Assembly: GCA_021772775.1 (NCBI GenBank)
Contig: JAJFLH010000004.1
Coordinates: 1-64,000 of the forward strand
Direction of reading: 5' to 3'
DNA from: Mariprofundus sp.
GTDB taxonomy: Bacteria > Pseudomonadota > Zetaproteobacteria > Mariprofundales > Mariprofundaceae
Length of the DNA: 64,000 bases
Shown here: in pieces, positions 1 to 64,000 of the stretch
Numbering within the stretch: the first letter of the stretch is position 1
Layout: each line of letters begins with the position of its first letter
The notes under the pieces: generated by a model
Told to the model about the DNA's origin: nothing
What the model saw: only the letters and a program-made list of their open reading frames with translations
The model's database searches: none
Translations under genes and position numbers: made by a program

Positions 1-68
1 AAGCTAAGCTCTTTTGCGCCGATGGTACTGTAGCATTCGCTACGGGAGAGTAGGACGATGCCAGGAAT
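1..68 (+). rRNA. rrf: 5S ribosomal RNA, 3' portion (truncated by window start)
   Basis: Sequence 'gcgccgatggtactgtagcattcgctacgggagagtaggacgatgccagg' is the conserved 3' half of bacterial 5S rRNA; followed by a strong terminator. Confidence 0.93.
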
Positions 69-75
69 TTAACCC

Positions 76-117
76 AAAGCCCCCTTGTTGAGAGAAATCT
101 CCAAGGGGGCTTTTTTT
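76..117 (+). terminator. Rho-independent terminator of the rRNA operon
   Basis: Stem aaagccccctt / aagggggcttt followed by T-tract. Confidence 0.92.
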
Positions 118-149
118 ATGCTCGGAACTCAATGATTTGTAAGGGGTGA

Positions 150-295
150 GCGTCTAATCCCCCCCCCGAACTCAGAATGTGATTCAGGGCTCCTGCCCTT
201 CACCTTTCAGGCGAGCCTGTGGCGCGTCCCAATCTGCAATCGTGCAGAATGGTCATGGTGCGCGGATGGTGCTGTAGCATTCGCTGCGGGAGATC
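150..295 (+). pseudogene. Degenerate 5S rRNA-like remnant
   Basis: 260-293 matches 16-49 of the real 5S at 31/34 positions; 'ctaatcccccccccgaactcagaa' (about 153-176) resembles the conserved internal 5S segment; spacing is abnormal. Confidence 0.6.
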
Positions 296-336
296 TAACG
301 GCTGATGATACGCTAGGATAGTTTAATAGATTGTTT

Positions 337-2358
337 CTACTCCGAACTAAGTACAACGCGGTTACGGCCTGAATTTTTGGCCTGATACAGTGCACGGTCT
401 GCAACAATGAGGAAATGATCAGCGGATTCGGCTTTTGTTTCTGGAATTGAAACAAGGCCGACGGAAATAGTCACTTTTATTGCTACAGATTCATCAATTT
501 TAATACTTAATATCTCTATAGCTGCACGTAAACGTTCTGCCAGAATAAAACCATTCGTACTGTTGGTTTGGGGGAGGATCAATACGAACTCTTCGCCACC
601 ATAGCGGGTAACGATGTCGGTTTCGCGGGAATGTTTTTTGAGTTCATTAGCCAGTTCTATAAGAACCTTATCGCCAGCCGGATGACCATGGATGTCATTC
701 ACATATTTAAAATGATCAATGTCGAGAATGATTAATGAGAGAGGGATATTGTATCGAATACTGCGACGGTATTCGGATTCAAGGCTGCGGTTGAGGTGAC
801 CACGGTTGTATAGGCCCGTTAAAACATCGGTAATCGCCATCTTCTCTAGCTCTTGCTGCATCTGTTTGTGTTCGGTGATATCTCGTACAATGCCTGTAAA
901 CATCCAGTGGTCACCATAGTTTTTGGCACCAACGCAAAGGCTTAATGGGAACAGAGAGCCATCTTTTCTGACCGCCTCAATCTCTTTCGGACAGTCAATA
1001 ATATGAGCTTCGCGGCTTTCTATATATTGTTGGATGTAATTGTCATGTGTGCCTTGATGTGGGGAGGGGGTCAGGATATTGATATCTTTTCCAATGATCT
1101 CTTCCTGCGCATAGCCGAAAATGGCAGTTGCTGCTGGATTAAACGATTCAATGATGCCTCTTTCATCCATGGTGATAATGCCATCAAAGGCGGAGTCGAC
1201 GATCTCTCTAATGCGTTGATCTTTTTGGCGAAGCTTTCTTTGTGCTTGTTCCCTGTGTACCTTTGCATTGGAGGAGATCAATGAATACATGCCCCAAATG
1301 ATTAAGAAAACTAATCCAATGATGATGATAGGTGTGCGTAATCGGGTGCTAATGTCCAGATAAGTCTGCGGTGGAATAAAGGAGACCAATTTCCAGCTAT
1401 AGTTTGATAGGTTTGCATCGCTTTCATCGGGTTTATAAACTTTGTATTGCCCAGAACTTGATTGCCAGCCATTAGCCAGTGGATTGATAGTTGTATAGCT
1501 AAATAGGCCTTGTTCAGTCAGTAGGCGGCCAGTTTTGTGTGTGGAGATCGTTTTCCATTCATTTGGGTAGCGGGATTGAAATGTTAGATTTTTTTTGTCA
1601 GGGAACATAAAGCCCCATTCATCGCGACTATCCAACCCTTTTACCCAATAACCATCCATATTCAGAATCAATGTCTTCCCTGTTGAGTTGATACTAATAT
1701 CTTCAAGTTCATTAAGCAGGTTATGGCCGAGGTAATTGAGAATGATCATTCCCGCTCTTGTTTCAAACTCGTCAAAAATAGGCATGGCAATGCGTAACAT
1801 CGGTTTATGTGGTTGTTCTATGACGCCGTTTTCAATGTTTAGATCAAAGGCGGAAATATATATATGGTTTTTCGCTAGAGTGATTGTCTTGGAGAAGTAA
1901 TAGCGGTCCGCTTTATTTTGTAATTTTTCTTCGGAAACTATTTTTGGATGGCCTTGATTGCGATCAATTCGGATAACCTCTTGACCTTGCATGTCGATAA
2001 ATCGGAGTTGATCGTAACTACCCTTGTGGTCAATGAATGAGCGAAACTCCTGAGTGATATTGTAGAAGTGTCTAATTTCATCGCCATCGGGATCATTAAG
2101 CATTTCGGTAAAATCGGCATGGCCTGATAATACGAGCAGATCTGCAATGATATTATTGAATAGGCGTGAAAAATGTTTTTCCTGTTGCTCTACCACCACT
2201 TTCTCTTCGTGAGTCAGAGTTTCAATAACGCTTATTCGGTCTCTGTCGTAAACAGTGTAAAGAATAATGATTACAAGAACAGCAACTGGAAGGAACAGCG
2301 AAGCTGCTTTTCGGGCGATTGCCCAGTTACTATTGGATTGTTCTAATGCTTGGCTCAT
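337..2358 (-). CDS. Membrane-anchored PAS-GGDEF diguanylate cyclase with periplasmic sensory region
   Basis: Two TM segments bracketing an extracytoplasmic domain, PAS domain, intact RYGGEEF active site. Confidence 0.92.
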   Translation of the reverse strand: MSQALEQSNSNWAIARKAASLFLPVAVLVIIILYTVYDRDRISVIETLTHEEKVVVEQQEKHFSRLFNNIIADLLVLSGHADFTEMLNDPDGDEIRHFYNITQEFRSFIDHKGSYDQLRFIDMQGQEVIRIDRNQGHPKIVSEEKLQNKADRYYFSKTITLAKNHIYISAFDLNIENGVIEQPHKPMLRIAMPIFDEFETRAGMIILNYLGHNLLNELEDISINSTGKTLILNMDGYWVKGLDSRDEWGFMFPDKKNLTFQSRYPNEWKTISTHKTGRLLTEQGLFSYTTINPLANGWQSSSGQYKVYKPDESDANLSNYSWKLVSFIPPQTYLDISTRLRTPIIIIGLVFLIIWGMYSLISSNAKVHREQAQRKLRQKDQRIREIVDSAFDGIITMDERGIIESFNPAATAIFGYAQEEIIGKDINILTPSPHQGTHDNYIQQYIESREAHIIDCPKEIEAVRKDGSLFPLSLCVGAKNYGDHWMFTGIVRDITEHKQMQQELEKMAITDVLTGLYNRGHLNRSLESEYRRSIRYNIPLSLIILDIDHFKYVNDIHGHPAGDKVLIELANELKKHSRETDIVTRYGGEEFVLILPQTNSTNGFILAERLRAAIEILSIKIDESVAIKVTISVGLVSIPETKAESADHFLIVADRALYQAKNSGRNRVVLSSE

Positions 2359-2789
2359 GGTGAATGCACCAAATGGCGAGCCATACTTATGACAGTAGAT
2401 ACAATAAGATCGTCATTTTTGTGATGATGCATGTTCATGATAAATGAATGTTTGCTTTTAGTTTATCGGCGAAATGCAGTTGATTTTGCAGCCTTACTGG
2501 GTAATGCAGGTAGATAGCAGTTGTGAAGGTTTCACATTGTTCATCTGTTTTTTTCATTTAAAGCTCTTTGTTGCCAGATCATTTGAATAACGCTTTGGCT
2601 TTAAGCGGATGCGATAGCATACAGAGCTATAGAAGACGTGAATTTTGGGATGATTGGACATATTGGAGTAACAAGCACATTTAGTGCCACTAAATTTTGA
2701 TCAGGATAAAAAAATTCTCCAATTTTGTGGCTCGATAAACACTATTGAAATTGCACGCAAAGGTTTAAACTTATCTGGTTACTGAAGTC

Positions 2790-5198
2790 GTGGAGGTTGT
2801 AATGAAATATATACGCTTCTTTGAGGCACTTGGCCTGGGTGATGTGGGCTTGGTTGGTGGAAAAAACGCATCTCTTGGAGAGATGTACTGTAAGTTAACT
2901 GAGAAGGGCATCAAAATTCCCAACGGCTTTGCCACTACCTCCGATGCCTATTGGCATTATATAGAATATAACAATCTGACCGATGAAATTGCATCCATAC
3001 TTGCAGGCCTTGATACGAGTGATATGAAGATGCTGGAGCTGTGTGGACATCATTTGCGCTGTATTATTGCCCATGCCGAGATGCCGGATGACCTTGAAGC
3101 CGAAATCATCGATGCTTATGGGCAGTTGATGAAGCTGTATGATGAGCAGCCGTTGGCAGTCTCCGTACGTAGCTCTGCAACTGCTGAGGATCTGCCTGAA
3201 GCCTCATTTGCCGGTCAGCAGGAGAGTTATCTCAATGTGTGCGGCAGCTCCCACGTGGTTGAGCATGTCAAAAAGGTCTATGCCTCGCTGTTTACCAATC
3301 GTGCAATCTCATATCGTGTTGACAAGGGCTTCGATCATATGAAGGTGGCACTTTCAGCCGGTGTTCAGAAGATGGTTCGCAGTGATTTAGCTTCGGCAGG
3401 GGTGATGTTTTCCATTGATACGGAGAGCGGCTTTAAGGATGCTGTATTTATTACCGGTGCTTATGGTCTGGGTGAAAATGTAGTGCAGGGAACTGTTCGC
3501 CCGGATGAGGCTTATGTGTTCAAGCCATTGTTAAAAGAGGGATATAAGTCACTGCTTGGTCGTACGTTGGGTGAAAAAGCACAGAAGATGATCTATAGCG
3601 ATTCATTGAAGCAGAGTACTAAAAACGTCCATGTGCCGCTTGAAGAGCAGCGCGTATATTGCTTGAGTGAAGATGAACTGATTCAACTGGCAGAGTACGC
3701 GGTGACTATCGAAGAGCATTATTCACAGCTGGCCGGTTTTTTGCAGCCGATGGATATCGAATGGGCCAAAGATGGCATCAGTGGTGAACTGTTTATTGTA
3801 CAAGCCAGACCTGAGACGGTGCATTCGCAGCGTGACCGTAACCTGATTGAATTTTACAAGCTTGAGGATATTTCTCAAATCCTTGCTCAGGGCAAAAGTG
3901 TAGGAGGGAAGATCACCACCGGGCGCGCGCGCATTATCAAGGATGTTTCCGGTATTGGTGAACTCAAGCCCGATGAGGTCTTGATTACGGATATGACCGA
4001 CCCTGATTGGGAGCCGATCATGAAGAGTGCGGCTGCTATTGTGACCAATCGCGGTGGGCGTACTTGCCATGCCGCCATTATATCGCGTGAACTTGGTCTG
4101 CCTGCTGTGGTAGGGACTGGCAGTGCTACGGCATCAATTCGTGATGGGGATTGGGTTACCGTATCCTGTGCGGAAGGTGAGAGCGGCTATGTTTATGCCG
4201 GAGTACTAAAGTACCATGTTCATAAGCTTAATGTCGGTCACCTGCAACGTCCGAAAACCAAAATTATGATGAACGTGGCCAGTCCTGATCGAGCTTTTAG
4301 CTTCAGTGCGATTCCTAATGATGGTGTGGGCTTGGCGCGTCTGGAGTTTATTATCAACAGTAGTATCGGTGTTCATCCCAATGCTATTTTGGCGTTTGAT
4401 AAAATAGTCAGTGCTAAAGTGAAACGGGAGATTATTGAACGCTCTTCTGCTTATGATTCGCCAATCGATTTCTATGTGAAAAAACTGGCAGAGGGTGTTT
4501 CGACTATTGCGGCGGCTTTTTATCCCTCGAAAGTGATTTTTCGCATGTCTGATTTTAAATCAAATGAATATGCCAAGTTGCTCGGAGGTAAACCGTTTGA
4601 ACCGAAAGAGCGTAATCCGATGATCGGTTTTCGTGGTGCTTCTCGTTATTACTCAGATGCTTTTAGGGATGCATTCGCTCTGGAGTGTAAGGCTATGTCT
4701 ATGGTGCGCGAGCAGAAGGGGTTGAGGAACATCTGTCTGATGATTCCTTTTACACGTACGCCGGATGAAGGGCGACGGGTACTGGATCTGATGGCAGAGC
4801 ATGGTTTGAAACGTGGTGAAAATGGTTTGGAGATCTATGTGATGTGTGAAATTCCAGCCAATGTGATTGCAGCAGATGCTTTCCTGGATGTTTTCGATGG
4901 TTTTTCAATTGGCTCCAATGATTTAACCCAACTTACTTTGGGTGTAGATCGCGATTCAGCACTGGTTGCCCATGTTTTTGATGAACGTGATCCAGCGGTG
5001 TTGGAGATGCTTCAAATGGCTATCGTAGCTTGTAGGCGGCGAGGTAAATATATTGGCATCTGTGGGCAGGCCCCGTCGGACTATCCAGAAATTGCTGATT
5101 TTCTTGTGCGCCAAGGCATTGAATCGATGTCGTTGAATCCAGATAGTGTGCTGGAGGCTACCATCCGGATTCTTGAGGTTGAGAAGGAGAAACGTTGA
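2790..5198 (+). CDS. ppsA: Phosphoenolpyruvate synthase
   Basis: PEP-utiliser signatures (GGRTCHAAIISRELGLPAVVGTG; IGSNDLTQLTLGVDRDS), 802 aa. Confidence 0.96.
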   Translation: MEVVMKYIRFFEALGLGDVGLVGGKNASLGEMYCKLTEKGIKIPNGFATTSDAYWHYIEYNNLTDEIASILAGLDTSDMKMLELCGHHLRCIIAHAEMPDDLEAEIIDAYGQLMKLYDEQPLAVSVRSSATAEDLPEASFAGQQESYLNVCGSSHVVEHVKKVYASLFTNRAISYRVDKGFDHMKVALSAGVQKMVRSDLASAGVMFSIDTESGFKDAVFITGAYGLGENVVQGTVRPDEAYVFKPLLKEGYKSLLGRTLGEKAQKMIYSDSLKQSTKNVHVPLEEQRVYCLSEDELIQLAEYAVTIEEHYSQLAGFLQPMDIEWAKDGISGELFIVQARPETVHSQRDRNLIEFYKLEDISQILAQGKSVGGKITTGRARIIKDVSGIGELKPDEVLITDMTDPDWEPIMKSAAAIVTNRGGRTCHAAIISRELGLPAVVGTGSATASIRDGDWVTVSCAEGESGYVYAGVLKYHVHKLNVGHLQRPKTKIMMNVASPDRAFSFSAIPNDGVGLARLEFIINSSIGVHPNAILAFDKIVSAKVKREIIERSSAYDSPIDFYVKKLAEGVSTIAAAFYPSKVIFRMSDFKSNEYAKLLGGKPFEPKERNPMIGFRGASRYYSDAFRDAFALECKAMSMVREQKGLRNICLMIPFTRTPDEGRRVLDLMAEHGLKRGENGLEIYVMCEIPANVIAADAFLDVFDGFSIGSNDLTQLTLGVDRDSALVAHVFDERDPAVLEMLQMAIVACRRRGKYIGICGQAPSDYPEIADFLVRQGIESMSLNPDSVLEATIRILEVEKEKR

Positions 5199-5367
5199 TC
5201 CATACCGCTGCATTGATTGCAGATGAAGGAGCTATGCTTCAAGCTGCGCAAAATTAGAAAACAAGAGGGCTATTCTTGAAGTCGATTTCATTCACTTTGC
5301 CCATCTCTTTGAATAGCCCAATAGCATATAGCAATATAGCCTGTTTAATATCTCAGTGAGGATACAG

Positions 5368-5658
5368 ATGAAAAAAGTATTTAATTTAAGCCATCCGAAA
5401 AAGAAGTTCGCCAGACTTGTGGACTCTGTAAGGAGCGATGTTAAAAAGTACCTCAAAAGAGAACGCAATAAGGAACTACCTGAAGGTGTGGATTATTGGG
5501 ATTTCGACTGCAAGTTTGGGCCAAATGCTGAAGAGGCGAAGGTGGTTCATGTGTCTGGAATAGGCAAAGCTATTGATGAAGGCGAAAGACAAGAGTTGAC
5601 GTCGTTCTATGTAGAGATTCTGGCCAAACCAGGCCATAGATTGAATCAGTCAAACTGA
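5368..5658 (+). CDS. DUF6172-like conserved hypothetical protein
   Basis: ATG after gaggat; 'KYLKRER.K.LPEGVDYWDFDCKFG' resembles a small conserved family. Confidence 0.7.
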   Translation: MKKVFNLSHPKKKFARLVDSVRSDVKKYLKRERNKELPEGVDYWDFDCKFGPNAEEAKVVHVSGIGKAIDEGERQELTSFYVEILAKPGHRLNQSN

Positions 5659-5865
5659 TTGTAGGATAAACCGAATAGAGAAGGTATGGCTGTGAAAAGC
5701 TTATGCCTTTTTGTTGTTTTCTTTTGCGAGCATGTTTTTGAGCCCGTTACTTCGTTTGGAGATTGAACGAAGTCATTATTGAGCACAAGTTTTTAAGGGA
5801 TATTGGGTGATAGATAGATCTCCTATGCCCTACTGTCTTACTTGGTTATAGTTACGCCCGCTTAG

Positions 5866-7755
<1,890 letters not shown>

Positions 7756-7796
7756 TAAGCTGGATCACTAGCTGCTTTCCCGAGGGTTACGTTAAT

Positions 7797-7830
7797 AAAT
7801 GCTCACTTACAAAAGTAAGTGAGCATTTAT
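7797..7830. terminator. Perfect 14-bp stem hairpin downstream of thiC
   Basis: aaatgctcacttac-aaaa-gtaagtgagcattt. Confidence 0.75.
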
Positions 7831-8010
7831 GTTTCCGGTTTCGATAAAACCAATAACAAGAAGAGCAGGGAACGCAATAAATTAAACGATGAAACTTTGA
7901 GATATATTGAATTGATCATCATGGATTTACGTGGCGATAATTTATTGTATAATAGATTGATAGTCGGCGATGCTTAATGTGTGCATTACCCACAACTCAG
8001 GAGGTCTCTT

Positions 8011-8481
8011 ATGTCGTATTCCAAGGTTTTTGCGCGTGATATTATGAATAGCTCACCACCCCATTGCCATATGGATATGTCGGTGGAAGAGGTAGCCAAG
8101 CGATTCGCTGAAGAAGATGTGACAGGAATGCTGGTAGTGGATGATGATCGTTTGCTTTTGGGGGTAATTACTGAAGGTGATTTGATTGATCAACAGCGTA
8201 ACTTACATGTGCCAACTGCGATTGCTCTGTTCGATATGGTGATTCCAGTAGGCGAAGCGAAATTTGAAGAAGAGCTTATGAATATGCAGGCCATGATAGT
8301 GGGTGATTTGGTACAAGCCGATGTCGTTTCAGTGACTACCGATGTCAATTTGAGTGAGATCTCCAGTATTATGAGTGATAATCATGTACACCATTTGCCT
8401 GTTCTGGATGTGGCTGGAGATACCGTGGTTGGAATGATCTGCAAACATGATGTGATTAAGGCGCTGGTTGCTCACCGATAA
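8011..8481 (+). CDS. Tandem CBS-domain protein
   Basis: Two CBS modules (ARDIMNSSPPHC..., VGDLVQADVVSVT...); RBS aggaggt before ATG 8011. Confidence 0.88.
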   Translation: MSYSKVFARDIMNSSPPHCHMDMSVEEVAKRFAEEDVTGMLVVDDDRLLLGVITEGDLIDQQRNLHVPTAIALFDMVIPVGEAKFEEELMNMQAMIVGDLVQADVVSVTTDVNLSEISSIMSDNHVHHLPVLDVAGDTVVGMICKHDVIKALVAHR

Positions 8482-8941
8482 TCCATTGAGGTTTTTATCC
8501 CGTAACGAAACAGAAACGATTGAAATTGCCAAAGACTTTGCTGCATCGCTCCGAGTGGGTGATGTAGTGGCCTTGTCGGGGGAGTTGGGAGCCGGTAAGA
8601 GTGTCTTTTGTCGTGCTGTTATGCGCGCTCTGGGGGTTGTTGATGAGGCGCTGCCTAGTCCAACATTCTCAATTATTCAAGAATATGATGCTGCCAATGG
8701 TATTGCAGGGGAGCATCGTCGGGTGACGCATATGGATTGGTACAGACTCGGTGATGCGGATGAAATTGAGATGCTCGGCATACGTGACTATTTTCAAGTC
8801 CCATGGATTTGTTTGATTGAATGGGCAGAGCGAGCCGATGGGCTGCTATCTGACGAGACAATACGTGTTCATATTAGTTGTGTCGCCAATGATATGGAAG
8901 CGCGTTTGGTAGAGATTACAGGCGAGAAACCTCAGAATTAA
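8468..8941 (+). CDS. tsaE: tRNA threonylcarbamoyladenosine biosynthesis protein TsaE
   Basis: Walker A GELGAGKSVFCRAVMRALG, SPTFSIIQEY motif; overlaps upstream CDS. Confidence 0.93.
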   Translation: MLTDNPLRFLSRNETETIEIAKDFAASLRVGDVVALSGELGAGKSVFCRAVMRALGVVDEALPSPTFSIIQEYDAANGIAGEHRRVTHMDWYRLGDADEIEMLGIRDYFQVPWICLIEWAERADGLLSDETIRVHISCVANDMEARLVEITGEKPQN

Positions 8942-9573
8942 TCGGAGAAGGCCTCTCCATAACAGGCTTCCCACTCTTCCTGGCTTCGAAATTCGATGCC
9001 TAATTGTTTCAAGTGACCATCATGAATATCGAAAATCAGGCCGGTCACGCATACGTCCTGACCGCGTTTCCATGCTTCGCGTACAATGGTGTTGCGACAA
9101 ATATTGTGCACTTGGGCTTCAACATTGAGTTCAGCCAAACGATTGGCTCGACCTTCTTTCGGAAGCTTCTTTAGCTCTTTGGCATGCCGATTGAAAACAA
9201 AGCGCACCTGATCAAGCCATAAATCAACCGGTTGAATGCCACTGTGTTCGAGAGCAGCATGAATACCACCGCAACCATAATGACCACAAACGATAATATT
9301 GGGTACTTTAAGCACATCAATGGCATATTCGAGTACTGCCATTGAATTTAGATCATTGGTAGCAAAGATGTTGGCCACATTGCGATGTACAAATAACGAT
9401 CCCATCGGTAAACCACCAAGTTTATCTGGTCCGACACGAGCATCAGAACAGCCAATCCATAGCGTTTCAGGTGATTGGGCTCGTGCAATCGTTTTAAAGA
9501 AGTCAGGCTTATCTCGTGTGACCTCAGCGGCCCAAGAGTGATTGTAAGCAATCATTTTTTTGATGAATGGCAT
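8938..9573 (-). CDS. can: Beta-class carbonic anhydrase
   Basis: WIGCSDARVGP and VCGHYGCGGI zinc-ligand motifs. Confidence 0.95.
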   Translation of the reverse strand: MPFIKKMIAYNHSWAAEVTRDKPDFFKTIARAQSPETLWIGCSDARVGPDKLGGLPMGSLFVHRNVANIFATNDLNSMAVLEYAIDVLKVPNIIVCGHYGCGGIHAALEHSGIQPVDLWLDQVRFVFNRHAKELKKLPKEGRANRLAELNVEAQVHNICRNTIVREAWKRGQDVCVTGLIFDIHDGHLKQLGIEFRSQEEWEACYGEAFSD

Positions 9574-9647
9574 GCTGAAAGACTAGACGTCTGCCGCAAG
9601 GTGGGGAAGTGAAAACAGCATGGATTGAATCGTTAAGGCACACAAAG

Positions 9648-10796
9648 CTAAATAGACAATTCCAAACCACTATCTTTATTGCCGTTCTCTGCCTGCTTAT
9701 TGGGTGTGTTATCAATTGATTCTATCTTCATTTTGAGGCGCAGGTTATTGGCCGAATCGGCATTTCTGAGCGCTTCTACATCAGTGATCTTGCCGTCTTT
9801 CCATAATTCATACAGGGCTTGATCAAAGGTGCGCATGCCATATTGGCCGCTATCCTCCATTGTCTCTTTGATGGCGCTGACATCGCCTTTGAGAATCTGA
9901 TCGGACAGGCGTGGTGTGTTGATCATAATTTCGATGGCGGCGGCACGTTTACCATCAACTGTTTTGACCAGTCGCTGTGATAAAATAGCACGTAGATTGA
10001 GGGCCAGATTCATATATACCTGTGAATGCTGTTCCTCCGGGAAGAAGTTGATAATGCGCTCCAAGGCTTGATTGGCATTGTTAGCGTGCAGGGTGGCCAT
10101 GGCCAGATGCCCAGTTTCAGCAAAAGAGATGGCGTGTTCCATCGTTTCGCGTTCACGAATCTCCCCAAGAAGTATGACATCAGGTGCTTGTCTGAGGGTG
10201 TTTTTTAACGCTGCCCGGAATGAGGCCGTGTCGGAGCCCACTTCGCGTTGAGATACAAAACATTTTTTGTGGGTGTGCATGAATTCAACCGGGTCTTCAA
10301 TGGTGATGATATGGCCGGCTTGATTGCTATTGCGCCAGTCGACCAGTGCGGCCAGAGATGTGGATTTCCCCGACCCTGTCGCACCAACCATGAGTACTAA
10401 ACCACGCTTGCTCATAGCAATATCTTTGAAAATATCAGGCAGTTTTAAATCATTGAGCGAAGGTATTTCAGTGGTGATTTGGCGAATAACCATGCCAACG
10501 GAACCACGTTGGCGATATACATTGACACGAAAACGACCTAAACCAGTCACTGCGGCCGATAGGTTCATCTCCATTTCTGTGGCAAATTCGGTTTTTTGTT
10601 TCTCATTCATCAGCCCATTGGCTAACTTTTCGATGATGGCCGGGTTTATGGCATGTTCTCCTAAGCGAAGAATTACACCGTTGATGCGGTAACCCGGTGG
10701 TGCTCCAGCCATTAAATAGAGGTCAGATGCATCTTTATCTACCATTACCTGTAGTAATTGTTTGATTGAAATATCATCGTTCATCATCTGCTCCAT
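9648..10796 (-). CDS. PilT/PilU-family twitching motility ATPase
   Basis: Walker A GATGSGKST, LLGEIRERETME, ATLHANNANQALERIINFFPEE; looks PilU-like. Confidence 0.9.
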   Translation of the reverse strand: MEQMMNDDISIKQLLQVMVDKDASDLYLMAGAPPGYRINGVILRLGEHAINPAIIEKLANGLMNEKQKTEFATEMEMNLSAAVTGLGRFRVNVYRQRGSVGMVIRQITTEIPSLNDLKLPDIFKDIAMSKRGLVLMVGATGSGKSTSLAALVDWRNSNQAGHIITIEDPVEFMHTHKKCFVSQREVGSDTASFRAALKNTLRQAPDVILLGEIRERETMEHAISFAETGHLAMATLHANNANQALERIINFFPEEQHSQVYMNLALNLRAILSQRLVKTVDGKRAAAIEIMINTPRLSDQILKGDVSAIKETMEDSGQYGMRTFDQALYELWKDGKITDVEALRNADSANNLRLKMKIESIDNTPNKQAENGNKDSGLELSI

Positions 10797-10959
10797 TTAT
10801 CGCGTGGCAATGCAATGATGGGTAGCAAAACGTATACCAAAACGAGAAACGTTTTAAGGTGCCGGCTTGGAGTCGTGTAAATCCGCTAACTTACAGATTG
10901 TTATTGGGGCTGATGAAGCTTGTTTATTTGTGGCAGTGGCAGACGCTGTGGAGAGCCTG

Positions 10960-11223
10960 TTATAGCATCATCTTAACATCAGGGAGAGCATTCAAAGCTC
11001 TATAAAGTGTGTCAATTTGTGATTTGCTGATTGCTGTGATGGTGACAGTAACGGCAAGATATTTACCTGTACGACTTGGTTTTGACTTTACGGCTCCCTC
11101 GCCAAGCTTTGGATCATGTTCACGCGCAATCATTACGACTTCACTTTCAAACTCCGCATGATTGTTTCCCATGACTTTAATTGGAAACTGACATGGGAAT
11201 TTTAATAATGTCTCTTCGTCCAC
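10960..11223 (-). CDS. YbeD/DUF493 family protein
   Basis: FPCQFPIKVMG... TAISKSQIDTLYRALNALPDVKMML typical of DUF493. Confidence 0.85.
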   Translation of the reverse strand: MDEETLLKFPCQFPIKVMGNNHAEFESEVVMIAREHDPKLGEGAVKSKPSRTGKYLAVTVTITAISKSQIDTLYRALNALPDVKMML

Positions 11224-11449
11224 AATGGCTCCTGTATGTTCAATGCTGCAGAGATATTCTGAGTATGCTGATAGCTGAAATATGATTCATTGTTCTAATC
11301 ATGCAATCGTAATAATTACAGGCTAAAGAATCAGTCGATCTGTTGGGCGAATGCTAGCTGCTAATGTAGTCAATTATAACACCAGCATTTTGTCGTTCCA
11401 TTAGCTTGAAAGGGACTGTTTTATTGACGCTCAGGCCTTAATCCTTGCA

Positions 11450-12712
11450 ATGATGACTCTCACCGTGAGTATTGGAGCAATGGCGACTCGAAATATGATA
11501 TTGACTTGTTGGTGTGCTCTCTTGTTGCTCATGTTCCCTGTGATGGCATCAACAGCGGAAAACACGGTTGTCCGTGATGTGCGTCTGTGGACGGCACCTG
11601 ACCATACTCGTTTAGTATTCGATCTGACCAATACAATGAATTATAAACTTTTCCGGCTGCATAATCCTGAACGTATTGTCATTGATATGGATAAGGTTAC
11701 CCTGAAGTCTGATCTGAAAAAACTACCTTTGCCTGATCCAGTAATTAAAGAAATTCGCCACGGCACTTCTGCCTCGAAAGTAATGCGTCTTGTTATCGAT
11801 GTGAAAGAGAAGGTTCAGCCACGCTCTTTTTTACTTAAACCGATGAAAGGAAAACCGCATAGGCTTGTGGTTGATTTGATGCGACCTGACAAAGTAAAGC
11901 CGAATGTAAAGAGTTCCCAACCACGAAATAGCAAACAAGATCTTATCATTGCAGTCGATGCAGGGCATGGCGGCGAAGATCCGGGTGCAAGTGGGCCGCA
12001 TAATGTGAGAGAAAAGAATATCACACTGGCTGTAGCCAAAAAGCTGGCGAAAAAAATAAATGCTTATCCCGGTTTAAAGGCTGTTTTAATTCGTAAAGGC
12101 GATTATTTCGTGTCGTTGAAAAACAGAGTGCTTGCAGCGCGTAAAATGCGGGCAGATTTGATGATCAGTATTCATGCCGATGCGATTGATGTGCGCTCGG
12201 TGAAAGGAGCCAGCGTGTATACCTTGTCGGAGCGGGGGGCGACACCAGATAGGGCTGCTAAAGCATTGGCTGAGAAGGAGAATGCCTCCGATGAAGTTGG
12301 TGGTGTGGTCTCTGGGCAGATTAGTGATCCACTGGTGAACCTTATTTTGGGGGATATGCTTCGACGCGCGAGCCTAAACAGCTCCCAGTTGATGGCAGAA
12401 GAGGTGTTGAATCGCTTGAAAAATGTTGGCCCAATCAAATACGATCAACCCAAGCATGCCCGTTTTTATGTCTTAAAAGCGATGGAGATCCCAAGTGTTT
12501 TGGTTGAATTGGACTTTATCTCTAATCCGCAGCGCGAAAAGAAGTTGACGAATTCCAGGCATCAACAACGTCTGGCAACGGCACTGTTTGATGCGAGTGT
12601 TGTTTTCTTTCGTAAAATGGGCCGTCTGAAACAAGCAAAATCAGAATATGCACAGCCACCTTACAGACCGATGGTAAGCACGATCAATCCTACTTCTAGC
12701 CCGAACTCTTAA
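11450..12712 (+). CDS. amiC: N-acetylmuramoyl-L-alanine amidase with AMIN domain (AmiC-like; start may be internal at 11480)
   Basis: Signal peptide, AMIN domain, Amidase_3 motifs (VDAGHGGEDPGASG, SIHADA, VLVELDFISN). Confidence 0.93.
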   Translation: MMTLTVSIGAMATRNMILTCWCALLLLMFPVMASTAENTVVRDVRLWTAPDHTRLVFDLTNTMNYKLFRLHNPERIVIDMDKVTLKSDLKKLPLPDPVIKEIRHGTSASKVMRLVIDVKEKVQPRSFLLKPMKGKPHRLVVDLMRPDKVKPNVKSSQPRNSKQDLIIAVDAGHGGEDPGASGPHNVREKNITLAVAKKLAKKINAYPGLKAVLIRKGDYFVSLKNRVLAARKMRADLMISIHADAIDVRSVKGASVYTLSERGATPDRAAKALAEKENASDEVGGVVSGQISDPLVNLILGDMLRRASLNSSQLMAEEVLNRLKNVGPIKYDQPKHARFYVLKAMEIPSVLVELDFISNPQREKKLTNSRHQQRLATALFDASVVFFRKMGRLKQAKSEYAQPPYRPMVSTINPTSSPNS

Positions 12713-14481
12713 TGACCTCTTCTACTGACCTTTATCGTCGTCTGTTAGGCTTTCTATTGCCTTATAAAGGACGTTTAAGTATTGCTGTATTTTGTATGGT
12801 CGTGTTGGCTGCCTGTACTGCAGCGATGGCCTATATGCTCAAGCCTGTATTGGATGAGGCACTTTCAGGCAAGAATGAAGATCTTATCTATATTATTCCA
12901 CTGTTGGTGATTGTGCTTTATCTTATCAAAGGGGCAGCCTATTTCGGGCAGGCTTATATTATGGGGTATATTGGGCAGAAGGTTATTTTTGATCTGCGCA
13001 ATCTGCTTTATGAGCGTTTAACCGCGCAATCTTTGGCTTTTTTCGCGCATCGTAAAACTGGAGAGTTGCTTGCTCGTCTCTCCTATGATGTGACGTTGGT
13101 ACAAGCTGCGGTAAGTACGGCGGTGACCGCATTGATGCGCGATGCTATCTCGATCATATTTTTGATTGGTGTGATTTTGGTTCAGGACTGGTTATTGGCA
13201 TTGATTGCGATGCTGGTTTTTCCAGCTGTGGTTTATCCGATTGCCCGTTTTGGCCGAAAAATGCGCCATGCAACACTCGATGGGCAAGCTGCTATGGGAG
13301 ATTTAACCTGTTTGTTAGAAGAGACCGTAGGTGGTATTCGGGTAGTTAAAGCATTTGGTATGGAAGAGTATGAGCGCGGTAGGTTTCGAAAGTTTACCGG
13401 TGACTTTATGTCGCATCAGCTGAAAATATTCCGTGTGAATGCGCTCTCATTTCCAATTATGGAGCTGTTAGCTGGTTTTGGTATTGCCGGTGTGTTGCTT
13501 TACGGTGGTATGCGCGTGGCCTCTGGGGAGACAACTGCGGGTACTCTGGTCTCCTTTCTGGCAGCGGTCATTATGCTATATGAGCCTGTGAAGCGCTTAT
13601 CCCGAGCTAATAATGAAATCCAGCAAGGTTTAGCAGCTGGTGAGCGGGTTTTTGAAGTGCTGGACGAGCCTGTTGCGGTGGAAGATGCAGCGCATGCACA
13701 TGTGATGCCGCCATTTTCTAATGCTATTCAGTTTGAACAATTGGAACTGAAATATGCTAGCACAGATAGAGCTGTACTGACTGATATCGACTTCTCGGTG
13801 GCAGCGGGACAGGTTGTAGCTTTGGTAGGGCGCAGTGGATCAGGAAAAACATCCTTGGTGAATCTAGTGCCACGTTTTATGGATACTACATCAGGGCGAG
13901 TACTGATTGATGGCCTGGATGTTCGTGATTTAAGCCAGGCTTCGCTGCGAAGTCAGATTGCTCTGGTGACACAGGAAATTATTCTGTTCAATGACACAAT
14001 ACTCAACAATATCGCCTACGGCCATGCCGATATTGATTTGGCTAAGGTGGAGGCTGTGGCAAAAGCGGCGAATGCTCATGAGTTCATTGAAAAGCTACCG
14101 TTGGGCTACGATACCGTTGTGGGTGAGCGTGGTGTGATGCTTTCTGGTGGTCAGCGTCAGCGTATCTCCATGGCCAGAGCTCTGTTGAAAGATGCTCCTA
14201 TCCTTATTTTGGATGAAGCAACCAGTGCTTTAGATACGGAATCTGAACGATTGGTGCAGCAGGCGATTGATCGATTGATGAGTGGACGCACAGTGATTGT
14301 GATCGCTCATCGTTTATCCACTATCAGGCATGCTGATCAAATCGTGGTGTTGGATGATGGCTATGTAGTTCAAAAAGGTGGGCATGACGAGTTGCTCAGA
14401 GAGGGTGGTTTGTACGCTGAACTCTATAATTTGCAGTTTGAATCTCATAAAACAGAACTCTTTCCTGGAGAGCAAGTGTAA
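12712..14481 (+). CDS. msbA: Lipid A export ABC transporter permease/ATPase MsbA
   Basis: Six TM region plus ABC ATPase (GRSGSGKTSL, LSGGQRQRISMARALL). Confidence 0.93.
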   Translation: MTSSTDLYRRLLGFLLPYKGRLSIAVFCMVVLAACTAAMAYMLKPVLDEALSGKNEDLIYIIPLLVIVLYLIKGAAYFGQAYIMGYIGQKVIFDLRNLLYERLTAQSLAFFAHRKTGELLARLSYDVTLVQAAVSTAVTALMRDAISIIFLIGVILVQDWLLALIAMLVFPAVVYPIARFGRKMRHATLDGQAAMGDLTCLLEETVGGIRVVKAFGMEEYERGRFRKFTGDFMSHQLKIFRVNALSFPIMELLAGFGIAGVLLYGGMRVASGETTAGTLVSFLAAVIMLYEPVKRLSRANNEIQQGLAAGERVFEVLDEPVAVEDAAHAHVMPPFSNAIQFEQLELKYASTDRAVLTDIDFSVAAGQVVALVGRSGSGKTSLVNLVPRFMDTTSGRVLIDGLDVRDLSQASLRSQIALVTQEIILFNDTILNNIAYGHADIDLAKVEAVAKAANAHEFIEKLPLGYDTVVGERGVMLSGGQRQRISMARALLKDAPILILDEATSALDTESERLVQQAIDRLMSGRTVIVIAHRLSTIRHADQIVVLDDGYVVQKGGHDELLREGGLYAELYNLQFESHKTELFPGEQV

Positions 14482-14482
14482 C

Positions 14483-15118
14483 GTGAAAGAGCGCTTTGTT
14501 GTTTGGTTAGTCCCCCGTCTGATAAAAATAATTTCCCTTTTCTTAGTGAATAGTATTCGTTGGCAGACGGTTGGAACCCCATTTGATGCATCTGATCCGC
14601 AGCGTAATGTCTATGCTTTTTGGCACGCCAGATTGCTCATGGTGCCGCACATATCGCGTCATGGTTGGTATGGTTATGTGTTGATCTCATCGCATAGGGA
14701 TGGTGGTTTTATTGCTGATGCTATGCGTCTGTTAGGTGTTGAAACGGTGCGTGGTTCGACAACACGTGGGGGCGCTCGGGCTATGCTGAAGATGCTGAGG
14801 GCTGTTAAAGAGGAGAGCCGGCATTTGGGTATTACGCCCGATGGGCCGAAGGGGCCCCGTGAGGTGGTTCAAAAAGGAACAGTTCAGATGGCGATGAAAG
14901 CTGGTTTGCCCATTATTCCTGTTTGTTATGCGACCAAACGGCATTGGCGTATTAATTCATGGGATAGGTTCTATATTCCTAAACCATTCACGCGCGGTGT
15001 GTTTGTGATGGGAGATCCGGTTTTAATCTCAAAGGATGATGGTCTTGATGATGCCATTGCACGTACGCAGAAGGGCATGGATGAAGCGCAACATAAAGCT
15101 GATACCTATTTTAGCTGA
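14483..15118 (+). CDS. DUF374 lysophospholipid acyltransferase-family protein
   Basis: YAFWHARLLMVP, ISSHRDGGFIA, ITPDGPKGPREVVQKGTVQMA; GTG start 14483 immediately after msbA. Confidence 0.87.
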   Translation: MKERFVVWLVPRLIKIISLFLVNSIRWQTVGTPFDASDPQRNVYAFWHARLLMVPHISRHGWYGYVLISSHRDGGFIADAMRLLGVETVRGSTTRGGARAMLKMLRAVKEESRHLGITPDGPKGPREVVQKGTVQMAMKAGLPIIPVCYATKRHWRINSWDRFYIPKPFTRGVFVMGDPVLISKDDGLDDAIARTQKGMDEAQHKADTYFS

Positions 15119-15134
15119 TAAGCGTATCAGTTTA

Positions 15135-15941
15135 TTAATTGAACAGGCGTGAAAACAGGCCGCGTTTAGTCTGGGCTGCTTCTTTAGTTCGAATGAGAAT
15201 GATGGAGATATTGTCAGGACCACCTGCATCGTTGGCCATTTGAATGAGTTGTATTGCCGTTTTTTCGAGATTGTTTTTGTAGTCTATAAGTGTTTGACAG
15301 ATATCTTCATCTGAAACGACATCAGTCAAACCATCTGAGCACATCAGATACAGATCTCCGTCAACAGCGATATCCTCAACCAGATCGGCTTCTACATCAG
15401 GATCACTACCTAGAGCACGGGTAACCAGGTTTTTGATCATCGAGTGGCGAGCATCATCAGCGGTGACTAGGCCACGTTGAACCTGTTCGTGAATCAGCGA
15501 ATGATCTTCAGTGACATGGGTGAGCTTTTTGTTGCGTAACCGGTACATGCGTGAGTCACCGACATGAGCAGCGGTAATATGGTTGCCATAAAACAGTGCT
15601 GCTAACACTGTTGTCCCCATGCCTGCACATTCAGACCTTGTCTGTGCAGTATGGTATATGGCTTCATTAGAGGCTTTTATCGCTTGTCTGAGCAGCATGG
15701 ATTCGCCAGTGAAGCCTGTGTCTTTATCAATTTCAGCTTGAGGAATATCGAGAATTTTATTTTGGAGTGATGTGGTGATGATATCAACGGCCATTTCACT
15801 GGCTACTTCACCGGCGTTGTAGCCCCCCATGCCGTCGGCTAGTACCGCTATGCCATGAGAGGGGGTGACTTGAACACAATCTTCGTTGTGATCTCTTCTG
15901 ATGCCAACATCGGTCATGGCAAACATCTCTACTGTGGTCAC
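15135..15941 (-). CDS. PP2C-family serine/threonine phosphatase
   Basis: DVGIRRDHNEDCV, VLADGMGGYNAGEVAS, CSDGLTDVV motifs. Confidence 0.93.
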   Translation of the reverse strand: MTTVEMFAMTDVGIRRDHNEDCVQVTPSHGIAVLADGMGGYNAGEVASEMAVDIITTSLQNKILDIPQAEIDKDTGFTGESMLLRQAIKASNEAIYHTAQTRSECAGMGTTVLAALFYGNHITAAHVGDSRMYRLRNKKLTHVTEDHSLIHEQVQRGLVTADDARHSMIKNLVTRALGSDPDVEADLVEDIAVDGDLYLMCSDGLTDVVSDEDICQTLIDYKNNLEKTAIQLIQMANDAGGPDNISIILIRTKEAAQTKRGLFSRLFN

Positions 15942-18331
15942 TGGCTTTCTCCGTTGCTATTTAGATCACGTAAACAAAGGGATACTTTTCCCAGTAGATC
16001 GTTGGCAGTGTTGATGCGCTGATCGGCTTGTTTGGTGAGTAATTCATCAATGAGAAGGCGAATACAATCAGGCACTTCAGTATTATGTTCGCGGATGTCG
16101 ACATGCGGTTGCTTAGCAATTTTATACATAAGCTTTGATAGAGATTCGGCCCTAAATGGGCGAATGCCACTGGTTAGCTCGTATAGCATGACACCGAGTG
16201 AAAATAGATCAGAGCGGCCATCTAGTTTTTTGCCAGATAGCTGTTCTGGTGACATATAAGATGGGGTGCCTAGCACAATGCCGGCTTTTGTTTTACTCGA
16301 ATCAATGATGTGGGCAATTCCAAAGTCAGTTACTTTTACGGTTTTATTTTTTAAAATCATAATATTAGCTGGTTTTATGTCGCGGTGTATTACGTCGTGT
16401 TCATGGGCATATTGTAGTGCTTCAGCAACTTTTCCGACGATCTTCAAAGTGGTGGAAAAGGGTAGCAATCGGCCTTTTCTGGTGTAAGGTGAAAGGTCTA
16501 TGCCATCAAGGAACTCCATAGCAATATAAGCCAGATTTTGTTCGTCACCGGCATCAAAGATAGTGACTATGTTTGGGTGATTGAGCATGCCGGCGATTTC
16601 AGCCTCATGAAAAAACTTGCTTTTCACCTCTTCGACTTCATCGGGTTCAAAGTCCTCTGACAGTGCCATGGTCTTGATTGCAACTTTGCGGTTTATTTTT
16701 GGATCTTTGCCCAGATAGACGGTGCCCATTGCGCCTTTGCCCAATTCGCTGATGATTTCATAGCGTCCAAGCGTACGCTTGTTTTCAGCAGGGATAAGAG
16801 TGGTGGATAATGTTGAGTTGTTGATATGTGAGCTTTCGCCTTCGCTTTTTGCACTGCTGATGCGTGCTTGAATGTTCGGATAGTTTGGTTTGTTTCTGGC
16901 GATATGCTCATACACTGCGGTGGCCAGCGTAAATTGTTGTTTGCGCTCTAAAGCAAGCGCTAGCTTGTCAAATGTAGATAACATATCGTCATTGACGGGG
17001 CAGGCCTGAAATTTTTCAAAAGCTTGTTCAAGCATGCCTTGGTTTTGAAACGAAATGCCCAGTTTTTTGTTGGTTTCATCCATGTTTTTGATGGATTTCT
17101 TTTTGCTTCCTTCACATATATAGGTTTGCTTACAGATTAAAAACAGATGGCCGATGAGCAGCAGTATGGCCGCAGTAATGGTTTGCAGCCATGTGGAATA
17201 ATATAAAAGTGCGAGAAAATCGACACTGATCAATGCGATGAATATCAGGCTGGAAAAGGCGATGCCCACACGAGTTGTGAATTGAGGTAGTGCATAGGCT
17301 AGGTAAAAGCCGATGATGAGTAATAAAACAAGTTCGATGCTATGGGTCCAGGCGGGGCGCTGAAATGCCTGGCTGTGAAGTATGTTTTGTAAGACATGAG
17401 CGCTGAACTCAATGCGAGTCATGGCGTGCTTGCCGGGGGTTTGAAATGTCTGATCGGGATAGGCTTCAATGAGAATGATTTTGTCTTCTAAAGCAGTAGC
17501 TGGAATTTTTCCTTCATATAGCTGATTGAACGAATAGGTTTGAAAGTACGTGTCATTCTCTGCTTGAGGGAGTGAAGGGTATAGGTGGGTTTGTCTGTCT
17601 GTGCCGATTGTTAACGATCCTAACTCAATCTCTTTTCCGGCATGAACTCGAATGTCATTTAGGGGAATATTTAATATTTTAGAGGCAAGTAACAGTGAGA
17701 ATGATGGGAGGTACTCATTGCCATAAGCTATTGTCAGTGCTTCAGACCTGACTATGTCGTCATGGTCTTTGAGGAAACTCATGTGGCCCAGGCCAGCAGC
17801 GACTTCTGTAAACTGTTGGTCGGGATGCGATGTAAGGGTGGCAATACTGCTTTGATGGGGCGAGCTTGTGTTGACGTGCTGTAGCGCCATGGGCTTTAGC
17901 TGTTTTGGCAATCTCGTGCCAGATTGCTGCATGCTTGTGTCGATATCGAAATATACGGGTAGCAGCGTATTACCACTTTTGTAAATGATGTCGACAAGAG
18001 CTCTGTCGGCAGGCGCTTGAGCTATCTCTTTGTTGTTACGGAACCTGCTATCAATTGCAATGAACGATGCATTAGCATCTGTAAGTTTTTCGACCGCTGA
18101 TGTGATCGCTTGCTTGGAGCTAAGGCCAGTTGAAGGGAGGGACTCTGGATTGATGTTGAGAATGATGATTTTTTTGTCACCAGTCTGTGAAGTGCTGGTT
18201 ACGGAGCTATCATAGACTATGTTTTCTATACTTTTTAGTAGGGTGAGTTCCTGTTGAAATGCAATGACAAATAGCAGGGTCAGCGCGGAGCCGATAAACC
18301 AGTCTGATTTCCAGATTGCATGAAGATTCAA
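15938..18331 (-). CDS. CHASE2-domain transmembrane serine/threonine protein kinase
   Basis: N-terminal CHASE2, TM segments, kinase domain (GKGAMGTVYLGKD, HRDIKPANIMI, DFGIA); overlaps PP2C gene. Confidence 0.92.
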   Translation of the reverse strand: MNLHAIWKSDWFIGSALTLLFVIAFQQELTLLKSIENIVYDSSVTSTSQTGDKKIIILNINPESLPSTGLSSKQAITSAVEKLTDANASFIAIDSRFRNNKEIAQAPADRALVDIIYKSGNTLLPVYFDIDTSMQQSGTRLPKQLKPMALQHVNTSSPHQSSIATLTSHPDQQFTEVAAGLGHMSFLKDHDDIVRSEALTIAYGNEYLPSFSLLLASKILNIPLNDIRVHAGKEIELGSLTIGTDRQTHLYPSLPQAENDTYFQTYSFNQLYEGKIPATALEDKIILIEAYPDQTFQTPGKHAMTRIEFSAHVLQNILHSQAFQRPAWTHSIELVLLLIIGFYLAYALPQFTTRVGIAFSSLIFIALISVDFLALLYYSTWLQTITAAILLLIGHLFLICKQTYICEGSKKKSIKNMDETNKKLGISFQNQGMLEQAFEKFQACPVNDDMLSTFDKLALALERKQQFTLATAVYEHIARNKPNYPNIQARISSAKSEGESSHINNSTLSTTLIPAENKRTLGRYEIISELGKGAMGTVYLGKDPKINRKVAIKTMALSEDFEPDEVEEVKSKFFHEAEIAGMLNHPNIVTIFDAGDEQNLAYIAMEFLDGIDLSPYTRKGRLLPFSTTLKIVGKVAEALQYAHEHDVIHRDIKPANIMILKNKTVKVTDFGIAHIIDSSKTKAGIVLGTPSYMSPEQLSGKKLDGRSDLFSLGVMLYELTSGIRPFRAESLSKLMYKIAKQPHVDIREHNTEVPDCIRLLIDELLTKQADQRINTANDLLGKVSLCLRDLNSNGESQ

Positions 18332-18598
18332 AAAGAGCTCCTCCCTTCTGTTGGAAAAGGTTGAATACTATTGTGTTAGTGCTCTTGAAGTGAAAATAGT
18401 AACGTTGAGCAGGGGGTGTCTGGAGCGAACACAATAGTGAAATACGCATGTATATTGGCAACTATAGATGCTCTGTGCAACTGTCCATTCGGTTTGATCA
18501 GGCTAAGGATGATTAATGGTGAGATAGACAATCTCATGGCTGAATAAATTCGTGTTGACAGCTGGCTGGCTGCTCCGTACGGTTCGCGCTCCAAATTT

Positions 18599-18674
18599 TC
18601 CCCGATAGTTCAGTTGGTAGAACGGTGGACTGTTAATCCATATGTCGCAGGTTCGAGTCCTGCTCGGGGAGCCA
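18599..18674 (+). tRNA. tRNA-Asn (GTT)
   Basis: Acceptor tccccga/tcgggga, anticodon loop ctGTTaa, T-loop ggttcgagtcc, encoded CCA. Confidence 0.95.
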
Positions 18675-18678
18675 TTTT

Positions 18679-18712
18679 AAGGGGCCGGTTTATACCGGCC
18701 CCTTTTTTTTGT
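18679..18712 (+). terminator. Terminator after tRNA-Asn
   Basis: aaggggccggtttataccggcccctttttttt. Confidence 0.9.
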
Positions 18713-18780
18713 CTGCTTCGGAGTATTATGACGGAGTCATTCTTCGTAAGATTTGGTGTGAAACTACGTATTGGGCTGAG

Positions 18781-19608
18781 ATGATAGTGATGTTGAGATT
18801 GAAAATATGTTCATTGCTTTGTGTCTTGATGCTGTGTTCATGTGGTGTGGTAAAAGTACCTTTAAAGCCTCAACTTGTGCACGATGTGAGAAGTATTGAA
18901 GTTGCCAGGATTGAGGTGGGCAACTCCTTGTTGATTCGTCGTATGAATCCACTATTTTTTATTATGGGCTCCTCTGGCCTCGTGGCTGATGCTGTTGTGG
19001 CTGCTTCTAACGCCTCAAAATATGAGCAGCAAGCAGGCCCGGTGCATCAAATGTGTGTGGAGCGATTTGAGGAAATATTGATGCAATCATTGTCGCGTCA
19101 AGGTTTTCAGGTTCATTCATCAGGTAAAAGGTTTTGGGATTATTTTAAGGCTAGTCAAAAACCTTTGCGTGAAAGAACAGATGGGCTTCTTCATATTCGC
19201 TTAAGTCAAATGGGGTTTTGGTCAAAAGGTGTTCGTTATGGCTATTATCCGGCGGTGCTGGTTAGTGCTGAATTGATTGACCCAGTGAGTCGAGAGGTTT
19301 TGTTTAGCAATCGTTTTTCGATGGGGATCGATGTTGCCTCGATGAAAGTAATGGCGTTGGCGCATGGGGAAATTAATGTTCAGTTTGAGAATCAGCGTGG
19401 TGCCGCTTATCAGGACTTTGAGTCGTTGTTGAATCAACCAAAGAAAAGTCGTGATGATTTGTTAAGGGTGATGGCTGGCGCTGCCCAGCAGATTAGTGAG
19501 GGGTTGCGGCGGCCAAAAACATCGGTGATGCCGATGTCTGGTTCTGGTTTGATTAAATATATGCCGGGTATGCCTTTGTCAGATCAGGAAGAGGGGCGTT
19601 TTTTTTAA
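18781..19608 (+). CDS. Lipoprotein of unknown function
   Basis: Signal peptide with lipobox LMLCSC; no family recognised. Confidence 0.7.
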   Translation: MIVMLRLKICSLLCVLMLCSCGVVKVPLKPQLVHDVRSIEVARIEVGNSLLIRRMNPLFFIMGSSGLVADAVVAASNASKYEQQAGPVHQMCVERFEEILMQSLSRQGFQVHSSGKRFWDYFKASQKPLRERTDGLLHIRLSQMGFWSKGVRYGYYPAVLVSAELIDPVSREVLFSNRFSMGIDVASMKVMALAHGEINVQFENQRGAAYQDFESLLNQPKKSRDDLLRVMAGAAQQISEGLRRPKTSVMPMSGSGLIKYMPGMPLSDQEEGRFF

Positions 19609-19871
19609 TAGTGTAATTTCCTGGCTTGTAAAAGATGAATAAAGACATCCTTAATGTCATCTTTTGAAGAGCTTCTATTGCGCAACGTTAAAGTTGTCTG
19701 GATGGCGTGGATGGGCTCTCCAATAGTTCGTTTTTTTGTTGAAAAACAATGATATTACAACTCCTATGATGTGTTGTTTCCTTGATTAAATATTTGCAAA
19801 GTTTATGCTCCGGCTTATCTAAAAGTTTATTTTCAGTCGATGAAAAAACTGAGTTAATTGGGGTGGATGGC

Positions 19872-22325
19872 ATGGAGTCTTATGTTCTTGTGTTGAGGCG
19901 TGTGAAGCAGGTTTTGCTTTTGGTGAGTTTGTCTTTGATAGTCGGGATGACAGGTGTCCGTGCTGCTCATGCTGGTGTAGGTGATCGTCTGCAGGTTTCT
20001 GAGGCTGGCGCTGTATTGTATTCAAATCCATCGACCTCGGCTTCGAAGCTCATGAATGTGAATGCTGGCGCTAAAATGGTTGAGATGGTCAGACAAGGTT
20101 CGTGGGTGCTTGTGTCGTTAACCAGTACAGGGACGCAGGGCTGGATGAAGAAAACAGCAGTTCAAAAGGCTACGCGTGGAGCTGCTGCGCCGGTCAAGGC
20201 GATAAAAGAGGCTGTTCAAAAGGTTTCTAGTCTGCCTCCGATGGCGGATACTCCTGTCATGAGCCCTGCGGACTTGATAAGAGTTCCAGAGCCGTTATCT
20301 GGTTCTCCATATACAGCCAGAAGACTTTCCCTGAAAGATATTGGCTTGACCAAGGGGCTCTTGTTTGAGGGGGCGAATGGTGTCCATTCGCAAACATTTT
20401 ATTTTCCTGCTCCGCTTGACTCATTGATTACTCATGGCTCGTTTCGCCTGTTGTTTCGGAGTTCGCCAAATTTGTTGCCTTTAGCGAATGTTCGTGTCGC
20501 CATCAATGATGTGCCTTATAAGCAAATTAACCTGCCTGCAGATGGTGCAATGCATGCCTTGGATGTGCGTTTACCTGCTTCTGCCTTTGATGGTCATTTG
20601 GTGAAAGTGACAGTAGCAGCTATCTTGCCGGTGTCTGAGAATCGCTGTTTCGATGGCCGCTTGAGTGATATCTTTTTACATGTCTTTCCAGAAAGTACGA
20701 TGTCCATCTCCTATCAGGCGGTTGAAAAGTCGATTCGTGATGCATGGCGTATGTTGCCTCAGGAGGTGACGATCAGTCTTTCTGCGGGTCAGTTGGGCAA
20801 GGAACAGTTTGCTTCGGCCCTGGCTCTGATGGCGCTACTGGTGGATGATGGTAAGAAAGTGAAAATTGTGAGGCTGCCTGAGATTGGGGATATTATTGTT
20901 GCTCCCAGAGCATCTGTTGAGCCGCTTGTTGGTCAAGGCGTGTTGAAGGAAAGGCTGGATAAGGAGAGCAACTTAATGTTGGTTCACCTTTCGAACCGGT
21001 CTGCTATTGCACTATTGGATCCATTTGATGTTCAGCCGATGTATCTGTTGGATAATACGTGGAAAATGATTGCTGCTGCTGAACAATATCGCGTATTTAG
21101 GCCTGATAATATACATTCTCGTGTGGAGATGCTGGGTACCGAGGGTGATTCGGGTTACTTCTCCTTGCCTCTATCTAAGCTGGGTATGGATATTGGAACG
21201 AAAGCGTTAAGTCGAGAAGTAAACTGGCATACTGTCGTAAACCCATTTGCTTTGCCTATGGGGACTCAGCCTGAGCTGTTGCATCTTAATATTGTTGCCC
21301 CAGTTCGCTGGACAGATGACCCAACCTATGAGTTATATGTGTTTCTTAATGACATCTTGGTGAAGTCAGCCCGCTTGGATAACAGCGGCATGAAACAGCG
21401 TTTTACGATCAATCTTCCGGTTGAATATCAGAGACAGTTTAACGATATCCGAATCGTTGTTCAGCATGATATAGTGGAGGGGAACTGCGAAGGTACGATG
21501 CCATATGATTATATTCAGGTTACGCCGGACAGTGCTCTGATTGTCAAGTCTACTACAATAGATACGCCGAAAATATTTGCTGATTTAGCGAAGTACTTTT
21601 TGCCTGGCTTTGATACCTATATAGAAGATCTCTATTTGGATGAGCCTGAGCAGATCTTGCATTTAATGGCGCGTTTAGCAGCTGATTTCCCTCTGGTTAT
21701 TGATCATACGCGATTGCATTTCATGGATAGTACTGAATTGCTGCAGCCTGAGGGGCCGTTTGTAGCTGTAGGTCACTTTACACTTAGCGATGATATTAGT
21801 GCCCCGGTCCGTTTTGATAAGGGCCGGGTGAAAATTACGGCGCCAAATGGTGAGGCCTATTTTGATGTGGATCAGCTCTCAAAGGTGACGATCGCACAAA
21901 TTGCCAATGCAACTACGGCATATGGCTTGTGGATTGCGCCATCTGATTCAGAAGACCTTTCTAATATCGAGCGCCTGGAGCTGTCAGAAGATGACGTGGC
22001 ATTTATTGATCTGCATGGTGTAGCTAAAACCCTGGACTCATCTGAGCCGACATTGGCTGAAGTATATTATCCAGATGCTGAAGATTGGTTTGATGTGCTG
22101 GGTAAATACAAATTTTGGTTAATGGTATTGCTGTGGTTCTTGCTGACGATGGTTGTGGTTTATCTCTATCGCATGTCCAGAATGAATAAACTGGCGCGTG
22201 AAGAAGATGATGCCATGTATCAGGCCGATGAAAACCGCATGCAGGGTGAACAGGCCGCGCATATGCATGAAGATCATACGATTCATCCGGGCGGAGAGCT
22301 GGATCACCTTGATGAGAAGCGGTAA
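19872..22325 (+). CDS. SH3-domain protein fused to BcsB-like cellulose-synthase-regulatory-subunit domain (first gene of putative sfz/EPS cluster)
   Basis: Signal peptide at ATG 19872, SH3-like module (AVLYSNPSTSASKLMNVNAGA...GWMKK), BcsB-like region (KDIGLTKGLLFEGANGVHSQTFYFPAP...), C-terminal TM anchor. Confidence 0.85.
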   Translation: MESYVLVLRRVKQVLLLVSLSLIVGMTGVRAAHAGVGDRLQVSEAGAVLYSNPSTSASKLMNVNAGAKMVEMVRQGSWVLVSLTSTGTQGWMKKTAVQKATRGAAAPVKAIKEAVQKVSSLPPMADTPVMSPADLIRVPEPLSGSPYTARRLSLKDIGLTKGLLFEGANGVHSQTFYFPAPLDSLITHGSFRLLFRSSPNLLPLANVRVAINDVPYKQINLPADGAMHALDVRLPASAFDGHLVKVTVAAILPVSENRCFDGRLSDIFLHVFPESTMSISYQAVEKSIRDAWRMLPQEVTISLSAGQLGKEQFASALALMALLVDDGKKVKIVRLPEIGDIIVAPRASVEPLVGQGVLKERLDKESNLMLVHLSNRSAIALLDPFDVQPMYLLDNTWKMIAAAEQYRVFRPDNIHSRVEMLGTEGDSGYFSLPLSKLGMDIGTKALSREVNWHTVVNPFALPMGTQPELLHLNIVAPVRWTDDPTYELYVFLNDILVKSARLDNSGMKQRFTINLPVEYQRQFNDIRIVVQHDIVEGNCEGTMPYDYIQVTPDSALIVKSTTIDTPKIFADLAKYFLPGFDTYIEDLYLDEPEQILHLMARLAADFPLVIDHTRLHFMDSTELLQPEGPFVAVGHFTLSDDISAPVRFDKGRVKITAPNGEAYFDVDQLSKVTIAQIANATTAYGLWIAPSDSEDLSNIERLELSEDDVAFIDLHGVAKTLDSSEPTLAEVYYPDAEDWFDVLGKYKFWLMVLLWFLLTMVVVYLYRMSRMNKLAREEDDAMYQADENRMQGEQAAHMHEDHTIHPGGELDHLDEKR

Positions 22326-22333
22326 TTGCTGTT

Positions 22334-24394
22334 ATGAGCAAAACGCAAGGAGCGGTTAAGGGAAAAATTGGTGAAATGCTGCTGAATGCTGGGCTCATTA
22401 CTCAGCAGCAGCTCGATGAGGCGCTGGCCCAGCAGAGTAGTCAGGGAGGGCGTCTAGGCGACATTATTCTGAGCAAGGGCTGGATGAAAACAACTGAGTT
22501 TTATTCAGTATTGTCTGATCACTTTCGGCGCGGGCGTATTGGTGACTTGCTGCTATCACAAGACTTAATCACCGAAGAGCAGATGGCTGAGGTGCTTGAT
22601 CTTCAGCATATGTGGGGTGACCGTATCGGTGATATCATTCTCTCCAAAGGGTGGCTGTCATCATTTCAGATGGCGGAAGCGCTGGCAGAGCACTTTGATA
22701 AACCGATTGTGAACCTGCTCAAAGATAAGCCGAATTCAAAAATATTGAATCGTGATGATCTCTCCACCTACTCTGAAAATCTTTTTGTCCCTTGGAAACG
22801 TGAAAACGGCCTGTTGAAGGTTGCTCTTGTTGATGTGAATCCAGAGCTTCTTGAGTTAGTGGATAGCGTTGTCAAAGAGCCTTTTGATTTTGTTCTTACT
22901 GCCAAATTTGATGTGATTTGGTATTTGCAAGAGGTTGGCAATATGTTTTACAGTGAAAAAGCTGTGCATGAGTTGGCCAATGTTCAGCCGGAATACTCTG
23001 CGAGTGAGGTTGTTACACCAAAACAGCTGCGCTTTTTGTTTGTCGTTATGACCATAGGCATGGTGTTTTTTGGCTTCTGGCCTGTAACTACTTTTATTGT
23101 GATTATTTTGGCGATTTCAGCATTTTTGATGGTGAATTTTGTGTTACGAATGGTTCTGACTTGGGTTGGGGGGGATCCGCAATTTGATAATACGGTAACA
23201 GATGAAGAGGTGGCAGCGCTGGATGATAAAGACCTGCCGGTATATACGATCATGCTACCGATGTATCATGAAGCATCGACCCTGCCTGCTATCGCTCAGG
23301 CTCTGCGCCAGATCGATTACCCACTCTCTAAACTCGATATTAAGCTTATCCTCGAACAGGATGATGATGAGACGATTGATTGCGCTAAAGAGCTGGGGTT
23401 GGAAGCTATCTTTGAAATCCTGCGTGTGCCGGACTGTTTGCCCAAGACCAAGCCTAAAGCTTGTAACTATGCTATGCACTTCAGTCGTGGTGAATTTGCA
23501 ACAATTTATGATGGAGAGGACGCCCCCGAGGTTGATCAGCTGAAGAAGGCCTTTGTTGCTTTTACGAAAGGCGGAAGAAAAATCGCCGTGATTCAGGCGC
23601 GTTTAAACTATTTTAATGGTAAGGAGAACTGGTTAACGCGTATGTTTACCATGGAGTACTCCTTATGGTTTGACTTTTATCTACCTGCATTGGATGCCTT
23701 GAATATTCCAATTCCTCTTGGTGGGACATCCAATCACTTCCGGATGGATGTGTTGCGTGAGATGGATGGTTGGGATCCCTACAATGTAACAGAGGATTGT
23801 GACCTCGGTGTGCGTTTGGTGCAGTCGGGTTACCGTGTAGGGGTGCTAAACTCCACAACCTATGAAGAAGCCAATAACTCCATTCCAAACTGGATCAGGC
23901 AGCGCTCACGCTGGCTGAAAGGTTATATGCAGTCCTATCTGGTGCACATGCGCACTCCCATTGTTTTTTATCATAAACTTGGGGCTGTTGGCTTCTGGGG
24001 TTTTCAGTTCTTTATTGGTGGAACAATTTTTAGTGCCCTATCGATGCCAATTATGGCGGCGTTTTATATCGTTTGGTTGCTTACACAGACGGCCCTTTTT
24101 GATCCATTTTTCCCTTCAGTCGTACTTTATGTGACACTGTTTAATCTTTCGATCGCCAATGGATTCCTTATTTATCTGTTTATGCTCAGTGGTTTTAAGC
24201 GTAAATATTTTGATCTGATCCCATGGGCGATTACGGTGCCATTCTACTGGATACTGCAGTCATGGGCCTGTTATAAAGGACTGTGGCAGCTGGTGAATAA
24301 TCCCTTTTATTGGGAAAAGACCCATCATGGTCTTACTACATTTGAAGTGGATCATGAGACCGGTGAGGTGTCGGATACTGGTGGGGCGCATTAA
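22334..24394 (+). CDS. Processive GT2 glycosyltransferase with tandem N-terminal MshEN/GspE-N-type repeats (NfrB-like)
   Basis: KIGEMLLNAGLITQQQLDEAL / RLGDIILSKGW / RIGDLLLSQDLITEEQMAEVL / RIGDIILSKGW; GT2 motifs DGED, TEDCDLG, RQRSRW; multiple TM helices. Confidence 0.9.
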   Translation: MSKTQGAVKGKIGEMLLNAGLITQQQLDEALAQQSSQGGRLGDIILSKGWMKTTEFYSVLSDHFRRGRIGDLLLSQDLITEEQMAEVLDLQHMWGDRIGDIILSKGWLSSFQMAEALAEHFDKPIVNLLKDKPNSKILNRDDLSTYSENLFVPWKRENGLLKVALVDVNPELLELVDSVVKEPFDFVLTAKFDVIWYLQEVGNMFYSEKAVHELANVQPEYSASEVVTPKQLRFLFVVMTIGMVFFGFWPVTTFIVIILAISAFLMVNFVLRMVLTWVGGDPQFDNTVTDEEVAALDDKDLPVYTIMLPMYHEASTLPAIAQALRQIDYPLSKLDIKLILEQDDDETIDCAKELGLEAIFEILRVPDCLPKTKPKACNYAMHFSRGEFATIYDGEDAPEVDQLKKAFVAFTKGGRKIAVIQARLNYFNGKENWLTRMFTMEYSLWFDFYLPALDALNIPIPLGGTSNHFRMDVLREMDGWDPYNVTEDCDLGVRLVQSGYRVGVLNSTTYEEANNSIPNWIRQRSRWLKGYMQSYLVHMRTPIVFYHKLGAVGFWGFQFFIGGTIFSALSMPIMAAFYIVWLLTQTALFDPFFPSVVLYVTLFNLSIANGFLIYLFMLSGFKRKYFDLIPWAITVPFYWILQSWACYKGLWQLVNNPFYWEKTHHGLTTFEVDHETGEVSDTGGAH

Positions 24395-25929
24395 TGTCTG
24401 AAGTGAACCTGGCAACACGCCTGCACAAAGAGGATTGGGACTTTTCTCATCATCAGGGCACTTGGCTACTGGTTATACTTACAATGTTGATGATCGGTCT
24501 GGCGATCTGGGTATTATCGAACGGTTTTTTTCTGGAAAGTGCGCTGCAAAGTTGGGCTATTGTGATTTCGGCACTGGGCTCCGATGAAGTGTTGCTTGAA
24601 AATCTGACCATGTTAACACCGCACTTTCCACTGTATCTGCTGATCCCGTTTTATTACATCCCTGGTTTGGATACAGGTGCCGCACCCTATCTGGTCTCCA
24701 TCCTGGCAACGACTACACTGTTATGGTTATGGGCCAGGAACTTACGAGACGTGGATATTACCCAGATGAGGTTGGCGATTGTTGCGTTGCTGATCGTGCT
24801 ACATCCGGCTTTTTTATGGGCAGCAACCTCGGGTGGACATATCTCACTCACCATGATTACATTTTATCTGCTGTATCGTGCGGCGCAGCATATTATTTCG
24901 GATCATGACATTCACTCTTATATTTCGATGGCTGTTGTCTTTGTTGTTTTCTTCTTTATTGATGGTACGGCTATTTATATTTTTGTGGCTTTGATCCCAT
25001 TGATTGTTTTGATCGCTCCAATTCGGGCTATCATGGTGTCACCTTTGAGTCTGTATCTGATTGTGGGTACCCCCTTTGCGTTTGCAATTGGTACATGGGG
25101 TTATATGAACTGGATTTTTGAAGGCAGTTTCTTGTTTTTTATCACCGACTCGGAATCTACCTTTTTGGGCGGCATGCTTGCTATTGATCAATACCCCTGG
25201 TTGCAGAACAATGGAGGTCAATTTTTTAAGCCGTTCCTGATTGCAACGGGTTATTTGTTGATCGCTTACCCGGTATCTATTTATTTGCTCCTGGATACCG
25301 TGGATGATAACCATCGCTTTCGGGCCACATTTGTATTGATGTTGCACCCATTGATTGCGATTGCGCTGGCGACAAGTCAGAACTATCTCACTCATCCATT
25401 TGAAATTTTAGCTCTTGTGAGTGCGGGTTTGATGGCCGAATTGACCTATGTGAAAATGCAAACACAACGTGAGTTCGTGCTGTTGGCTGTTTTTTTGCTG
25501 GTGAGTATTGTGGGTGGCTGGTGGCTGTTTATTGAAACAGCAAGTCCTCCGATGCTGCGTTGGGTGAACGCTATACAAGGTGTGGATACAACGACCCCTG
25601 TGGCCAAAGATGGTGACTATCAATTGGGCAGATGGTTAAATGCCAATCGTCTACCCACCATCATCCATGAACGCAGTGCTTATCGTGTGATTGCAGCCAG
25701 AGGCGATTCAGAGGGGCTCTTGTTGTCCTATTCGCATGGCTTTAAGTCGGCCATGCGTCGACGCATTCCCACAACAGAACAGATTGCTGTTTCTAAACCA
25801 GATACGCTGATGGGTAGACGGGATCTTATGAATATTCGCCATCCGCATCTCTATTCTCATGGTTTGGAAGGTTATAAACGGGTTTATGATAAGTTGGGAT
25901 GGCGTGTTTATCGGCGGAAAGATGCATAA
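24394..25929 (+). CDS. Polytopic membrane protein of unknown function
   Basis: About ten or more hydrophobic segments; ATGT overlap with upstream GT2 gene; architecture reminiscent of GT-C-type membrane proteins but no clear catalytic motif. Confidence 0.75.
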   Translation: MSEVNLATRLHKEDWDFSHHQGTWLLVILTMLMIGLAIWVLSNGFFLESALQSWAIVISALGSDEVLLENLTMLTPHFPLYLLIPFYYIPGLDTGAAPYLVSILATTTLLWLWARNLRDVDITQMRLAIVALLIVLHPAFLWAATSGGHISLTMITFYLLYRAAQHIISDHDIHSYISMAVVFVVFFFIDGTAIYIFVALIPLIVLIAPIRAIMVSPLSLYLIVGTPFAFAIGTWGYMNWIFEGSFLFFITDSESTFLGGMLAIDQYPWLQNNGGQFFKPFLIATGYLLIAYPVSIYLLLDTVDDNHRFRATFVLMLHPLIAIALATSQNYLTHPFEILALVSAGLMAELTYVKMQTQREFVLLAVFLLVSIVGGWWLFIETASPPMLRWVNAIQGVDTTTPVAKDGDYQLGRWLNANRLPTIIHERSAYRVIAARGDSEGLLLSYSHGFKSAMRRRIPTTEQIAVSKPDTLMGRRDLMNIRHPHLYSHGLEGYKRVYDKLGWRVYRRKDA

Positions 25930-26929
25930 ATTTACTATTATTTTGTTTGTGATATCCATGACTGCTTTGATGTCAGGCTGTGCGACGGTGGGCGAGTTGA
26001 AAAATCAATCCATGTTGCGAGGCTTTAATGTGATGCAGCATGAGAATATGGGGTGGACTGAGCCTGAGGCCAGGCGTTCAATCAAGCGCATGGTTCGGCT
26101 TGGCACGAATGCGGCCGTACTCATTAGTTTTCTCGAGCAGGATTCGTTTTCATCACTGAAAGTGAGACACTCTGATGCTGTAACCTTTGAGCAGTTAAAG
26201 AGTGCGATACAATATGCCCATGAATTTGATCTTGAGATCATTCTGAAGCCGCAAATTCTAGTGCATAATGCTTGGGCAAGTGCGATTTCTCATAAGCGGC
26301 AGCGCGATTGGAATCTATGGTTTGAAAGCTATTCAAAACATATTGTGGAATATGCTGAGTTTGCCGCCAGACATAAGGTACAGACTTTTGTTATTGGTAC
26401 GGAGTTATCCAAGGCTTCAGGACATGTTGATTGGCCAAAGTTAATTCGTAAAGTGCGCGCTGTTTTTCCAGGCAAGATTACCTATGCAGCGCATAATGTT
26501 GAAGGCATGCAGGCATTTCAATATTGGCAAGAGCTGGATGCTGTCTCTTTGACACTGTACCCAAGATTAGGGAAGACAGGTCACTATAATGAAATTCAGT
26601 CGTATGTTCAGCAAGAAGTGAGTAAATTACAGCGTGCAGCGCAGTCGATCGATTTGCCTCTCTGGGTTTTAGAGATCGGCATGCCTTCTGCTTATGGAGC
26701 ATCTGCCAAACCGTGGGAGTGGCAGAGTTTAAAACACGCACGCGTTGACCTGAAGGTTCAGCAAGATGCGATTGATGTTTGGTTAAGAGCGTTGGATCAA
26801 TCGTGGGTGGATGGTGTCTTTATCTGGGCTTGGTATAGTGATGTCGCATCTGGTGGGGCAAATGATACGGATTACACACCTCAGAACAAACCAACGGAAA
26901 AGATTATTCGACGTTATTGGAAATTCTAG
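25922..26929 (+). CDS. TIM-barrel glycoside hydrolase-like lipoprotein
   Basis: Lipobox MSGC after ATG 25922; clan-A-like carboxylates in FVIGTELSKASG and LWVLEIGMPSAYG; overlaps upstream gene by 8 bp. Confidence 0.75.
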   Translation: MHKFTIILFVISMTALMSGCATVGELKNQSMLRGFNVMQHENMGWTEPEARRSIKRMVRLGTNAAVLISFLEQDSFSSLKVRHSDAVTFEQLKSAIQYAHEFDLEIILKPQILVHNAWASAISHKRQRDWNLWFESYSKHIVEYAEFAARHKVQTFVIGTELSKASGHVDWPKLIRKVRAVFPGKITYAAHNVEGMQAFQYWQELDAVSLTLYPRLGKTGHYNEIQSYVQQEVSKLQRAAQSIDLPLWVLEIGMPSAYGASAKPWEWQSLKHARVDLKVQQDAIDVWLRALDQSWVDGVFIWAWYSDVASGGANDTDYTPQNKPTEKIIRRYWKF

Positions 26930-26932
26930 AGG

Positions 26933-27874
26933 ATGAATATGAGCAAAGTTACTTTACTTCAGTTATGGCGGCGTCTGGCTGCAACTTTAGTGTTGCTTGC
27001 AGGTTTCATCATTGCGCCTTCAGCCTATGCTGGAGTTGGTATGCTTGGTGGCGGAGAATCACTCTATAACTCCGATCTGGGGATTTCAGGTGGTAATACC
27101 ATTTGGGACGGAACTCGCCAGAGAAACCTGTCGGCCTGTAAACGCCGGAATGCCAATTTAATTCAAGGTTATGAGTATGGTTACTCCTATTTTTACACCC
27201 TTTTTGCCAGTGCAACGATCGCTTATCGTAAATGTGGTGAGATTACTCGCTCCAAGCGTGTTAATCGTGTAACGGGTAATATAACGCCTGCTCAGTCCAC
27301 CCTTGGTGGCAGGTCTCAAGGTCTCGGAGATGTGAGTATCGGCATGAGGGCTCGTTTGAATCATGCAAATACAGCGGCTTGGGAAGTCTCTATGATTATT
27401 CCTACCGGCTATGATGGTAACAGTCCTGCAAGTTTGGGACGCGGAGCTTTGGGGATGTCGCTTGGCATAAAATTCGCGTCTGATGGGAAAGTAAATAAAA
27501 AGAGTTCATGGGCCTGGAATTTAGGCTCAAAATTCAACTTTTTCTTTGCCAGTAAGGGGAACTCTATTGCTTCTTTTGTATCGCTTAGTTATGCCTTTAC
27601 TGAAACAAACTTTGAACAGACTGGTAACTTTTTATCGTTACGCATTAGCAATAGTGTTGCTCTGGCCAGAAATGGAGTGCAGCAGCAACTGTTCTATAAC
27701 CAGGTACCATCGAGTTTAACCAGCAGTGATATTACTGCGCTTACCTTGGGTTATAGCCATGCTTTTCCAGATGGCTGGTCAACGAATCTCCGAGTAGGCA
27801 AGGGGCTCTTTGGTCGAAGCTCTCCCATTGATTATAATGCTGGCTGGGGGGTCAGTTACCGTTGGGAAGATTAA
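26933..27874 (+). CDS. Putative outer-membrane beta-barrel protein
   Basis: Signal peptide ending SAYA; amphipathic alternating beta-like segments through C-terminus. Confidence 0.65.
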   Translation: MNMSKVTLLQLWRRLAATLVLLAGFIIAPSAYAGVGMLGGGESLYNSDLGISGGNTIWDGTRQRNLSACKRRNANLIQGYEYGYSYFYTLFASATIAYRKCGEITRSKRVNRVTGNITPAQSTLGGRSQGLGDVSIGMRARLNHANTAAWEVSMIIPTGYDGNSPASLGRGALGMSLGIKFASDGKVNKKSSWAWNLGSKFNFFFASKGNSIASFVSLSYAFTETNFEQTGNFLSLRISNSVALARNGVQQQLFYNQVPSSLTSSDITALTLGYSHAFPDGWSTNLRVGKGLFGRSSPIDYNAGWGVSYRWED

Positions 27875-30800
27875 ATAATAAGTGGTATCGCTTAGGGGGG
27901 AAGCTGCTTGCATTGTTAGGTTTAGCAATGGCTACTGCTCCAGCATATGCTGCCGAAGGTGATATCTATACTCTGCAGAAAGACTCTAGCCTGCGGCAGG
28001 GCCCGGATAGTTATTATGCTCCAACGAGCAGTGCTAGAAAAGGTGGGCAGGCTATTGAATTGAATAGTTCGGGTGAATGGAAGAAAGTCCGTATATTTGT
28101 TAGCGGTGATGTCGGCTGGGTTTATGCAAATTATCTAGTGCCTGTTGCAGTTGATCCGAAGCAAACTAAAGTCGCTCAGGCCTTCCCTGCTACCACTAAT
28201 GTGAAGGAAAATAGCCTAGATAAGTCAGCTCGGGCGGGAGAAGCAGCTGTTGCGTTAACTGAGTTCGCAAGCCTTCGCTCCGATGCTGTTGTGAAACAGC
28301 CTGAGACATTGGCCGTTCAGGTAGAGCCTGTGGTGCAGAGCATGGCTCCATCGAAAGAGAGTGTAGAGGGAGATTCCGTACCTCCACTGTTTGAGGATGG
28401 AGCGGTATCTCAGGAACCCGTAGAAGTAGAACAATTTAATAATAAGCTAGCCAGCAACTTTTTGGGCAGTAGCAAACCCGCAGCTATCGAGACGAATACA
28501 ATTCAACAGCCTTTAAAGGGAGCAAAGGGCAATGCGACTGGATTTGAACAGTTCCCTGTAGAGTTTTCGACGAGTCAAGCAGGACAGAATAAAGAAGCCC
28601 AAAAGACAATAGAAAAATCGCCAGCTGTAAGTCGTACGACCGATAAATCGCATGCCGTTGGTGTGAAACAATTTTCTGTTCAATTTGCGCAGAGCCCTTC
28701 AGCTGAGGCCGTTTCGCAGTCACCAACAGCAGCAACGAAGCCGAAGTCAATCCCTGCTGATATGAAGAGCAGACCAACGCCAGCTGTAGAGATGACAGCT
28801 TATCCAGTTAAAGCGAAAGAGGTTGCGGAAGATGTGAAACCTGCCGCTGCAGTTGTGATTGATAATAACGAAAGTGGCAATGTCTTAACATCTCAACCAT
28901 TAAGTGATGGTTCACAGCTCGTGAAACAAACTTCAGTGATCAGGGTTGGCCCCAGTGCTTTATCCGAAGTGTTGGGTTGGGCCGGAACAGGTGCAGAGGT
29001 TCAAACTATTCATCAACAGGGTAAATGGATGAAGGTCCGCTTGTTGGATAGTGGCAGAATAGGTTGGGTTGAATCGACCTCACTTGATCTAAGTGGTGCG
29101 ACTACCAGCGTACCGCTGGTGAGGAAGCAGCAGAACACTCCAATAGAGAAAAAACAGCCACAATTAGAAGTGGTAAATATTCTGACTAAACAAGCTCCGA
29201 CGCGACGCAGTGAAGATGTCGGGGGGCTTGAGGATACAGCTGAGCCTGTGACAAAGCGGCCTGCCATATCAAATGAGACAATAACGCCACAGTGGGAAGT
29301 GAAAAATGTAGTGGCAACACCGAAAAAGGCACTAGATAAGCTGGAAAGCAAACCTGATGTTGTAGCTGCTGCAATGATAAAACAGGAAAATCAACCGATT
29401 GAAACGGCGGCATTGCAGGCGGAAGTAACAAATATAGTGGCGGAACCAAAAAAGGCGTTAGAGAAGCTAGAGGGCAAATCTGCGGTTGTAATTGAGCCAG
29501 AAAACAAACCGATTGAGACGGCGCAATTACAACCGGAAGTGAAAAATGTAGTGGCAAAACCAGTAACGGAACTAGATAAACTGGTGAGCCAGCCTGCGGC
29601 TACTGTTGCACTGGTTGAAACGGCAAAACAGCAAAATAGTTTATTGGAGCAAGCGGCGTCACAGACACAAGCAGCAACGGCCATAGCTAAACAATCTCCA
29701 AGTCTGGAGACGGTTATACTTGCACCTGATGCGACGATGGCTAGTGAGAGTCAGTCTGTCCAGAATAATGCGGTTGAATCGGAAAGCGCTGAAAAAGGTT
29801 TGTATAAATTCAATAGAAAAGCCAAGTTGAGATCTGGCCCGAATGTTAGTTTCGATACAGTTTCCTGGGCTGGTGAAGGTTCGAAAGCGACAGAACTTGA
29901 TCGCAATGGTGACTGGGTTCGTATTCAGATGCAGGTCAGTAAGCGCATTGGCTGGGTATATGACCGCTCATTGGATATTGTCAGCCTTGGTGTCTCTGCA
30001 GCAGGGGCAAGCGTAGCTGCTGCAGGAGTAGCTTCTACTCCAATGGTGATGCCTATTAAGATCGGGGGGCCATTTACTCAAGAGTCAGTAGCACTGTCGG
30101 AAGAAACGAAGGCAGAAGCTGATCAAGTGGAGGCACTGGCGGAAATCGCTCAAGTCGAAGCAAAGGTAGAAACTGATCAGGCTGTCGTGGGTAATGCAAC
30201 GGTTTCTACAGCAAGAAATCTGTACCGTTTTAATGAAAAAACGAATTTGCGAGAAGGCGCTGGTGAGCAGTATGACGTTGTTTCATGGGCGGGCCATGAA
30301 GCTTATGCAACTGAGTTGGCGAGAAAAGATGATTGGGTGCAAGTCCAGCTGCAGGCTGGTAAACGCATTGGTTGGGTTCTTCATAGTTCTATGGCGCTGG
30401 TGAACACAGCTGTGAACAGTTCGGCTGAGGGGAGCAAAAGTGCTGAGTCGGAGCTTAAAAAACTAGCCGAGGAGGCAGGGCCTAAACTATATTTCTTTAA
30501 ACGCACAAGTAATTTACGAAAAGGGCCCGGCAAGGAGTATGATCGTATAGCATGGGGCGGTAGAAATGAGGCTGCTGAAGAGATCGAGCGGCAGGGTGAT
30601 TGGCAACATGTTCGCATGACGTTGAATGGGCAAGTTGGTTGGGTGTTCAACGAATATATGCAACGTGCAGTACATCCAGGACACCTTATGGGAGCACCAG
30701 CTCTGCCTGTTGCTGCCGAACCAGTACAACAAGTGGTTGAGAAGCTAGAGCCTGAGAAGCCCGAGCTTGAGGAAGCTAAAGCTGAGGAAGTAGCCGAGGA

Positions 30801-33039
30801 TACAGGCTCTAAACTGTATTTCTTTAAACGCACAAGTAATTTGCGAGCAGGCCCGAGCAAAGATCATGCCCGCATAGCTTGGGGTGGAAGAAACGAAGCG
30901 GCTGAGGAGATCGAGCGAAAGGGTGACTGGCAACATGTTCGTATGAGTTTGAATGGACAAGTTGGTTGGGTCTTTAATGAGTATCTGGTGCGTGCTGTGC
31001 ATCCGGGACATCTCATGGGAGTGCCAGATTTGGTCCTTTCAACACCTGCCAAGAAGGCACAGCAACAAAAGTCAGGGCAGATGTATGAGGTTATGCGGAC
31101 AGAGCCGCTACGGGCTGATGCAGGTGATTTTTCTGAATTAATTGGTTCAGTGCAAAAAGGCGATATTGTGGCATGGCTGGAAGGGCGCAATGGCTGGGCA
31201 CGCGTGAATCCTCAGATTGATGGGAGCAAGGTCGGTTGGATTCAGACGAGCCTTTTGAAGCAAAAGAAACAGGCTAAAGTTGAGCAAACACAGGCGGTGA
31301 TCAGTAATACAAATATCATGGAGTATGCGGATAGAATCTCAAAAGGTGAGACTTTTAATTTCTCATATGCGGCTCTTGAAGAAGCTCTATACAGGGTACC
31401 TGTTGAGGAAATTCATATTCGTCTTCGAAAAACCGATATGGATGCGATTTTCTTAAAGCGCCAGTTCGATCAGTCATCTTTTGATATTCGCTTGACAGCG
31501 GGACGACATAGACTCAAGGGAACCCTGAAGGTGTTGGGTAGTTCGACGCGTATCTTTAAGAAGAAATCGATTATGATTAAATTGGATAAGCAGAGTGCGC
31601 GCTGGTACGGGCACCGAAGGCTGGCATTGCGATCAATGGCATCAGATAAAGCTTTGATGCGAGAGTGGATGGCATGGAAAATGATGGCTGCATTGGGTAT
31701 GAAAGTACCTGAAGTACACTTCACCCGGGTAACCTTCAATAAAGGTGAAAAAACCGCGCTCTATCTATCGGTTGAATGGATGGGCCGAGAGTTCTTGGAG
31801 GGTAATAATTTAGATACACGCGGTGAATTTTATCAGCCGAACGATGGAGCTCATTGTGGTGATTTGTATACTCCGGATACGATGGAGTTGTGCTTTGATA
31901 AGATTACGCCACAGGATGGGGATTACTCTAGCCTTATGGCGATGGCCAAGGCTGTGAATGAAGCAACGAATGAAAATATAGATCAGACTCTGGCTAAATA
32001 TTTTGAGGATGAATCGATTATTAACTGGATCGCTGTCAATGGGCTGGTTACCAATGGTGATACCTACAACAAAAACTATTGGCTCTATTACCATCCCACA
32101 GAAAAGAAATGGACGGTTGTTCCCTGGGATTATAATCTGACCTATGGTCGTACATACGATCAATATTCCACTAAAGCATTTCGAATTTTTAATGATAATT
32201 TCCAGTATTATTATCCGCCAGATGTGGGGGCAGGTAATCCGGTTAAGGATAAGGCATTACGAAACCCTAAACTTCGAACCCGGCTGGAAAATAAAATTAA
32301 ACATTTGATTGGCATGGAGCCTAATGGCTCGGAGCGAACCTTTGGCTGGTTCTCACCAACGGTGATGGAGGCGCGTATTGGAAACCTTGCATCGGTAGTT
32401 GGCAAAGAGGTTTATAAAGACACATTCCTCTCATATGGCGAGGCTGACTTTACCAAGACATATGAATCATTGATACATTATGTCACGGCTCATGATCACT
32501 TCCTTAAGGTGAAGCTATTTGGTGATTTTCCGTGGGAACCGGAGCCACCGAATATGCCATTTATGTTTATGCCAATGCCAGAAGTTTTAACTGGAGAGGG
32601 GCAGATTGATGCTGGTGCTGAATCATTGCATCTGGTTGATCGTGGTTGGGGCTATTTTGTGGGGCGTTTGAATTTGACGGAGCCTTTAAAATCGAAGGTG
32701 GATTTCAAAGTACAAATTGAAGGCGGCATTAAACCAAAATATATACCGGCTTCTCAATCATGGATGCGGTGCATTGAACGATCATGGCTGCTGAGTACGA
32801 AAACAGAGAATGTTTCCGTATCAGGTGATTTTATGGTTGAATATGTTCAGGAAAACTCACGACGTTCTGAGGTTCCACCACAAGTTCATGAAGAGTTGTT
32901 GGAGTTGTGGATGCTGGATGGCAATCGCTGGAAGCCTCTGCAGACAGAAGTGAATGAATACTCCAATACATTGACGGCGAAAAATATAGATGTGAAATCA
33001 GGGCATACATATCGATTTGTAGCTTGTAGTCCATTCTAA
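27862..33039 (+). CDS. Giant secreted protein: seven SH3-like modules plus C-terminal CotH-kinase-like domain
   Basis: TTG start overlapping upstream gene; signal peptide ending APAYA; seven repeats of LR.GP...W.G......GW..V.......GWV; CotH-like NGDTYNKNYWLYYHPTEKKWTVVPWDYNLTYG. Confidence 0.85.
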   Translation: MGRLNNKWYRLGGKLLALLGLAMATAPAYAAEGDIYTLQKDSSLRQGPDSYYAPTSSARKGGQAIELNSSGEWKKVRIFVSGDVGWVYANYLVPVAVDPKQTKVAQAFPATTNVKENSLDKSARAGEAAVALTEFASLRSDAVVKQPETLAVQVEPVVQSMAPSKESVEGDSVPPLFEDGAVSQEPVEVEQFNNKLASNFLGSSKPAAIETNTIQQPLKGAKGNATGFEQFPVEFSTSQAGQNKEAQKTIEKSPAVSRTTDKSHAVGVKQFSVQFAQSPSAEAVSQSPTAATKPKSIPADMKSRPTPAVEMTAYPVKAKEVAEDVKPAAAVVIDNNESGNVLTSQPLSDGSQLVKQTSVIRVGPSALSEVLGWAGTGAEVQTIHQQGKWMKVRLLDSGRIGWVESTSLDLSGATTSVPLVRKQQNTPIEKKQPQLEVVNILTKQAPTRRSEDVGGLEDTAEPVTKRPAISNETITPQWEVKNVVATPKKALDKLESKPDVVAAAMIKQENQPIETAALQAEVTNIVAEPKKALEKLEGKSAVVIEPENKPIETAQLQPEVKNVVAKPVTELDKLVSQPAATVALVETAKQQNSLLEQAASQTQAATAIAKQSPSLETVILAPDATMASESQSVQNNAVESESAEKGLYKFNRKAKLRSGPNVSFDTVSWAGEGSKATELDRNGDWVRIQMQVSKRIGWVYDRSLDIVSLGVSAAGASVAAAGVASTPMVMPIKIGGPFTQESVALSEETKAEADQVEALAEIAQVEAKVETDQAVVGNATVSTARNLYRFNEKTNLREGAGEQYDVVSWAGHEAYATELARKDDWVQVQLQAGKRIGWVLHSSMALVNTAVNSSAEGSKSAESELKKLAEEAGPKLYFFKRTSNLRKGPGKEYDRIAWGGRNEAAEEIERQGDWQHVRMTLNGQVGWVFNEYMQRAVHPGHLMGAPALPVAAEPVQQVVEKLEPEKPELEEAKAEEVAEDTGSKLYFFKRTSNLRAGPSKDHARIAWGGRNEAAEEIERKGDWQHVRMSLNGQVGWVFNEYLVRAVHPGHLMGVPDLVLSTPAKKAQQQKSGQMYEVMRTEPLRADAGDFSELIGSVQKGDIVAWLEGRNGWARVNPQIDGSKVGWIQTSLLKQKKQAKVEQTQAVISNTNIMEYADRISKGETFNFSYAALEEALYRVPVEEIHIRLRKTDMDAIFLKRQFDQSSFDIRLTAGRHRLKGTLKVLGSSTRIFKKKSIMIKLDKQSARWYGHRRLALRSMASDKALMREWMAWKMMAALGMKVPEVHFTRVTFNKGEKTALYLSVEWMGREFLEGNNLDTRGEFYQPNDGAHCGDLYTPDTMELCFDKITPQDGDYSSLMAMAKAVNEATNENIDQTLAKYFEDESIINWIAVNGLVTNGDTYNKNYWLYYHPTEKKWTVVPWDYNLTYGRTYDQYSTKAFRIFNDNFQYYYPPDVGAGNPVKDKALRNPKLRTRLENKIKHLIGMEPNGSERTFGWFSPTVMEARIGNLASVVGKEVYKDTFLSYGEADFTKTYESLIHYVTAHDHFLKVKLFGDFPWEPEPPNMPFMFMPMPEVLTGEGQIDAGAESLHLVDRGWGYFVGRLNLTEPLKSKVDFKVQIEGGIKPKYIPASQSWMRCIERSWLLSTKTENVSVSGDFMVEYVQENSRRSEVPPQVHEELLELWMLDGNRWKPLQTEVNEYSNTLTAKNIDVKSGHTYRFVACSPF
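29280..29610 (+). repeat. Degenerate ~35-45 aa linker repeats within giant SH3/CotH gene
   Basis: Peptide repeats WEVKNVVATPKKALDKLESKP / AEVTNIVAEPKKALEKLEGKS / PEVKNVVAKPVTELDKLVSQP. Confidence 0.8.
30481..31023 (+). repeat. Two near-identical SH3 module units (30481-30696 and 30808-31023)
   Basis: KLYFFKRTSNLRKGPGKEYDRIAWGGRNEAAEEIERQGDWQHVRMTLNGQVGWVFNEYMQRAVHPGHLMG vs KLYFFKRTSNLRAGPSKDHARIAWGGRNEAAEEIERKGDWQHVRMSLNGQVGWVFNEYLVRAVHPGHLMG. Confidence 0.9.
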
Positions 33040-33103
33040 AACGTCAATCTGCTGGCACTGTGATAAAGAGAAATAAGCATAGAATAATGGGAATACTATC
33101 GAA

Positions 33104-34381
33104 ATGAAATTGAATCTTATTGCACAAAATATATGGGAAGATATGAAGAGCGTGGAAGGGCAGGCTACTTTTCGCTTTGCTATTCGACTGTTCCTTATTT
33201 TACTTGCCTATTACCTGATGAAACCTGTCCGGGAAGAGTTGATCCTCGATGGTGGTAGTGCTGAACTGAGGAGTTATGCCCTTGCGGGTCAGGCCGCCTT
33301 ACTACTATTTCTGGTACCGTTCTACAGCCATATCATAAAACATCTGCATGGTGATAAATTATTCCTTATCGTTACCCTCTTTTTGTCGGCCAATATTGGT
33401 GTCTTTTATCTGCTGGGGTCAGCTGGTATGGATATCGGTGTGGCATTCTTTGTCTGGTTGGGGATTTTCTCGGTGGTGCAGATTTCTCAATTTTGGACAA
33501 TGGTTAGTGATTATCACTGTGTTGAAAAGGGCACCAGACTGACTTCCTATATTGCAATCGGTGGTTCGCTCGGTGCAATGATTGGCGCGATGGTTGCCAA
33601 AACACTCTACTTAGAATTGGGTGCCTATGGCCTGATGTTAGTGGCAATTGCGATGCTTATTGTGGCGGTTATTGTTCCAGGTGCCAAGGATGAACTGCGC
33701 AAGGATCATAACGATGATACCGATGATGAGTCGATGAAACATCTTCTGGGCGGCTTGAAGCGCGTGCTGGATGTGCCTTATCTACGCTGGATTGCCGCAT
33801 CGGTTGTATTGCTAAATCTGATTAACTCTACAGGTGAATTTATTCTGGCTGATTTTGTTACTGCAGAATACAGTGGTAAAGATATCGGAGCTTTTTATTC
33901 AACGTTTTATCTCTATGTGAATATCGCGACACTTGTGTTGCAAGCTTTTGTTGTGCGGCCACTGTATCAGGCGATAGGTGTTGGCGGAGCTTTGATGAGT
34001 TTGGCTGTATTTAACCTGATGATGTATATCTCGGTATTGGCATTCCCTGTTCTGGCATGGTTTGCAATCGTGAAAATGGCAGATAATAGTATTGATTACT
34101 CTGTTGCCAATACCACGAAACAGATTCTATTTTTACCATTGGATCGTTTTACACGTTATGAAGGGATGCTGGCAATCAATACATTCTTTACACGTTTTGG
34201 CGACTTGATTCAGGGCGGTATTATTTTCTTGGTGATATCTGTTTTAGCCTTGCCAACCATGATGCTGGTAGGTACAAATATTGTATTGTGTCTGCTTTGG
34301 TTGTTTGTGACGTATAATGTTAGTCAACAGTTCAAAAAACATAGTAAACCATCAAATGAAGTGGAATCAGCTAAGCTTTGA
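33104..34381 (+). CDS. NTT/Npt1-Npt2-like (ADP/ATP translocase-like) or MFS-type transporter
   Basis: ~11-12 TM; YYLMKPVREELILDGGSAELRSY resembles the bacterial NTT-like family. Confidence 0.7.
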   Translation: MKLNLIAQNIWEDMKSVEGQATFRFAIRLFLILLAYYLMKPVREELILDGGSAELRSYALAGQAALLLFLVPFYSHIIKHLHGDKLFLIVTLFLSANIGVFYLLGSAGMDIGVAFFVWLGIFSVVQISQFWTMVSDYHCVEKGTRLTSYIAIGGSLGAMIGAMVAKTLYLELGAYGLMLVAIAMLIVAVIVPGAKDELRKDHNDDTDDESMKHLLGGLKRVLDVPYLRWIAASVVLLNLINSTGEFILADFVTAEYSGKDIGAFYSTFYLYVNIATLVLQAFVVRPLYQAIGVGGALMSLAVFNLMMYISVLAFPVLAWFAIVKMADNSIDYSVANTTKQILFLPLDRFTRYEGMLAINTFFTRFGDLIQGGIIFLVISVLALPTMMLVGTNIVLCLLWLFVTYNVSQQFKKHSKPSNEVESAKL

Positions 34382-34466
34382 ATCTAGGTCATGGGTTTGA
34401 TGTACATTTAGGTCATTTTTTATACAATTGATGTCTGTTTGATAGGGGAAACAAAGGGGTGTGGGT

Positions 34467-35879
34467 ATGAGTGATGTGTTAAGAGCCGTTGTGTTGGCTG
34501 GAGGATCGGGGAGTCGTTTGTGGCCGTTGTCGCGTCAGCAACTTCCTAAGCAGTTCCTTAATTTAAGTGGTACCGATAGCATGTTAGGTGGCACCATTAA
34601 ACGTTTGACTCCGTTAATCAGTAAAAATGATGTGTGGGTTGTGACCGGTGAGAAACATGCAACAGGTGAGGCATTTTCTGAGCTTGATGGATTAAATCAG
34701 ATATTAGAACCCTGTGGTCGCAACACTGCCCCTGCGGTGGCTCTTAGTGCCGCACTTATGCAGGATTTGAGTGGTGGTGAAGATCCTATCATGGTTGTAT
34801 TACCTGCGGATCATCTGGTATCCAAGCAGGATGCATTTCAAGATTGCCTGAGACAAGCGGTTGTGGCTGCAAATTCCGGTCAGTTGGTTACCTTCGGTAT
34901 TGTGCCTGATCAGCCTGAAACAGGTTTTGGTTATGTTCAGACAGAGCCTGAAGAGCAGGGTGTTCATCGCGTACTTCGTTTTGTTGAGAAACCAGACAGA
35001 GAGACAGCACAAAAGATGCTTGATGATGGTAACTATTACTGGAACTCCGGCATGTTTGTCTGGAAGGCTTCAGTTATTCTGGCTGAAATAGAGAAGTATT
35101 TGCCGGAAGTCTGGTCCTTGTTGCAAGAAATGCGCCATGCCTGGAATAACGGCAAGAGTTGGCAGGAAGTCGTCAGAATCAATTTCGAGAAAATGCCTGA
35201 TATTTCCATTGATTATGGTGTTATGGAACGGTCTGAGAGTGTCTCTCTGGTCGCTGCTGATATTGGCTGGTCTGATGTTGGTAGCTGGGATGCTGTGCAT
35301 GAAATAGCCAACCATGATGCCAATGGCAATGAGATTAGTGGTAATGTCTTGGCCATTGATTGTCAAAACTCTCTGTTTAGAAGTGAATCGCGTCTGATTG
35401 CTGCCGTTGGCTTGGATGATATGATCGTGGTGGAAACACCCGATGCCATTTTATTGGCTAAAGCCGGTGAGAGTCAGCGTGTACGTGAGCTGGTTGATTC
35501 ATTGAAGAAGGGTAGTGATAAGTATCATATCGAACATGTAACTGTGCGTCGTCCATGGGGTAGTTATACCGTTTTGGGAGAAGCAGGAGATGGCTATCAA
35601 CTCAAGCGTATTGATGTGAATCCTGGGGCCAAGCTAAGCCTGCAAGCGCATCAACACCGCTCTGAGCATTGGGTTGTAGTGGCTGGTACTGCGACGGTCA
35701 CATGTGGTGATTTGATCAAAGTGGTTGCCAGAAATGGCAGTGCATATATTCCGATTGGCGAAGTTCATCGTCTGGAGAATCGCGGTAAAGTTCCTGTTCA
35801 GTTGATTGAAGTACAGGTGGGTGATTATCTGGAAGAGGATGACATTCAGCGCTTTGAAGACTCTTATGGTAGATGTTAA
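34467..35879 (+). CDS. manC/algA: Mannose-1-phosphate guanylyltransferase / mannose-6-phosphate isomerase
   Basis: VVLAGGSGSRLWPLSRQQLPKQFL; FVEKPD; C-terminal cupin RPWGSYTVL...LSLQAHQHRSEHWVVVAGTA. Confidence 0.95.
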   Translation: MSDVLRAVVLAGGSGSRLWPLSRQQLPKQFLNLSGTDSMLGGTIKRLTPLISKNDVWVVTGEKHATGEAFSELDGLNQILEPCGRNTAPAVALSAALMQDLSGGEDPIMVVLPADHLVSKQDAFQDCLRQAVVAANSGQLVTFGIVPDQPETGFGYVQTEPEEQGVHRVLRFVEKPDRETAQKMLDDGNYYWNSGMFVWKASVILAEIEKYLPEVWSLLQEMRHAWNNGKSWQEVVRINFEKMPDISIDYGVMERSESVSLVAADIGWSDVGSWDAVHEIANHDANGNEISGNVLAIDCQNSLFRSESRLIAAVGLDDMIVVETPDAILLAKAGESQRVRELVDSLKKGSDKYHIEHVTVRRPWGSYTVLGEAGDGYQLKRIDVNPGAKLSLQAHQHRSEHWVVVAGTATVTCGDLIKVVARNGSAYIPIGEVHRLENRGKVPVQLIEVQVGDYLEEDDIQRFEDSYGRC

Positions 35880-36227
35880 CCGCTAAACTGGCTTCATAGA
35901 TCTTGGCTATGAACAATGGTGGCAATGGAAACATTGTCGCCATTTTTTTATTGGTCACAGATCGTTAGTTAAATCAATGTTGTTGGTGCAATGCCTTGGC
36001 AGCTATAAATCAACGTCACTCCAGCTTGCTTTTAGCCGGAATCTAGCGAACTGAAAGCGGCATTTACCTTGCCTGAGAAAACCACTCAAGAAGAAGGTGA
36101 ATGCCGGTCAGGTGACAGTGAAGCCAGGGAGCCCCCCCTGTGAGGGAAGGCAGAGAAGCATACCCTGGGGGCTGACGAATAATCGACCTTCCAGTATGTT
36201 GATGTAAATTCGAAAATAAAGGCAATA

Positions 36228-36264
36228 AAAAAGCCTGCAAACATAAGTTTGCAGGCTTTTTATG
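36228..36264 (-). terminator. Terminator downstream of tRNA-Leu (minus strand)
   Basis: aaaaagcctgcaaac-ataa-gtttgcaggcttttt. Confidence 0.85.
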
Positions 36265-36266
36265 TA

Positions 36267-36353
36267 TGGTACCGAGAGCCGGAGTCGAACCGGCACGGCC
36301 GCAAAGCCACTGGATTTTGAATCCAGCGTGTCTACCAGTTCCACCATCCCGGC
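36267..36353 (-). tRNA. tRNA-Leu (CAA)
   Basis: Minus-strand gccgggatggtggaactggtagacacgctggattCAAaatccag...ccggttcgactccggctctcggtacca; class II with variable arm. Confidence 0.93.
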
Positions 36354-36551
36354 AAGCACCTATCAGTCTACCACTACACTATCTAGGGAGACTTAAATCA
36401 GCCAATATGATCGTTGTAGAAACAAGATCATGTCGGAAGACGCCGCGAAGCATTGTCATCTGACTGTTAACTGTCAAGTCGTTGATGTAATCTTAAAATA
36501 AATAGCCTCGAAGCTCTTGCATTCTAGGTCGAATCGACAAGCATGTAGCGT

Positions 36552-37820
36552 ATGAAAAATGGCTCTAAAACAGACTTTGATGTGGTGATTGTTGGTGGTG
36601 GTGCAGTTGGTGCTACGCTGGCCTTGGCCTTGCAGCGAATGGATTACCAAGTTGCTGTGATTGAATTACGCTCTCCATCGTTTGCCTCGAGCGATCCTGA
36701 ACGGGTCGTAGCCCTGAATTATGGTTCACGCTGTTTTCTTGAATCATTGGATCTTTGGCAGGGTGTTGAAGCGGTTGGTGTAGGGGATATTCGTCACATT
36801 GTAGTGACTGAGCCGGGCAATGCTGGGCGCGTTGATCTGGATGCTAGCGATGCTCAACATTACGCCAGTGATATGCATGAATTGGGTTATGTTGTTGAAA
36901 TGGGACATCTGCTTGAGCCGATGTACCGAGCTTTGCAGGCGTCATCGGTTGAATTGATTACACCTGCTTGTGTGGAATCTTTTGATCTGCAGGCGGATAG
37001 GGTCAATATTCAGTTGTGCCGTGGTGATGAGCTGTCGACGATTTCAGCGGCATTGATGGTTGGTGCCGATGGTACTTTTAGTCAGATCCGTTCTATGTCT
37101 GGCATAGGTACTTATGGTTGGGATTATAATCGTTTCGGCTTGGTGGCATCGGTCACAACCGAGCTGGGGCACAACGATACAGCGCATGAATGTTTTCGTT
37201 CATCTGGTCCATTGGCCTTTTTACCTCTGGCTGATGGGCGCTTCTCTATTGTTTGGGCTGCCACACCGGGCGAAGCCGCACAGTTATTGGCCATGGATGA
37301 TGATGCGTTTATCTATGCGCTACAAAAAGCCGCCGGTGCAGCTACGATCTCCCAAATTGGTAACATTACCGATGTTTCAAAACGGGCCAGTTATCCGCTT
37401 GAATTGACCGTAGCCAAATCATTTAGCCAAGGTCGTATCGCGCTGGTGGGCAATGCCGCTCATACCATCCACCCAGTAGCTGGGCAGGGTATGAATCTGG
37501 GCTTTCGGGATGTGCAGACTTTGATTGAAGTGCTGACGCGTGCCATGGAACAACAGAAATCGAGCTGCTGTGACCCTGGTCAATCGATTCTTATGCAATC
37601 CTATTCCGAGCAACGCCGTGTTGACGTGATGGCTGTGGCAGGTTTCACTGAATCGATGTCACACCTGTTTGGCAGCACTGTTCCGGGTATGAAATGGTTA
37701 CGTGCTATGGGCCTGAAGAATCTCTCAGGCATACCGGCTCTAGCCGATATGTTGTTGAAACACGCATCAGGTATTGCTCAGATGAAAAATCAGAAGCATC
37801 AGGAGACTCCAAATGAGTGA
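36552..37820 (+). CDS. UbiH/UbiF-family FAD-dependent ubiquinone biosynthesis hydroxylase
   Basis: VVIVGGGAVGATLALALQ dinucleotide fold; ALVGNAAHTIHPVAGQGMNLGFRDV. Confidence 0.9.
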   Translation: MKNGSKTDFDVVIVGGGAVGATLALALQRMDYQVAVIELRSPSFASSDPERVVALNYGSRCFLESLDLWQGVEAVGVGDIRHIVVTEPGNAGRVDLDASDAQHYASDMHELGYVVEMGHLLEPMYRALQASSVELITPACVESFDLQADRVNIQLCRGDELSTISAALMVGADGTFSQIRSMSGIGTYGWDYNRFGLVASVTTELGHNDTAHECFRSSGPLAFLPLADGRFSIVWAATPGEAAQLLAMDDDAFIYALQKAAGAATISQIGNITDVSKRASYPLELTVAKSFSQGRIALVGNAAHTIHPVAGQGMNLGFRDVQTLIEVLTRAMEQQKSSCCDPGQSILMQSYSEQRRVDVMAVAGFTESMSHLFGSTVPGMKWLRAMGLKNLSGIPALADMLLKHASGIAQMKNQKHQETPNE

Positions 37821-39024
37821 TTATGCTGATGTAATTATTGTCGGAGGCGGCATGGTGGGTCTGGCGCTTGCCTGTGCGCTCAGACATACCGGTTTGCGTA
37901 TCGTCATCATCGAACGTGGTGAACCTCCAGTTCGTCTGTCACTGGGCCGGGATTGTCGTGTATCAGCTATTGTGATGGGTAATGTGCGCATTCTTCAGGG
38001 CTTGGGGGTGTGGGAGCATCTCAAAGATGATGCCGGCCCTATGTGTATGATGAAGATATGGGATAATCAGGAGCAGGGCGGTATCCGTTTTGATGCGTCT
38101 GAGATTGAAGAAGAAGCTTTAGGTTATCTGATCGAGAACTCCTGTACTCAAGCTGCGATGCATAAAGCACTCATGGACAGCGATGATGTCGAGTTCTGTT
38201 CACCGGCTGAAATCAGCGCTATTGATTGGTATGGCAAAGATGGCAAACAAGCGACAGTAACGTTAGCTGATGGACGTGTGTTGACAACGCCACTGATAAT
38301 CGGTGCTGATGGTGGTCGTTCATGGGTACGCGAGCAGGCTGGTATTAACTGCTGGCAGCGTGATTATGAACAAAAAGGTGTTGTGGTGAATGTGCGCACT
38401 GAACTGCCGCATCGTGGCATTGCATTTCAACGTTTTCTACCGACGGGCCCGTTAGCGTTCCTACCCTTGACCGATAATATCTGTTCCATCGTCTGGAGTG
38501 CTGAAAACACTGAAGCAGATCGTCTGCTGGCGATGTCCGACGATGAATTTTTAAATGCTTTGAATCTCACCTTTGGCCCTGTGCTGGGGCGTGTTACTGA
38601 AGCTGGAGATCGTGCTGCTTTTCCACTCAAAGGGCAGCTTGCCAAACATATGGTGCGTGAACGTGTGGCGCTGGTTGGCGATGCAGCGCATTGCATTCAT
38701 CCTTTGGCAGGCTTGGGCGTGAATTTAGGATTGAGAGATGCAATGGTGCTGGCGCAGGAAATTGCCGATGCCAAACGTTTTGATGAAGATTGGGGTGAGT
38801 TGTCTGTATTGGATCGTTATATGAAACAGCGCATGCCCGATGTGTTATCTGTAATGGGTTCAATGGAAGGGCTGCATCGCATATTCACTACCAATATTCC
38901 TGGTTTGAAAGAGATGCGTGGTTTAGGTATGCGCTTAGTGGGTAATTCAGGAGCGATTAAACATCTGCTGATGCGCAATTCGACCGGTCTCTCTCTACCT
39001 GTCCCAAAACAGATTCGAAAGTAA
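37813..39024 (+). CDS. Second UbiH/UbiF-family FAD-dependent hydroxylase
   Basis: VIIVGGGMVGLALACAL; ALVGDAAHCIHPLAGLGVNLGLRDA; overlaps upstream gene by 8 bp. Confidence 0.9.
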   Translation: MSDYADVIIVGGGMVGLALACALRHTGLRIVIIERGEPPVRLSLGRDCRVSAIVMGNVRILQGLGVWEHLKDDAGPMCMMKIWDNQEQGGIRFDASEIEEEALGYLIENSCTQAAMHKALMDSDDVEFCSPAEISAIDWYGKDGKQATVTLADGRVLTTPLIIGADGGRSWVREQAGINCWQRDYEQKGVVVNVRTELPHRGIAFQRFLPTGPLAFLPLTDNICSIVWSAENTEADRLLAMSDDEFLNALNLTFGPVLGRVTEAGDRAAFPLKGQLAKHMVRERVALVGDAAHCIHPLAGLGVNLGLRDAMVLAQEIADAKRFDEDWGELSVLDRYMKQRMPDVLSVMGSMEGLHRIFTTNIPGLKEMRGLGMRLVGNSGAIKHLLMRNSTGLSLPVPKQIRK

Positions 39025-39030
39025 CTATCC

Positions 39031-39183
39031 AGATCACCTCTGATTTTCCTGATTACAGCGTAAAAAAAATGCTCACCTATGCCGAACAGGGCGTTTAAAT
39101 GCCGCGTAGCACAGGAAGTGCGAGAACGGCTAGGAGTAAGCTCCGCTTTTTTGCCTTGTCCTCAGAAAAATCAGAGGCAATCT
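39031..39183. repeat. Inverted-repeat-bounded ~153-bp intergenic element
   Basis: agatcacctctgattttcctga (39031-39052) vs reverse complement of tcagaaaaatcagaggcaatct (39162-39183): 19/22 identical. Confidence 0.7.
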
Positions 39184-39221
39184 AAGCTGTTACTGATTTA
39201 TATAACTAGTAGTGAATAACT

Positions 39222-39953
39222 ATGGATGATCTACAAAGCTGGCAATATATTGCTACAGGGTTGATTTTTGTCTGGACCGGCTTTGTGCGCTCGGGTCTTG
39301 GATTTGGTGGCGCAGCGCTTGGATTGCCTCTGTTACTGTTGGTGATTGATGATGCGCTGATCTGGCTGCCGTTGATCGGTATACATCTGCTCTTCTTCTC
39401 ATCGATTACAGTCAGTTCGCGTATTCACCATATTGATTGGGCTTATCTCAAAAAGGCGCTGCTCATTATGATGATCCCGATGCTGGTTGGGGTATTTGGT
39501 CTGCTAACATTGCCACCAGCGTGGGTGGTGGCGTTTATTTATCTCACCACGCTCTTTTATGCCAGCTGTTATCTCTTCAAGTGGCAAATCCGCAGCAATA
39601 ACCGCTGGGCAGACCATCTGCTGCTAATCAGTGGTGCTTATGCCGCCGGTGTGTCGTTGATTGGTGCTCCATTAATTGTGGCAGTGTTCACACATCACGT
39701 GGTCAAAGAGATGTTACGCAACACATTGTTTGTTATGTGGTTTATTCTGGTGGTGATCAAACTCTCCGTATTATGGTCAGTCGATGTGAATTTCTGGTGG
39801 TTTCATCATCTCTGGCTGTTACCTTGCGCGGCTCTGGGGCATGTCGTCGGTCTGAAAATGCATGATCGTCTGATGGCAGGTGATGCGGAGAGCTTTAAAC
39901 AGGTTATTGGTGGTGTGCTGGTGGTGATCTGTATTGTTGCTCTACTGGTTTAA
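39222..39953 (+). CDS. TSUP-family (TauE/SafE-like) transporter
   Basis: Seven to eight TM segments, GFVRSGLGFGGAALGLPLLLL. Confidence 0.85.
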   Translation: MDDLQSWQYIATGLIFVWTGFVRSGLGFGGAALGLPLLLLVIDDALIWLPLIGIHLLFFSSITVSSRIHHIDWAYLKKALLIMMIPMLVGVFGLLTLPPAWVVAFIYLTTLFYASCYLFKWQIRSNNRWADHLLLISGAYAAGVSLIGAPLIVAVFTHHVVKEMLRNTLFVMWFILVVIKLSVLWSVDVNFWWFHHLWLLPCAALGHVVGLKMHDRLMAGDAESFKQVIGGVLVVICIVALLV

Positions 39954-39971
39954 ATAAGAGGAATGGTGTGA

Positions 39972-40238
39972 ATGAATATTGATGCATGGCAAATGATGGG
40001 CACTGTGGCTGCGTTGTCATTTACGGTGGGGTTTGTGGATCAGCTTCGACTTACCTATAAAACAAAAAATGTGGATGGCTTGTCACTTTTGCAGTGGGCT
40101 GTATTTGCGGCGGCATCAGGCATGTTTGCTGCTTATTATGTGCATCTGGAGCAATGGATGATGGTTGCGGTATCTATTTTTGGCACATGTTGCTGTCTGG
40201 CTATATTTGCCATGATTATGCGGTTTCGGAAATCGTAA
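39972..40238 (+). CDS. PQ-loop / SemiSWEET-like small membrane protein
   Basis: 88 aa, three TM; DQLRLTYKTKNVDGLSLLQW resembles the PQ-loop motif. Confidence 0.75.
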   Translation: MNIDAWQMMGTVAALSFTVGFVDQLRLTYKTKNVDGLSLLQWAVFAAASGMFAAYYVHLEQWMMVAVSIFGTCCCLAIFAMIMRFRKS

Positions 40239-40516
40239 TGCGCAGTGCAATGGCCAAACATATTCTGGTGAAAAGCAAACAGGAAGCTGAAGATCTGAAA
40301 CAACGCCTCGCCAAAGGTGAGAACTTTGCCAAATTAGCCAAAAAATATTCGACCTGCCCCAGCAGAAAACGCGAAGGCGATCTGGGTGAGATATACCCGG
40401 GTCAATTGGTGAAATCGGTTGAGCAAGTGATTTTCAATAAACCACTATTGAAAGTGCACGGCCCGGTGAAAAGTAAATTCGGTTTCCATCTCATCGTGGT
40501 CTACTTCAGAAACTAA
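40238..40516 (+). CDS. Parvulin-type peptidyl-prolyl cis-trans isomerase (PpiC-like)
   Basis: AKHILVKSKQEAEDL...KYSTCPSRKREGDLGEIYPGQLV...GPVKSKFGFHLIVV; start overlaps upstream stop. Confidence 0.92.
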   Translation: MRSAMAKHILVKSKQEAEDLKQRLAKGENFAKLAKKYSTCPSRKREGDLGEIYPGQLVKSVEQVIFNKPLLKVHGPVKSKFGFHLIVVYFRN

Positions 40517-40652
40517 CAACTAGATTAGTGAGAGTAGGTGGGCATGTCCTGCCTGTTTTTTCGAACCTTGGGGCGGGCAAGAAGACTGGTGCTTTTAAGG
40601 AAAACGCCCCACTGTTTATTAATCCCGCATCCGAGATGCGCAGGAGTATTAT

Positions 40653-41192
40653 TTAAGTTCTCGGAGGTCGTTTGGCCAGTTTGCGTTGCAGGGTGCGGCG
40701 ATGCATGCCGAGTTTACGGGCGGCGGCGGAGATATTGTTGTCACACTCCACTAACACTTTCTGAATGTGTTCCCACTCTAGGCGGCGCGTCGACATTGGT
40801 TGTTCGGTTACATCAGTCATGGTGTCACCTGAGGCACGGCCAAGCGCTGCTACCACTTCATCGGCATCGGCCGGTTTGGCCAGATAATGGGTTGCACCCA
40901 GTTTGATTGCTTCAACCGCCGTCGCGATGCTGGCATAGCCGGTTAATACGACGGTGCGGGTATAGATATCGAGTTGATGCAGCTTATCCACCAGCACCAG
41001 ACCTGAGTCACCCGGCATATTCAGGTCAATGACGGCATATTCAGGCGCTACATCACCAATCAGCTGTAAGGCTTGAGCCACATCGTGAGCAACCAGTACG
41101 CTAAAGCCGCGTTTATGCAGAGCGCCGGACAACACCTGACAATAAACTTTATCATCATCAACAAGTAACAGGGTAGGGAGTTGTTCGCTCAT
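40653..41192 (-). CDS. regA: RegA/ActR/PrrA-family redox response regulator
   Basis: Receiver domain (VDDD, DLNMPGDSG) plus Fis-like HTH NNISAAARKLGMHRRTLQRKLAKRPP. Confidence 0.92.
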   Translation of the reverse strand: MSEQLPTLLLVDDDKVYCQVLSGALHKRGFSVLVAHDVAQALQLIGDVAPEYAVIDLNMPGDSGLVLVDKLHQLDIYTRTVVLTGYASIATAVEAIKLGATHYLAKPADADEVVAALGRASGDTMTDVTEQPMSTRRLEWEHIQKVLVECDNNISAAARKLGMHRRTLQRKLAKRPPRT

Positions 41193-41193
41193 A

Positions 41194-42462
41194 TCAGTTG
41201 CTTACCTTCAAATCATGCAGCGGAAGTATGGTGGTAATGCAGGCTCCACCTCCAGGGTGATTGGCTATTTCAATATGGCCACCAAGCCTTGAGAATACGG
41301 CTTGCGCCAGATAAAACCCCAGTCCATGGCCATGCTTTTTGGTGGTGAAAAATGCTTTGCCCATCTCTTGCATGGCGGTATCACTAAAACCGGCACCAAA
41401 ATCGCGGATGCTTACGCATAACTCATCCATCGACCATGTAGCTTTGACGGAAATCTTTTCAGGTGAGGCTTCAGCTGCGTTGTTTAATAAATTCATAAAT
41501 GCCTGTTTCAGTGTTTCATCTACAACGATCATGGGAGCAGGGGCGTTACCGTTTAAGTGGGCTGATAGGCTTGTTTCAGGATGCATCTCCTGCCATTGGC
41601 TAAGGATATTCTGCATATAGGGCTCGATCTCTTCACTTTGTCCACTCACGGCACGCAATTGACCTGCACTGGCGCTAAGCTGCCCCAGAGTAACTTTACA
41701 GCGATCAACCTGTGAACGCAGGATTTCAATTTGAGTCAGCAGTGCAGGTTGATCTCTATACTCCTGCTGCATCTCTTTCGTCAGTACTGCGATTGTTCCT
41801 AAGGGGGTGCCCAGTTCATGACCTGCACCGGCTGCCATTGTACCGAGCGCAATGACATGTTCGTCACGCAGATATTTCTCGCGTGCTTCGGCCAGTTTTT
41901 TATCACGTTGCCTAAGTGCTTCGGCCATGGTGGCGACGAAAAACAGGATTACACCAACGCCGAGCAGAAAGCTAAACCACATACCCAGTACATGCAGTCC
42001 GAAACCGGAAGCCGACTGAGTCGCATGCTGATGTTGCATCTCTACACCGTTGTGTAGTGGCACATACATCACCATTAGGATTGAGTAACAGGCCAGTGCA
42101 ATAAGGGCCATCGCCCAGACATAGCGTCGGGGCAGTATGGTGGCGACAATAACCAGAGGTAATAAAAACAGCGATACAAAGGGATTTGTGGAGCCGCCGG
42201 AAAAGTAAAATAGTACGGCCAGCATCAACACATCGAGACTAAGATGCAGGAAAAATTCCATTTTGGAGGCTGAGAGTTTCTGATGCAGACGTAACCATGC
42301 GATCAGATGAAAACCTGCATAGATGCCAATCATGAGCACGATTTCCAGCACAGGTAGCTGCACATCGAGTGCGTATACCGCTAAGGTCAGCACAAGTAGT
42401 TCGACTGCAATTACAGCACTTCTGAATAAAAGCAGTCGCCGAAAATGATATGTCTCTAACAT
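41194..42462 (-). CDS. regB: RegB/ActS/PrrB-family redox-sensing histidine kinase
   Basis: Six TM; quinone-site motif GGSTNPF; H-box GHELGTPLGTIAVL; conserved Cys in VDRCKVTLGQLS. Confidence 0.93.
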   Translation of the reverse strand: MLETYHFRRLLLFRSAVIAVELLVLTLAVYALDVQLPVLEIVLMIGIYAGFHLIAWLRLHQKLSASKMEFFLHLSLDVLMLAVLFYFSGGSTNPFVSLFLLPLVIVATILPRRYVWAMALIALACYSILMVMYVPLHNGVEMQHQHATQSASGFGLHVLGMWFSFLLGVGVILFFVATMAEALRQRDKKLAEAREKYLRDEHVIALGTMAAGAGHELGTPLGTIAVLTKEMQQEYRDQPALLTQIEILRSQVDRCKVTLGQLSASAGQLRAVSGQSEEIEPYMQNILSQWQEMHPETSLSAHLNGNAPAPMIVVDETLKQAFMNLLNNAAEASPEKISVKATWSMDELCVSIRDFGAGFSDTAMQEMGKAFFTTKKHGHGLGFYLAQAVFSRLGGHIEIANHPGGGACITTILPLHDLKVSN

Positions 42463-42586
42463 CAGCTCATCTCCATTTTAAAACATTTCCACCTTCAGCT
42501 TGCACAGTGCATGGATGTGATCATGGCGTCCATAGAGAGGTTGCCAATCAATGCTTTGTATCATACGAATTACCATCTGGCGCACT

Positions 42587-42616
42587 AAAAAAGCCCGGTC
42601 AACAGACCGGGCTTTT
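42587..42616 (-). terminator. Strong terminator hairpin in regB upstream region (T-tract on minus strand)
   Basis: aaaaaagcccggtc-aaca-gaccgggctttt. Confidence 0.85.
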
Positions 42617-42723
42617 GCGGTATAAAACAAGCACGAAAAATACCGCATAGGGATGATTCAAACACGGGGCGATGCTTTGCACCCATGTCCTGTGGTTCGA
42701 AAGTTTATTGCAATAGCCTGAGT

Positions 42724-42851
42724 CGACAATGTGACAAATTGTCGCAGTCAAACGGACATCGCAGGAAAAACATGCAATCACTTCATGCCTTTGAGCGTTG
42801 GCTATAACCTTTATCAATAACTGTTGTTATTTTACATGCGACAATTTGCCA
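42724..42851. promoter_or_regulatory. Dyad-symmetric candidate regulator sites between regB and the TonB receptor gene
   Basis: cgacaatgtgacaaattgtcg plus inverted copy: tgacaaattgtcgca (42732-42746) vs tgcgacaatttgcca (42837-42851). Confidence 0.5.
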
Positions 42852-42911
42852 CATTTTTGAGGTCATAGATCGGCCGTAGAGTGCACCCTAATAGCGATTG
42901 AGGAGAGTATT

Positions 42912-45119
42912 TTGCGTATTCTAGAAAACTTTTTTTCCAACAACGTCATAGTCAGTGGCTCCGGTTTTGTCCTGATTAGCAGCATGCTCGCGAGCAGTGT
43001 GGCGATAGCAGCAGAAGAAGTGCCTGTCATCAAAGTGCAGGCTGCAGCGATTGAGAGTGCTAGCAGTGTTACCATTTCACCTGCCGATCAGGATTATATT
43101 CCATCAGATGTAGCTGATGTGTTGAAATCGGTGCCCGGTGCCAATGTAAATAAGAACGGGCCACTTACCGGTATCGCTCAGTATCGTGGTATGTTCGGCT
43201 CGCGTGTGAATGTACAGCTGGATGGTTTGAATGTTGCACCAGCAGGGCCGAACTGGATGGATCCACCCTTAAGTCATATTGCTCCCTCTCAATTGGATAG
43301 TATTACTGTTATTCGTGGCGTATCCCCTGTTAGTGCAGGTGCTGAAAGCATCGGCGGTAGCATCAATGCAAAAACAGCCCATCTGCCTTATTCTGATAAT
43401 GGTGAAGTTGCTCCACACGGTAGTCTCAATACAGGCTATGACGGTAATAATAAAGCCTTCACGACAGGTGGTCAGCTTGGTGTGAGTAGTGAGCGTGATC
43501 GGCTTCAGCTCAACGGAAGTTTTGATAAAGGGCTGGATATGCAGGCTGGCAACGGCAAGGATATTTTACCTACACAATATAAGAGGCGCAACCTCGGTGT
43601 GGATTATGGGCACAGCTTCAGTGCTGGAGAATTTAAGCTCGGTTATAGCAATGAGCGCGTAGATAATTCAGGCTCTCCAGCGCTGCCGATGGATATTATT
43701 TATGTTAAAGGTAATGCGTTTACTGCTGGTTTTCAAAATCATGCAGATAGCTCTGGCATCAAATGGCTGGCTGATGTCCACTACATGAATACAGATCACA
43801 ATATGGACAACTACACCATGCGTAGCGCTCCAGTGATGCTTGGCGCTGCAGGAACGCCTTTGATGACACGCTATGCTTTGACCAATGCAAAGGACTTCGG
43901 CTATAAACTGCATGCCTCTATGCCTGTAGGCAATGGTGATCTCACGTTGGGAACAGACGGCTGGATGGCAAAACATCAGGCTGATGTTTATAACCCGAAT
44001 AGTGCAGCGTTTAGCCTGCAAAACTATAATGGTGTGAAGCGTGACCGTTTTGGTCTGTTTGCTGAGTGGAAATCAGCATTAACGAGCAGTTTGGAGATTC
44101 AGACAGGTGTGCGCTACAGCCGCGTTAATATGAACTCGGGCACAGTGAGTGCCAGTGGTTTTGCCGGCATGATGGCGACGCAAATCAATACATTGGCGAG
44201 TAACTTTAATGCCAGTCAGCTTAGTCAAAATGATAACTTGATTGATATCTCGGTGCTGTTGACGCAAACGGTGAATGATAATCTGAAACTCAAACTTGGG
44301 GCGGCCAGAAAGCAGCGAGCACCCTCGTATCAGGAACGTTATTTATGGTCACCTTTGGAGTCGACTGCCGGTTTGGCTGATAAACGCACATATGTCGGTG
44401 ATGTGAACCTGCGTCCAGAGACGGCATACAATGTCGATGCCGGTTTTGACTGGCAGTCAGAAGGTATCTACTTCACACCACGTCTGTTTTTTAAACGGGT
44501 AAATAATTACATCCAGGGCACATCGCAGACCAATGGAACGGCTTATAACTTTCGCGTGATGCAAGGCAATATGCTTAAAGGTGGTGGTTTCTGCACGGCC
44601 AACCCGCTTGATCCATTTTGTGTACCGCTGCAGTTCTCCAATGTTGATGCAGAGTTCTATGGTATTGATGCCGGTTTTGGTGCCAATATAACCGATCATA
44701 TCGCGCTCGATGGCACCATCAGTTATGTGCGTGGCAAACGCAAAGATATCACTGATAATCTGTATCGGATTGCACCGCTCAACAGTATAGCCAGCTTAAG
44801 TTATTACGGTGATGCAGGCTGGTCACTGAGTGCCGAAGGTAATTTCTTTGGCAAGCAGGATAAGGTGTCACAAACCAATGCAGAGCAAAAAACCGGCGGT
44901 TACAGCCTGTTTAATGTGAGTGGTCGTTATGCCATCAGTCGGGATGTTGAGTTGACGGCCGGTGTTAATAATTTGCTGGATCGTTTTTATCAGGATCATC
45001 TCGCAGGCTATAATCGCATCGGCACAGATGCCGCAGGTCAGACTTCAGCCGTAGCTACCGGAGATCGTCTACCCGGTGAAGGACGAAATTTCTTTTTGCA
45101 GGCCCGTGCCAGTTTTTAA
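42912..45119 (+). CDS. TonB-dependent outer-membrane receptor (possibly metal/OprC-NosA-like)
   Basis: Plug domain DVADVLKSVPGANVNKNG...VNVQLDGLNV...VIRGVSPVSAGAESIGGSIN; C-terminal barrel ending in F. Confidence 0.9.
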   Translation: MRILENFFSNNVIVSGSGFVLISSMLASSVAIAAEEVPVIKVQAAAIESASSVTISPADQDYIPSDVADVLKSVPGANVNKNGPLTGIAQYRGMFGSRVNVQLDGLNVAPAGPNWMDPPLSHIAPSQLDSITVIRGVSPVSAGAESIGGSINAKTAHLPYSDNGEVAPHGSLNTGYDGNNKAFTTGGQLGVSSERDRLQLNGSFDKGLDMQAGNGKDILPTQYKRRNLGVDYGHSFSAGEFKLGYSNERVDNSGSPALPMDIIYVKGNAFTAGFQNHADSSGIKWLADVHYMNTDHNMDNYTMRSAPVMLGAAGTPLMTRYALTNAKDFGYKLHASMPVGNGDLTLGTDGWMAKHQADVYNPNSAAFSLQNYNGVKRDRFGLFAEWKSALTSSLEIQTGVRYSRVNMNSGTVSASGFAGMMATQINTLASNFNASQLSQNDNLIDISVLLTQTVNDNLKLKLGAARKQRAPSYQERYLWSPLESTAGLADKRTYVGDVNLRPETAYNVDAGFDWQSEGIYFTPRLFFKRVNNYIQGTSQTNGTAYNFRVMQGNMLKGGGFCTANPLDPFCVPLQFSNVDAEFYGIDAGFGANITDHIALDGTISYVRGKRKDITDNLYRIAPLNSIASLSYYGDAGWSLSAEGNFFGKQDKVSQTNAEQKTGGYSLFNVSGRYAISRDVELTAGVNNLLDRFYQDHLAGYNRIGTDAAGQTSAVATGDRLPGEGRNFFLQARASF

Positions 45120-45154
45120 TGTGACAGGCGTCACTATGCTAATATCATATTGAT

Positions 45155-46009
45155 GTGAACAGGCTCATTAATACGGAGCAGTATGCGCAACTCTGTTTTG
45201 CGCAGCAGGCGCGTGAATGTGAAGAGAAGAAAAATGCGTGGTTGAAGCTAGCTGCGTTGGCTGTGGCTGGACTTATTCATGTCGTCATATTGATACAATT
45301 TGGTAATGATTTAAAACCCGCTGCGGCGAAACCGCAGCGGGTCTCACTGTTGGAAGTTGAATTGGTGGCGACAGCTGTTGCCAGCGAAATGCCGAAAAAA
45401 ATAGTACAGGAGCCCATTTCTCCAAAAGTGGAGCCAGTACCAGAGCCTCTGCCAGAACCACTGCCTGAGCCAGAGAAAGCAGAACCAGAATCGCTTCCAC
45501 AGTTAAAGAAACCCGAGCCAGAAGTGGTAAAAAAGCGACCTGCAAAAAAAATAAAAAGCAAACGCCATAAAGTGGTTCAGCCAAAAGCCGTGGCTGTAAA
45601 AAAGGAAATAATCGACACCAAGCCTGTAGAGCCACGTCCACCTCTCCACAGGCCAATTGCCCTGACGCAAGTTGTTCAAGCCGCCACTGATACTCAGACA
45701 ATGGCAGATAAAGAGCGACGTATAAAGCTGCGTCAGCAATACCTTGTCCGCATCATGGCGCTGGTTGAGGCACATAAAAGCTATCCATTGTCGGCGCGTC
45801 GGCGGCATATTGAGGGTGAAATCCAGCTCTCGTTTCAGGTGAATGCAGAGGGGTATGTCAGTGATATTCAAATCACAGGAAAATCATCTGTTCTACGCCG
45901 TGCCAGTATGGATGCTCTACAAAATTCCCTGCCTTTGCCACCACCACCGAAAGAGATATTGGAAGCAAGTCATTCACGTTTCATCATGCAATATCAGCTT
46001 GAACGTTGA
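45155..46009 (+). CDS. tonB: TonB-family energy transducer
   Basis: Single N-terminal TM, Pro/Glu/Lys-rich linker, TonB C-terminal domain (YPLSARRRHIEGEIQLSFQV). Confidence 0.9.
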   Translation: MNRLINTEQYAQLCFAQQARECEEKKNAWLKLAALAVAGLIHVVILIQFGNDLKPAAAKPQRVSLLEVELVATAVASEMPKKIVQEPISPKVEPVPEPLPEPLPEPEKAEPESLPQLKKPEPEVVKKRPAKKIKSKRHKVVQPKAVAVKKEIIDTKPVEPRPPLHRPIALTQVVQAATDTQTMADKERRIKLRQQYLVRIMALVEAHKSYPLSARRRHIEGEIQLSFQVNAEGYVSDIQITGKSSVLRRASMDALQNSLPLPPPPKEILEASHSRFIMQYQLER

Positions 46010-49000
46010 GGTCGCTCCTCTGTCAGTAGTGCTTCGAACTGTTCAATCGGAAGCGGCTTGCCGAAGATGTATCCCTGATAGTGCGTGCAGCAGCTATTTT
46101 TGAGGGACTGAAGTTGCTCTTCAGTTTCCACCCCCTCAGCAATAACGTCTAGGCCCAAATTGTGCGCCATGGCAATAATGGTTCCCACAATCGCTTTGTC
46201 ACTGCTGTCTGTGGCAATGTCGCGAACGAAAGAGCGGTCAATTTTAAGCTGATCTAGTGGCAAACGCTTGAGATATTGCAGCGATGAATAGCCAGTTCCG
46301 AAGTCATCCAGGGAGAATTGAATGCCGATTTTTTTCAAGGCATTCATGTTTGTAATGGTCTCTTCGATGTCACTCTGCAACATGCTTTCGGTCAATTCCA
46401 GCTTGAGCCGTTTGGGGTTAATGCCATGGCGTTGTACAGTTGTATTTATTTGATCTAAAAAGTCAGCTTGATGGAACTGTTTGGCACTCACATTCACCGC
46501 CAGATTGAGATTACATGTGAGGCTGTTTTGCTCCCATGCTTTTATCTGGGCACAAGCTGTATCCAACACCCACTGACCAATACTCAAGATCAAGCCTGTC
46601 TCTTCTGCCATAGGGATAAATTGTATGGGAGATACCACCCCACGCTCAGGATGTACCCAGCGAATCAGTGCCTCGGCTCCACCTGGACGATGCGCACTAT
46701 CGACTTGGATTTGGTAGTACAGCTGGAACTGCTGCTTCTCAAGTGCATTACGTAACTCATTTTCCAGCTCTGCACGGTCATTGACTACTTCCTGCATTTC
46801 AGGATCGAAAAATCGCAGTGTGTTACGGCCACTTTTTTTGGCCTGATACATGGCGATGTCGGCTTGTTTAAGCAGTTCACTGGTATCGGGATTACAGCTA
46901 AACAGGGCCGCGCCAATACTGGGAGTGCTCAGGCACTCATGCGAGGCAAGCAGATAGGGCTGGCCCAAAGTAGCAATAATTTTCTCGCCAATAGCTTCCG
47001 TCTGCGCAGCTGCTTTGATGGATTGATTACTCAGCTCTTCCAACAACACCACGAATTCGTCACCACCCAAGCGGGCGACGCTGTCGCCTTTGCGCACGCA
47101 GGATTTTAGACGTCTGCCAACGTGCTGTAGCAGTAGATCGCCAATGTCATGCCCTAAGGTGTCGTTAAGCGCTTTGAAGTTGTCCAAATCAATGAACAAC
47201 AGTGCACCTTCCCGCTGGCTGCGCGCACTGGCAACCAATGCCTGCCTGAGGCGGTCAAGCAGCAGTCGACGATTGGGGAGATCAGTGAGAGGGTCAAAAA
47301 ATGCCAAATGCTCAATCTCTTCTTCTGCGGCTTTGCGTTCGGTAATGTCGATGTGTGAGCCGACATAGTGGGTGACTTTCCTATTACGTCCCTTTACGGC
47401 TGATATACTGAGCCATTTGGGGTATATCTCACCATCTTTACGGCGATCCCAGACTTCACCCTGCCATGATCCAGTGCGATGAATGGTTGCCCACATCCTG
47501 GCGTAAAAGGCCGCATCATGTCTGCCTGAATTGAGTATCTTGGGTGTCTGGCCGACGGCTTCCTCGGCCGAAAAACCTGAGGTGTTGGTAAATGCTTGGT
47601 TAACACGTAAAATCACACCATTGGCATCGGTAATCATCAAGCTATCTTGTGACGCGAAGGCTGTAGCGGCGATGCGAAGATTGGTCTCGGTTTGTTTACG
47701 CTCAGTGATATCACTAAATGTGACAACGGCTCCGGTAAGTTGTTCTTCTTCATATATCGGCGTACTGGTGTACTCGACAGCAAAGCTTGAACCATCTTTG
47801 CGCCATAAGACTTCGTCAGCCACTGTATGGACTTTGCCATCGGTAAATGCTGCATACATGGGGCACTGCTCTCGTGGATAGGCTGACCCATCGGCGTGGC
47901 TGTGATGAACCAGATGATGCATCGGTTTGCCTGTAAGTTCATAAGTAGAGTAACCAAGCATCGCGGCGGCAGCGTTGTTCACAAAGGTGGTACTACCCTG
48001 GGTATCGAGGCCGTAGATACCTTCCCCAGCTGAATTCAGGATCAAGTTCTGCTGGTGACGACTACGTTCCAGCTCTTCTGTGATATGTTTGCGTTCGGTT
48101 ATATCGCGACCAACGGATATGAGGTATTTAACATCGCCTGATTCATCATCAATAGCGGAGACTTGATACTCGGTAGGCACTTTGTGTCCATCCTTACAAA
48201 TGAGCTCCAATTCAATTATCCCGACTCCTTCCTGCATCGCTTTCTGAACTGTTGCAGAGGCCCGTTTTAAATCATCGGGACTATAATAGGAGGCCGGTGC
48301 CGGCATTCTTTCGATTTCCGCATCTGTATATCCTGAAATGCGACTAAAAGCATGATTCCAGCGTATCGCTTTGCCTGTCGCGGGCTCAAAGAGGAAGAAT
48401 GTATCGGCTTGAGTATTTAGCGCTGTATCAATAAAGGTTTGAGTCTGTCTCAAGCCTTCTTCATTTTCTTCAAGCTCTTCAGTTCTGCTTTTAACAGCTC
48501 TGCGCAAGCTTATAGTGTGTAATATAAGTAGAAGAATGATAGTGATCAGTGCAGTTATGCCAAAGCTCCAACCGTGTTCTTTCATCATCTCTAAAGCACT
48601 TTCCTCAGGCTGATAAATTGCTTCCGTAACAGTGAAGTTGGCAGGCAACAGGCCTTGGGCGATGTAAGTATCAGCGATGTCCGACCAGCGTTTCTTGCGC
48701 ATATAACCGACCTGAACGACATCGTTCTCAATCATCTTTTTTGTATTTCTCGCTTCAAATTGAAGTTGTTCCAGCGATAGCTTCTGTGCATTGAATTTCG
48801 TTTGAATGATCTTAATCGTCTCATCAATATGCCCAAGCGCATATTGCCAACCTTGTATAGAGGCTTGAGTAAATGCTCTTACCTTTTCAGACTGTTCCTT
48901 AATGCGGTCTTCAGTGGTAACCAACAGATCACCATAGAAGTCGATACCCTGCTCCTGCGGCTGGATAATTCGATAAGCAATGCCCATCAATTTTAGTTGA

Positions 49001-49554
49001 TGCGGTTGATCTGTGACATAACCTGCAAAAGCATCCGTTTTACCGTTGACCAAATCACGGATGTCGAAACTTGTCTCCTGTCTGATGAAATCATCTGAAG
49101 AAATACCCGCAGCCCCCAAAGCCGCATCAATATCGGCATTCAGGCCGGGGACCAGCATGATTCGTTTACCGCGGAGGTCTGAAAAGCTTCTAATGCCTGA
49201 GTTGTCTCTGACAATCAGGGCAAGTGGGGAGTGTTGAAAAATTGCCGCCAGTACTTTGATAGGAGCGCCCTTGGCACGGGCCAGCAAGACTCCAGGGTCT
49301 GCCACGATGTAATCGGCATGACCTCCGAGCAGTTCATCAACAGCGCTTTTGCCGACCTCGCCAGCACGAATCTCAACATCGAAGCCTGCATCGCGATAAA
49401 AGCCTTTCTCGGCCGCCATATAAAAGCCGGCAAATTGAAACTGGTGTTTCCATTTCAGTTGAAGGGTAACCGGCTCAGCTGCTGCGGTTGATATGAAAGA
49501 GAGTAAGCCGATGATAATCATCCAGAGAAAGTTTCTGGTCGTGTTTTTAGCCAT
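45994..49554 (-). CDS. NMT1/THI5-like (ThiY-type) periplasmic-binding domain fused to three PAS, GGDEF and EAL domains
   Basis: LQLKWKHQFQFAGFYMAAEKGFYRDAGFDVEIR; three PAS segments; RLGGDEFVVLLEE; EALIRWVHPERG; DDFGTGYSSL. Confidence 0.93.
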   Translation of the reverse strand: MAKNTTRNFLWMIIIGLLSFISTAAAEPVTLQLKWKHQFQFAGFYMAAEKGFYRDAGFDVEIRAGEVGKSAVDELLGGHADYIVADPGVLLARAKGAPIKVLAAIFQHSPLALIVRDNSGIRSFSDLRGKRIMLVPGLNADIDAALGAAGISSDDFIRQETSFDIRDLVNGKTDAFAGYVTDQPHQLKLMGIAYRIIQPQEQGIDFYGDLLVTTEDRIKEQSEKVRAFTQASIQGWQYALGHIDETIKIIQTKFNAQKLSLEQLQFEARNTKKMIENDVVQVGYMRKKRWSDIADTYIAQGLLPANFTVTEAIYQPEESALEMMKEHGWSFGITALITIILLLILHTISLRRAVKSRTEELEENEEGLRQTQTFIDTALNTQADTFFLFEPATGKAIRWNHAFSRISGYTDAEIERMPAPASYYSPDDLKRASATVQKAMQEGVGIIELELICKDGHKVPTEYQVSAIDDESGDVKYLISVGRDITERKHITEELERSRHQQNLILNSAGEGIYGLDTQGSTTFVNNAAAAMLGYSTYELTGKPMHHLVHHSHADGSAYPREQCPMYAAFTDGKVHTVADEVLWRKDGSSFAVEYTSTPIYEEEQLTGAVVTFSDITERKQTETNLRIAATAFASQDSLMITDANGVILRVNQAFTNTSGFSAEEAVGQTPKILNSGRHDAAFYARMWATIHRTGSWQGEVWDRRKDGEIYPKWLSISAVKGRNRKVTHYVGSHIDITERKAAEEEIEHLAFFDPLTDLPNRRLLLDRLRQALVASARSQREGALLFIDLDNFKALNDTLGHDIGDLLLQHVGRRLKSCVRKGDSVARLGGDEFVVLLEELSNQSIKAAAQTEAIGEKIIATLGQPYLLASHECLSTPSIGAALFSCNPDTSELLKQADIAMYQAKKSGRNTLRFFDPEMQEVVNDRAELENELRNALEKQQFQLYYQIQVDSAHRPGGAEALIRWVHPERGVVSPIQFIPMAEETGLILSIGQWVLDTACAQIKAWEQNSLTCNLNLAVNVSAKQFHQADFLDQINTTVQRHGINPKRLKLELTESMLQSDIEETITNMNALKKIGIQFSLDDFGTGYSSLQYLKRLPLDQLKIDRSFVRDIATDSSDKAIVGTIIAMAHNLGLDVIAEGVETEEQLQSLKNSCCTHYQGYIFGKPLPIEQFEALLTEERPQRSS

Positions 49555-49902
49555 TAAGCTGCTTTCCTGTAGGAGTCATCAACATAACATTTACTAGCAA
49601 TTAAGTGGCCAATATGCTGCTTTATCGACGTTACGTTAGAATGGATGCTGGTGAAGGGCTAAGGATCGCTTGCAGCTAGTTGCTTTAGCTCTGATTCTGA
49701 GCGCTATGAAACACGCTGTTAGTGAAGGCGGCTGGTTTTTAGCCCCATTCCGAGATGCATGGCTGTCGTTTCCCATGCTGATTCATGGGAACAGCTCTGT
49801 AAGGGCTAAACTGTTGTTTCTTTGGGGTGGTGTTTTACGTGTTTTTTACTCAGGTTTCTGGAGTGTCTAAAAAGAGAGGTTTTATAGCTGTGGTAAAACA
49901 TC

Positions 49903-51774
49903 ATGAATGATTCTGTAGTTCATATTCTCTCTTCGCAGGTAGCCAATCAGATTGCTGCCGGTGAAGTGGTTGAACGTCCCGCGTCAGCAGTCAAAGAGCT
50001 GATGGAAAATGCGCTAGATGCAGGGGCAACTCAGGTCACAGTGCGTATCACTGGAGCTGGTAAAAAAGGCATCGTTATTGAAGATAATGGTTGTGGCATG
50101 TCGCCACACGATGCGGAGCTCTCTCTGCAGCGCCACGCGACCAGTAAAATAGAGACTTCTGATGATCTGCATCGCATCGCCAGCCATGGCTTTCGTGGAG
50201 AAGCTTTGCCATCAATTGCATCTGTATCTCGATTCCGTATGCAGACCGGGTTGGCAGGTAGTAAGGAGGCCATTGAAGTTCGTGTGGATGGCGGCGCTGA
50301 GACCGAAACGCGGCCTGCGGCTCCGCGCACTGGTACGCGTATTGAGGTGCTCGATCTGTTTTTGAATACACCGGCGCGATTAAACTTTATGCGTACGGAT
50401 AAAACTGAAGAAGCAGCGATAGTTGAAGCCTTTCGTTCCCTGGCCCTGGCAAATCCCGCTGTGGGTATGCTGTTGGAGCTCGATGGTAGAAAGCGTCTGG
50501 CATTCTCCAGTCAGGATGCGGCATCTCGTGCTGTGGCTATTTTGGGTGATGCTTTTGCCGAGAATAGTATTGAGCTGTCGATTGAGCATGAAGGGATGCA
50601 AATTTCAGCCCATTTGGGTTTGCCAACATTCCACCATCGTGATTCCACTAAAATGATGTTTCTGGTCAATGGACGGGTGATTCGCGATAAGCAGTTGATT
50701 GCGGCCATGCGGGCGGGTTATCGCGATGTGATGTTTCATGATCGTTATCCGGTTGGTTTGATTCGTTTGGAGCTTGATCCGGCCGATGTGGATGTGAATG
50801 TGCATCCGGCCAAACTGGAAGTGCGTTTTAAGTCACCGCAGACAGTAAGGGCGGGCGTGGTTGCCTCTATTCGTATTGCGATTGAACGCATGGGGCAACT
50901 GGTAGCATCGACCACAACAGATCAGGCGATGAGTGCGATGCAGGGGAGTATGCCGAGTGCTTCTGCATCTTCAGGCTCGAGCTATTCAGCTGGACGACCC
51001 GGTGGAAGTTTGGGGGGCGCTTCGACGCCTAACTTTTCTTCCGGTGATTTTAGGCCGCCAGCGCGTCCGACGTCGGGGGGTGTACCGGCTGATTTGCAGC
51101 GTATCCTGTTCTCTTCTCCATCTGCACACGAAGCTGAAGGGAACTATCAACTGGATGGTGAGCAGGGCTCTAACGAGCTGCATCTGGGGCACCCATTGGC
51201 GCAGATTCATCGCTGTTATATTTTGGCACAGACAGCTTCCGGTGTGATCTTGGTCGATCAGCATGCTGCTCATGAGCGTATGACCTATGAGAAGCTGAAG
51301 AAACAGCTGCTTGGAAAAAGTATCGCGACACAGATGTTGTTGGAGCCGGTTTCATTGTCGCTGCATGGTGAGGCGGCGGCCTGGTTGCATGACAACAGCG
51401 AATCATTAGTGGCTTTTGGTGTTGAACTTGATTTGGCGGGCGAAGAGTCCTTTCGCATACGCAGTGTGCCGGCCATGTTGTCAGCTGAGCCAGTGGCTGA
51501 TCTGGTGGCTGAATTGATTGAGGCATGTCGCTTGCTTGGCTCGGAAGCAGAAGCCGGTTCCAGTGGACAGGCACGTGTGCTGGAGCGTTGGTTGGGCAAT
51601 CGAGCATGTAAAGGCTCGATCAAGTCCGGACGTTTATTGTCGCATGAGGAGCAGGAGTCCTTACTGAGGAAAATGGAAAAAACACCGAACATAGCTCAGT
51701 GTAATCATGGACGCCCAACCTATGTGTCACTGTCGTTGAATGATCTTGATCGATTGTTTGGACGCAAGGAGTGA
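49903..51774 (+). CDS. mutL: DNA mismatch repair protein MutL
   Basis: IAAGEVVERPASAVKELMENALDAGAT; GFRGEALPSI; C-terminal DQHAAHERMTYE endonuclease-type motif. Confidence 0.97.
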   Translation: MNDSVVHILSSQVANQIAAGEVVERPASAVKELMENALDAGATQVTVRITGAGKKGIVIEDNGCGMSPHDAELSLQRHATSKIETSDDLHRIASHGFRGEALPSIASVSRFRMQTGLAGSKEAIEVRVDGGAETETRPAAPRTGTRIEVLDLFLNTPARLNFMRTDKTEEAAIVEAFRSLALANPAVGMLLELDGRKRLAFSSQDAASRAVAILGDAFAENSIELSIEHEGMQISAHLGLPTFHHRDSTKMMFLVNGRVIRDKQLIAAMRAGYRDVMFHDRYPVGLIRLELDPADVDVNVHPAKLEVRFKSPQTVRAGVVASIRIAIERMGQLVASTTTDQAMSAMQGSMPSASASSGSSYSAGRPGGSLGGASTPNFSSGDFRPPARPTSGGVPADLQRILFSSPSAHEAEGNYQLDGEQGSNELHLGHPLAQIHRCYILAQTASGVILVDQHAAHERMTYEKLKKQLLGKSIATQMLLEPVSLSLHGEAAAWLHDNSESLVAFGVELDLAGEESFRIRSVPAMLSAEPVADLVAELIEACRLLGSEAEAGSSGQARVLERWLGNRACKGSIKSGRLLSHEEQESLLRKMEKTPNIAQCNHGRPTYVSLSLNDLDRLFGRKE

Positions 51775-51881
51775 AAGTGCTTTGCTCGTTTATGGCATTG
51801 TCACTCCTGCGCTTGCGTGCCTTGGAGAAACTCCCTGCCAGATATGCTGAAGCACAAAACTCATTGTGGACGGAGGACTAA

Positions 51882-53072
51882 ATGCATCTCGATCCAGTGA
51901 TTCTGGTGATAACCATCGTACTGTTTTCCGCCATGTTGATGGCATATCTCGCCATGCGCGTGAAACTACCCATTGTGGTGGCTTATATTCTTACCGGCAT
52001 TTTGCTGGGGCCATCGGCTTTGGGGGTGATTGAAGATCATGATCTGGTAACGCGCATTGGTGAAATCGGTGTGATCATGCTGCTCTTTTTTGTTGGTATG
52101 GAAGTGTCGATCCCGCGCTTGGTTGACGGCTGGAAAGTCGCATTCATAGGTACCAATATTCAGATTATGATCAGCGTTGCTGTCTGTGTGACACTGGCTT
52201 TGCTGTTTGATATGAGCTGGCAGCAAGGTGTGCTCTACGGCTTTATTATCAGCCTTTCCAGCACCGCCGTGGTTTTGAAAATGTTGCAGGACTCCGGCGA
52301 GCTTGAGTTGCCTTTGGGGCAGAATGCGTTGGGTGTGCTGCTGGTGCAGGATATGGCCATCATCCCGATGATGGTGATTTTGGGCATGTTGGGTGGCGGT
52401 GATGATGTTACGGTATCAACACTGGTTATTCAGGTTTTGGGCGGCCTTGGCGTGATAGGTTTTGTTATTTGGTTGATGCGTACCGGGCATTTTCATATAC
52501 CGGACTCATTGCTAGGTAGTGATGACCACCGTGTCATGCTTGGTCTGTTACTCTGTCTGGGTTCAGCCTCGCTGACGGGCTGGTTGGGGCTCTCTCCTGC
52601 TCTAGGAGCATTCTTGGCCGGTGTATTACTCGCTTCATCTGATCAGGCTGAGTGGGTGCATGATCACTTGGGGCCAGTGCATATTATTTTTATGGCGCTG
52701 TTTTTTATGTCGATAGGCATGCTGGTAGACCTCGACTATCTGCTTGCTAATGCTGGTGTTGTCATTGGTGCCACATTGTTGGTGTTTTTGTTTAATGCCG
52801 GCACCAATGTGTTTGTTTTGCGAGCATTGGGTGAAGATTGGGAGTCCTCACTTTTGACTGCCGGGCTGCTCAGTCAGATCGGTGAGTTTTCATTCCTGCT
52901 GGCAGCGATTGGTTTGCACCTGGCTCTGATAGATGAGTCGCTGCACAGTATGACCGTGTTGGTGATTGCTTTAACGCTGATGCTCAGTCCTTTGTGGATG
53001 GCTTTAACCAAGCGTTTTGCCCGCGTGCACGGTGTTTCTGCTGAATCTCAAACAACGGGGAGCCAATCATGA
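51882..53072 (+). CDS. CPA2-family monovalent cation:proton antiporter (KefB-like)
   Basis: 12-13 TM; YILTGILLGPSALGVI; SLSSTAVVLKML; GAFLAGVLLASSD. Confidence 0.88.
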   Translation: MHLDPVILVITIVLFSAMLMAYLAMRVKLPIVVAYILTGILLGPSALGVIEDHDLVTRIGEIGVIMLLFFVGMEVSIPRLVDGWKVAFIGTNIQIMISVAVCVTLALLFDMSWQQGVLYGFIISLSSTAVVLKMLQDSGELELPLGQNALGVLLVQDMAIIPMMVILGMLGGGDDVTVSTLVIQVLGGLGVIGFVIWLMRTGHFHIPDSLLGSDDHRVMLGLLLCLGSASLTGWLGLSPALGAFLAGVLLASSDQAEWVHDHLGPVHIIFMALFFMSIGMLVDLDYLLANAGVVIGATLLVFLFNAGTNVFVLRALGEDWESSLLTAGLLSQIGEFSFLLAAIGLHLALIDESLHSMTVLVIALTLMLSPLWMALTKRFARVHGVSAESQTTGSQS

Positions 53073-53989
53073 GCACAGCACTCAAAGCAGTTGCGCTGAT
53101 GGGGGCAACAGGAACAGGTAAGTCGGCACTGGCGATGAGAGTGGCGAAGGCTGTGGGTAGCAGCATCATATGCTGTGATTCCATGCAGCTGTATCGTATG
53201 TTGGATATTGGTACGGCGAAACCTACGCCGGCTGAACGGCAGCAGGTAGAGCATTTTTTAGTCGATTGTTGTGATCTGCCTGATATCTATTCGGCAGCGC
53301 GCTGGGCCAATGAAGCACGTCTGCATATACGGCAGCAAAATGAACTGGGGCGTACGCCAATCATTGTGGGGGGCACAGGGCTCTATTTGAAAGCTTTAAC
53401 CGAAGGTTTTGCCGAGATTCCAGAAGTAAAAGCGGAAATTCGTACACGACTGGAAGCTTTGCATAGTGTGATAGGCACAGCTGAACTGCACAAAATGCTG
53501 CAAGAGAAAGATCCTGAGATGGCCTGTCGTTTGAAAGAGAATGATACGCAACGCATCCTGCGTGCGCTCTCTGTGTTTGAGAGCTCTGGGAAAGCTTTGA
53601 GTCTGTGGCAAAAACAGGCGGCGGATATACCTGCTATAGATTGTCCTGTATTTGTACTCGATGTGGCACGTGATCTGCTGCGTCAACGATTGGAAGATCG
53701 ATTTGATGTGATGTTAGCGGCTGGTTGGCTGGATGAAACAAGATGGCTGAATGCACAGCAGCTGCCTGATACACATCCAACCATGCGAGCAGTGGGTTAT
53801 CGTCAGTTATTGGATCATTTACATGGCGATATGAGTTTGGAGAAGGCCGTGGCTGACGGTATCACTGCGACTCGCCGTTATGCTAAACGACAGGTGACAT
53901 GGTTTAATCATCAAACTAAAAGTGCGACACATGGTGATAGCGAACGATTAGAGGCTGCTGTTATAGAGGCTTTAACCGAACAAGCTTGA
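53069..53989 (+). CDS. miaA: tRNA dimethylallyltransferase MiaA
   Basis: GATGTGKSALAM; DSMQLYRMLDIGTAKPT; VGGTGLYLKAL; TRRYAKRQVTWF. Confidence 0.96.
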   Translation: MSTALKAVALMGATGTGKSALAMRVAKAVGSSIICCDSMQLYRMLDIGTAKPTPAERQQVEHFLVDCCDLPDIYSAARWANEARLHIRQQNELGRTPIIVGGTGLYLKALTEGFAEIPEVKAEIRTRLEALHSVIGTAELHKMLQEKDPEMACRLKENDTQRILRALSVFESSGKALSLWQKQAADIPAIDCPVFVLDVARDLLRQRLEDRFDVMLAAGWLDETRWLNAQQLPDTHPTMRAVGYRQLLDHLHGDMSLEKAVADGITATRRYAKRQVTWFNHQTKSATHGDSERLEAAVIEALTEQA

Positions 53990-53990
53990 A

Positions 53991-54163
53991 CCGCAGAGTA
54001 CGCAAAGTTACGCAGAGGCGGGTAGTCAGAAGAATCAGGGTGCAGGTGCTGGCTTTCTGTTCAGACGTATGTATCACAAAAAAGGCGGGAGATAATCCCT
54101 GATCTCTCCCCCCCTTTATGATGTTATGTTTTATACTTTGTGTACCTTTGCGACCTTAGCGGT
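53991..54163. repeat. Inverted-repeat-bounded intergenic element between miaA and hflX
   Basis: accgcagagtacgcaaagttacgcagag vs reverse complement of ctttgtgtacctttgcgaccttagcggt; inner hairpin gggagat...atctctccc. Confidence 0.7.
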
Positions 54164-54195
54164 AAAAATAGTAATGTAACTGGAGAGTATGATGT

Positions 54196-55497
54196 ATGGC
54201 TGAGACATATGATGTCGCATTAGAAAAGGACATTGTCATCAGTGTCCATCCTGAGTTTCCCACCCAGCAGCTTGGTGCTTATGCCTGGAAAGCTCGCGCA
54301 GACGAGTTTGATCTATTGGTTGAGGCCAGTAATTGTGAGCTGGTCGAATCGGTGCGTGTGAATGTGCGGCGCATTATGTCGGGCACGCTGTTTGGCTCGG
54401 GTAAGGTGGAAGACATCAGGCTGCGAGTTGAGGCGCATGAAGCTAAAGTGGTGTTTGTTGATCATCCTTTAACACCGGCTCAACAGAGTAATCTGGAGGA
54501 GACCTGGGCAGCGAAAGTAGTGGATCGGACGGGGCTTATTTTGGAGATTTTTGCATCTCGTGCTCGCACCCGTGAGGGTATTTTACAAGTTGAGTTAGCA
54601 AGTTTGAATTATCAGATGGGGCGATTGGTTCATAGTTGGACCCATTTGGAGCGTCAGCGTGGTGGTGTGGGGCTTATGGGTGGGCCGGGTGAACGCCAGA
54701 TTGAGCTCGATCGTCGTATGATTCGCGATAAAATCATCTCACTCGAAAAAGATCTGGAAAAAATAAAACGTATGCGAGCAACCCAAAGGGCTGGTCGGCA
54801 AAAGAAAGATATGCCGACTGTTGCGCTGGTGGGTTATACCAATGCAGGTAAATCAACACTGTTTAATCGTCTGACTGATTCAGGTGTCTATGTGGCCGAT
54901 CAGTTGTTTGCGACGCTTGATCCAACGCTACGCTTGCTAGAAATCGGGGATAGTTTGCGTCTGATGCTCTCTGATACGGTGGGTTTTGTGCAGGAGCTGC
55001 CGCATGAGCTGGTTAATGCGTTTAAAGCTACGCTGGAAGAGGTGATTGAGGCGGATTTGATTCTGCATGTACGTGATGCTTCTGATCCTATGTTAGCGGA
55101 GCAAGCTAAAGTGGTGAACGAAACATTGGAGCAGCTGGGGCTGGTTGGTGATTTTGCACCACCGATTGTTGAAGTGATGAATAAAAAGGATATGGCACCT
55201 GAGCTGGAGAGTTATCGGGCCGAGACCATTGACGGTAGTCGCGTCGCAATTTCAGCCCTTACTGGTGAGGGGATGGATGAACTACTGGAGCTGCTGAAAG
55301 ATTGGCTCTGTCAGAACATGCATGAGTTGCACCTCAGACTGGATATCTCTGATGGAAAGTCGTTGGCTTTCTGTTATCAGCATGGTGCGGTGCTGCGTAA
55401 GGATATTGAAGATCATGTGATGAATGTCGTGGTACGCATGAATCCATTGGAAGCAGCTCGATTTAGTGAAGAAGGTGAGTTTCATCGCTTGCACTGA
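54196..55497 (+). CDS. hflX: GTPase HflX
   Basis: GPGERQIELDRR; GYTNAGKSTLFNRLT; DTVGFVQELPHELVNAF. Confidence 0.96.
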   Translation: MAETYDVALEKDIVISVHPEFPTQQLGAYAWKARADEFDLLVEASNCELVESVRVNVRRIMSGTLFGSGKVEDIRLRVEAHEAKVVFVDHPLTPAQQSNLEETWAAKVVDRTGLILEIFASRARTREGILQVELASLNYQMGRLVHSWTHLERQRGGVGLMGGPGERQIELDRRMIRDKIISLEKDLEKIKRMRATQRAGRQKKDMPTVALVGYTNAGKSTLFNRLTDSGVYVADQLFATLDPTLRLLEIGDSLRLMLSDTVGFVQELPHELVNAFKATLEEVIEADLILHVRDASDPMLAEQAKVVNETLEQLGLVGDFAPPIVEVMNKKDMAPELESYRAETIDGSRVAISALTGEGMDELLELLKDWLCQNMHELHLRLDISDGKSLAFCYQHGAVLRKDIEDHVMNVVVRMNPLEAARFSEEGEFHRLH

Positions 55498-55551
55498 TGA
55501 TGTTTCATCGAATTGTAAATTTTAAATGAAGTAAGAGATTAAGGAGTACAG

Positions 55552-57660
55552 ATGCCACAGGAAATAGCCGAACAAGAGAGCCCATGTCTACCGCTTGATC
55601 ATCGGGATCTCTACTTAAACCGTGATTTAAGCATGCTTGAGTTTAATCGCCGAGTGTTTGAGATGGCTTGTGATGAGTCTGTTCCTTTGCTTGAGCGTTT
55701 ACGTTTTCTGTGCATTAGCAGTACGAATATGGATGAGTTCTTTGAGGTGCGTGTGGCGGTGCAGAAGCATCGGCTGGCGCTGGGTTCATTGCATACCGCA
55801 GCCGATGGATTGACGGCCGGGGATATTCTGTCTCGTGTGCGTGAACGGGTGGATGTACTGGTTGAAGATCAGTACCGATTATTGAATGAAAACCTGCTTC
55901 CAGCTCTGCATGATGAAGGGATTCAATTTATACGCAGAGATGATTGGACTGAAGCGCAAGCTGAGTGGATTCGGAAATTTTTCAAACACTCCTTGTTACC
56001 GGTGTTGACGCCGATTGGACTGGATATGTCGCATCCATTTCCACGCCTGTTGAATAAAATTCTTAATTTTATCGTGGCGCTGGAAGGCAAAGATGCCTTT
56101 GGACGTGAAGCCAAATATGCCATTGTACAGGCGCCGCGCTCTTTATCGCGGGTAATTCGATTGCCTGCCGAGATTGCTGACTCAGAGCACTGTTATGTGT
56201 TCCTCTCTTCGATTATTCATGCCCATGTGGGCGACTTTTTCCCCGGTATGAAAGCCAAATCTTGTCATCAGTTCCGTGTTTCTCGTAATAGTGAGTTGAT
56301 GGTTGATGAAGAAGATGTGGTTGATTTAAAAAAAGCGGTGGCAGGTGAGTTACTGGAACGACGTTTTGGTGTACCAGTTCGTTTGGAAGTATCGAATAAA
56401 TGTCCGGAAAAACTGTACCGATTTTTGTTAGAACAGTTTGAATTAGAAAAGTCTGATCTTTATCAGGTTAAAGGGCCGGTTAATCTTTATCGTATGGCAG
56501 CAGTATATGATGATGTTGATCGTCCTGATCTGAAATTCCCTCCATTTGAGCCGGGTATTCCTGCCCGTCTGAAGGTCGAAGATCAGGATATGTTCACTAT
56601 TATCCGGGAAGGGGATCTGCTGTTGCACCATCCTTATCAGAGCTTTAAGCCAGTGGTGGAGTTGATCAAACAGGCTGCTGCTGATCCAGATGTGCTGGTG
56701 ATCAAACAGACGATGTATCGAGTTGTGCCAGACTCTCCGATTGTTGATGCATTGATTCGTGCCGCGCGCGCCAATAAAGAAGTGGTAGCTGTGATTGAGT
56801 TGATGGCGCGCTTCAATGAAGAGGAAAATATAAACATGGCCAATCGCCTGAGTGCTGCCGGGGTACAGGTGGTCTATGGCGTCATGGGCTTCAAAACACA
56901 TGGTAAGATGGTGATGATTGTGCGGCGTGAAGGTAAACATCTGCGCCGTTATGTGCATCTGGGTACGGGCAATTATCATACTGAGACCAGCCGCTATTAT
57001 ACTGATTTCGGGCTATTGAGTTGTGATCCGGAATTGAGTGAGGATGTGCATAAGCTATTCCAGCAAATGACCGGTTTGGGTAGAGCAATGCGCTTGAAAA
57101 CGATGTTATCTGGCCCCTTTACCTTGCATAAAGGTCTGATTGAACGCATTGATCGTGAAGCAGAGTTTGCGCGCAGTGGTAAAGATGCAAAAATTCGTGC
57201 TAAGATGAATGGTTTAGAGGAGCCGGGGATTATTCAGGCTCTATATAGGGCTTCACAGGCCGGCGTGAAAATTGATCTGGTGGTGCGTGGTATCTGTTGT
57301 TTGCGGCCTGGAATCTCTGGCGTGTCGGACAATATTCGTGTTCGATCGGTGTTGGGTCGTTTCCTTGAACATTCACGGATTTTTTACTTTCACAATGATG
57401 GCGAGGCGGATCTGTTTTGTGCCAGTGCTGACTGGATGGGACGTAATCTATTGCGTCGTGTAGAGACATGTTTTCCTATTCGTAATGATGGTTTGCGCCG
57501 TGATGTGATTGCGCAGGGGCTGTCCCCCTATTTAGCGGACAATACAGGCACTTGGCATTTGCAGTCTGATGGTGTGTATCGACGTCTGATCGCGCGTGGT
57601 CAGGAGAAGAGTGCGCAGATCACCCTGATGCAAAAACTGGGCACACTGCTGGATGAATGA
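55552..57660 (+). CDS. ppk1: Polyphosphate kinase 1
   Basis: YLNRDLSMLEFNRRV; VIELMARFNEEENI; YGVMGFKTHGKM; HLGTGNYH. Confidence 0.97.
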   Translation: MPQEIAEQESPCLPLDHRDLYLNRDLSMLEFNRRVFEMACDESVPLLERLRFLCISSTNMDEFFEVRVAVQKHRLALGSLHTAADGLTAGDILSRVRERVDVLVEDQYRLLNENLLPALHDEGIQFIRRDDWTEAQAEWIRKFFKHSLLPVLTPIGLDMSHPFPRLLNKILNFIVALEGKDAFGREAKYAIVQAPRSLSRVIRLPAEIADSEHCYVFLSSIIHAHVGDFFPGMKAKSCHQFRVSRNSELMVDEEDVVDLKKAVAGELLERRFGVPVRLEVSNKCPEKLYRFLLEQFELEKSDLYQVKGPVNLYRMAAVYDDVDRPDLKFPPFEPGIPARLKVEDQDMFTIIREGDLLLHHPYQSFKPVVELIKQAAADPDVLVIKQTMYRVVPDSPIVDALIRAARANKEVVAVIELMARFNEEENINMANRLSAAGVQVVYGVMGFKTHGKMVMIVRREGKHLRRYVHLGTGNYHTETSRYYTDFGLLSCDPELSEDVHKLFQQMTGLGRAMRLKTMLSGPFTLHKGLIERIDREAEFARSGKDAKIRAKMNGLEEPGIIQALYRASQAGVKIDLVVRGICCLRPGISGVSDNIRVRSVLGRFLEHSRIFYFHNDGEADLFCASADWMGRNLLRRVETCFPIRNDGLRRDVIAQGLSPYLADNTGTWHLQSDGVYRRLIARGQEKSAQITLMQKLGTLLDE

Positions 57661-57690
57661 TCTTGTATAGCTATAACGAGAGAGTGTGAT

Positions 57691-57987
57691 ATGAATTCAA
57701 TCACTTCGAAACTGCTATCGATACTTGAAAACCGTGCATTTGGTTCGGATGAAGTGGATGATGCTCAAGCCGTGAAAGCGGTTCTGGATGAGGTTATGGG
57801 GACAGATTTAGAGCTGATTTGCTGTAATCTGTTTAATTTCACATCGGATGCCGATATTCGAATGAAAGATCGCCAATATCGCAGATTCCAGGAAAATGAA
57901 TTGGATACACTCATCAAACTATTAAAAGCCGATGATCTGCAAGATGCTAAAGCCATTTCATTTCTCAGTGGTGCCTTTGGATATTAG
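57691..57987 (+). CDS. Hypothetical protein, 98 aa
   Basis: RBS-like gagagtg before ATG, intergenic fit; family not recognised. Confidence 0.6.
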   Translation: MNSITSKLLSILENRAFGSDEVDDAQAVKAVLDEVMGTDLELICCNLFNFTSDADIRMKDRQYRRFQENELDTLIKLLKADDLQDAKAISFLSGAFGY

Positions 57988-58089
57988 GGATACTTAAATG
58001 GCAGCTTAATTGCTTGTGGTAGCAATATACCAATCATACTGATACTGAGTTGATGGGGCGCAACAGATAACAGTAGTTCCAGGTGACCT

Positions 58090-59112
58090 ATGAGAGATAG
58101 AAGCAAGATAAAGCAAAGTAAATGTGATCTGTTCCGAACTCTTTCGGTGTATCATCTATGGGCTAAACTTATCTCTCTGTCTGCTCTATTGCTCATCTTT
58201 TCTAGCTCAGTAGAGGCGGCGAAATGCCTTTACATCTCCTCATATCATGCAGGATATGAGTGGAACGATGGCATTGAACGCGGTATGGAAGAGGTGCTGA
58301 AGGGAAAGTGTGAACTCGATAAGTTTTATATGGATACCAAGCGCAACAAGAGTGAATCATATGGCAAGAAAGTGGCTTTGCAGGCCAAGGCCTATATTGA
58401 AACGAGCAGACCGGATATCCTGATTGCAGCTGATGACAATGCTTCGCGCTATTTGATCCAGCCCTATTATAAAGATGTTGCTCTGCCTGTCGTATTCTGT
58501 GGCATTAACCATACGGTCAAGCCATATGGTTATCCCTATACAAATGCCACCGGCATGATTGAAATTTCACCTGTGCGGCCTCTATTAAAATATGTAAAAA
58601 GCAGTATATCACACATCAAACATGGTGTTTATCTTGCCTCGGATGTGATCTCTCAACATAAAGAGTTTGAGTTGAACCGAGAGGTTTATGCGACACAGGG
58701 AATCGAGTTGACTCCAGTGTTTGTGAAAAACATGTCTGAATGGATGCTCGCCTATCGTAGAGCACAAGGGCAAGCTGATTTTTTAATCTTGGGCAACAAT
58801 GGTGGCATTGGAGATTGGGATGATGGGAAAGCCACCGGCCACGTATTGCAGGAGGGAAAACTACTTTCAGTGACCAATTATGATTGGATGAATCGTTATG
58901 CAATCCTCGCTGTTTCAAAGCTTGCTGAAGAGCAGGGGGAGTGGGCAGCCAAGGTCGCGCTGGCAGTTGTATTAGATGGGGAAAAAATCGGCAATATTCC
59001 TATTATTGTAAATCGACGCTGGAATGTTTTTATTAACACGACGTTGCTGGAAGCGAGTGGCATCAAACTTTCCCAGAAGATCATGATTCAGGCAAAACGA
59101 GTCTCTTTGTAA
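58090..59112 (+). CDS. ABC-type substrate-binding-like periplasmic protein (PF04392-like), probably sensory
   Basis: Signal peptide; CLYISSYHAGYEWNDGIERGMEE...DILIAADDNASRYL; immediately precedes sensor kinase. Confidence 0.8.
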   Translation: MRDRSKIKQSKCDLFRTLSVYHLWAKLISLSALLLIFSSSVEAAKCLYISSYHAGYEWNDGIERGMEEVLKGKCELDKFYMDTKRNKSESYGKKVALQAKAYIETSRPDILIAADDNASRYLIQPYYKDVALPVVFCGINHTVKPYGYPYTNATGMIEISPVRPLLKYVKSSISHIKHGVYLASDVISQHKEFELNREVYATQGIELTPVFVKNMSEWMLAYRRAQGQADFLILGNNGGIGDWDDGKATGHVLQEGKLLSVTNYDWMNRYAILAVSKLAEEQGEWAAKVALAVVLDGEKIGNIPIIVNRRWNVFINTTLLEASGIKLSQKIMIQAKRVSL

Positions 59113-62100
59113 ATGAGCCTGTTGAAGGATACTCGAATAGTCTATTTCGCAATTTCAGGCGGTCTGTTTCTCACCGTTTTACTGTTTTCTCTTGCCTATA
59201 ATAAGCTGGCCAGCAATGAAGAGGTACTTTTCCTTGAAGAGTATTCACAGCTTAAAGAGCAGATTCTTTTGAAGGCTCGTAAAGGTGAAGAGATCTCAGG
59301 CAATATATCTTCGATCTTCAGGGCTGCAGATTATGTGGAACCCAGCGAATTCCAAATTGTGGCGGAAGAGCAGTTGGCGCGATATCCATATATCTATTCG
59401 ATAGCCTTTCTTCCCCGTGTACTCAGGCCTGATGTTGATGCTTTTGAACATGATATGCAGGAATCGGGTTTTGTAACCTATGCAATTCGCAGCAAGGCAG
59501 AGACAGCAAGTAACAGTTATTTCCCCGTAAAGTATATCGAGCCTTTGACGCCAATAAATGCCTCTCTGTTGGGTATGGATTTGATGAGTATTAATGATTA
59601 CAGCCCGCATATTAAACAGGCTGTGAACACAGGGAAAATTGCGTCCGGCAACGTAGAGGTGTTAAAAGCTGGAAACAAAGGCTTTATAGCTTTTAAAGCA
59701 CTCTATCCCGGAGGTGGTTCGAATAAGAGTGTTGTGTCAGGTGATAGGGCCAATGCGATATTAGCCATTAAAATTGATATTACAAAGCTGATGGAAAGTA
59801 TCATGCCGCCTGAAAATATCTCACTAACATTGAGTTTGTTGGATGAGCTTCATCCATCGAGATCACAGGGGATGTTATTGTTTGAGGAGTCTGGCAGAGA
59901 GCCGAACCAGCAACTCCTTTTTCAGAGCTTGAAAACTGAACGAACTCTGGGTTTTGGTGGCATCAGTCTCTCTTTGACGGCTGAGAAATATGTCTATTGG
60001 CGCAATATTGAATATTTCTATCTGAGTGCTGCCATTCTTATGGGACTGTTATTAACCATGCTTCTGGTTTTTGCAGCTCGAACCATTCAACTCAGGGATA
60101 AAGAGCTTCGTGAACGCAATGTTGAGATTGAGAGACAGGTCGAAGGAAAAACCCATGACCTGAAAAATAGTGAATCACGATTCAGAAGTGTTGTAGAAAA
60201 TGCTTCAGACTGGATATGGGAGGTCGATGCGAATGGCGTTTACACCCACTGCTCCTCCAAAGTAGAAGTATTACTGGGTTATCGGCACGATGAAATCATT
60301 GGCAAGACACCGTTTGATTTCATGGTTCCAGAGGATGTGGAACGGATTGGAGCAGAGTTTGTAGCAATTATTGCAGCTAAAAAACAGTTCCGTGATCTGG
60401 TAAACTGGAACTTGAGTAAAGATGGACGAAGGGTGTGCTTGCTGACCAGCGGGACTCCTATGCTATCCGATGATGGTGAACTATTGGGTTATCGGGGTGT
60501 AGATACGAATATCACTGAGCGTAAAAAGTCCGAACTGTTTATTCAGAACACCTCTGAGGTGCTGGAGATGATTGCTGAAGGAAGATCTGCCCGCACTATC
60601 TATGATGCAATCGCATTGATGTATGAGGCGCGTCATTCAGGTCTGCGCTGCTCAATGCTTGAATTAAAAGGTAATAAGCTGATGCATGGCGGAGCTCCGA
60701 GTCTGCCTAAAATATATTGTGATGCAGTCAATGGCCTGGAATATGGCCCCAGCGTGGGCTCCTGTGGAACATCCACTTTTACTGGCAAGCGTGTGCTGGT
60801 AGAGAATATTGAGACTGATCCCAAATGGGACAAAATCAAACATGTTGCCATGCCTCACGGCATGCGCTGTTGTTGGTCTGAACCTATCATCAACAGTAAA
60901 GGTGTCGTGCTGGGTGCATTTGGTATGTATTACAATCATCCTGCTTTGCCGAATGCAGAAGAACTCTCAGATCTGGAATCAGCAGGAAGGTTGGCTGGCA
61001 TTGTGATGGAGCGGGAACATCGAGAAATCACGCTGCGTCAAAGTGAGAATAAATACAGGACATTGGTTGAGAATCTACCTCAGCGTTTTTATCTGAAAGA
61101 TAATAACTCTCTGTTTATCTCCTGCAGTAAAAACCTTGCAGAAGATCTGGGTATTAAGCCTGAGCAGATTGTTGGTACAACTGATTTTGATTATTTTCCG
61201 CAAGAGATAGCTGATCGCCATCAGCAGAATGATCAAAGGGTTATACTGGATAAGGTCGCTGAAGAGACAGAAGAAAGTATCATTGTTGATGGCGAAGAGA
61301 GGGTCATCCAAACCATCAAATCACCGGTTCTGGATGAGGATGGTAATATTGACGGTATCATTGGCGTCTTCTGGGATATCACCGAACAAAAATTACTCAA
61401 AGAGCAATTTCATCAATCGCAGAAAATGGAATCAGTGGGAACCCTGGTAGGAGGTGTTGCCCATGAGTTTAACAATACCTTGGCGGGGATTACTGGAAGG
61501 CTCTATTTAGCGAAAAATAGTGCTGATAACCCTGAAGTGATCAGGCATATTGATAAAATTTCAACCTTAAGCTTCAGGGCTGCTGAAATGATTCAGCAGC
61601 TGCTGGCCTTTTCCAGAAAGAGCCCGGTGCAGATGAATACCTTTGATCTCTCCAGCTTTATCAAAGAAACCTACAAGCTGCATCGGTTTAGTATTCCGGA
61701 AAATATTAATATGGTGACAAAGTACAGCCATGACCTATTGCCCGTTCATGGTGATACAACTCAGTTTCAGCAAATACTTGTCAATCTTCTGCATAACGCC
61801 CGCGATGCCGTTGAGGGTGTCAGTAAACCGAAAATATCACTGAGCCTGGAACTGTTCGAAGCAGATAGTCAGTTTATGCAGGTACATTCGAAACAGACGG
61901 AGAAACAATTTGCCCATTTAATGGTTGAGGACAATGGCTGTGGGATTTCTGACAAGGATAAAGAGAGTATTTTTGACCCCTTTTTTACAACGAAAGAAGT
62001 AGGTAAGGGTACTGGTCTGGGGCTTTCGATGATTTATGGGGCTATACAAACTCATAAGGGTATCATTGATGTGGATTCGGAAGTGGGTAAAGGCACCCGA

Positions 62101-62538
62101 ATGGATATTTATATTCCTCTTTCACTTGCTGAGACTGTAGATATTCAAGCGCAGGATTTACTGGTTGTTCAGGGCAATGGGGAGAGCATTCTTCTTGTTG
62201 ATGATGAAGCAGAACTGCGTGAAATCGGCAAGGAAGTACTGGAATCCTTAGGTTATAGCGTTCTTGTGGCCAGCAATGGCTCTGAAGCCATCGCAACATA
62301 TCTTAGCAATGAGAGTGTTCGATTGATTCTTATGGATGTTGTGATGCCTGAAATGGGTGGTGTTGAGGCTGCCTTGGCGATTAAATCATTCGATAGTGAT
62401 GCAAAGATCATCTTCTGCACCGGTTATGATAAAGAAGATGTGCTCAATGAGATTGATAAAAGTCATGCTTTGGCAATTACGAAACCATACGATATTAACG
62501 AGCTAAGCCGCACAATAAGAGAAGTCTTGCTTCATTAA
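59113..62538 (+). CDS. CHASE-PAS-GAF-PAS hybrid sensor histidine kinase with C-terminal receiver
   Basis: N-terminal TM plus CHASE-like region; PAS/GAF segments; H-box [25 protein letters not shown]; receiver [12 protein letters not shown]. Confidence 0.92.
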
Positions 62539-62761
62539 TTTTCTGTGATCGCTTATTTTTAGATTGGGATACAGTTTTCTGACGAAGGAACGTTCGATGA
62601 GTAAGTTTTAGATAGTTTATTGTTGAGTCTGTAAGGCTGATTCCAATCCTGTGTAGAGCCAGTTCTCTATATATGGCTTACTACTTGCTAGTCCAATATA
62701 ATGAAGACCCGTTATTTCAGTGCCCCTTTCGCTCTCCAATATTGATGATGGAGGCTGTTGT

Positions 62762-64000
62762 GTGGGCGTAAAAAAGAGCAATCTGGTATCCATTAAAAGC
62801 AGGGTAATAGTTATTGTGTCTGCTCTGGTTGCGATTATTTCTGTGCTTGCAGGTGGTATCATCTACCAAAAATGGAATGAACTCTCGGCTAACAGGAAAT
62901 CTCAAGATGCCTTTGAAATCATTCGCGAGATGCATAATCTGGTCTACGAGCTGCAGAAGGAGCGTGGTCTTAGTGCTGGGCGTCTTGGTAGCAAGGGGAA
63001 AAAACTACAATCAGAGGTGGCGGCTCAACGTCAGCATACTGATCTGCAAGTGAAAACAGTTGCCGGTCTATTTATTCAGTTTAGGCAAAAATGGGAGAAC
63101 AGATCACTGTTAATAAATTTGCAAAAGGTCGATGGTGGGATTAAAGGAATAGCACTGTTACGGCATCGTGTTGATGACAACGATTCTGCTTTTCATCTGT
63201 TTGATAGCTATTCAGCTCTGATGTCTCTGCTTATCAATAATGGTAGGGAAATAGGTGCAGCAACAATAGCTGCCGAATTAATCAACGAATTTAATTCATA
63301 TCTCCATCTTATATGGTTATTGGAACGCTCTGGACAGGAGCGTGGGGCAGTCAACGGCATTCTTGGGCAAGGCTCATTTAATGTTCCAGTTCTACTCAAG
63401 GTAAATGGTTATATTTCCCAGCAGGAAAAACTGCTGAATGATTTTAATAATTCCGCACAAACGGCACATATCACCATGCTCAATGAGAGTTTAAATAATC
63501 CGATTTCAATGCATGTACTGTATTTGCGTCGTGTGGTTATTCAGCAGGCAGAGTTGAATGATCTGCTAAATAAACTGCACTCCTTTATCGGTTACGGAGG
63601 CCTGATTCACTCCTTTAAGAATTATGTCATCAGAGGGGATGCGCTTTATGAGCAGAGGTTCCATATCATGCTGGAACAATTCAAACAGCTTGCACATGAA
63701 ATAGAGCGGTTGTCCGGATTAGGAGAAGAGTCACATGCCAGTCTGTTAATGATTGAGGAGACTATGGAGCGCTATCACGGTTATATTGATACGGTCCAGG
63801 AGATGCGCAGCCAAGGGAAGGGGGTTGTCGATATTGACAGAGTTGTGAAGGTGGATGATGGACCTGCATTTGCAGCTATCGAATTTCTACGGCAAAACAT
63901 CACCCAAATTAATCAGGATGATTGGTGGCAGAGTGCGACCAAGCGTATGGATAAGGTTAACGAAGTCGTTGCGGTGGTAGAGCAAAATTTGAGTGCAGAC
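62762..64000 (+). CDS. NIT-domain (nitrate/nitrite-sensing-type) membrane sensor protein, C-terminus beyond window
   Basis: GTG 62762 opens an uninterrupted frame to window end; N-terminal TM then ELQKERGLSAGRLGSKG and LLERSGQERGAVNGIL typical of NIT domains; not in supplied ORF track because it is truncated. Confidence 0.8.
   Translation, partial: MGVKKSNLVSIKSRVIVIVSALVAIISVLAGGIIYQKWNELSANRKSQDAFEIIREMHNLVYELQKERGLSAGRLGSKGKKLQSEVAAQRQHTDLQVKTVAGLFIQFRQKWENRSLLINLQKVDGGIKGIALLRHRVDDNDSAFHLFDSYSALMSLLINNGREIGAATIAAELINEFNSYLHLIWLLERSGQERGAVNGILGQGSFNVPVLLKVNGYISQQEKLLNDFNNSAQTAHITMLNESLNNPISMHVLYLRRVVIQQAELNDLLNKLHSFIGYGGLIHSFKNYVIRGDALYEQRFHIMLEQFKQLAHEIERLSGLGEESHASLLMIEETMERYHGYIDTVQEMRSQGKGVVDIDRVVKVDDGPAFAAIEFLRQNITQINQDDWWQSATKRMDKVNEVVAVVEQNLSAD

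Follow-up and report, generated by a model that had tools for sequence, protein, structure and literature searches.

The window analysed in this work (a stretch of 64,000 nucleotides from Mariprofundus sp., contig JAJFLH010000004.1) carries six co-directional genes at 19782-33039, all of which were found at the place and on the strand given by an earlier sequence-only reading. We call them sfz1 to sfz6 after the published cluster discussed below. The genes and flanking features are as follows:

18679..18704, + strand: terminator-like hairpin, probable upstream boundary (11-bp stem with 8 GC pairs, TTTTTT tail)
18709..19608, + strand: putative lipoprotein, accessory
19782..22325, + strand: sfz1, signal/anchor, SH3-like and BcsB-like periplasmic protein with C-terminal TM (847 aa)
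22334..24394, + strand: sfz2, tandem MshEN and membrane processive-type GT2 (686 aa)
24394..25929, + strand: sfz3, polytopic protein with no family assigned and a weak GT-C-like fold (511 aa)
25922..26929, + strand: sfz4, GH113-family putative lipoprotein (335 aa from start 25922)
26933..27874, + strand: sfz5, predicted 12-strand outer-membrane beta-barrel, COG4313/FapF-like (313 aa)
27862..33039, + strand: sfz6, secreted protein of SH3x7-CotH architecture with a TTG start and a signal peptide assigned by eye (1725 aa)
33104..34381, + strand: NTT/TLC-like MFS carrier (putative; 'ATP-ADP antiporter' in PMC8250860)
34461..35879, + strand: manC, bifunctional mannose-1-P guanylyltransferase/mannose-6-P isomerase (TIGR01479 match)
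35915..35944, + strand: terminator-like hairpin, likely unit end (13-bp stem followed by TTTTT)

From sfz1 to sfz6 the junctions are a gap of 8 bp, an overlap of 1 bp, an overlap of 8 bp (counted from the sfz4 start at 25922), a gap of 3 bp and an overlap of 13 bp. The sfz4 start was moved from 25859 to 25922, the likelier position, which changes the protein from 356 to 335 aa. The six genes had been read as one transcription unit of 19782-33039. The end at 33039 did not stand: the carrier gene and manC follow after intergenic gaps of 64 and 79 bp, and in a hairpin scan the first credible terminator after sfz6 is the one at 35915-35944. The single unit is thus kept in a longer form, in which eight genes (sfz1-6, the NTT-like carrier gene and manC) probably run on to that terminator. 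Scanning for sigma-70 promoters was of no help, with 21 hits against an expected 32. The order of the six sfz genes repeats in type A loci of related genomes, so the arrangement is not due to chance; a homologue of the upstream lipoprotein, which has no Pfam match, is found in only part of the related loci (L027, L028, L029, and L038).

A candidate stalk cluster of Zetaproteobacteria, sfz1-6, has been published (Koeksoy et al. 2021, PMC8250860). Table 2 of that paper lists lengths of 1067-2576, 2051-2084, 1499-1535, 971-1037, 929-983, and 3311-7352 bp for sfz1 to sfz6; the genes described here measure 2544, 2061, 1536, 1008 (from 25922), 942, and 5178 bp, within or near these ranges. Gene order, the published domains (BcsB; MshEN/'EpsE'-GT2; unknown; glycosyl hydrolase; unknown; SH3 plus CotH) and two neighbours, an ATP-ADP antiporter and a phosphomannose isomerase, agree as well. 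The earlier suggestion that this is the sfz cluster or a close relative is thereby upheld, and the window cluster is almost certainly sfz. The domains of its products also proved real (BcsB, MshEN, GT2, GH113, CotH, and exactly seven SH3_3 repeats), the barrel of the fifth gene being a prediction.

In profile searches Sfz1 matched BcsB (E=2e-18), with SH3_3 below the cut-off. The protein is predicted to be periplasmic, carrying a signal/anchor at its N-terminus and a single TM at its C-terminal end (778-796). Koeksoy et al. point to c-di-GMP motifs (RxxD) in Sfz1 (PMC8250860); we rejected RxxD as a likely c-di-GMP sensor because of this predicted location in the periplasm. The domains assigned to Sfz2 are:

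22364..22522, + strand: first MshEN-type c-di-GMP domain, 53 residues (11-63; NF053729)
22535..22693, + strand: second MshEN-type c-di-GMP domain, 53 residues (68-120; NF053729; MshE 5htl, E 6e-8)
23243..23920, + strand: GT2 catalytic domain, residues 304-529 (DDD, TED, and QRSRW motifs)

Profile matches of Sfz2 were E 2e-21 for GT2 and E 7e-7 for MshEN, and NF053729 matched the N-terminus in two stretches (109 bits vs a cut-off of 38). The MshEN consensus is a 24-residue motif, RLGxx(hh)xxG(hh)xxxxLxxxLxxQ, that occurs in tandem (PMC5013675); Sfz2 has it four times in two domains, with conservative variants at some positions and a terminal His vs the consensus Gln in motifs 2 and 4. The N-terminus is therefore read as two candidate MshEN c-di-GMP domains, which revises the 'EpsE ATPase' label of PMC8250860. 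An EpsE/T2SS ATPase was rejected: there is no GxxxxGK[ST] (Walker A) anywhere in Sfz2 and no ATPase domain match. No PilZ domain was matched in Sfz2 by profile search. NfrB is a MshEN-GT2 synthase under c-di-GMP control (PMC8669469); against the NfrB model NF008411 Sfz2 scored 45 bits, far under the cut-off of 1170.

Profile searches with Sfz3 and Sfz5 brought up nothing meaningful among Pfam families or PDB sequences. The top fold matches of the low-confidence Sfz3 model (pLDDT 59.6) were OST, ArnT, PglB, and PimE, all at E>0.02, which weakly suggests a GT-C-like fold. Sfz4 matched GH113 (E=5e-45; PF22612, 154 bits vs a cut-off of 27) and the beta-1,4-mannanase 5ylh (E 6.5e-26), and on these matches GH10 was dropped in favour of GH113. 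Sfz4 is thus a putative hydrolase of the GH113 (beta-mannanase) family; the candidate acid/base and nucleophile Glu residues lie in GTEL at 180 and LEIGM at 271, aligned to Glu-containing stretches of 5ylh.

Sfz5 has 12 predicted strands, and its model (pLDDT 73) resembled the COG4313 channel 4rl8 with the same topology (E 1.6e-12, TM 0.67/0.77), so the fold is predicted to be a COG4313/FapF-type channel. FapF came next (E 3e-10), and FapF chains crowd the top of the fold search behind COG4313. This crowding and the 13 bp sfz5/sfz6 overlap would suit a FapF-like exporter of protein, such as Sfz6 or a subunit of amyloid type, in place of polysaccharide, an option we consider improbable: the COG4313 channel, not FapF, heads the matches, the barrel begins at residue 42 directly after the signal peptide with no FapF-like N-terminal plug/coiled-coil domain predicted, no fap-like genes were found at the locus, and related barrels stand next to MshEN-GT2 genes without CotH in two other loci (L069 and L074).

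Two regions make up the assigned part of Sfz6:

27973..31266, + strand: array of seven SH3_3 repeats, residues 38-1135 (profile match)
31528..32502, + strand: CotH kinase-like domain with both catalytic Asp kept (PF08757)

The profile matches were E 4e-47 for CotH and E 8e-46 for SH3_3. In B. subtilis CotH the catalytic Asp residues are D228/D251 (PMC7821199); the Asp pair of Sfz6 has the same 23-residue spacing and is invariant in 19/19 Sfz6 proteins, SH3-less ones included. Such conservation argues against a merely structural Sfz6, a wall- or polymer-binding protein whose CotH domain has no kinase activity in situ. We nevertheless give that reading a substantial chance, somewhat short of even, since wall or glycan is the usual ligand of SH3_3 repeats and no source of ATP is known to us beyond the inner membrane. 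The same reading gains from the stalk-forming Betaproteobacteria that have neither sfz5 nor sfz6 (PMC8250860), owing to which Sfz6 cannot be universally required for stalks. A literature search for CotH in biomineralisation returned no papers.

The NTT-like carrier matched PF03219 at 32 bits (cut-off 21) over residues 309-410 only, with no NCBIfam match and no PDB relative by sequence. Its orthologue occurs in 19/19 CotH-bearing Zetaproteobacteria; 21 genomes carry it and no other among 78, the two NTT-bearing genomes without detected CotH being broken assemblies and the co-occurrence count being inflated by relatedness of the genomes. CotH and NTT genes adjoin even in another family (G002). 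A general association of CotH with the carrier found no support outside the class, where 0/12 of the CotH loci examined have one nearby. The co-occurrence and the adjacency in G002 speak for, and these 12 loci against, a bolder scheme that we also considered: Sfz6 would be a secreted Fam20C/CotH-type kinase phosphorylating itself or the matrix beyond the inner membrane, the phosphates would template Fe(III) oxyhydroxide, the SH3 array would decide between stalk and dread shape, and the carrier would bring the ATP through the inner membrane. We think this very unlikely; if true, bacteria would have a counterpart of biomineralisation controlled by phosphoproteins. ManC was matched at E 6e-169 by TIGR01479, and two more copies lie elsewhere in the genome. 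A literature search for stalk lectins and mannose returned no papers.

Identities to other stalk-type members were 54-72% for Sfz1, 70-79% for Sfz2, 63-83% for Sfz3, 53-74% for Sfz4, 42-69% for Sfz5, and about 42-54% over the aligned part for Sfz6, the last two falling under 50% in some members. Identity of Sfz3 to the dread-type (type B) form was 46-48%, and the Sfz3 tree places types A and B in separate groups (98/99 and 87/98). Type B genomes G046 and G048 match the dread-formers CP-5 and CP-8. Stalk-type copies of Sfz6 have 6-13 SH3 repeats and no dread-type copy has any; by this count the array sets the stalk-type clusters apart. The link to a stalk- or dread-forming lineage made by the sequence-only reading can be narrowed accordingly: judged by the Sfz3 tree and the SH3 array, the window copy is stalk-type and not dread-type. 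Two genomes (G050 and G057) have both cluster types; the lack of ntt beside the second-type cluster of G050 may be only apparent, as 7 kb reads N there. The window's genus, Mariprofundus, includes the genome G058, which an identical contig sequence identifies as Mariprofundus sp. OFTM13.

Among the genomes compared, sfz3 was found in 17/23 Mariprofundus genomes, in one genome of another family and in 0/51 other genomes of the same family, with cluster fragments in three further genomes. This restriction within the class to Mariprofundus and one relative, the two sequence types that follow biomineral type where it is known, and the published presence in 11/11 stalk-formers and absence from amorphous-oxide formers (PMC8250860) point to stalk formation, in which the cluster probably has a role. 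They weigh against a general c-di-GMP-controlled biofilm/adhesion polysaccharide system (Xag/Nfr-like), correlated with stalks only through attached Mariprofundus making both, with the stalk matrix coming from elsewhere. We hold this explanation to be unlikely, but it draws on the dread-formers, which carry the cluster too, on the xag genes that act in Xanthomonas biofilm (PMC3609779), and on the distribution outside the class. Homologues of sfz1-4 occur in three genomes of another family (G352, G401, and G434) in which stalks are not expected. The G352 cassette encodes BcsB, an MshEN-GT2 protein that is 48% identical over 618 aa, a homologue of Sfz3, GH113, a PF13557-like barrel at the place equivalent to sfz5 and, inside the cassette, a GGDEF response regulator; CotH was not found in G352. 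Because this core without CotH exists outside Zetaproteobacteria, an sfz1-5-like core alone is no stalk marker, and its presence in other bacteria is a warning against using sfz1-4 alone as such.

Returning to a role in the stalk, we favour, with somewhat better than even confidence, the reading that the stalk-type eight-gene unit of Mariprofundus produces the organic matrix of the Fe(III)-oxyhydroxide stalk and moves it out of the cell. The GGDEF response regulator and the barrel of the G352 cassette speak for this reading. Against it stand the sfz1-4 homologues in the other family, the stalk-forming Betaproteobacteria that lack sfz5 and sfz6, the terminal His of MshEN motifs 2 and 4, the low-confidence Sfz3 model and the two additional ManC copies. 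The individual steps are more tentative and may well be wrong in part. ManC would supply GDP-mannose; c-di-GMP on the two cytoplasmic MshEN domains would switch on the Sfz2 GT2 polymerase, by analogy with NfrB; Sfz1 would lead the chain across the periplasm in a BcsB-like manner. Sfz3, if GT-C, might attach lipid-linked sugar side groups, the GH113-type hydrolase Sfz4 may trim the chain, and Sfz5, by its predicted fold, would be the exit channel in the outer membrane. The secreted Sfz6, with its SH3 array and CotH-type domain, would organise or modify the matrix. From these parts we infer, as the sequence-only reading did, a complete route for an extracellular matrix.

Twisted iron stalks serve as markers of microbial iron oxidation in the distant past, and to our knowledge their genetic basis is unproven. 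A sharper list of predicted parts (c-di-GMP-sensing polymerase, mannanase-like enzyme, channel, and kinase) brings the stalk question within easier reach of experiment, and the SH3-array difference is a possible genomic predictor of stalk vs dread. New relative to PMC8250860 are the MshEN assignment, GH113 in place of GH10 for Sfz4, the COG4313/FapF-like barrel, the CotH Asp pair, the SH3 absence in dread-type copies, the dual-type genomes and the core outside the class.

Compared with known systems, the closest is the published sfz1-6 (PMC8250860), alike in its six genes, order, lengths, domains, and NTT and phosphomannose-isomerase neighbours; the window represents another species and has only two of the five conserved neighbours, as in CSS1/EBB1. 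The dread-type clusters of M. aestuarium CP-5 and M. ferrinatatus CP-8 contain the six genes in the same order, along with ntt and manC, but differ in the diverged Sfz3 and the SH3-less Sfz6 noted above. NfrBA-YbcH of E. coli (PMC8669469) also has MshEN fused to a GT2 membrane synthase and an outer-membrane partner, whereas the MshEN of NfrB is C-terminal and that of Sfz2 N-terminal and doubled, NfrA is a TPR-barrel, and the E. coli system lacks BcsB, GH113, and CotH. XagABCD of Xanthomonas and the 'xag-like' sfb genes of Ferriphaselus (PMC4643136), likened by description, share a GT2-centred operon, xagBCD-like proteins, and a biofilm polysaccharide, the sfb genes being without sfz5/6 (per PMC8250860). 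BcsAB cellulose synthase has a BcsB-like partner and a processive-type GT2 in common with sfz, but Sfz2 lacks the PilZ of BcsA, GH113 stands in place of the GH8 BcsZ, and sfz has no BcsC-type TPR porin. Finally, the CotH spore-coat kinases (5jd9/5jda) resemble Sfz6 in their kinase-like fold region and in the two catalytic Asp, whereas Sfz6 is secreted from a Gram-negative cell and fused to an SH3 array.

All six ORFs of the sfz cluster were recovered at exactly the positions assigned in the sequence-only reading (19782-33039) when the window was checked for ORFs. The domain matches of their products are far beyond chance (E-values: BcsB 2e-18, GT2 2e-21, MshEN 7e-7, GH113 5e-45, CotH 4e-47, and SH3_3 in Sfz6 8e-46, with the seven repeats borne out by a separate count). 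For sfz4, a start at 25922 is more likely than one at 25859, because the product then opens with a lipoprotein-like signal; with this start its length falls inside the published range. The same reading had called a six-gene unit, and all six ORFs stand, but the unit probably extends past sfz6 into two more genes:

33104-34381, NTT/TLC-like carrier gene (ntt), a short distance 3' of sfz6
34461-35879, bifunctional ManC gene (TIGR01479, E 6e-169), a short distance after the carrier gene
35915-35944, terminator, the first strong one 3' of the cluster

The cluster had also been taken for the candidate stalk cluster of Zetaproteobacteria, correctly so: gene order, lengths and domains are as published (Koeksoy et al. 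2021; PMC8250860), as are the two neighbours that follow, labelled "ATP-ADP antiporter" and "phosphomannose isomerase" in the paper. These two neighbours alone are retained in the stalk-formers CSS1 and EBB1, like the window (PMC8250860). We concluded that the window cluster is a new member of the published candidate sfz cluster, of the stalk type, with an improved parts list. G058, a genome assigned to the genus of the window, proved to be Mariprofundus sp. OFTM13 by identity of contig sequence. The local G+C (46%; EBB1/CSS1 group, 46.7-46.9%) and the nearest relatives suggest kinship of the organism with that group.

Among 78 genomes of the class, sfz3 was present in 17 of 23 Mariprofundus genomes and in one genome (G002) from another family of the order, and absent from all 51 genomes of other genera of the same family. 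Cluster fragments lie on broken contigs in three more Mariprofundus genomes. G002 carries sfz1-2 at one contig end and sfz3-6 plus ntt at another, so its cluster is probably whole. In the stalk type (type A, including the window) Sfz3 identity is 63-83% and Sfz6 has 6-13 SH3 repeats, whereas in the dread type (type B) Sfz3 identity is 46-48% and Sfz6 has CotH with zero SH3 repeats. The Sfz3 tree splits the types (support 98/99 for A, 87/98 for B); the Sfz2 tree groups A at 94/94 and leaves B unresolved. The single-contig type B genomes G046 and G048 fit the dread-formers CP-5 and CP-8 in size. Both types occur together in G050 (C4 and C3; 99% complete, 1% contamination) and G057 (C66 and C47, with a further copy on C24); the text of PMC8250860 makes no mention of sfz copies or duplication.

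At the level of sequence, the presence, order, conservation, domains, motifs and types of the sfz genes are established. In the proposed mechanism, c-di-GMP would activate Sfz2, Sfz1 and Sfz5 would take the polymer chain out, Sfz4 would trim it, secreted Sfz6 would structure or phosphorylate the matrix, and iron mineral would deposit on it. Its main weakness is the absence of sfz5/6 from stalk-forming Betaproteobacteria (PMC8250860).

The Sfz2 N-terminus was described as an EpsE-like T2SS domain with a possible ATPase or translocation function (PMC8250860). We rejected the ATPase reading: the region has no Walker A and carries MshEN motifs instead. These motifs, four in number and 24 residues long, pair up into two c-di-GMP domains of 53 residues each (NF053729, 109 bits; cut-off 38); the GT2 domain that follows bears DDD, TED and QRSRW motifs. 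His, not Gln, ends the second MshEN motif of each pair, so that c-di-GMP binding, which is predicted, stays putative. E. coli NfrB is an MshEN-GT2 synthase turned on by c-di-GMP (PMC8669469). The RxxD motifs of Sfz1 are an unlikely c-di-GMP sensor, because Sfz1 is predicted to be periplasmic. A CHASE2-Ser/Thr protein kinase gene (15938-18331, minus strand; Pkinase E 3e-55, CHASE2 E 7e-30) is divergent from the cluster. Possible c-di-GMP or signalling inputs nearby, both assigned by reading alone, are a large NMT1-like, PAS, GGDEF and EAL protein (45994-49554, minus strand) and a periplasmic-binding protein with a hybrid histidine kinase (58090-62538, plus strand).

Among solved structures, the CotH domain of Sfz6 matches that of the spore-coat protein CotH, and both catalytic aspartates (D228/D251 in B. 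subtilis CotH; PMC7821199) are kept at equal spacing in 19/19 Sfz6 members. A second SH3-repeat protein in the window's genome (L002, G000:C18:30007-30801) shares 28% identity with the repeat region of Sfz6; the match covers no CotH domain. In the 78-genome survey, every CotH-bearing genome (19/19) has an NTT orthologue and CotH is absent from 57/57 genomes without one; two more genomes, both broken assemblies, have the orthologue with CotH not detected. On a novel but improbable reading of this co-occurrence, the carrier could supply ATP to an extracytoplasmic kinase. Against this count its absence from 12/12 CotH loci elsewhere in the phylum and the only partial homology of the window carrier to true ATP/ADP carriers. 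A second, distant NTT-like paralogue (23-27%) occurs in Mariprofundus genomes G046, G047, G048, G049, G051, G052, G056, G062, G065 and G066, whereas the genome of the window yielded none.

Sfz4 belongs to GH113, with beta-1,4-mannanases as nearest solved structures (E 6.5e-26), and the pairing of this enzyme with ManC hints that the polymer contains mannose. The genome has two ManC copies besides this one. Sfz5 is modelled as a 12-strand barrel (pLDDT 73), nearest to the COG4313 channel 4rl8 (E 1.6e-12, TM 0.67/0.77), with FapF second. Sfz3 has no family match, and its low-confidence model weakly resembles GT-C enzymes (OST, ArnT, PglB, PimE).

Outside the Zetaproteobacteria, one genome of another family (G352, G+C 63%; L069) holds side by side BcsB, an MshEN-GT2 (48% identity with Sfz2), a homologue of Sfz3, a PF13557-like barrel and GH113, with a GGDEF response regulator in mid-cassette; CotH was not found in it. 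Homologues of sfz1-4 are arranged likewise in G401 (L100) and G434 (L101), which belong to that family too. Since these genomes hold the core, the first of them without CotH, sfz1-5 looks like a broader c-di-GMP-controlled polysaccharide cassette to which the Zetaproteobacteria added CotH/SH3 and the carrier.
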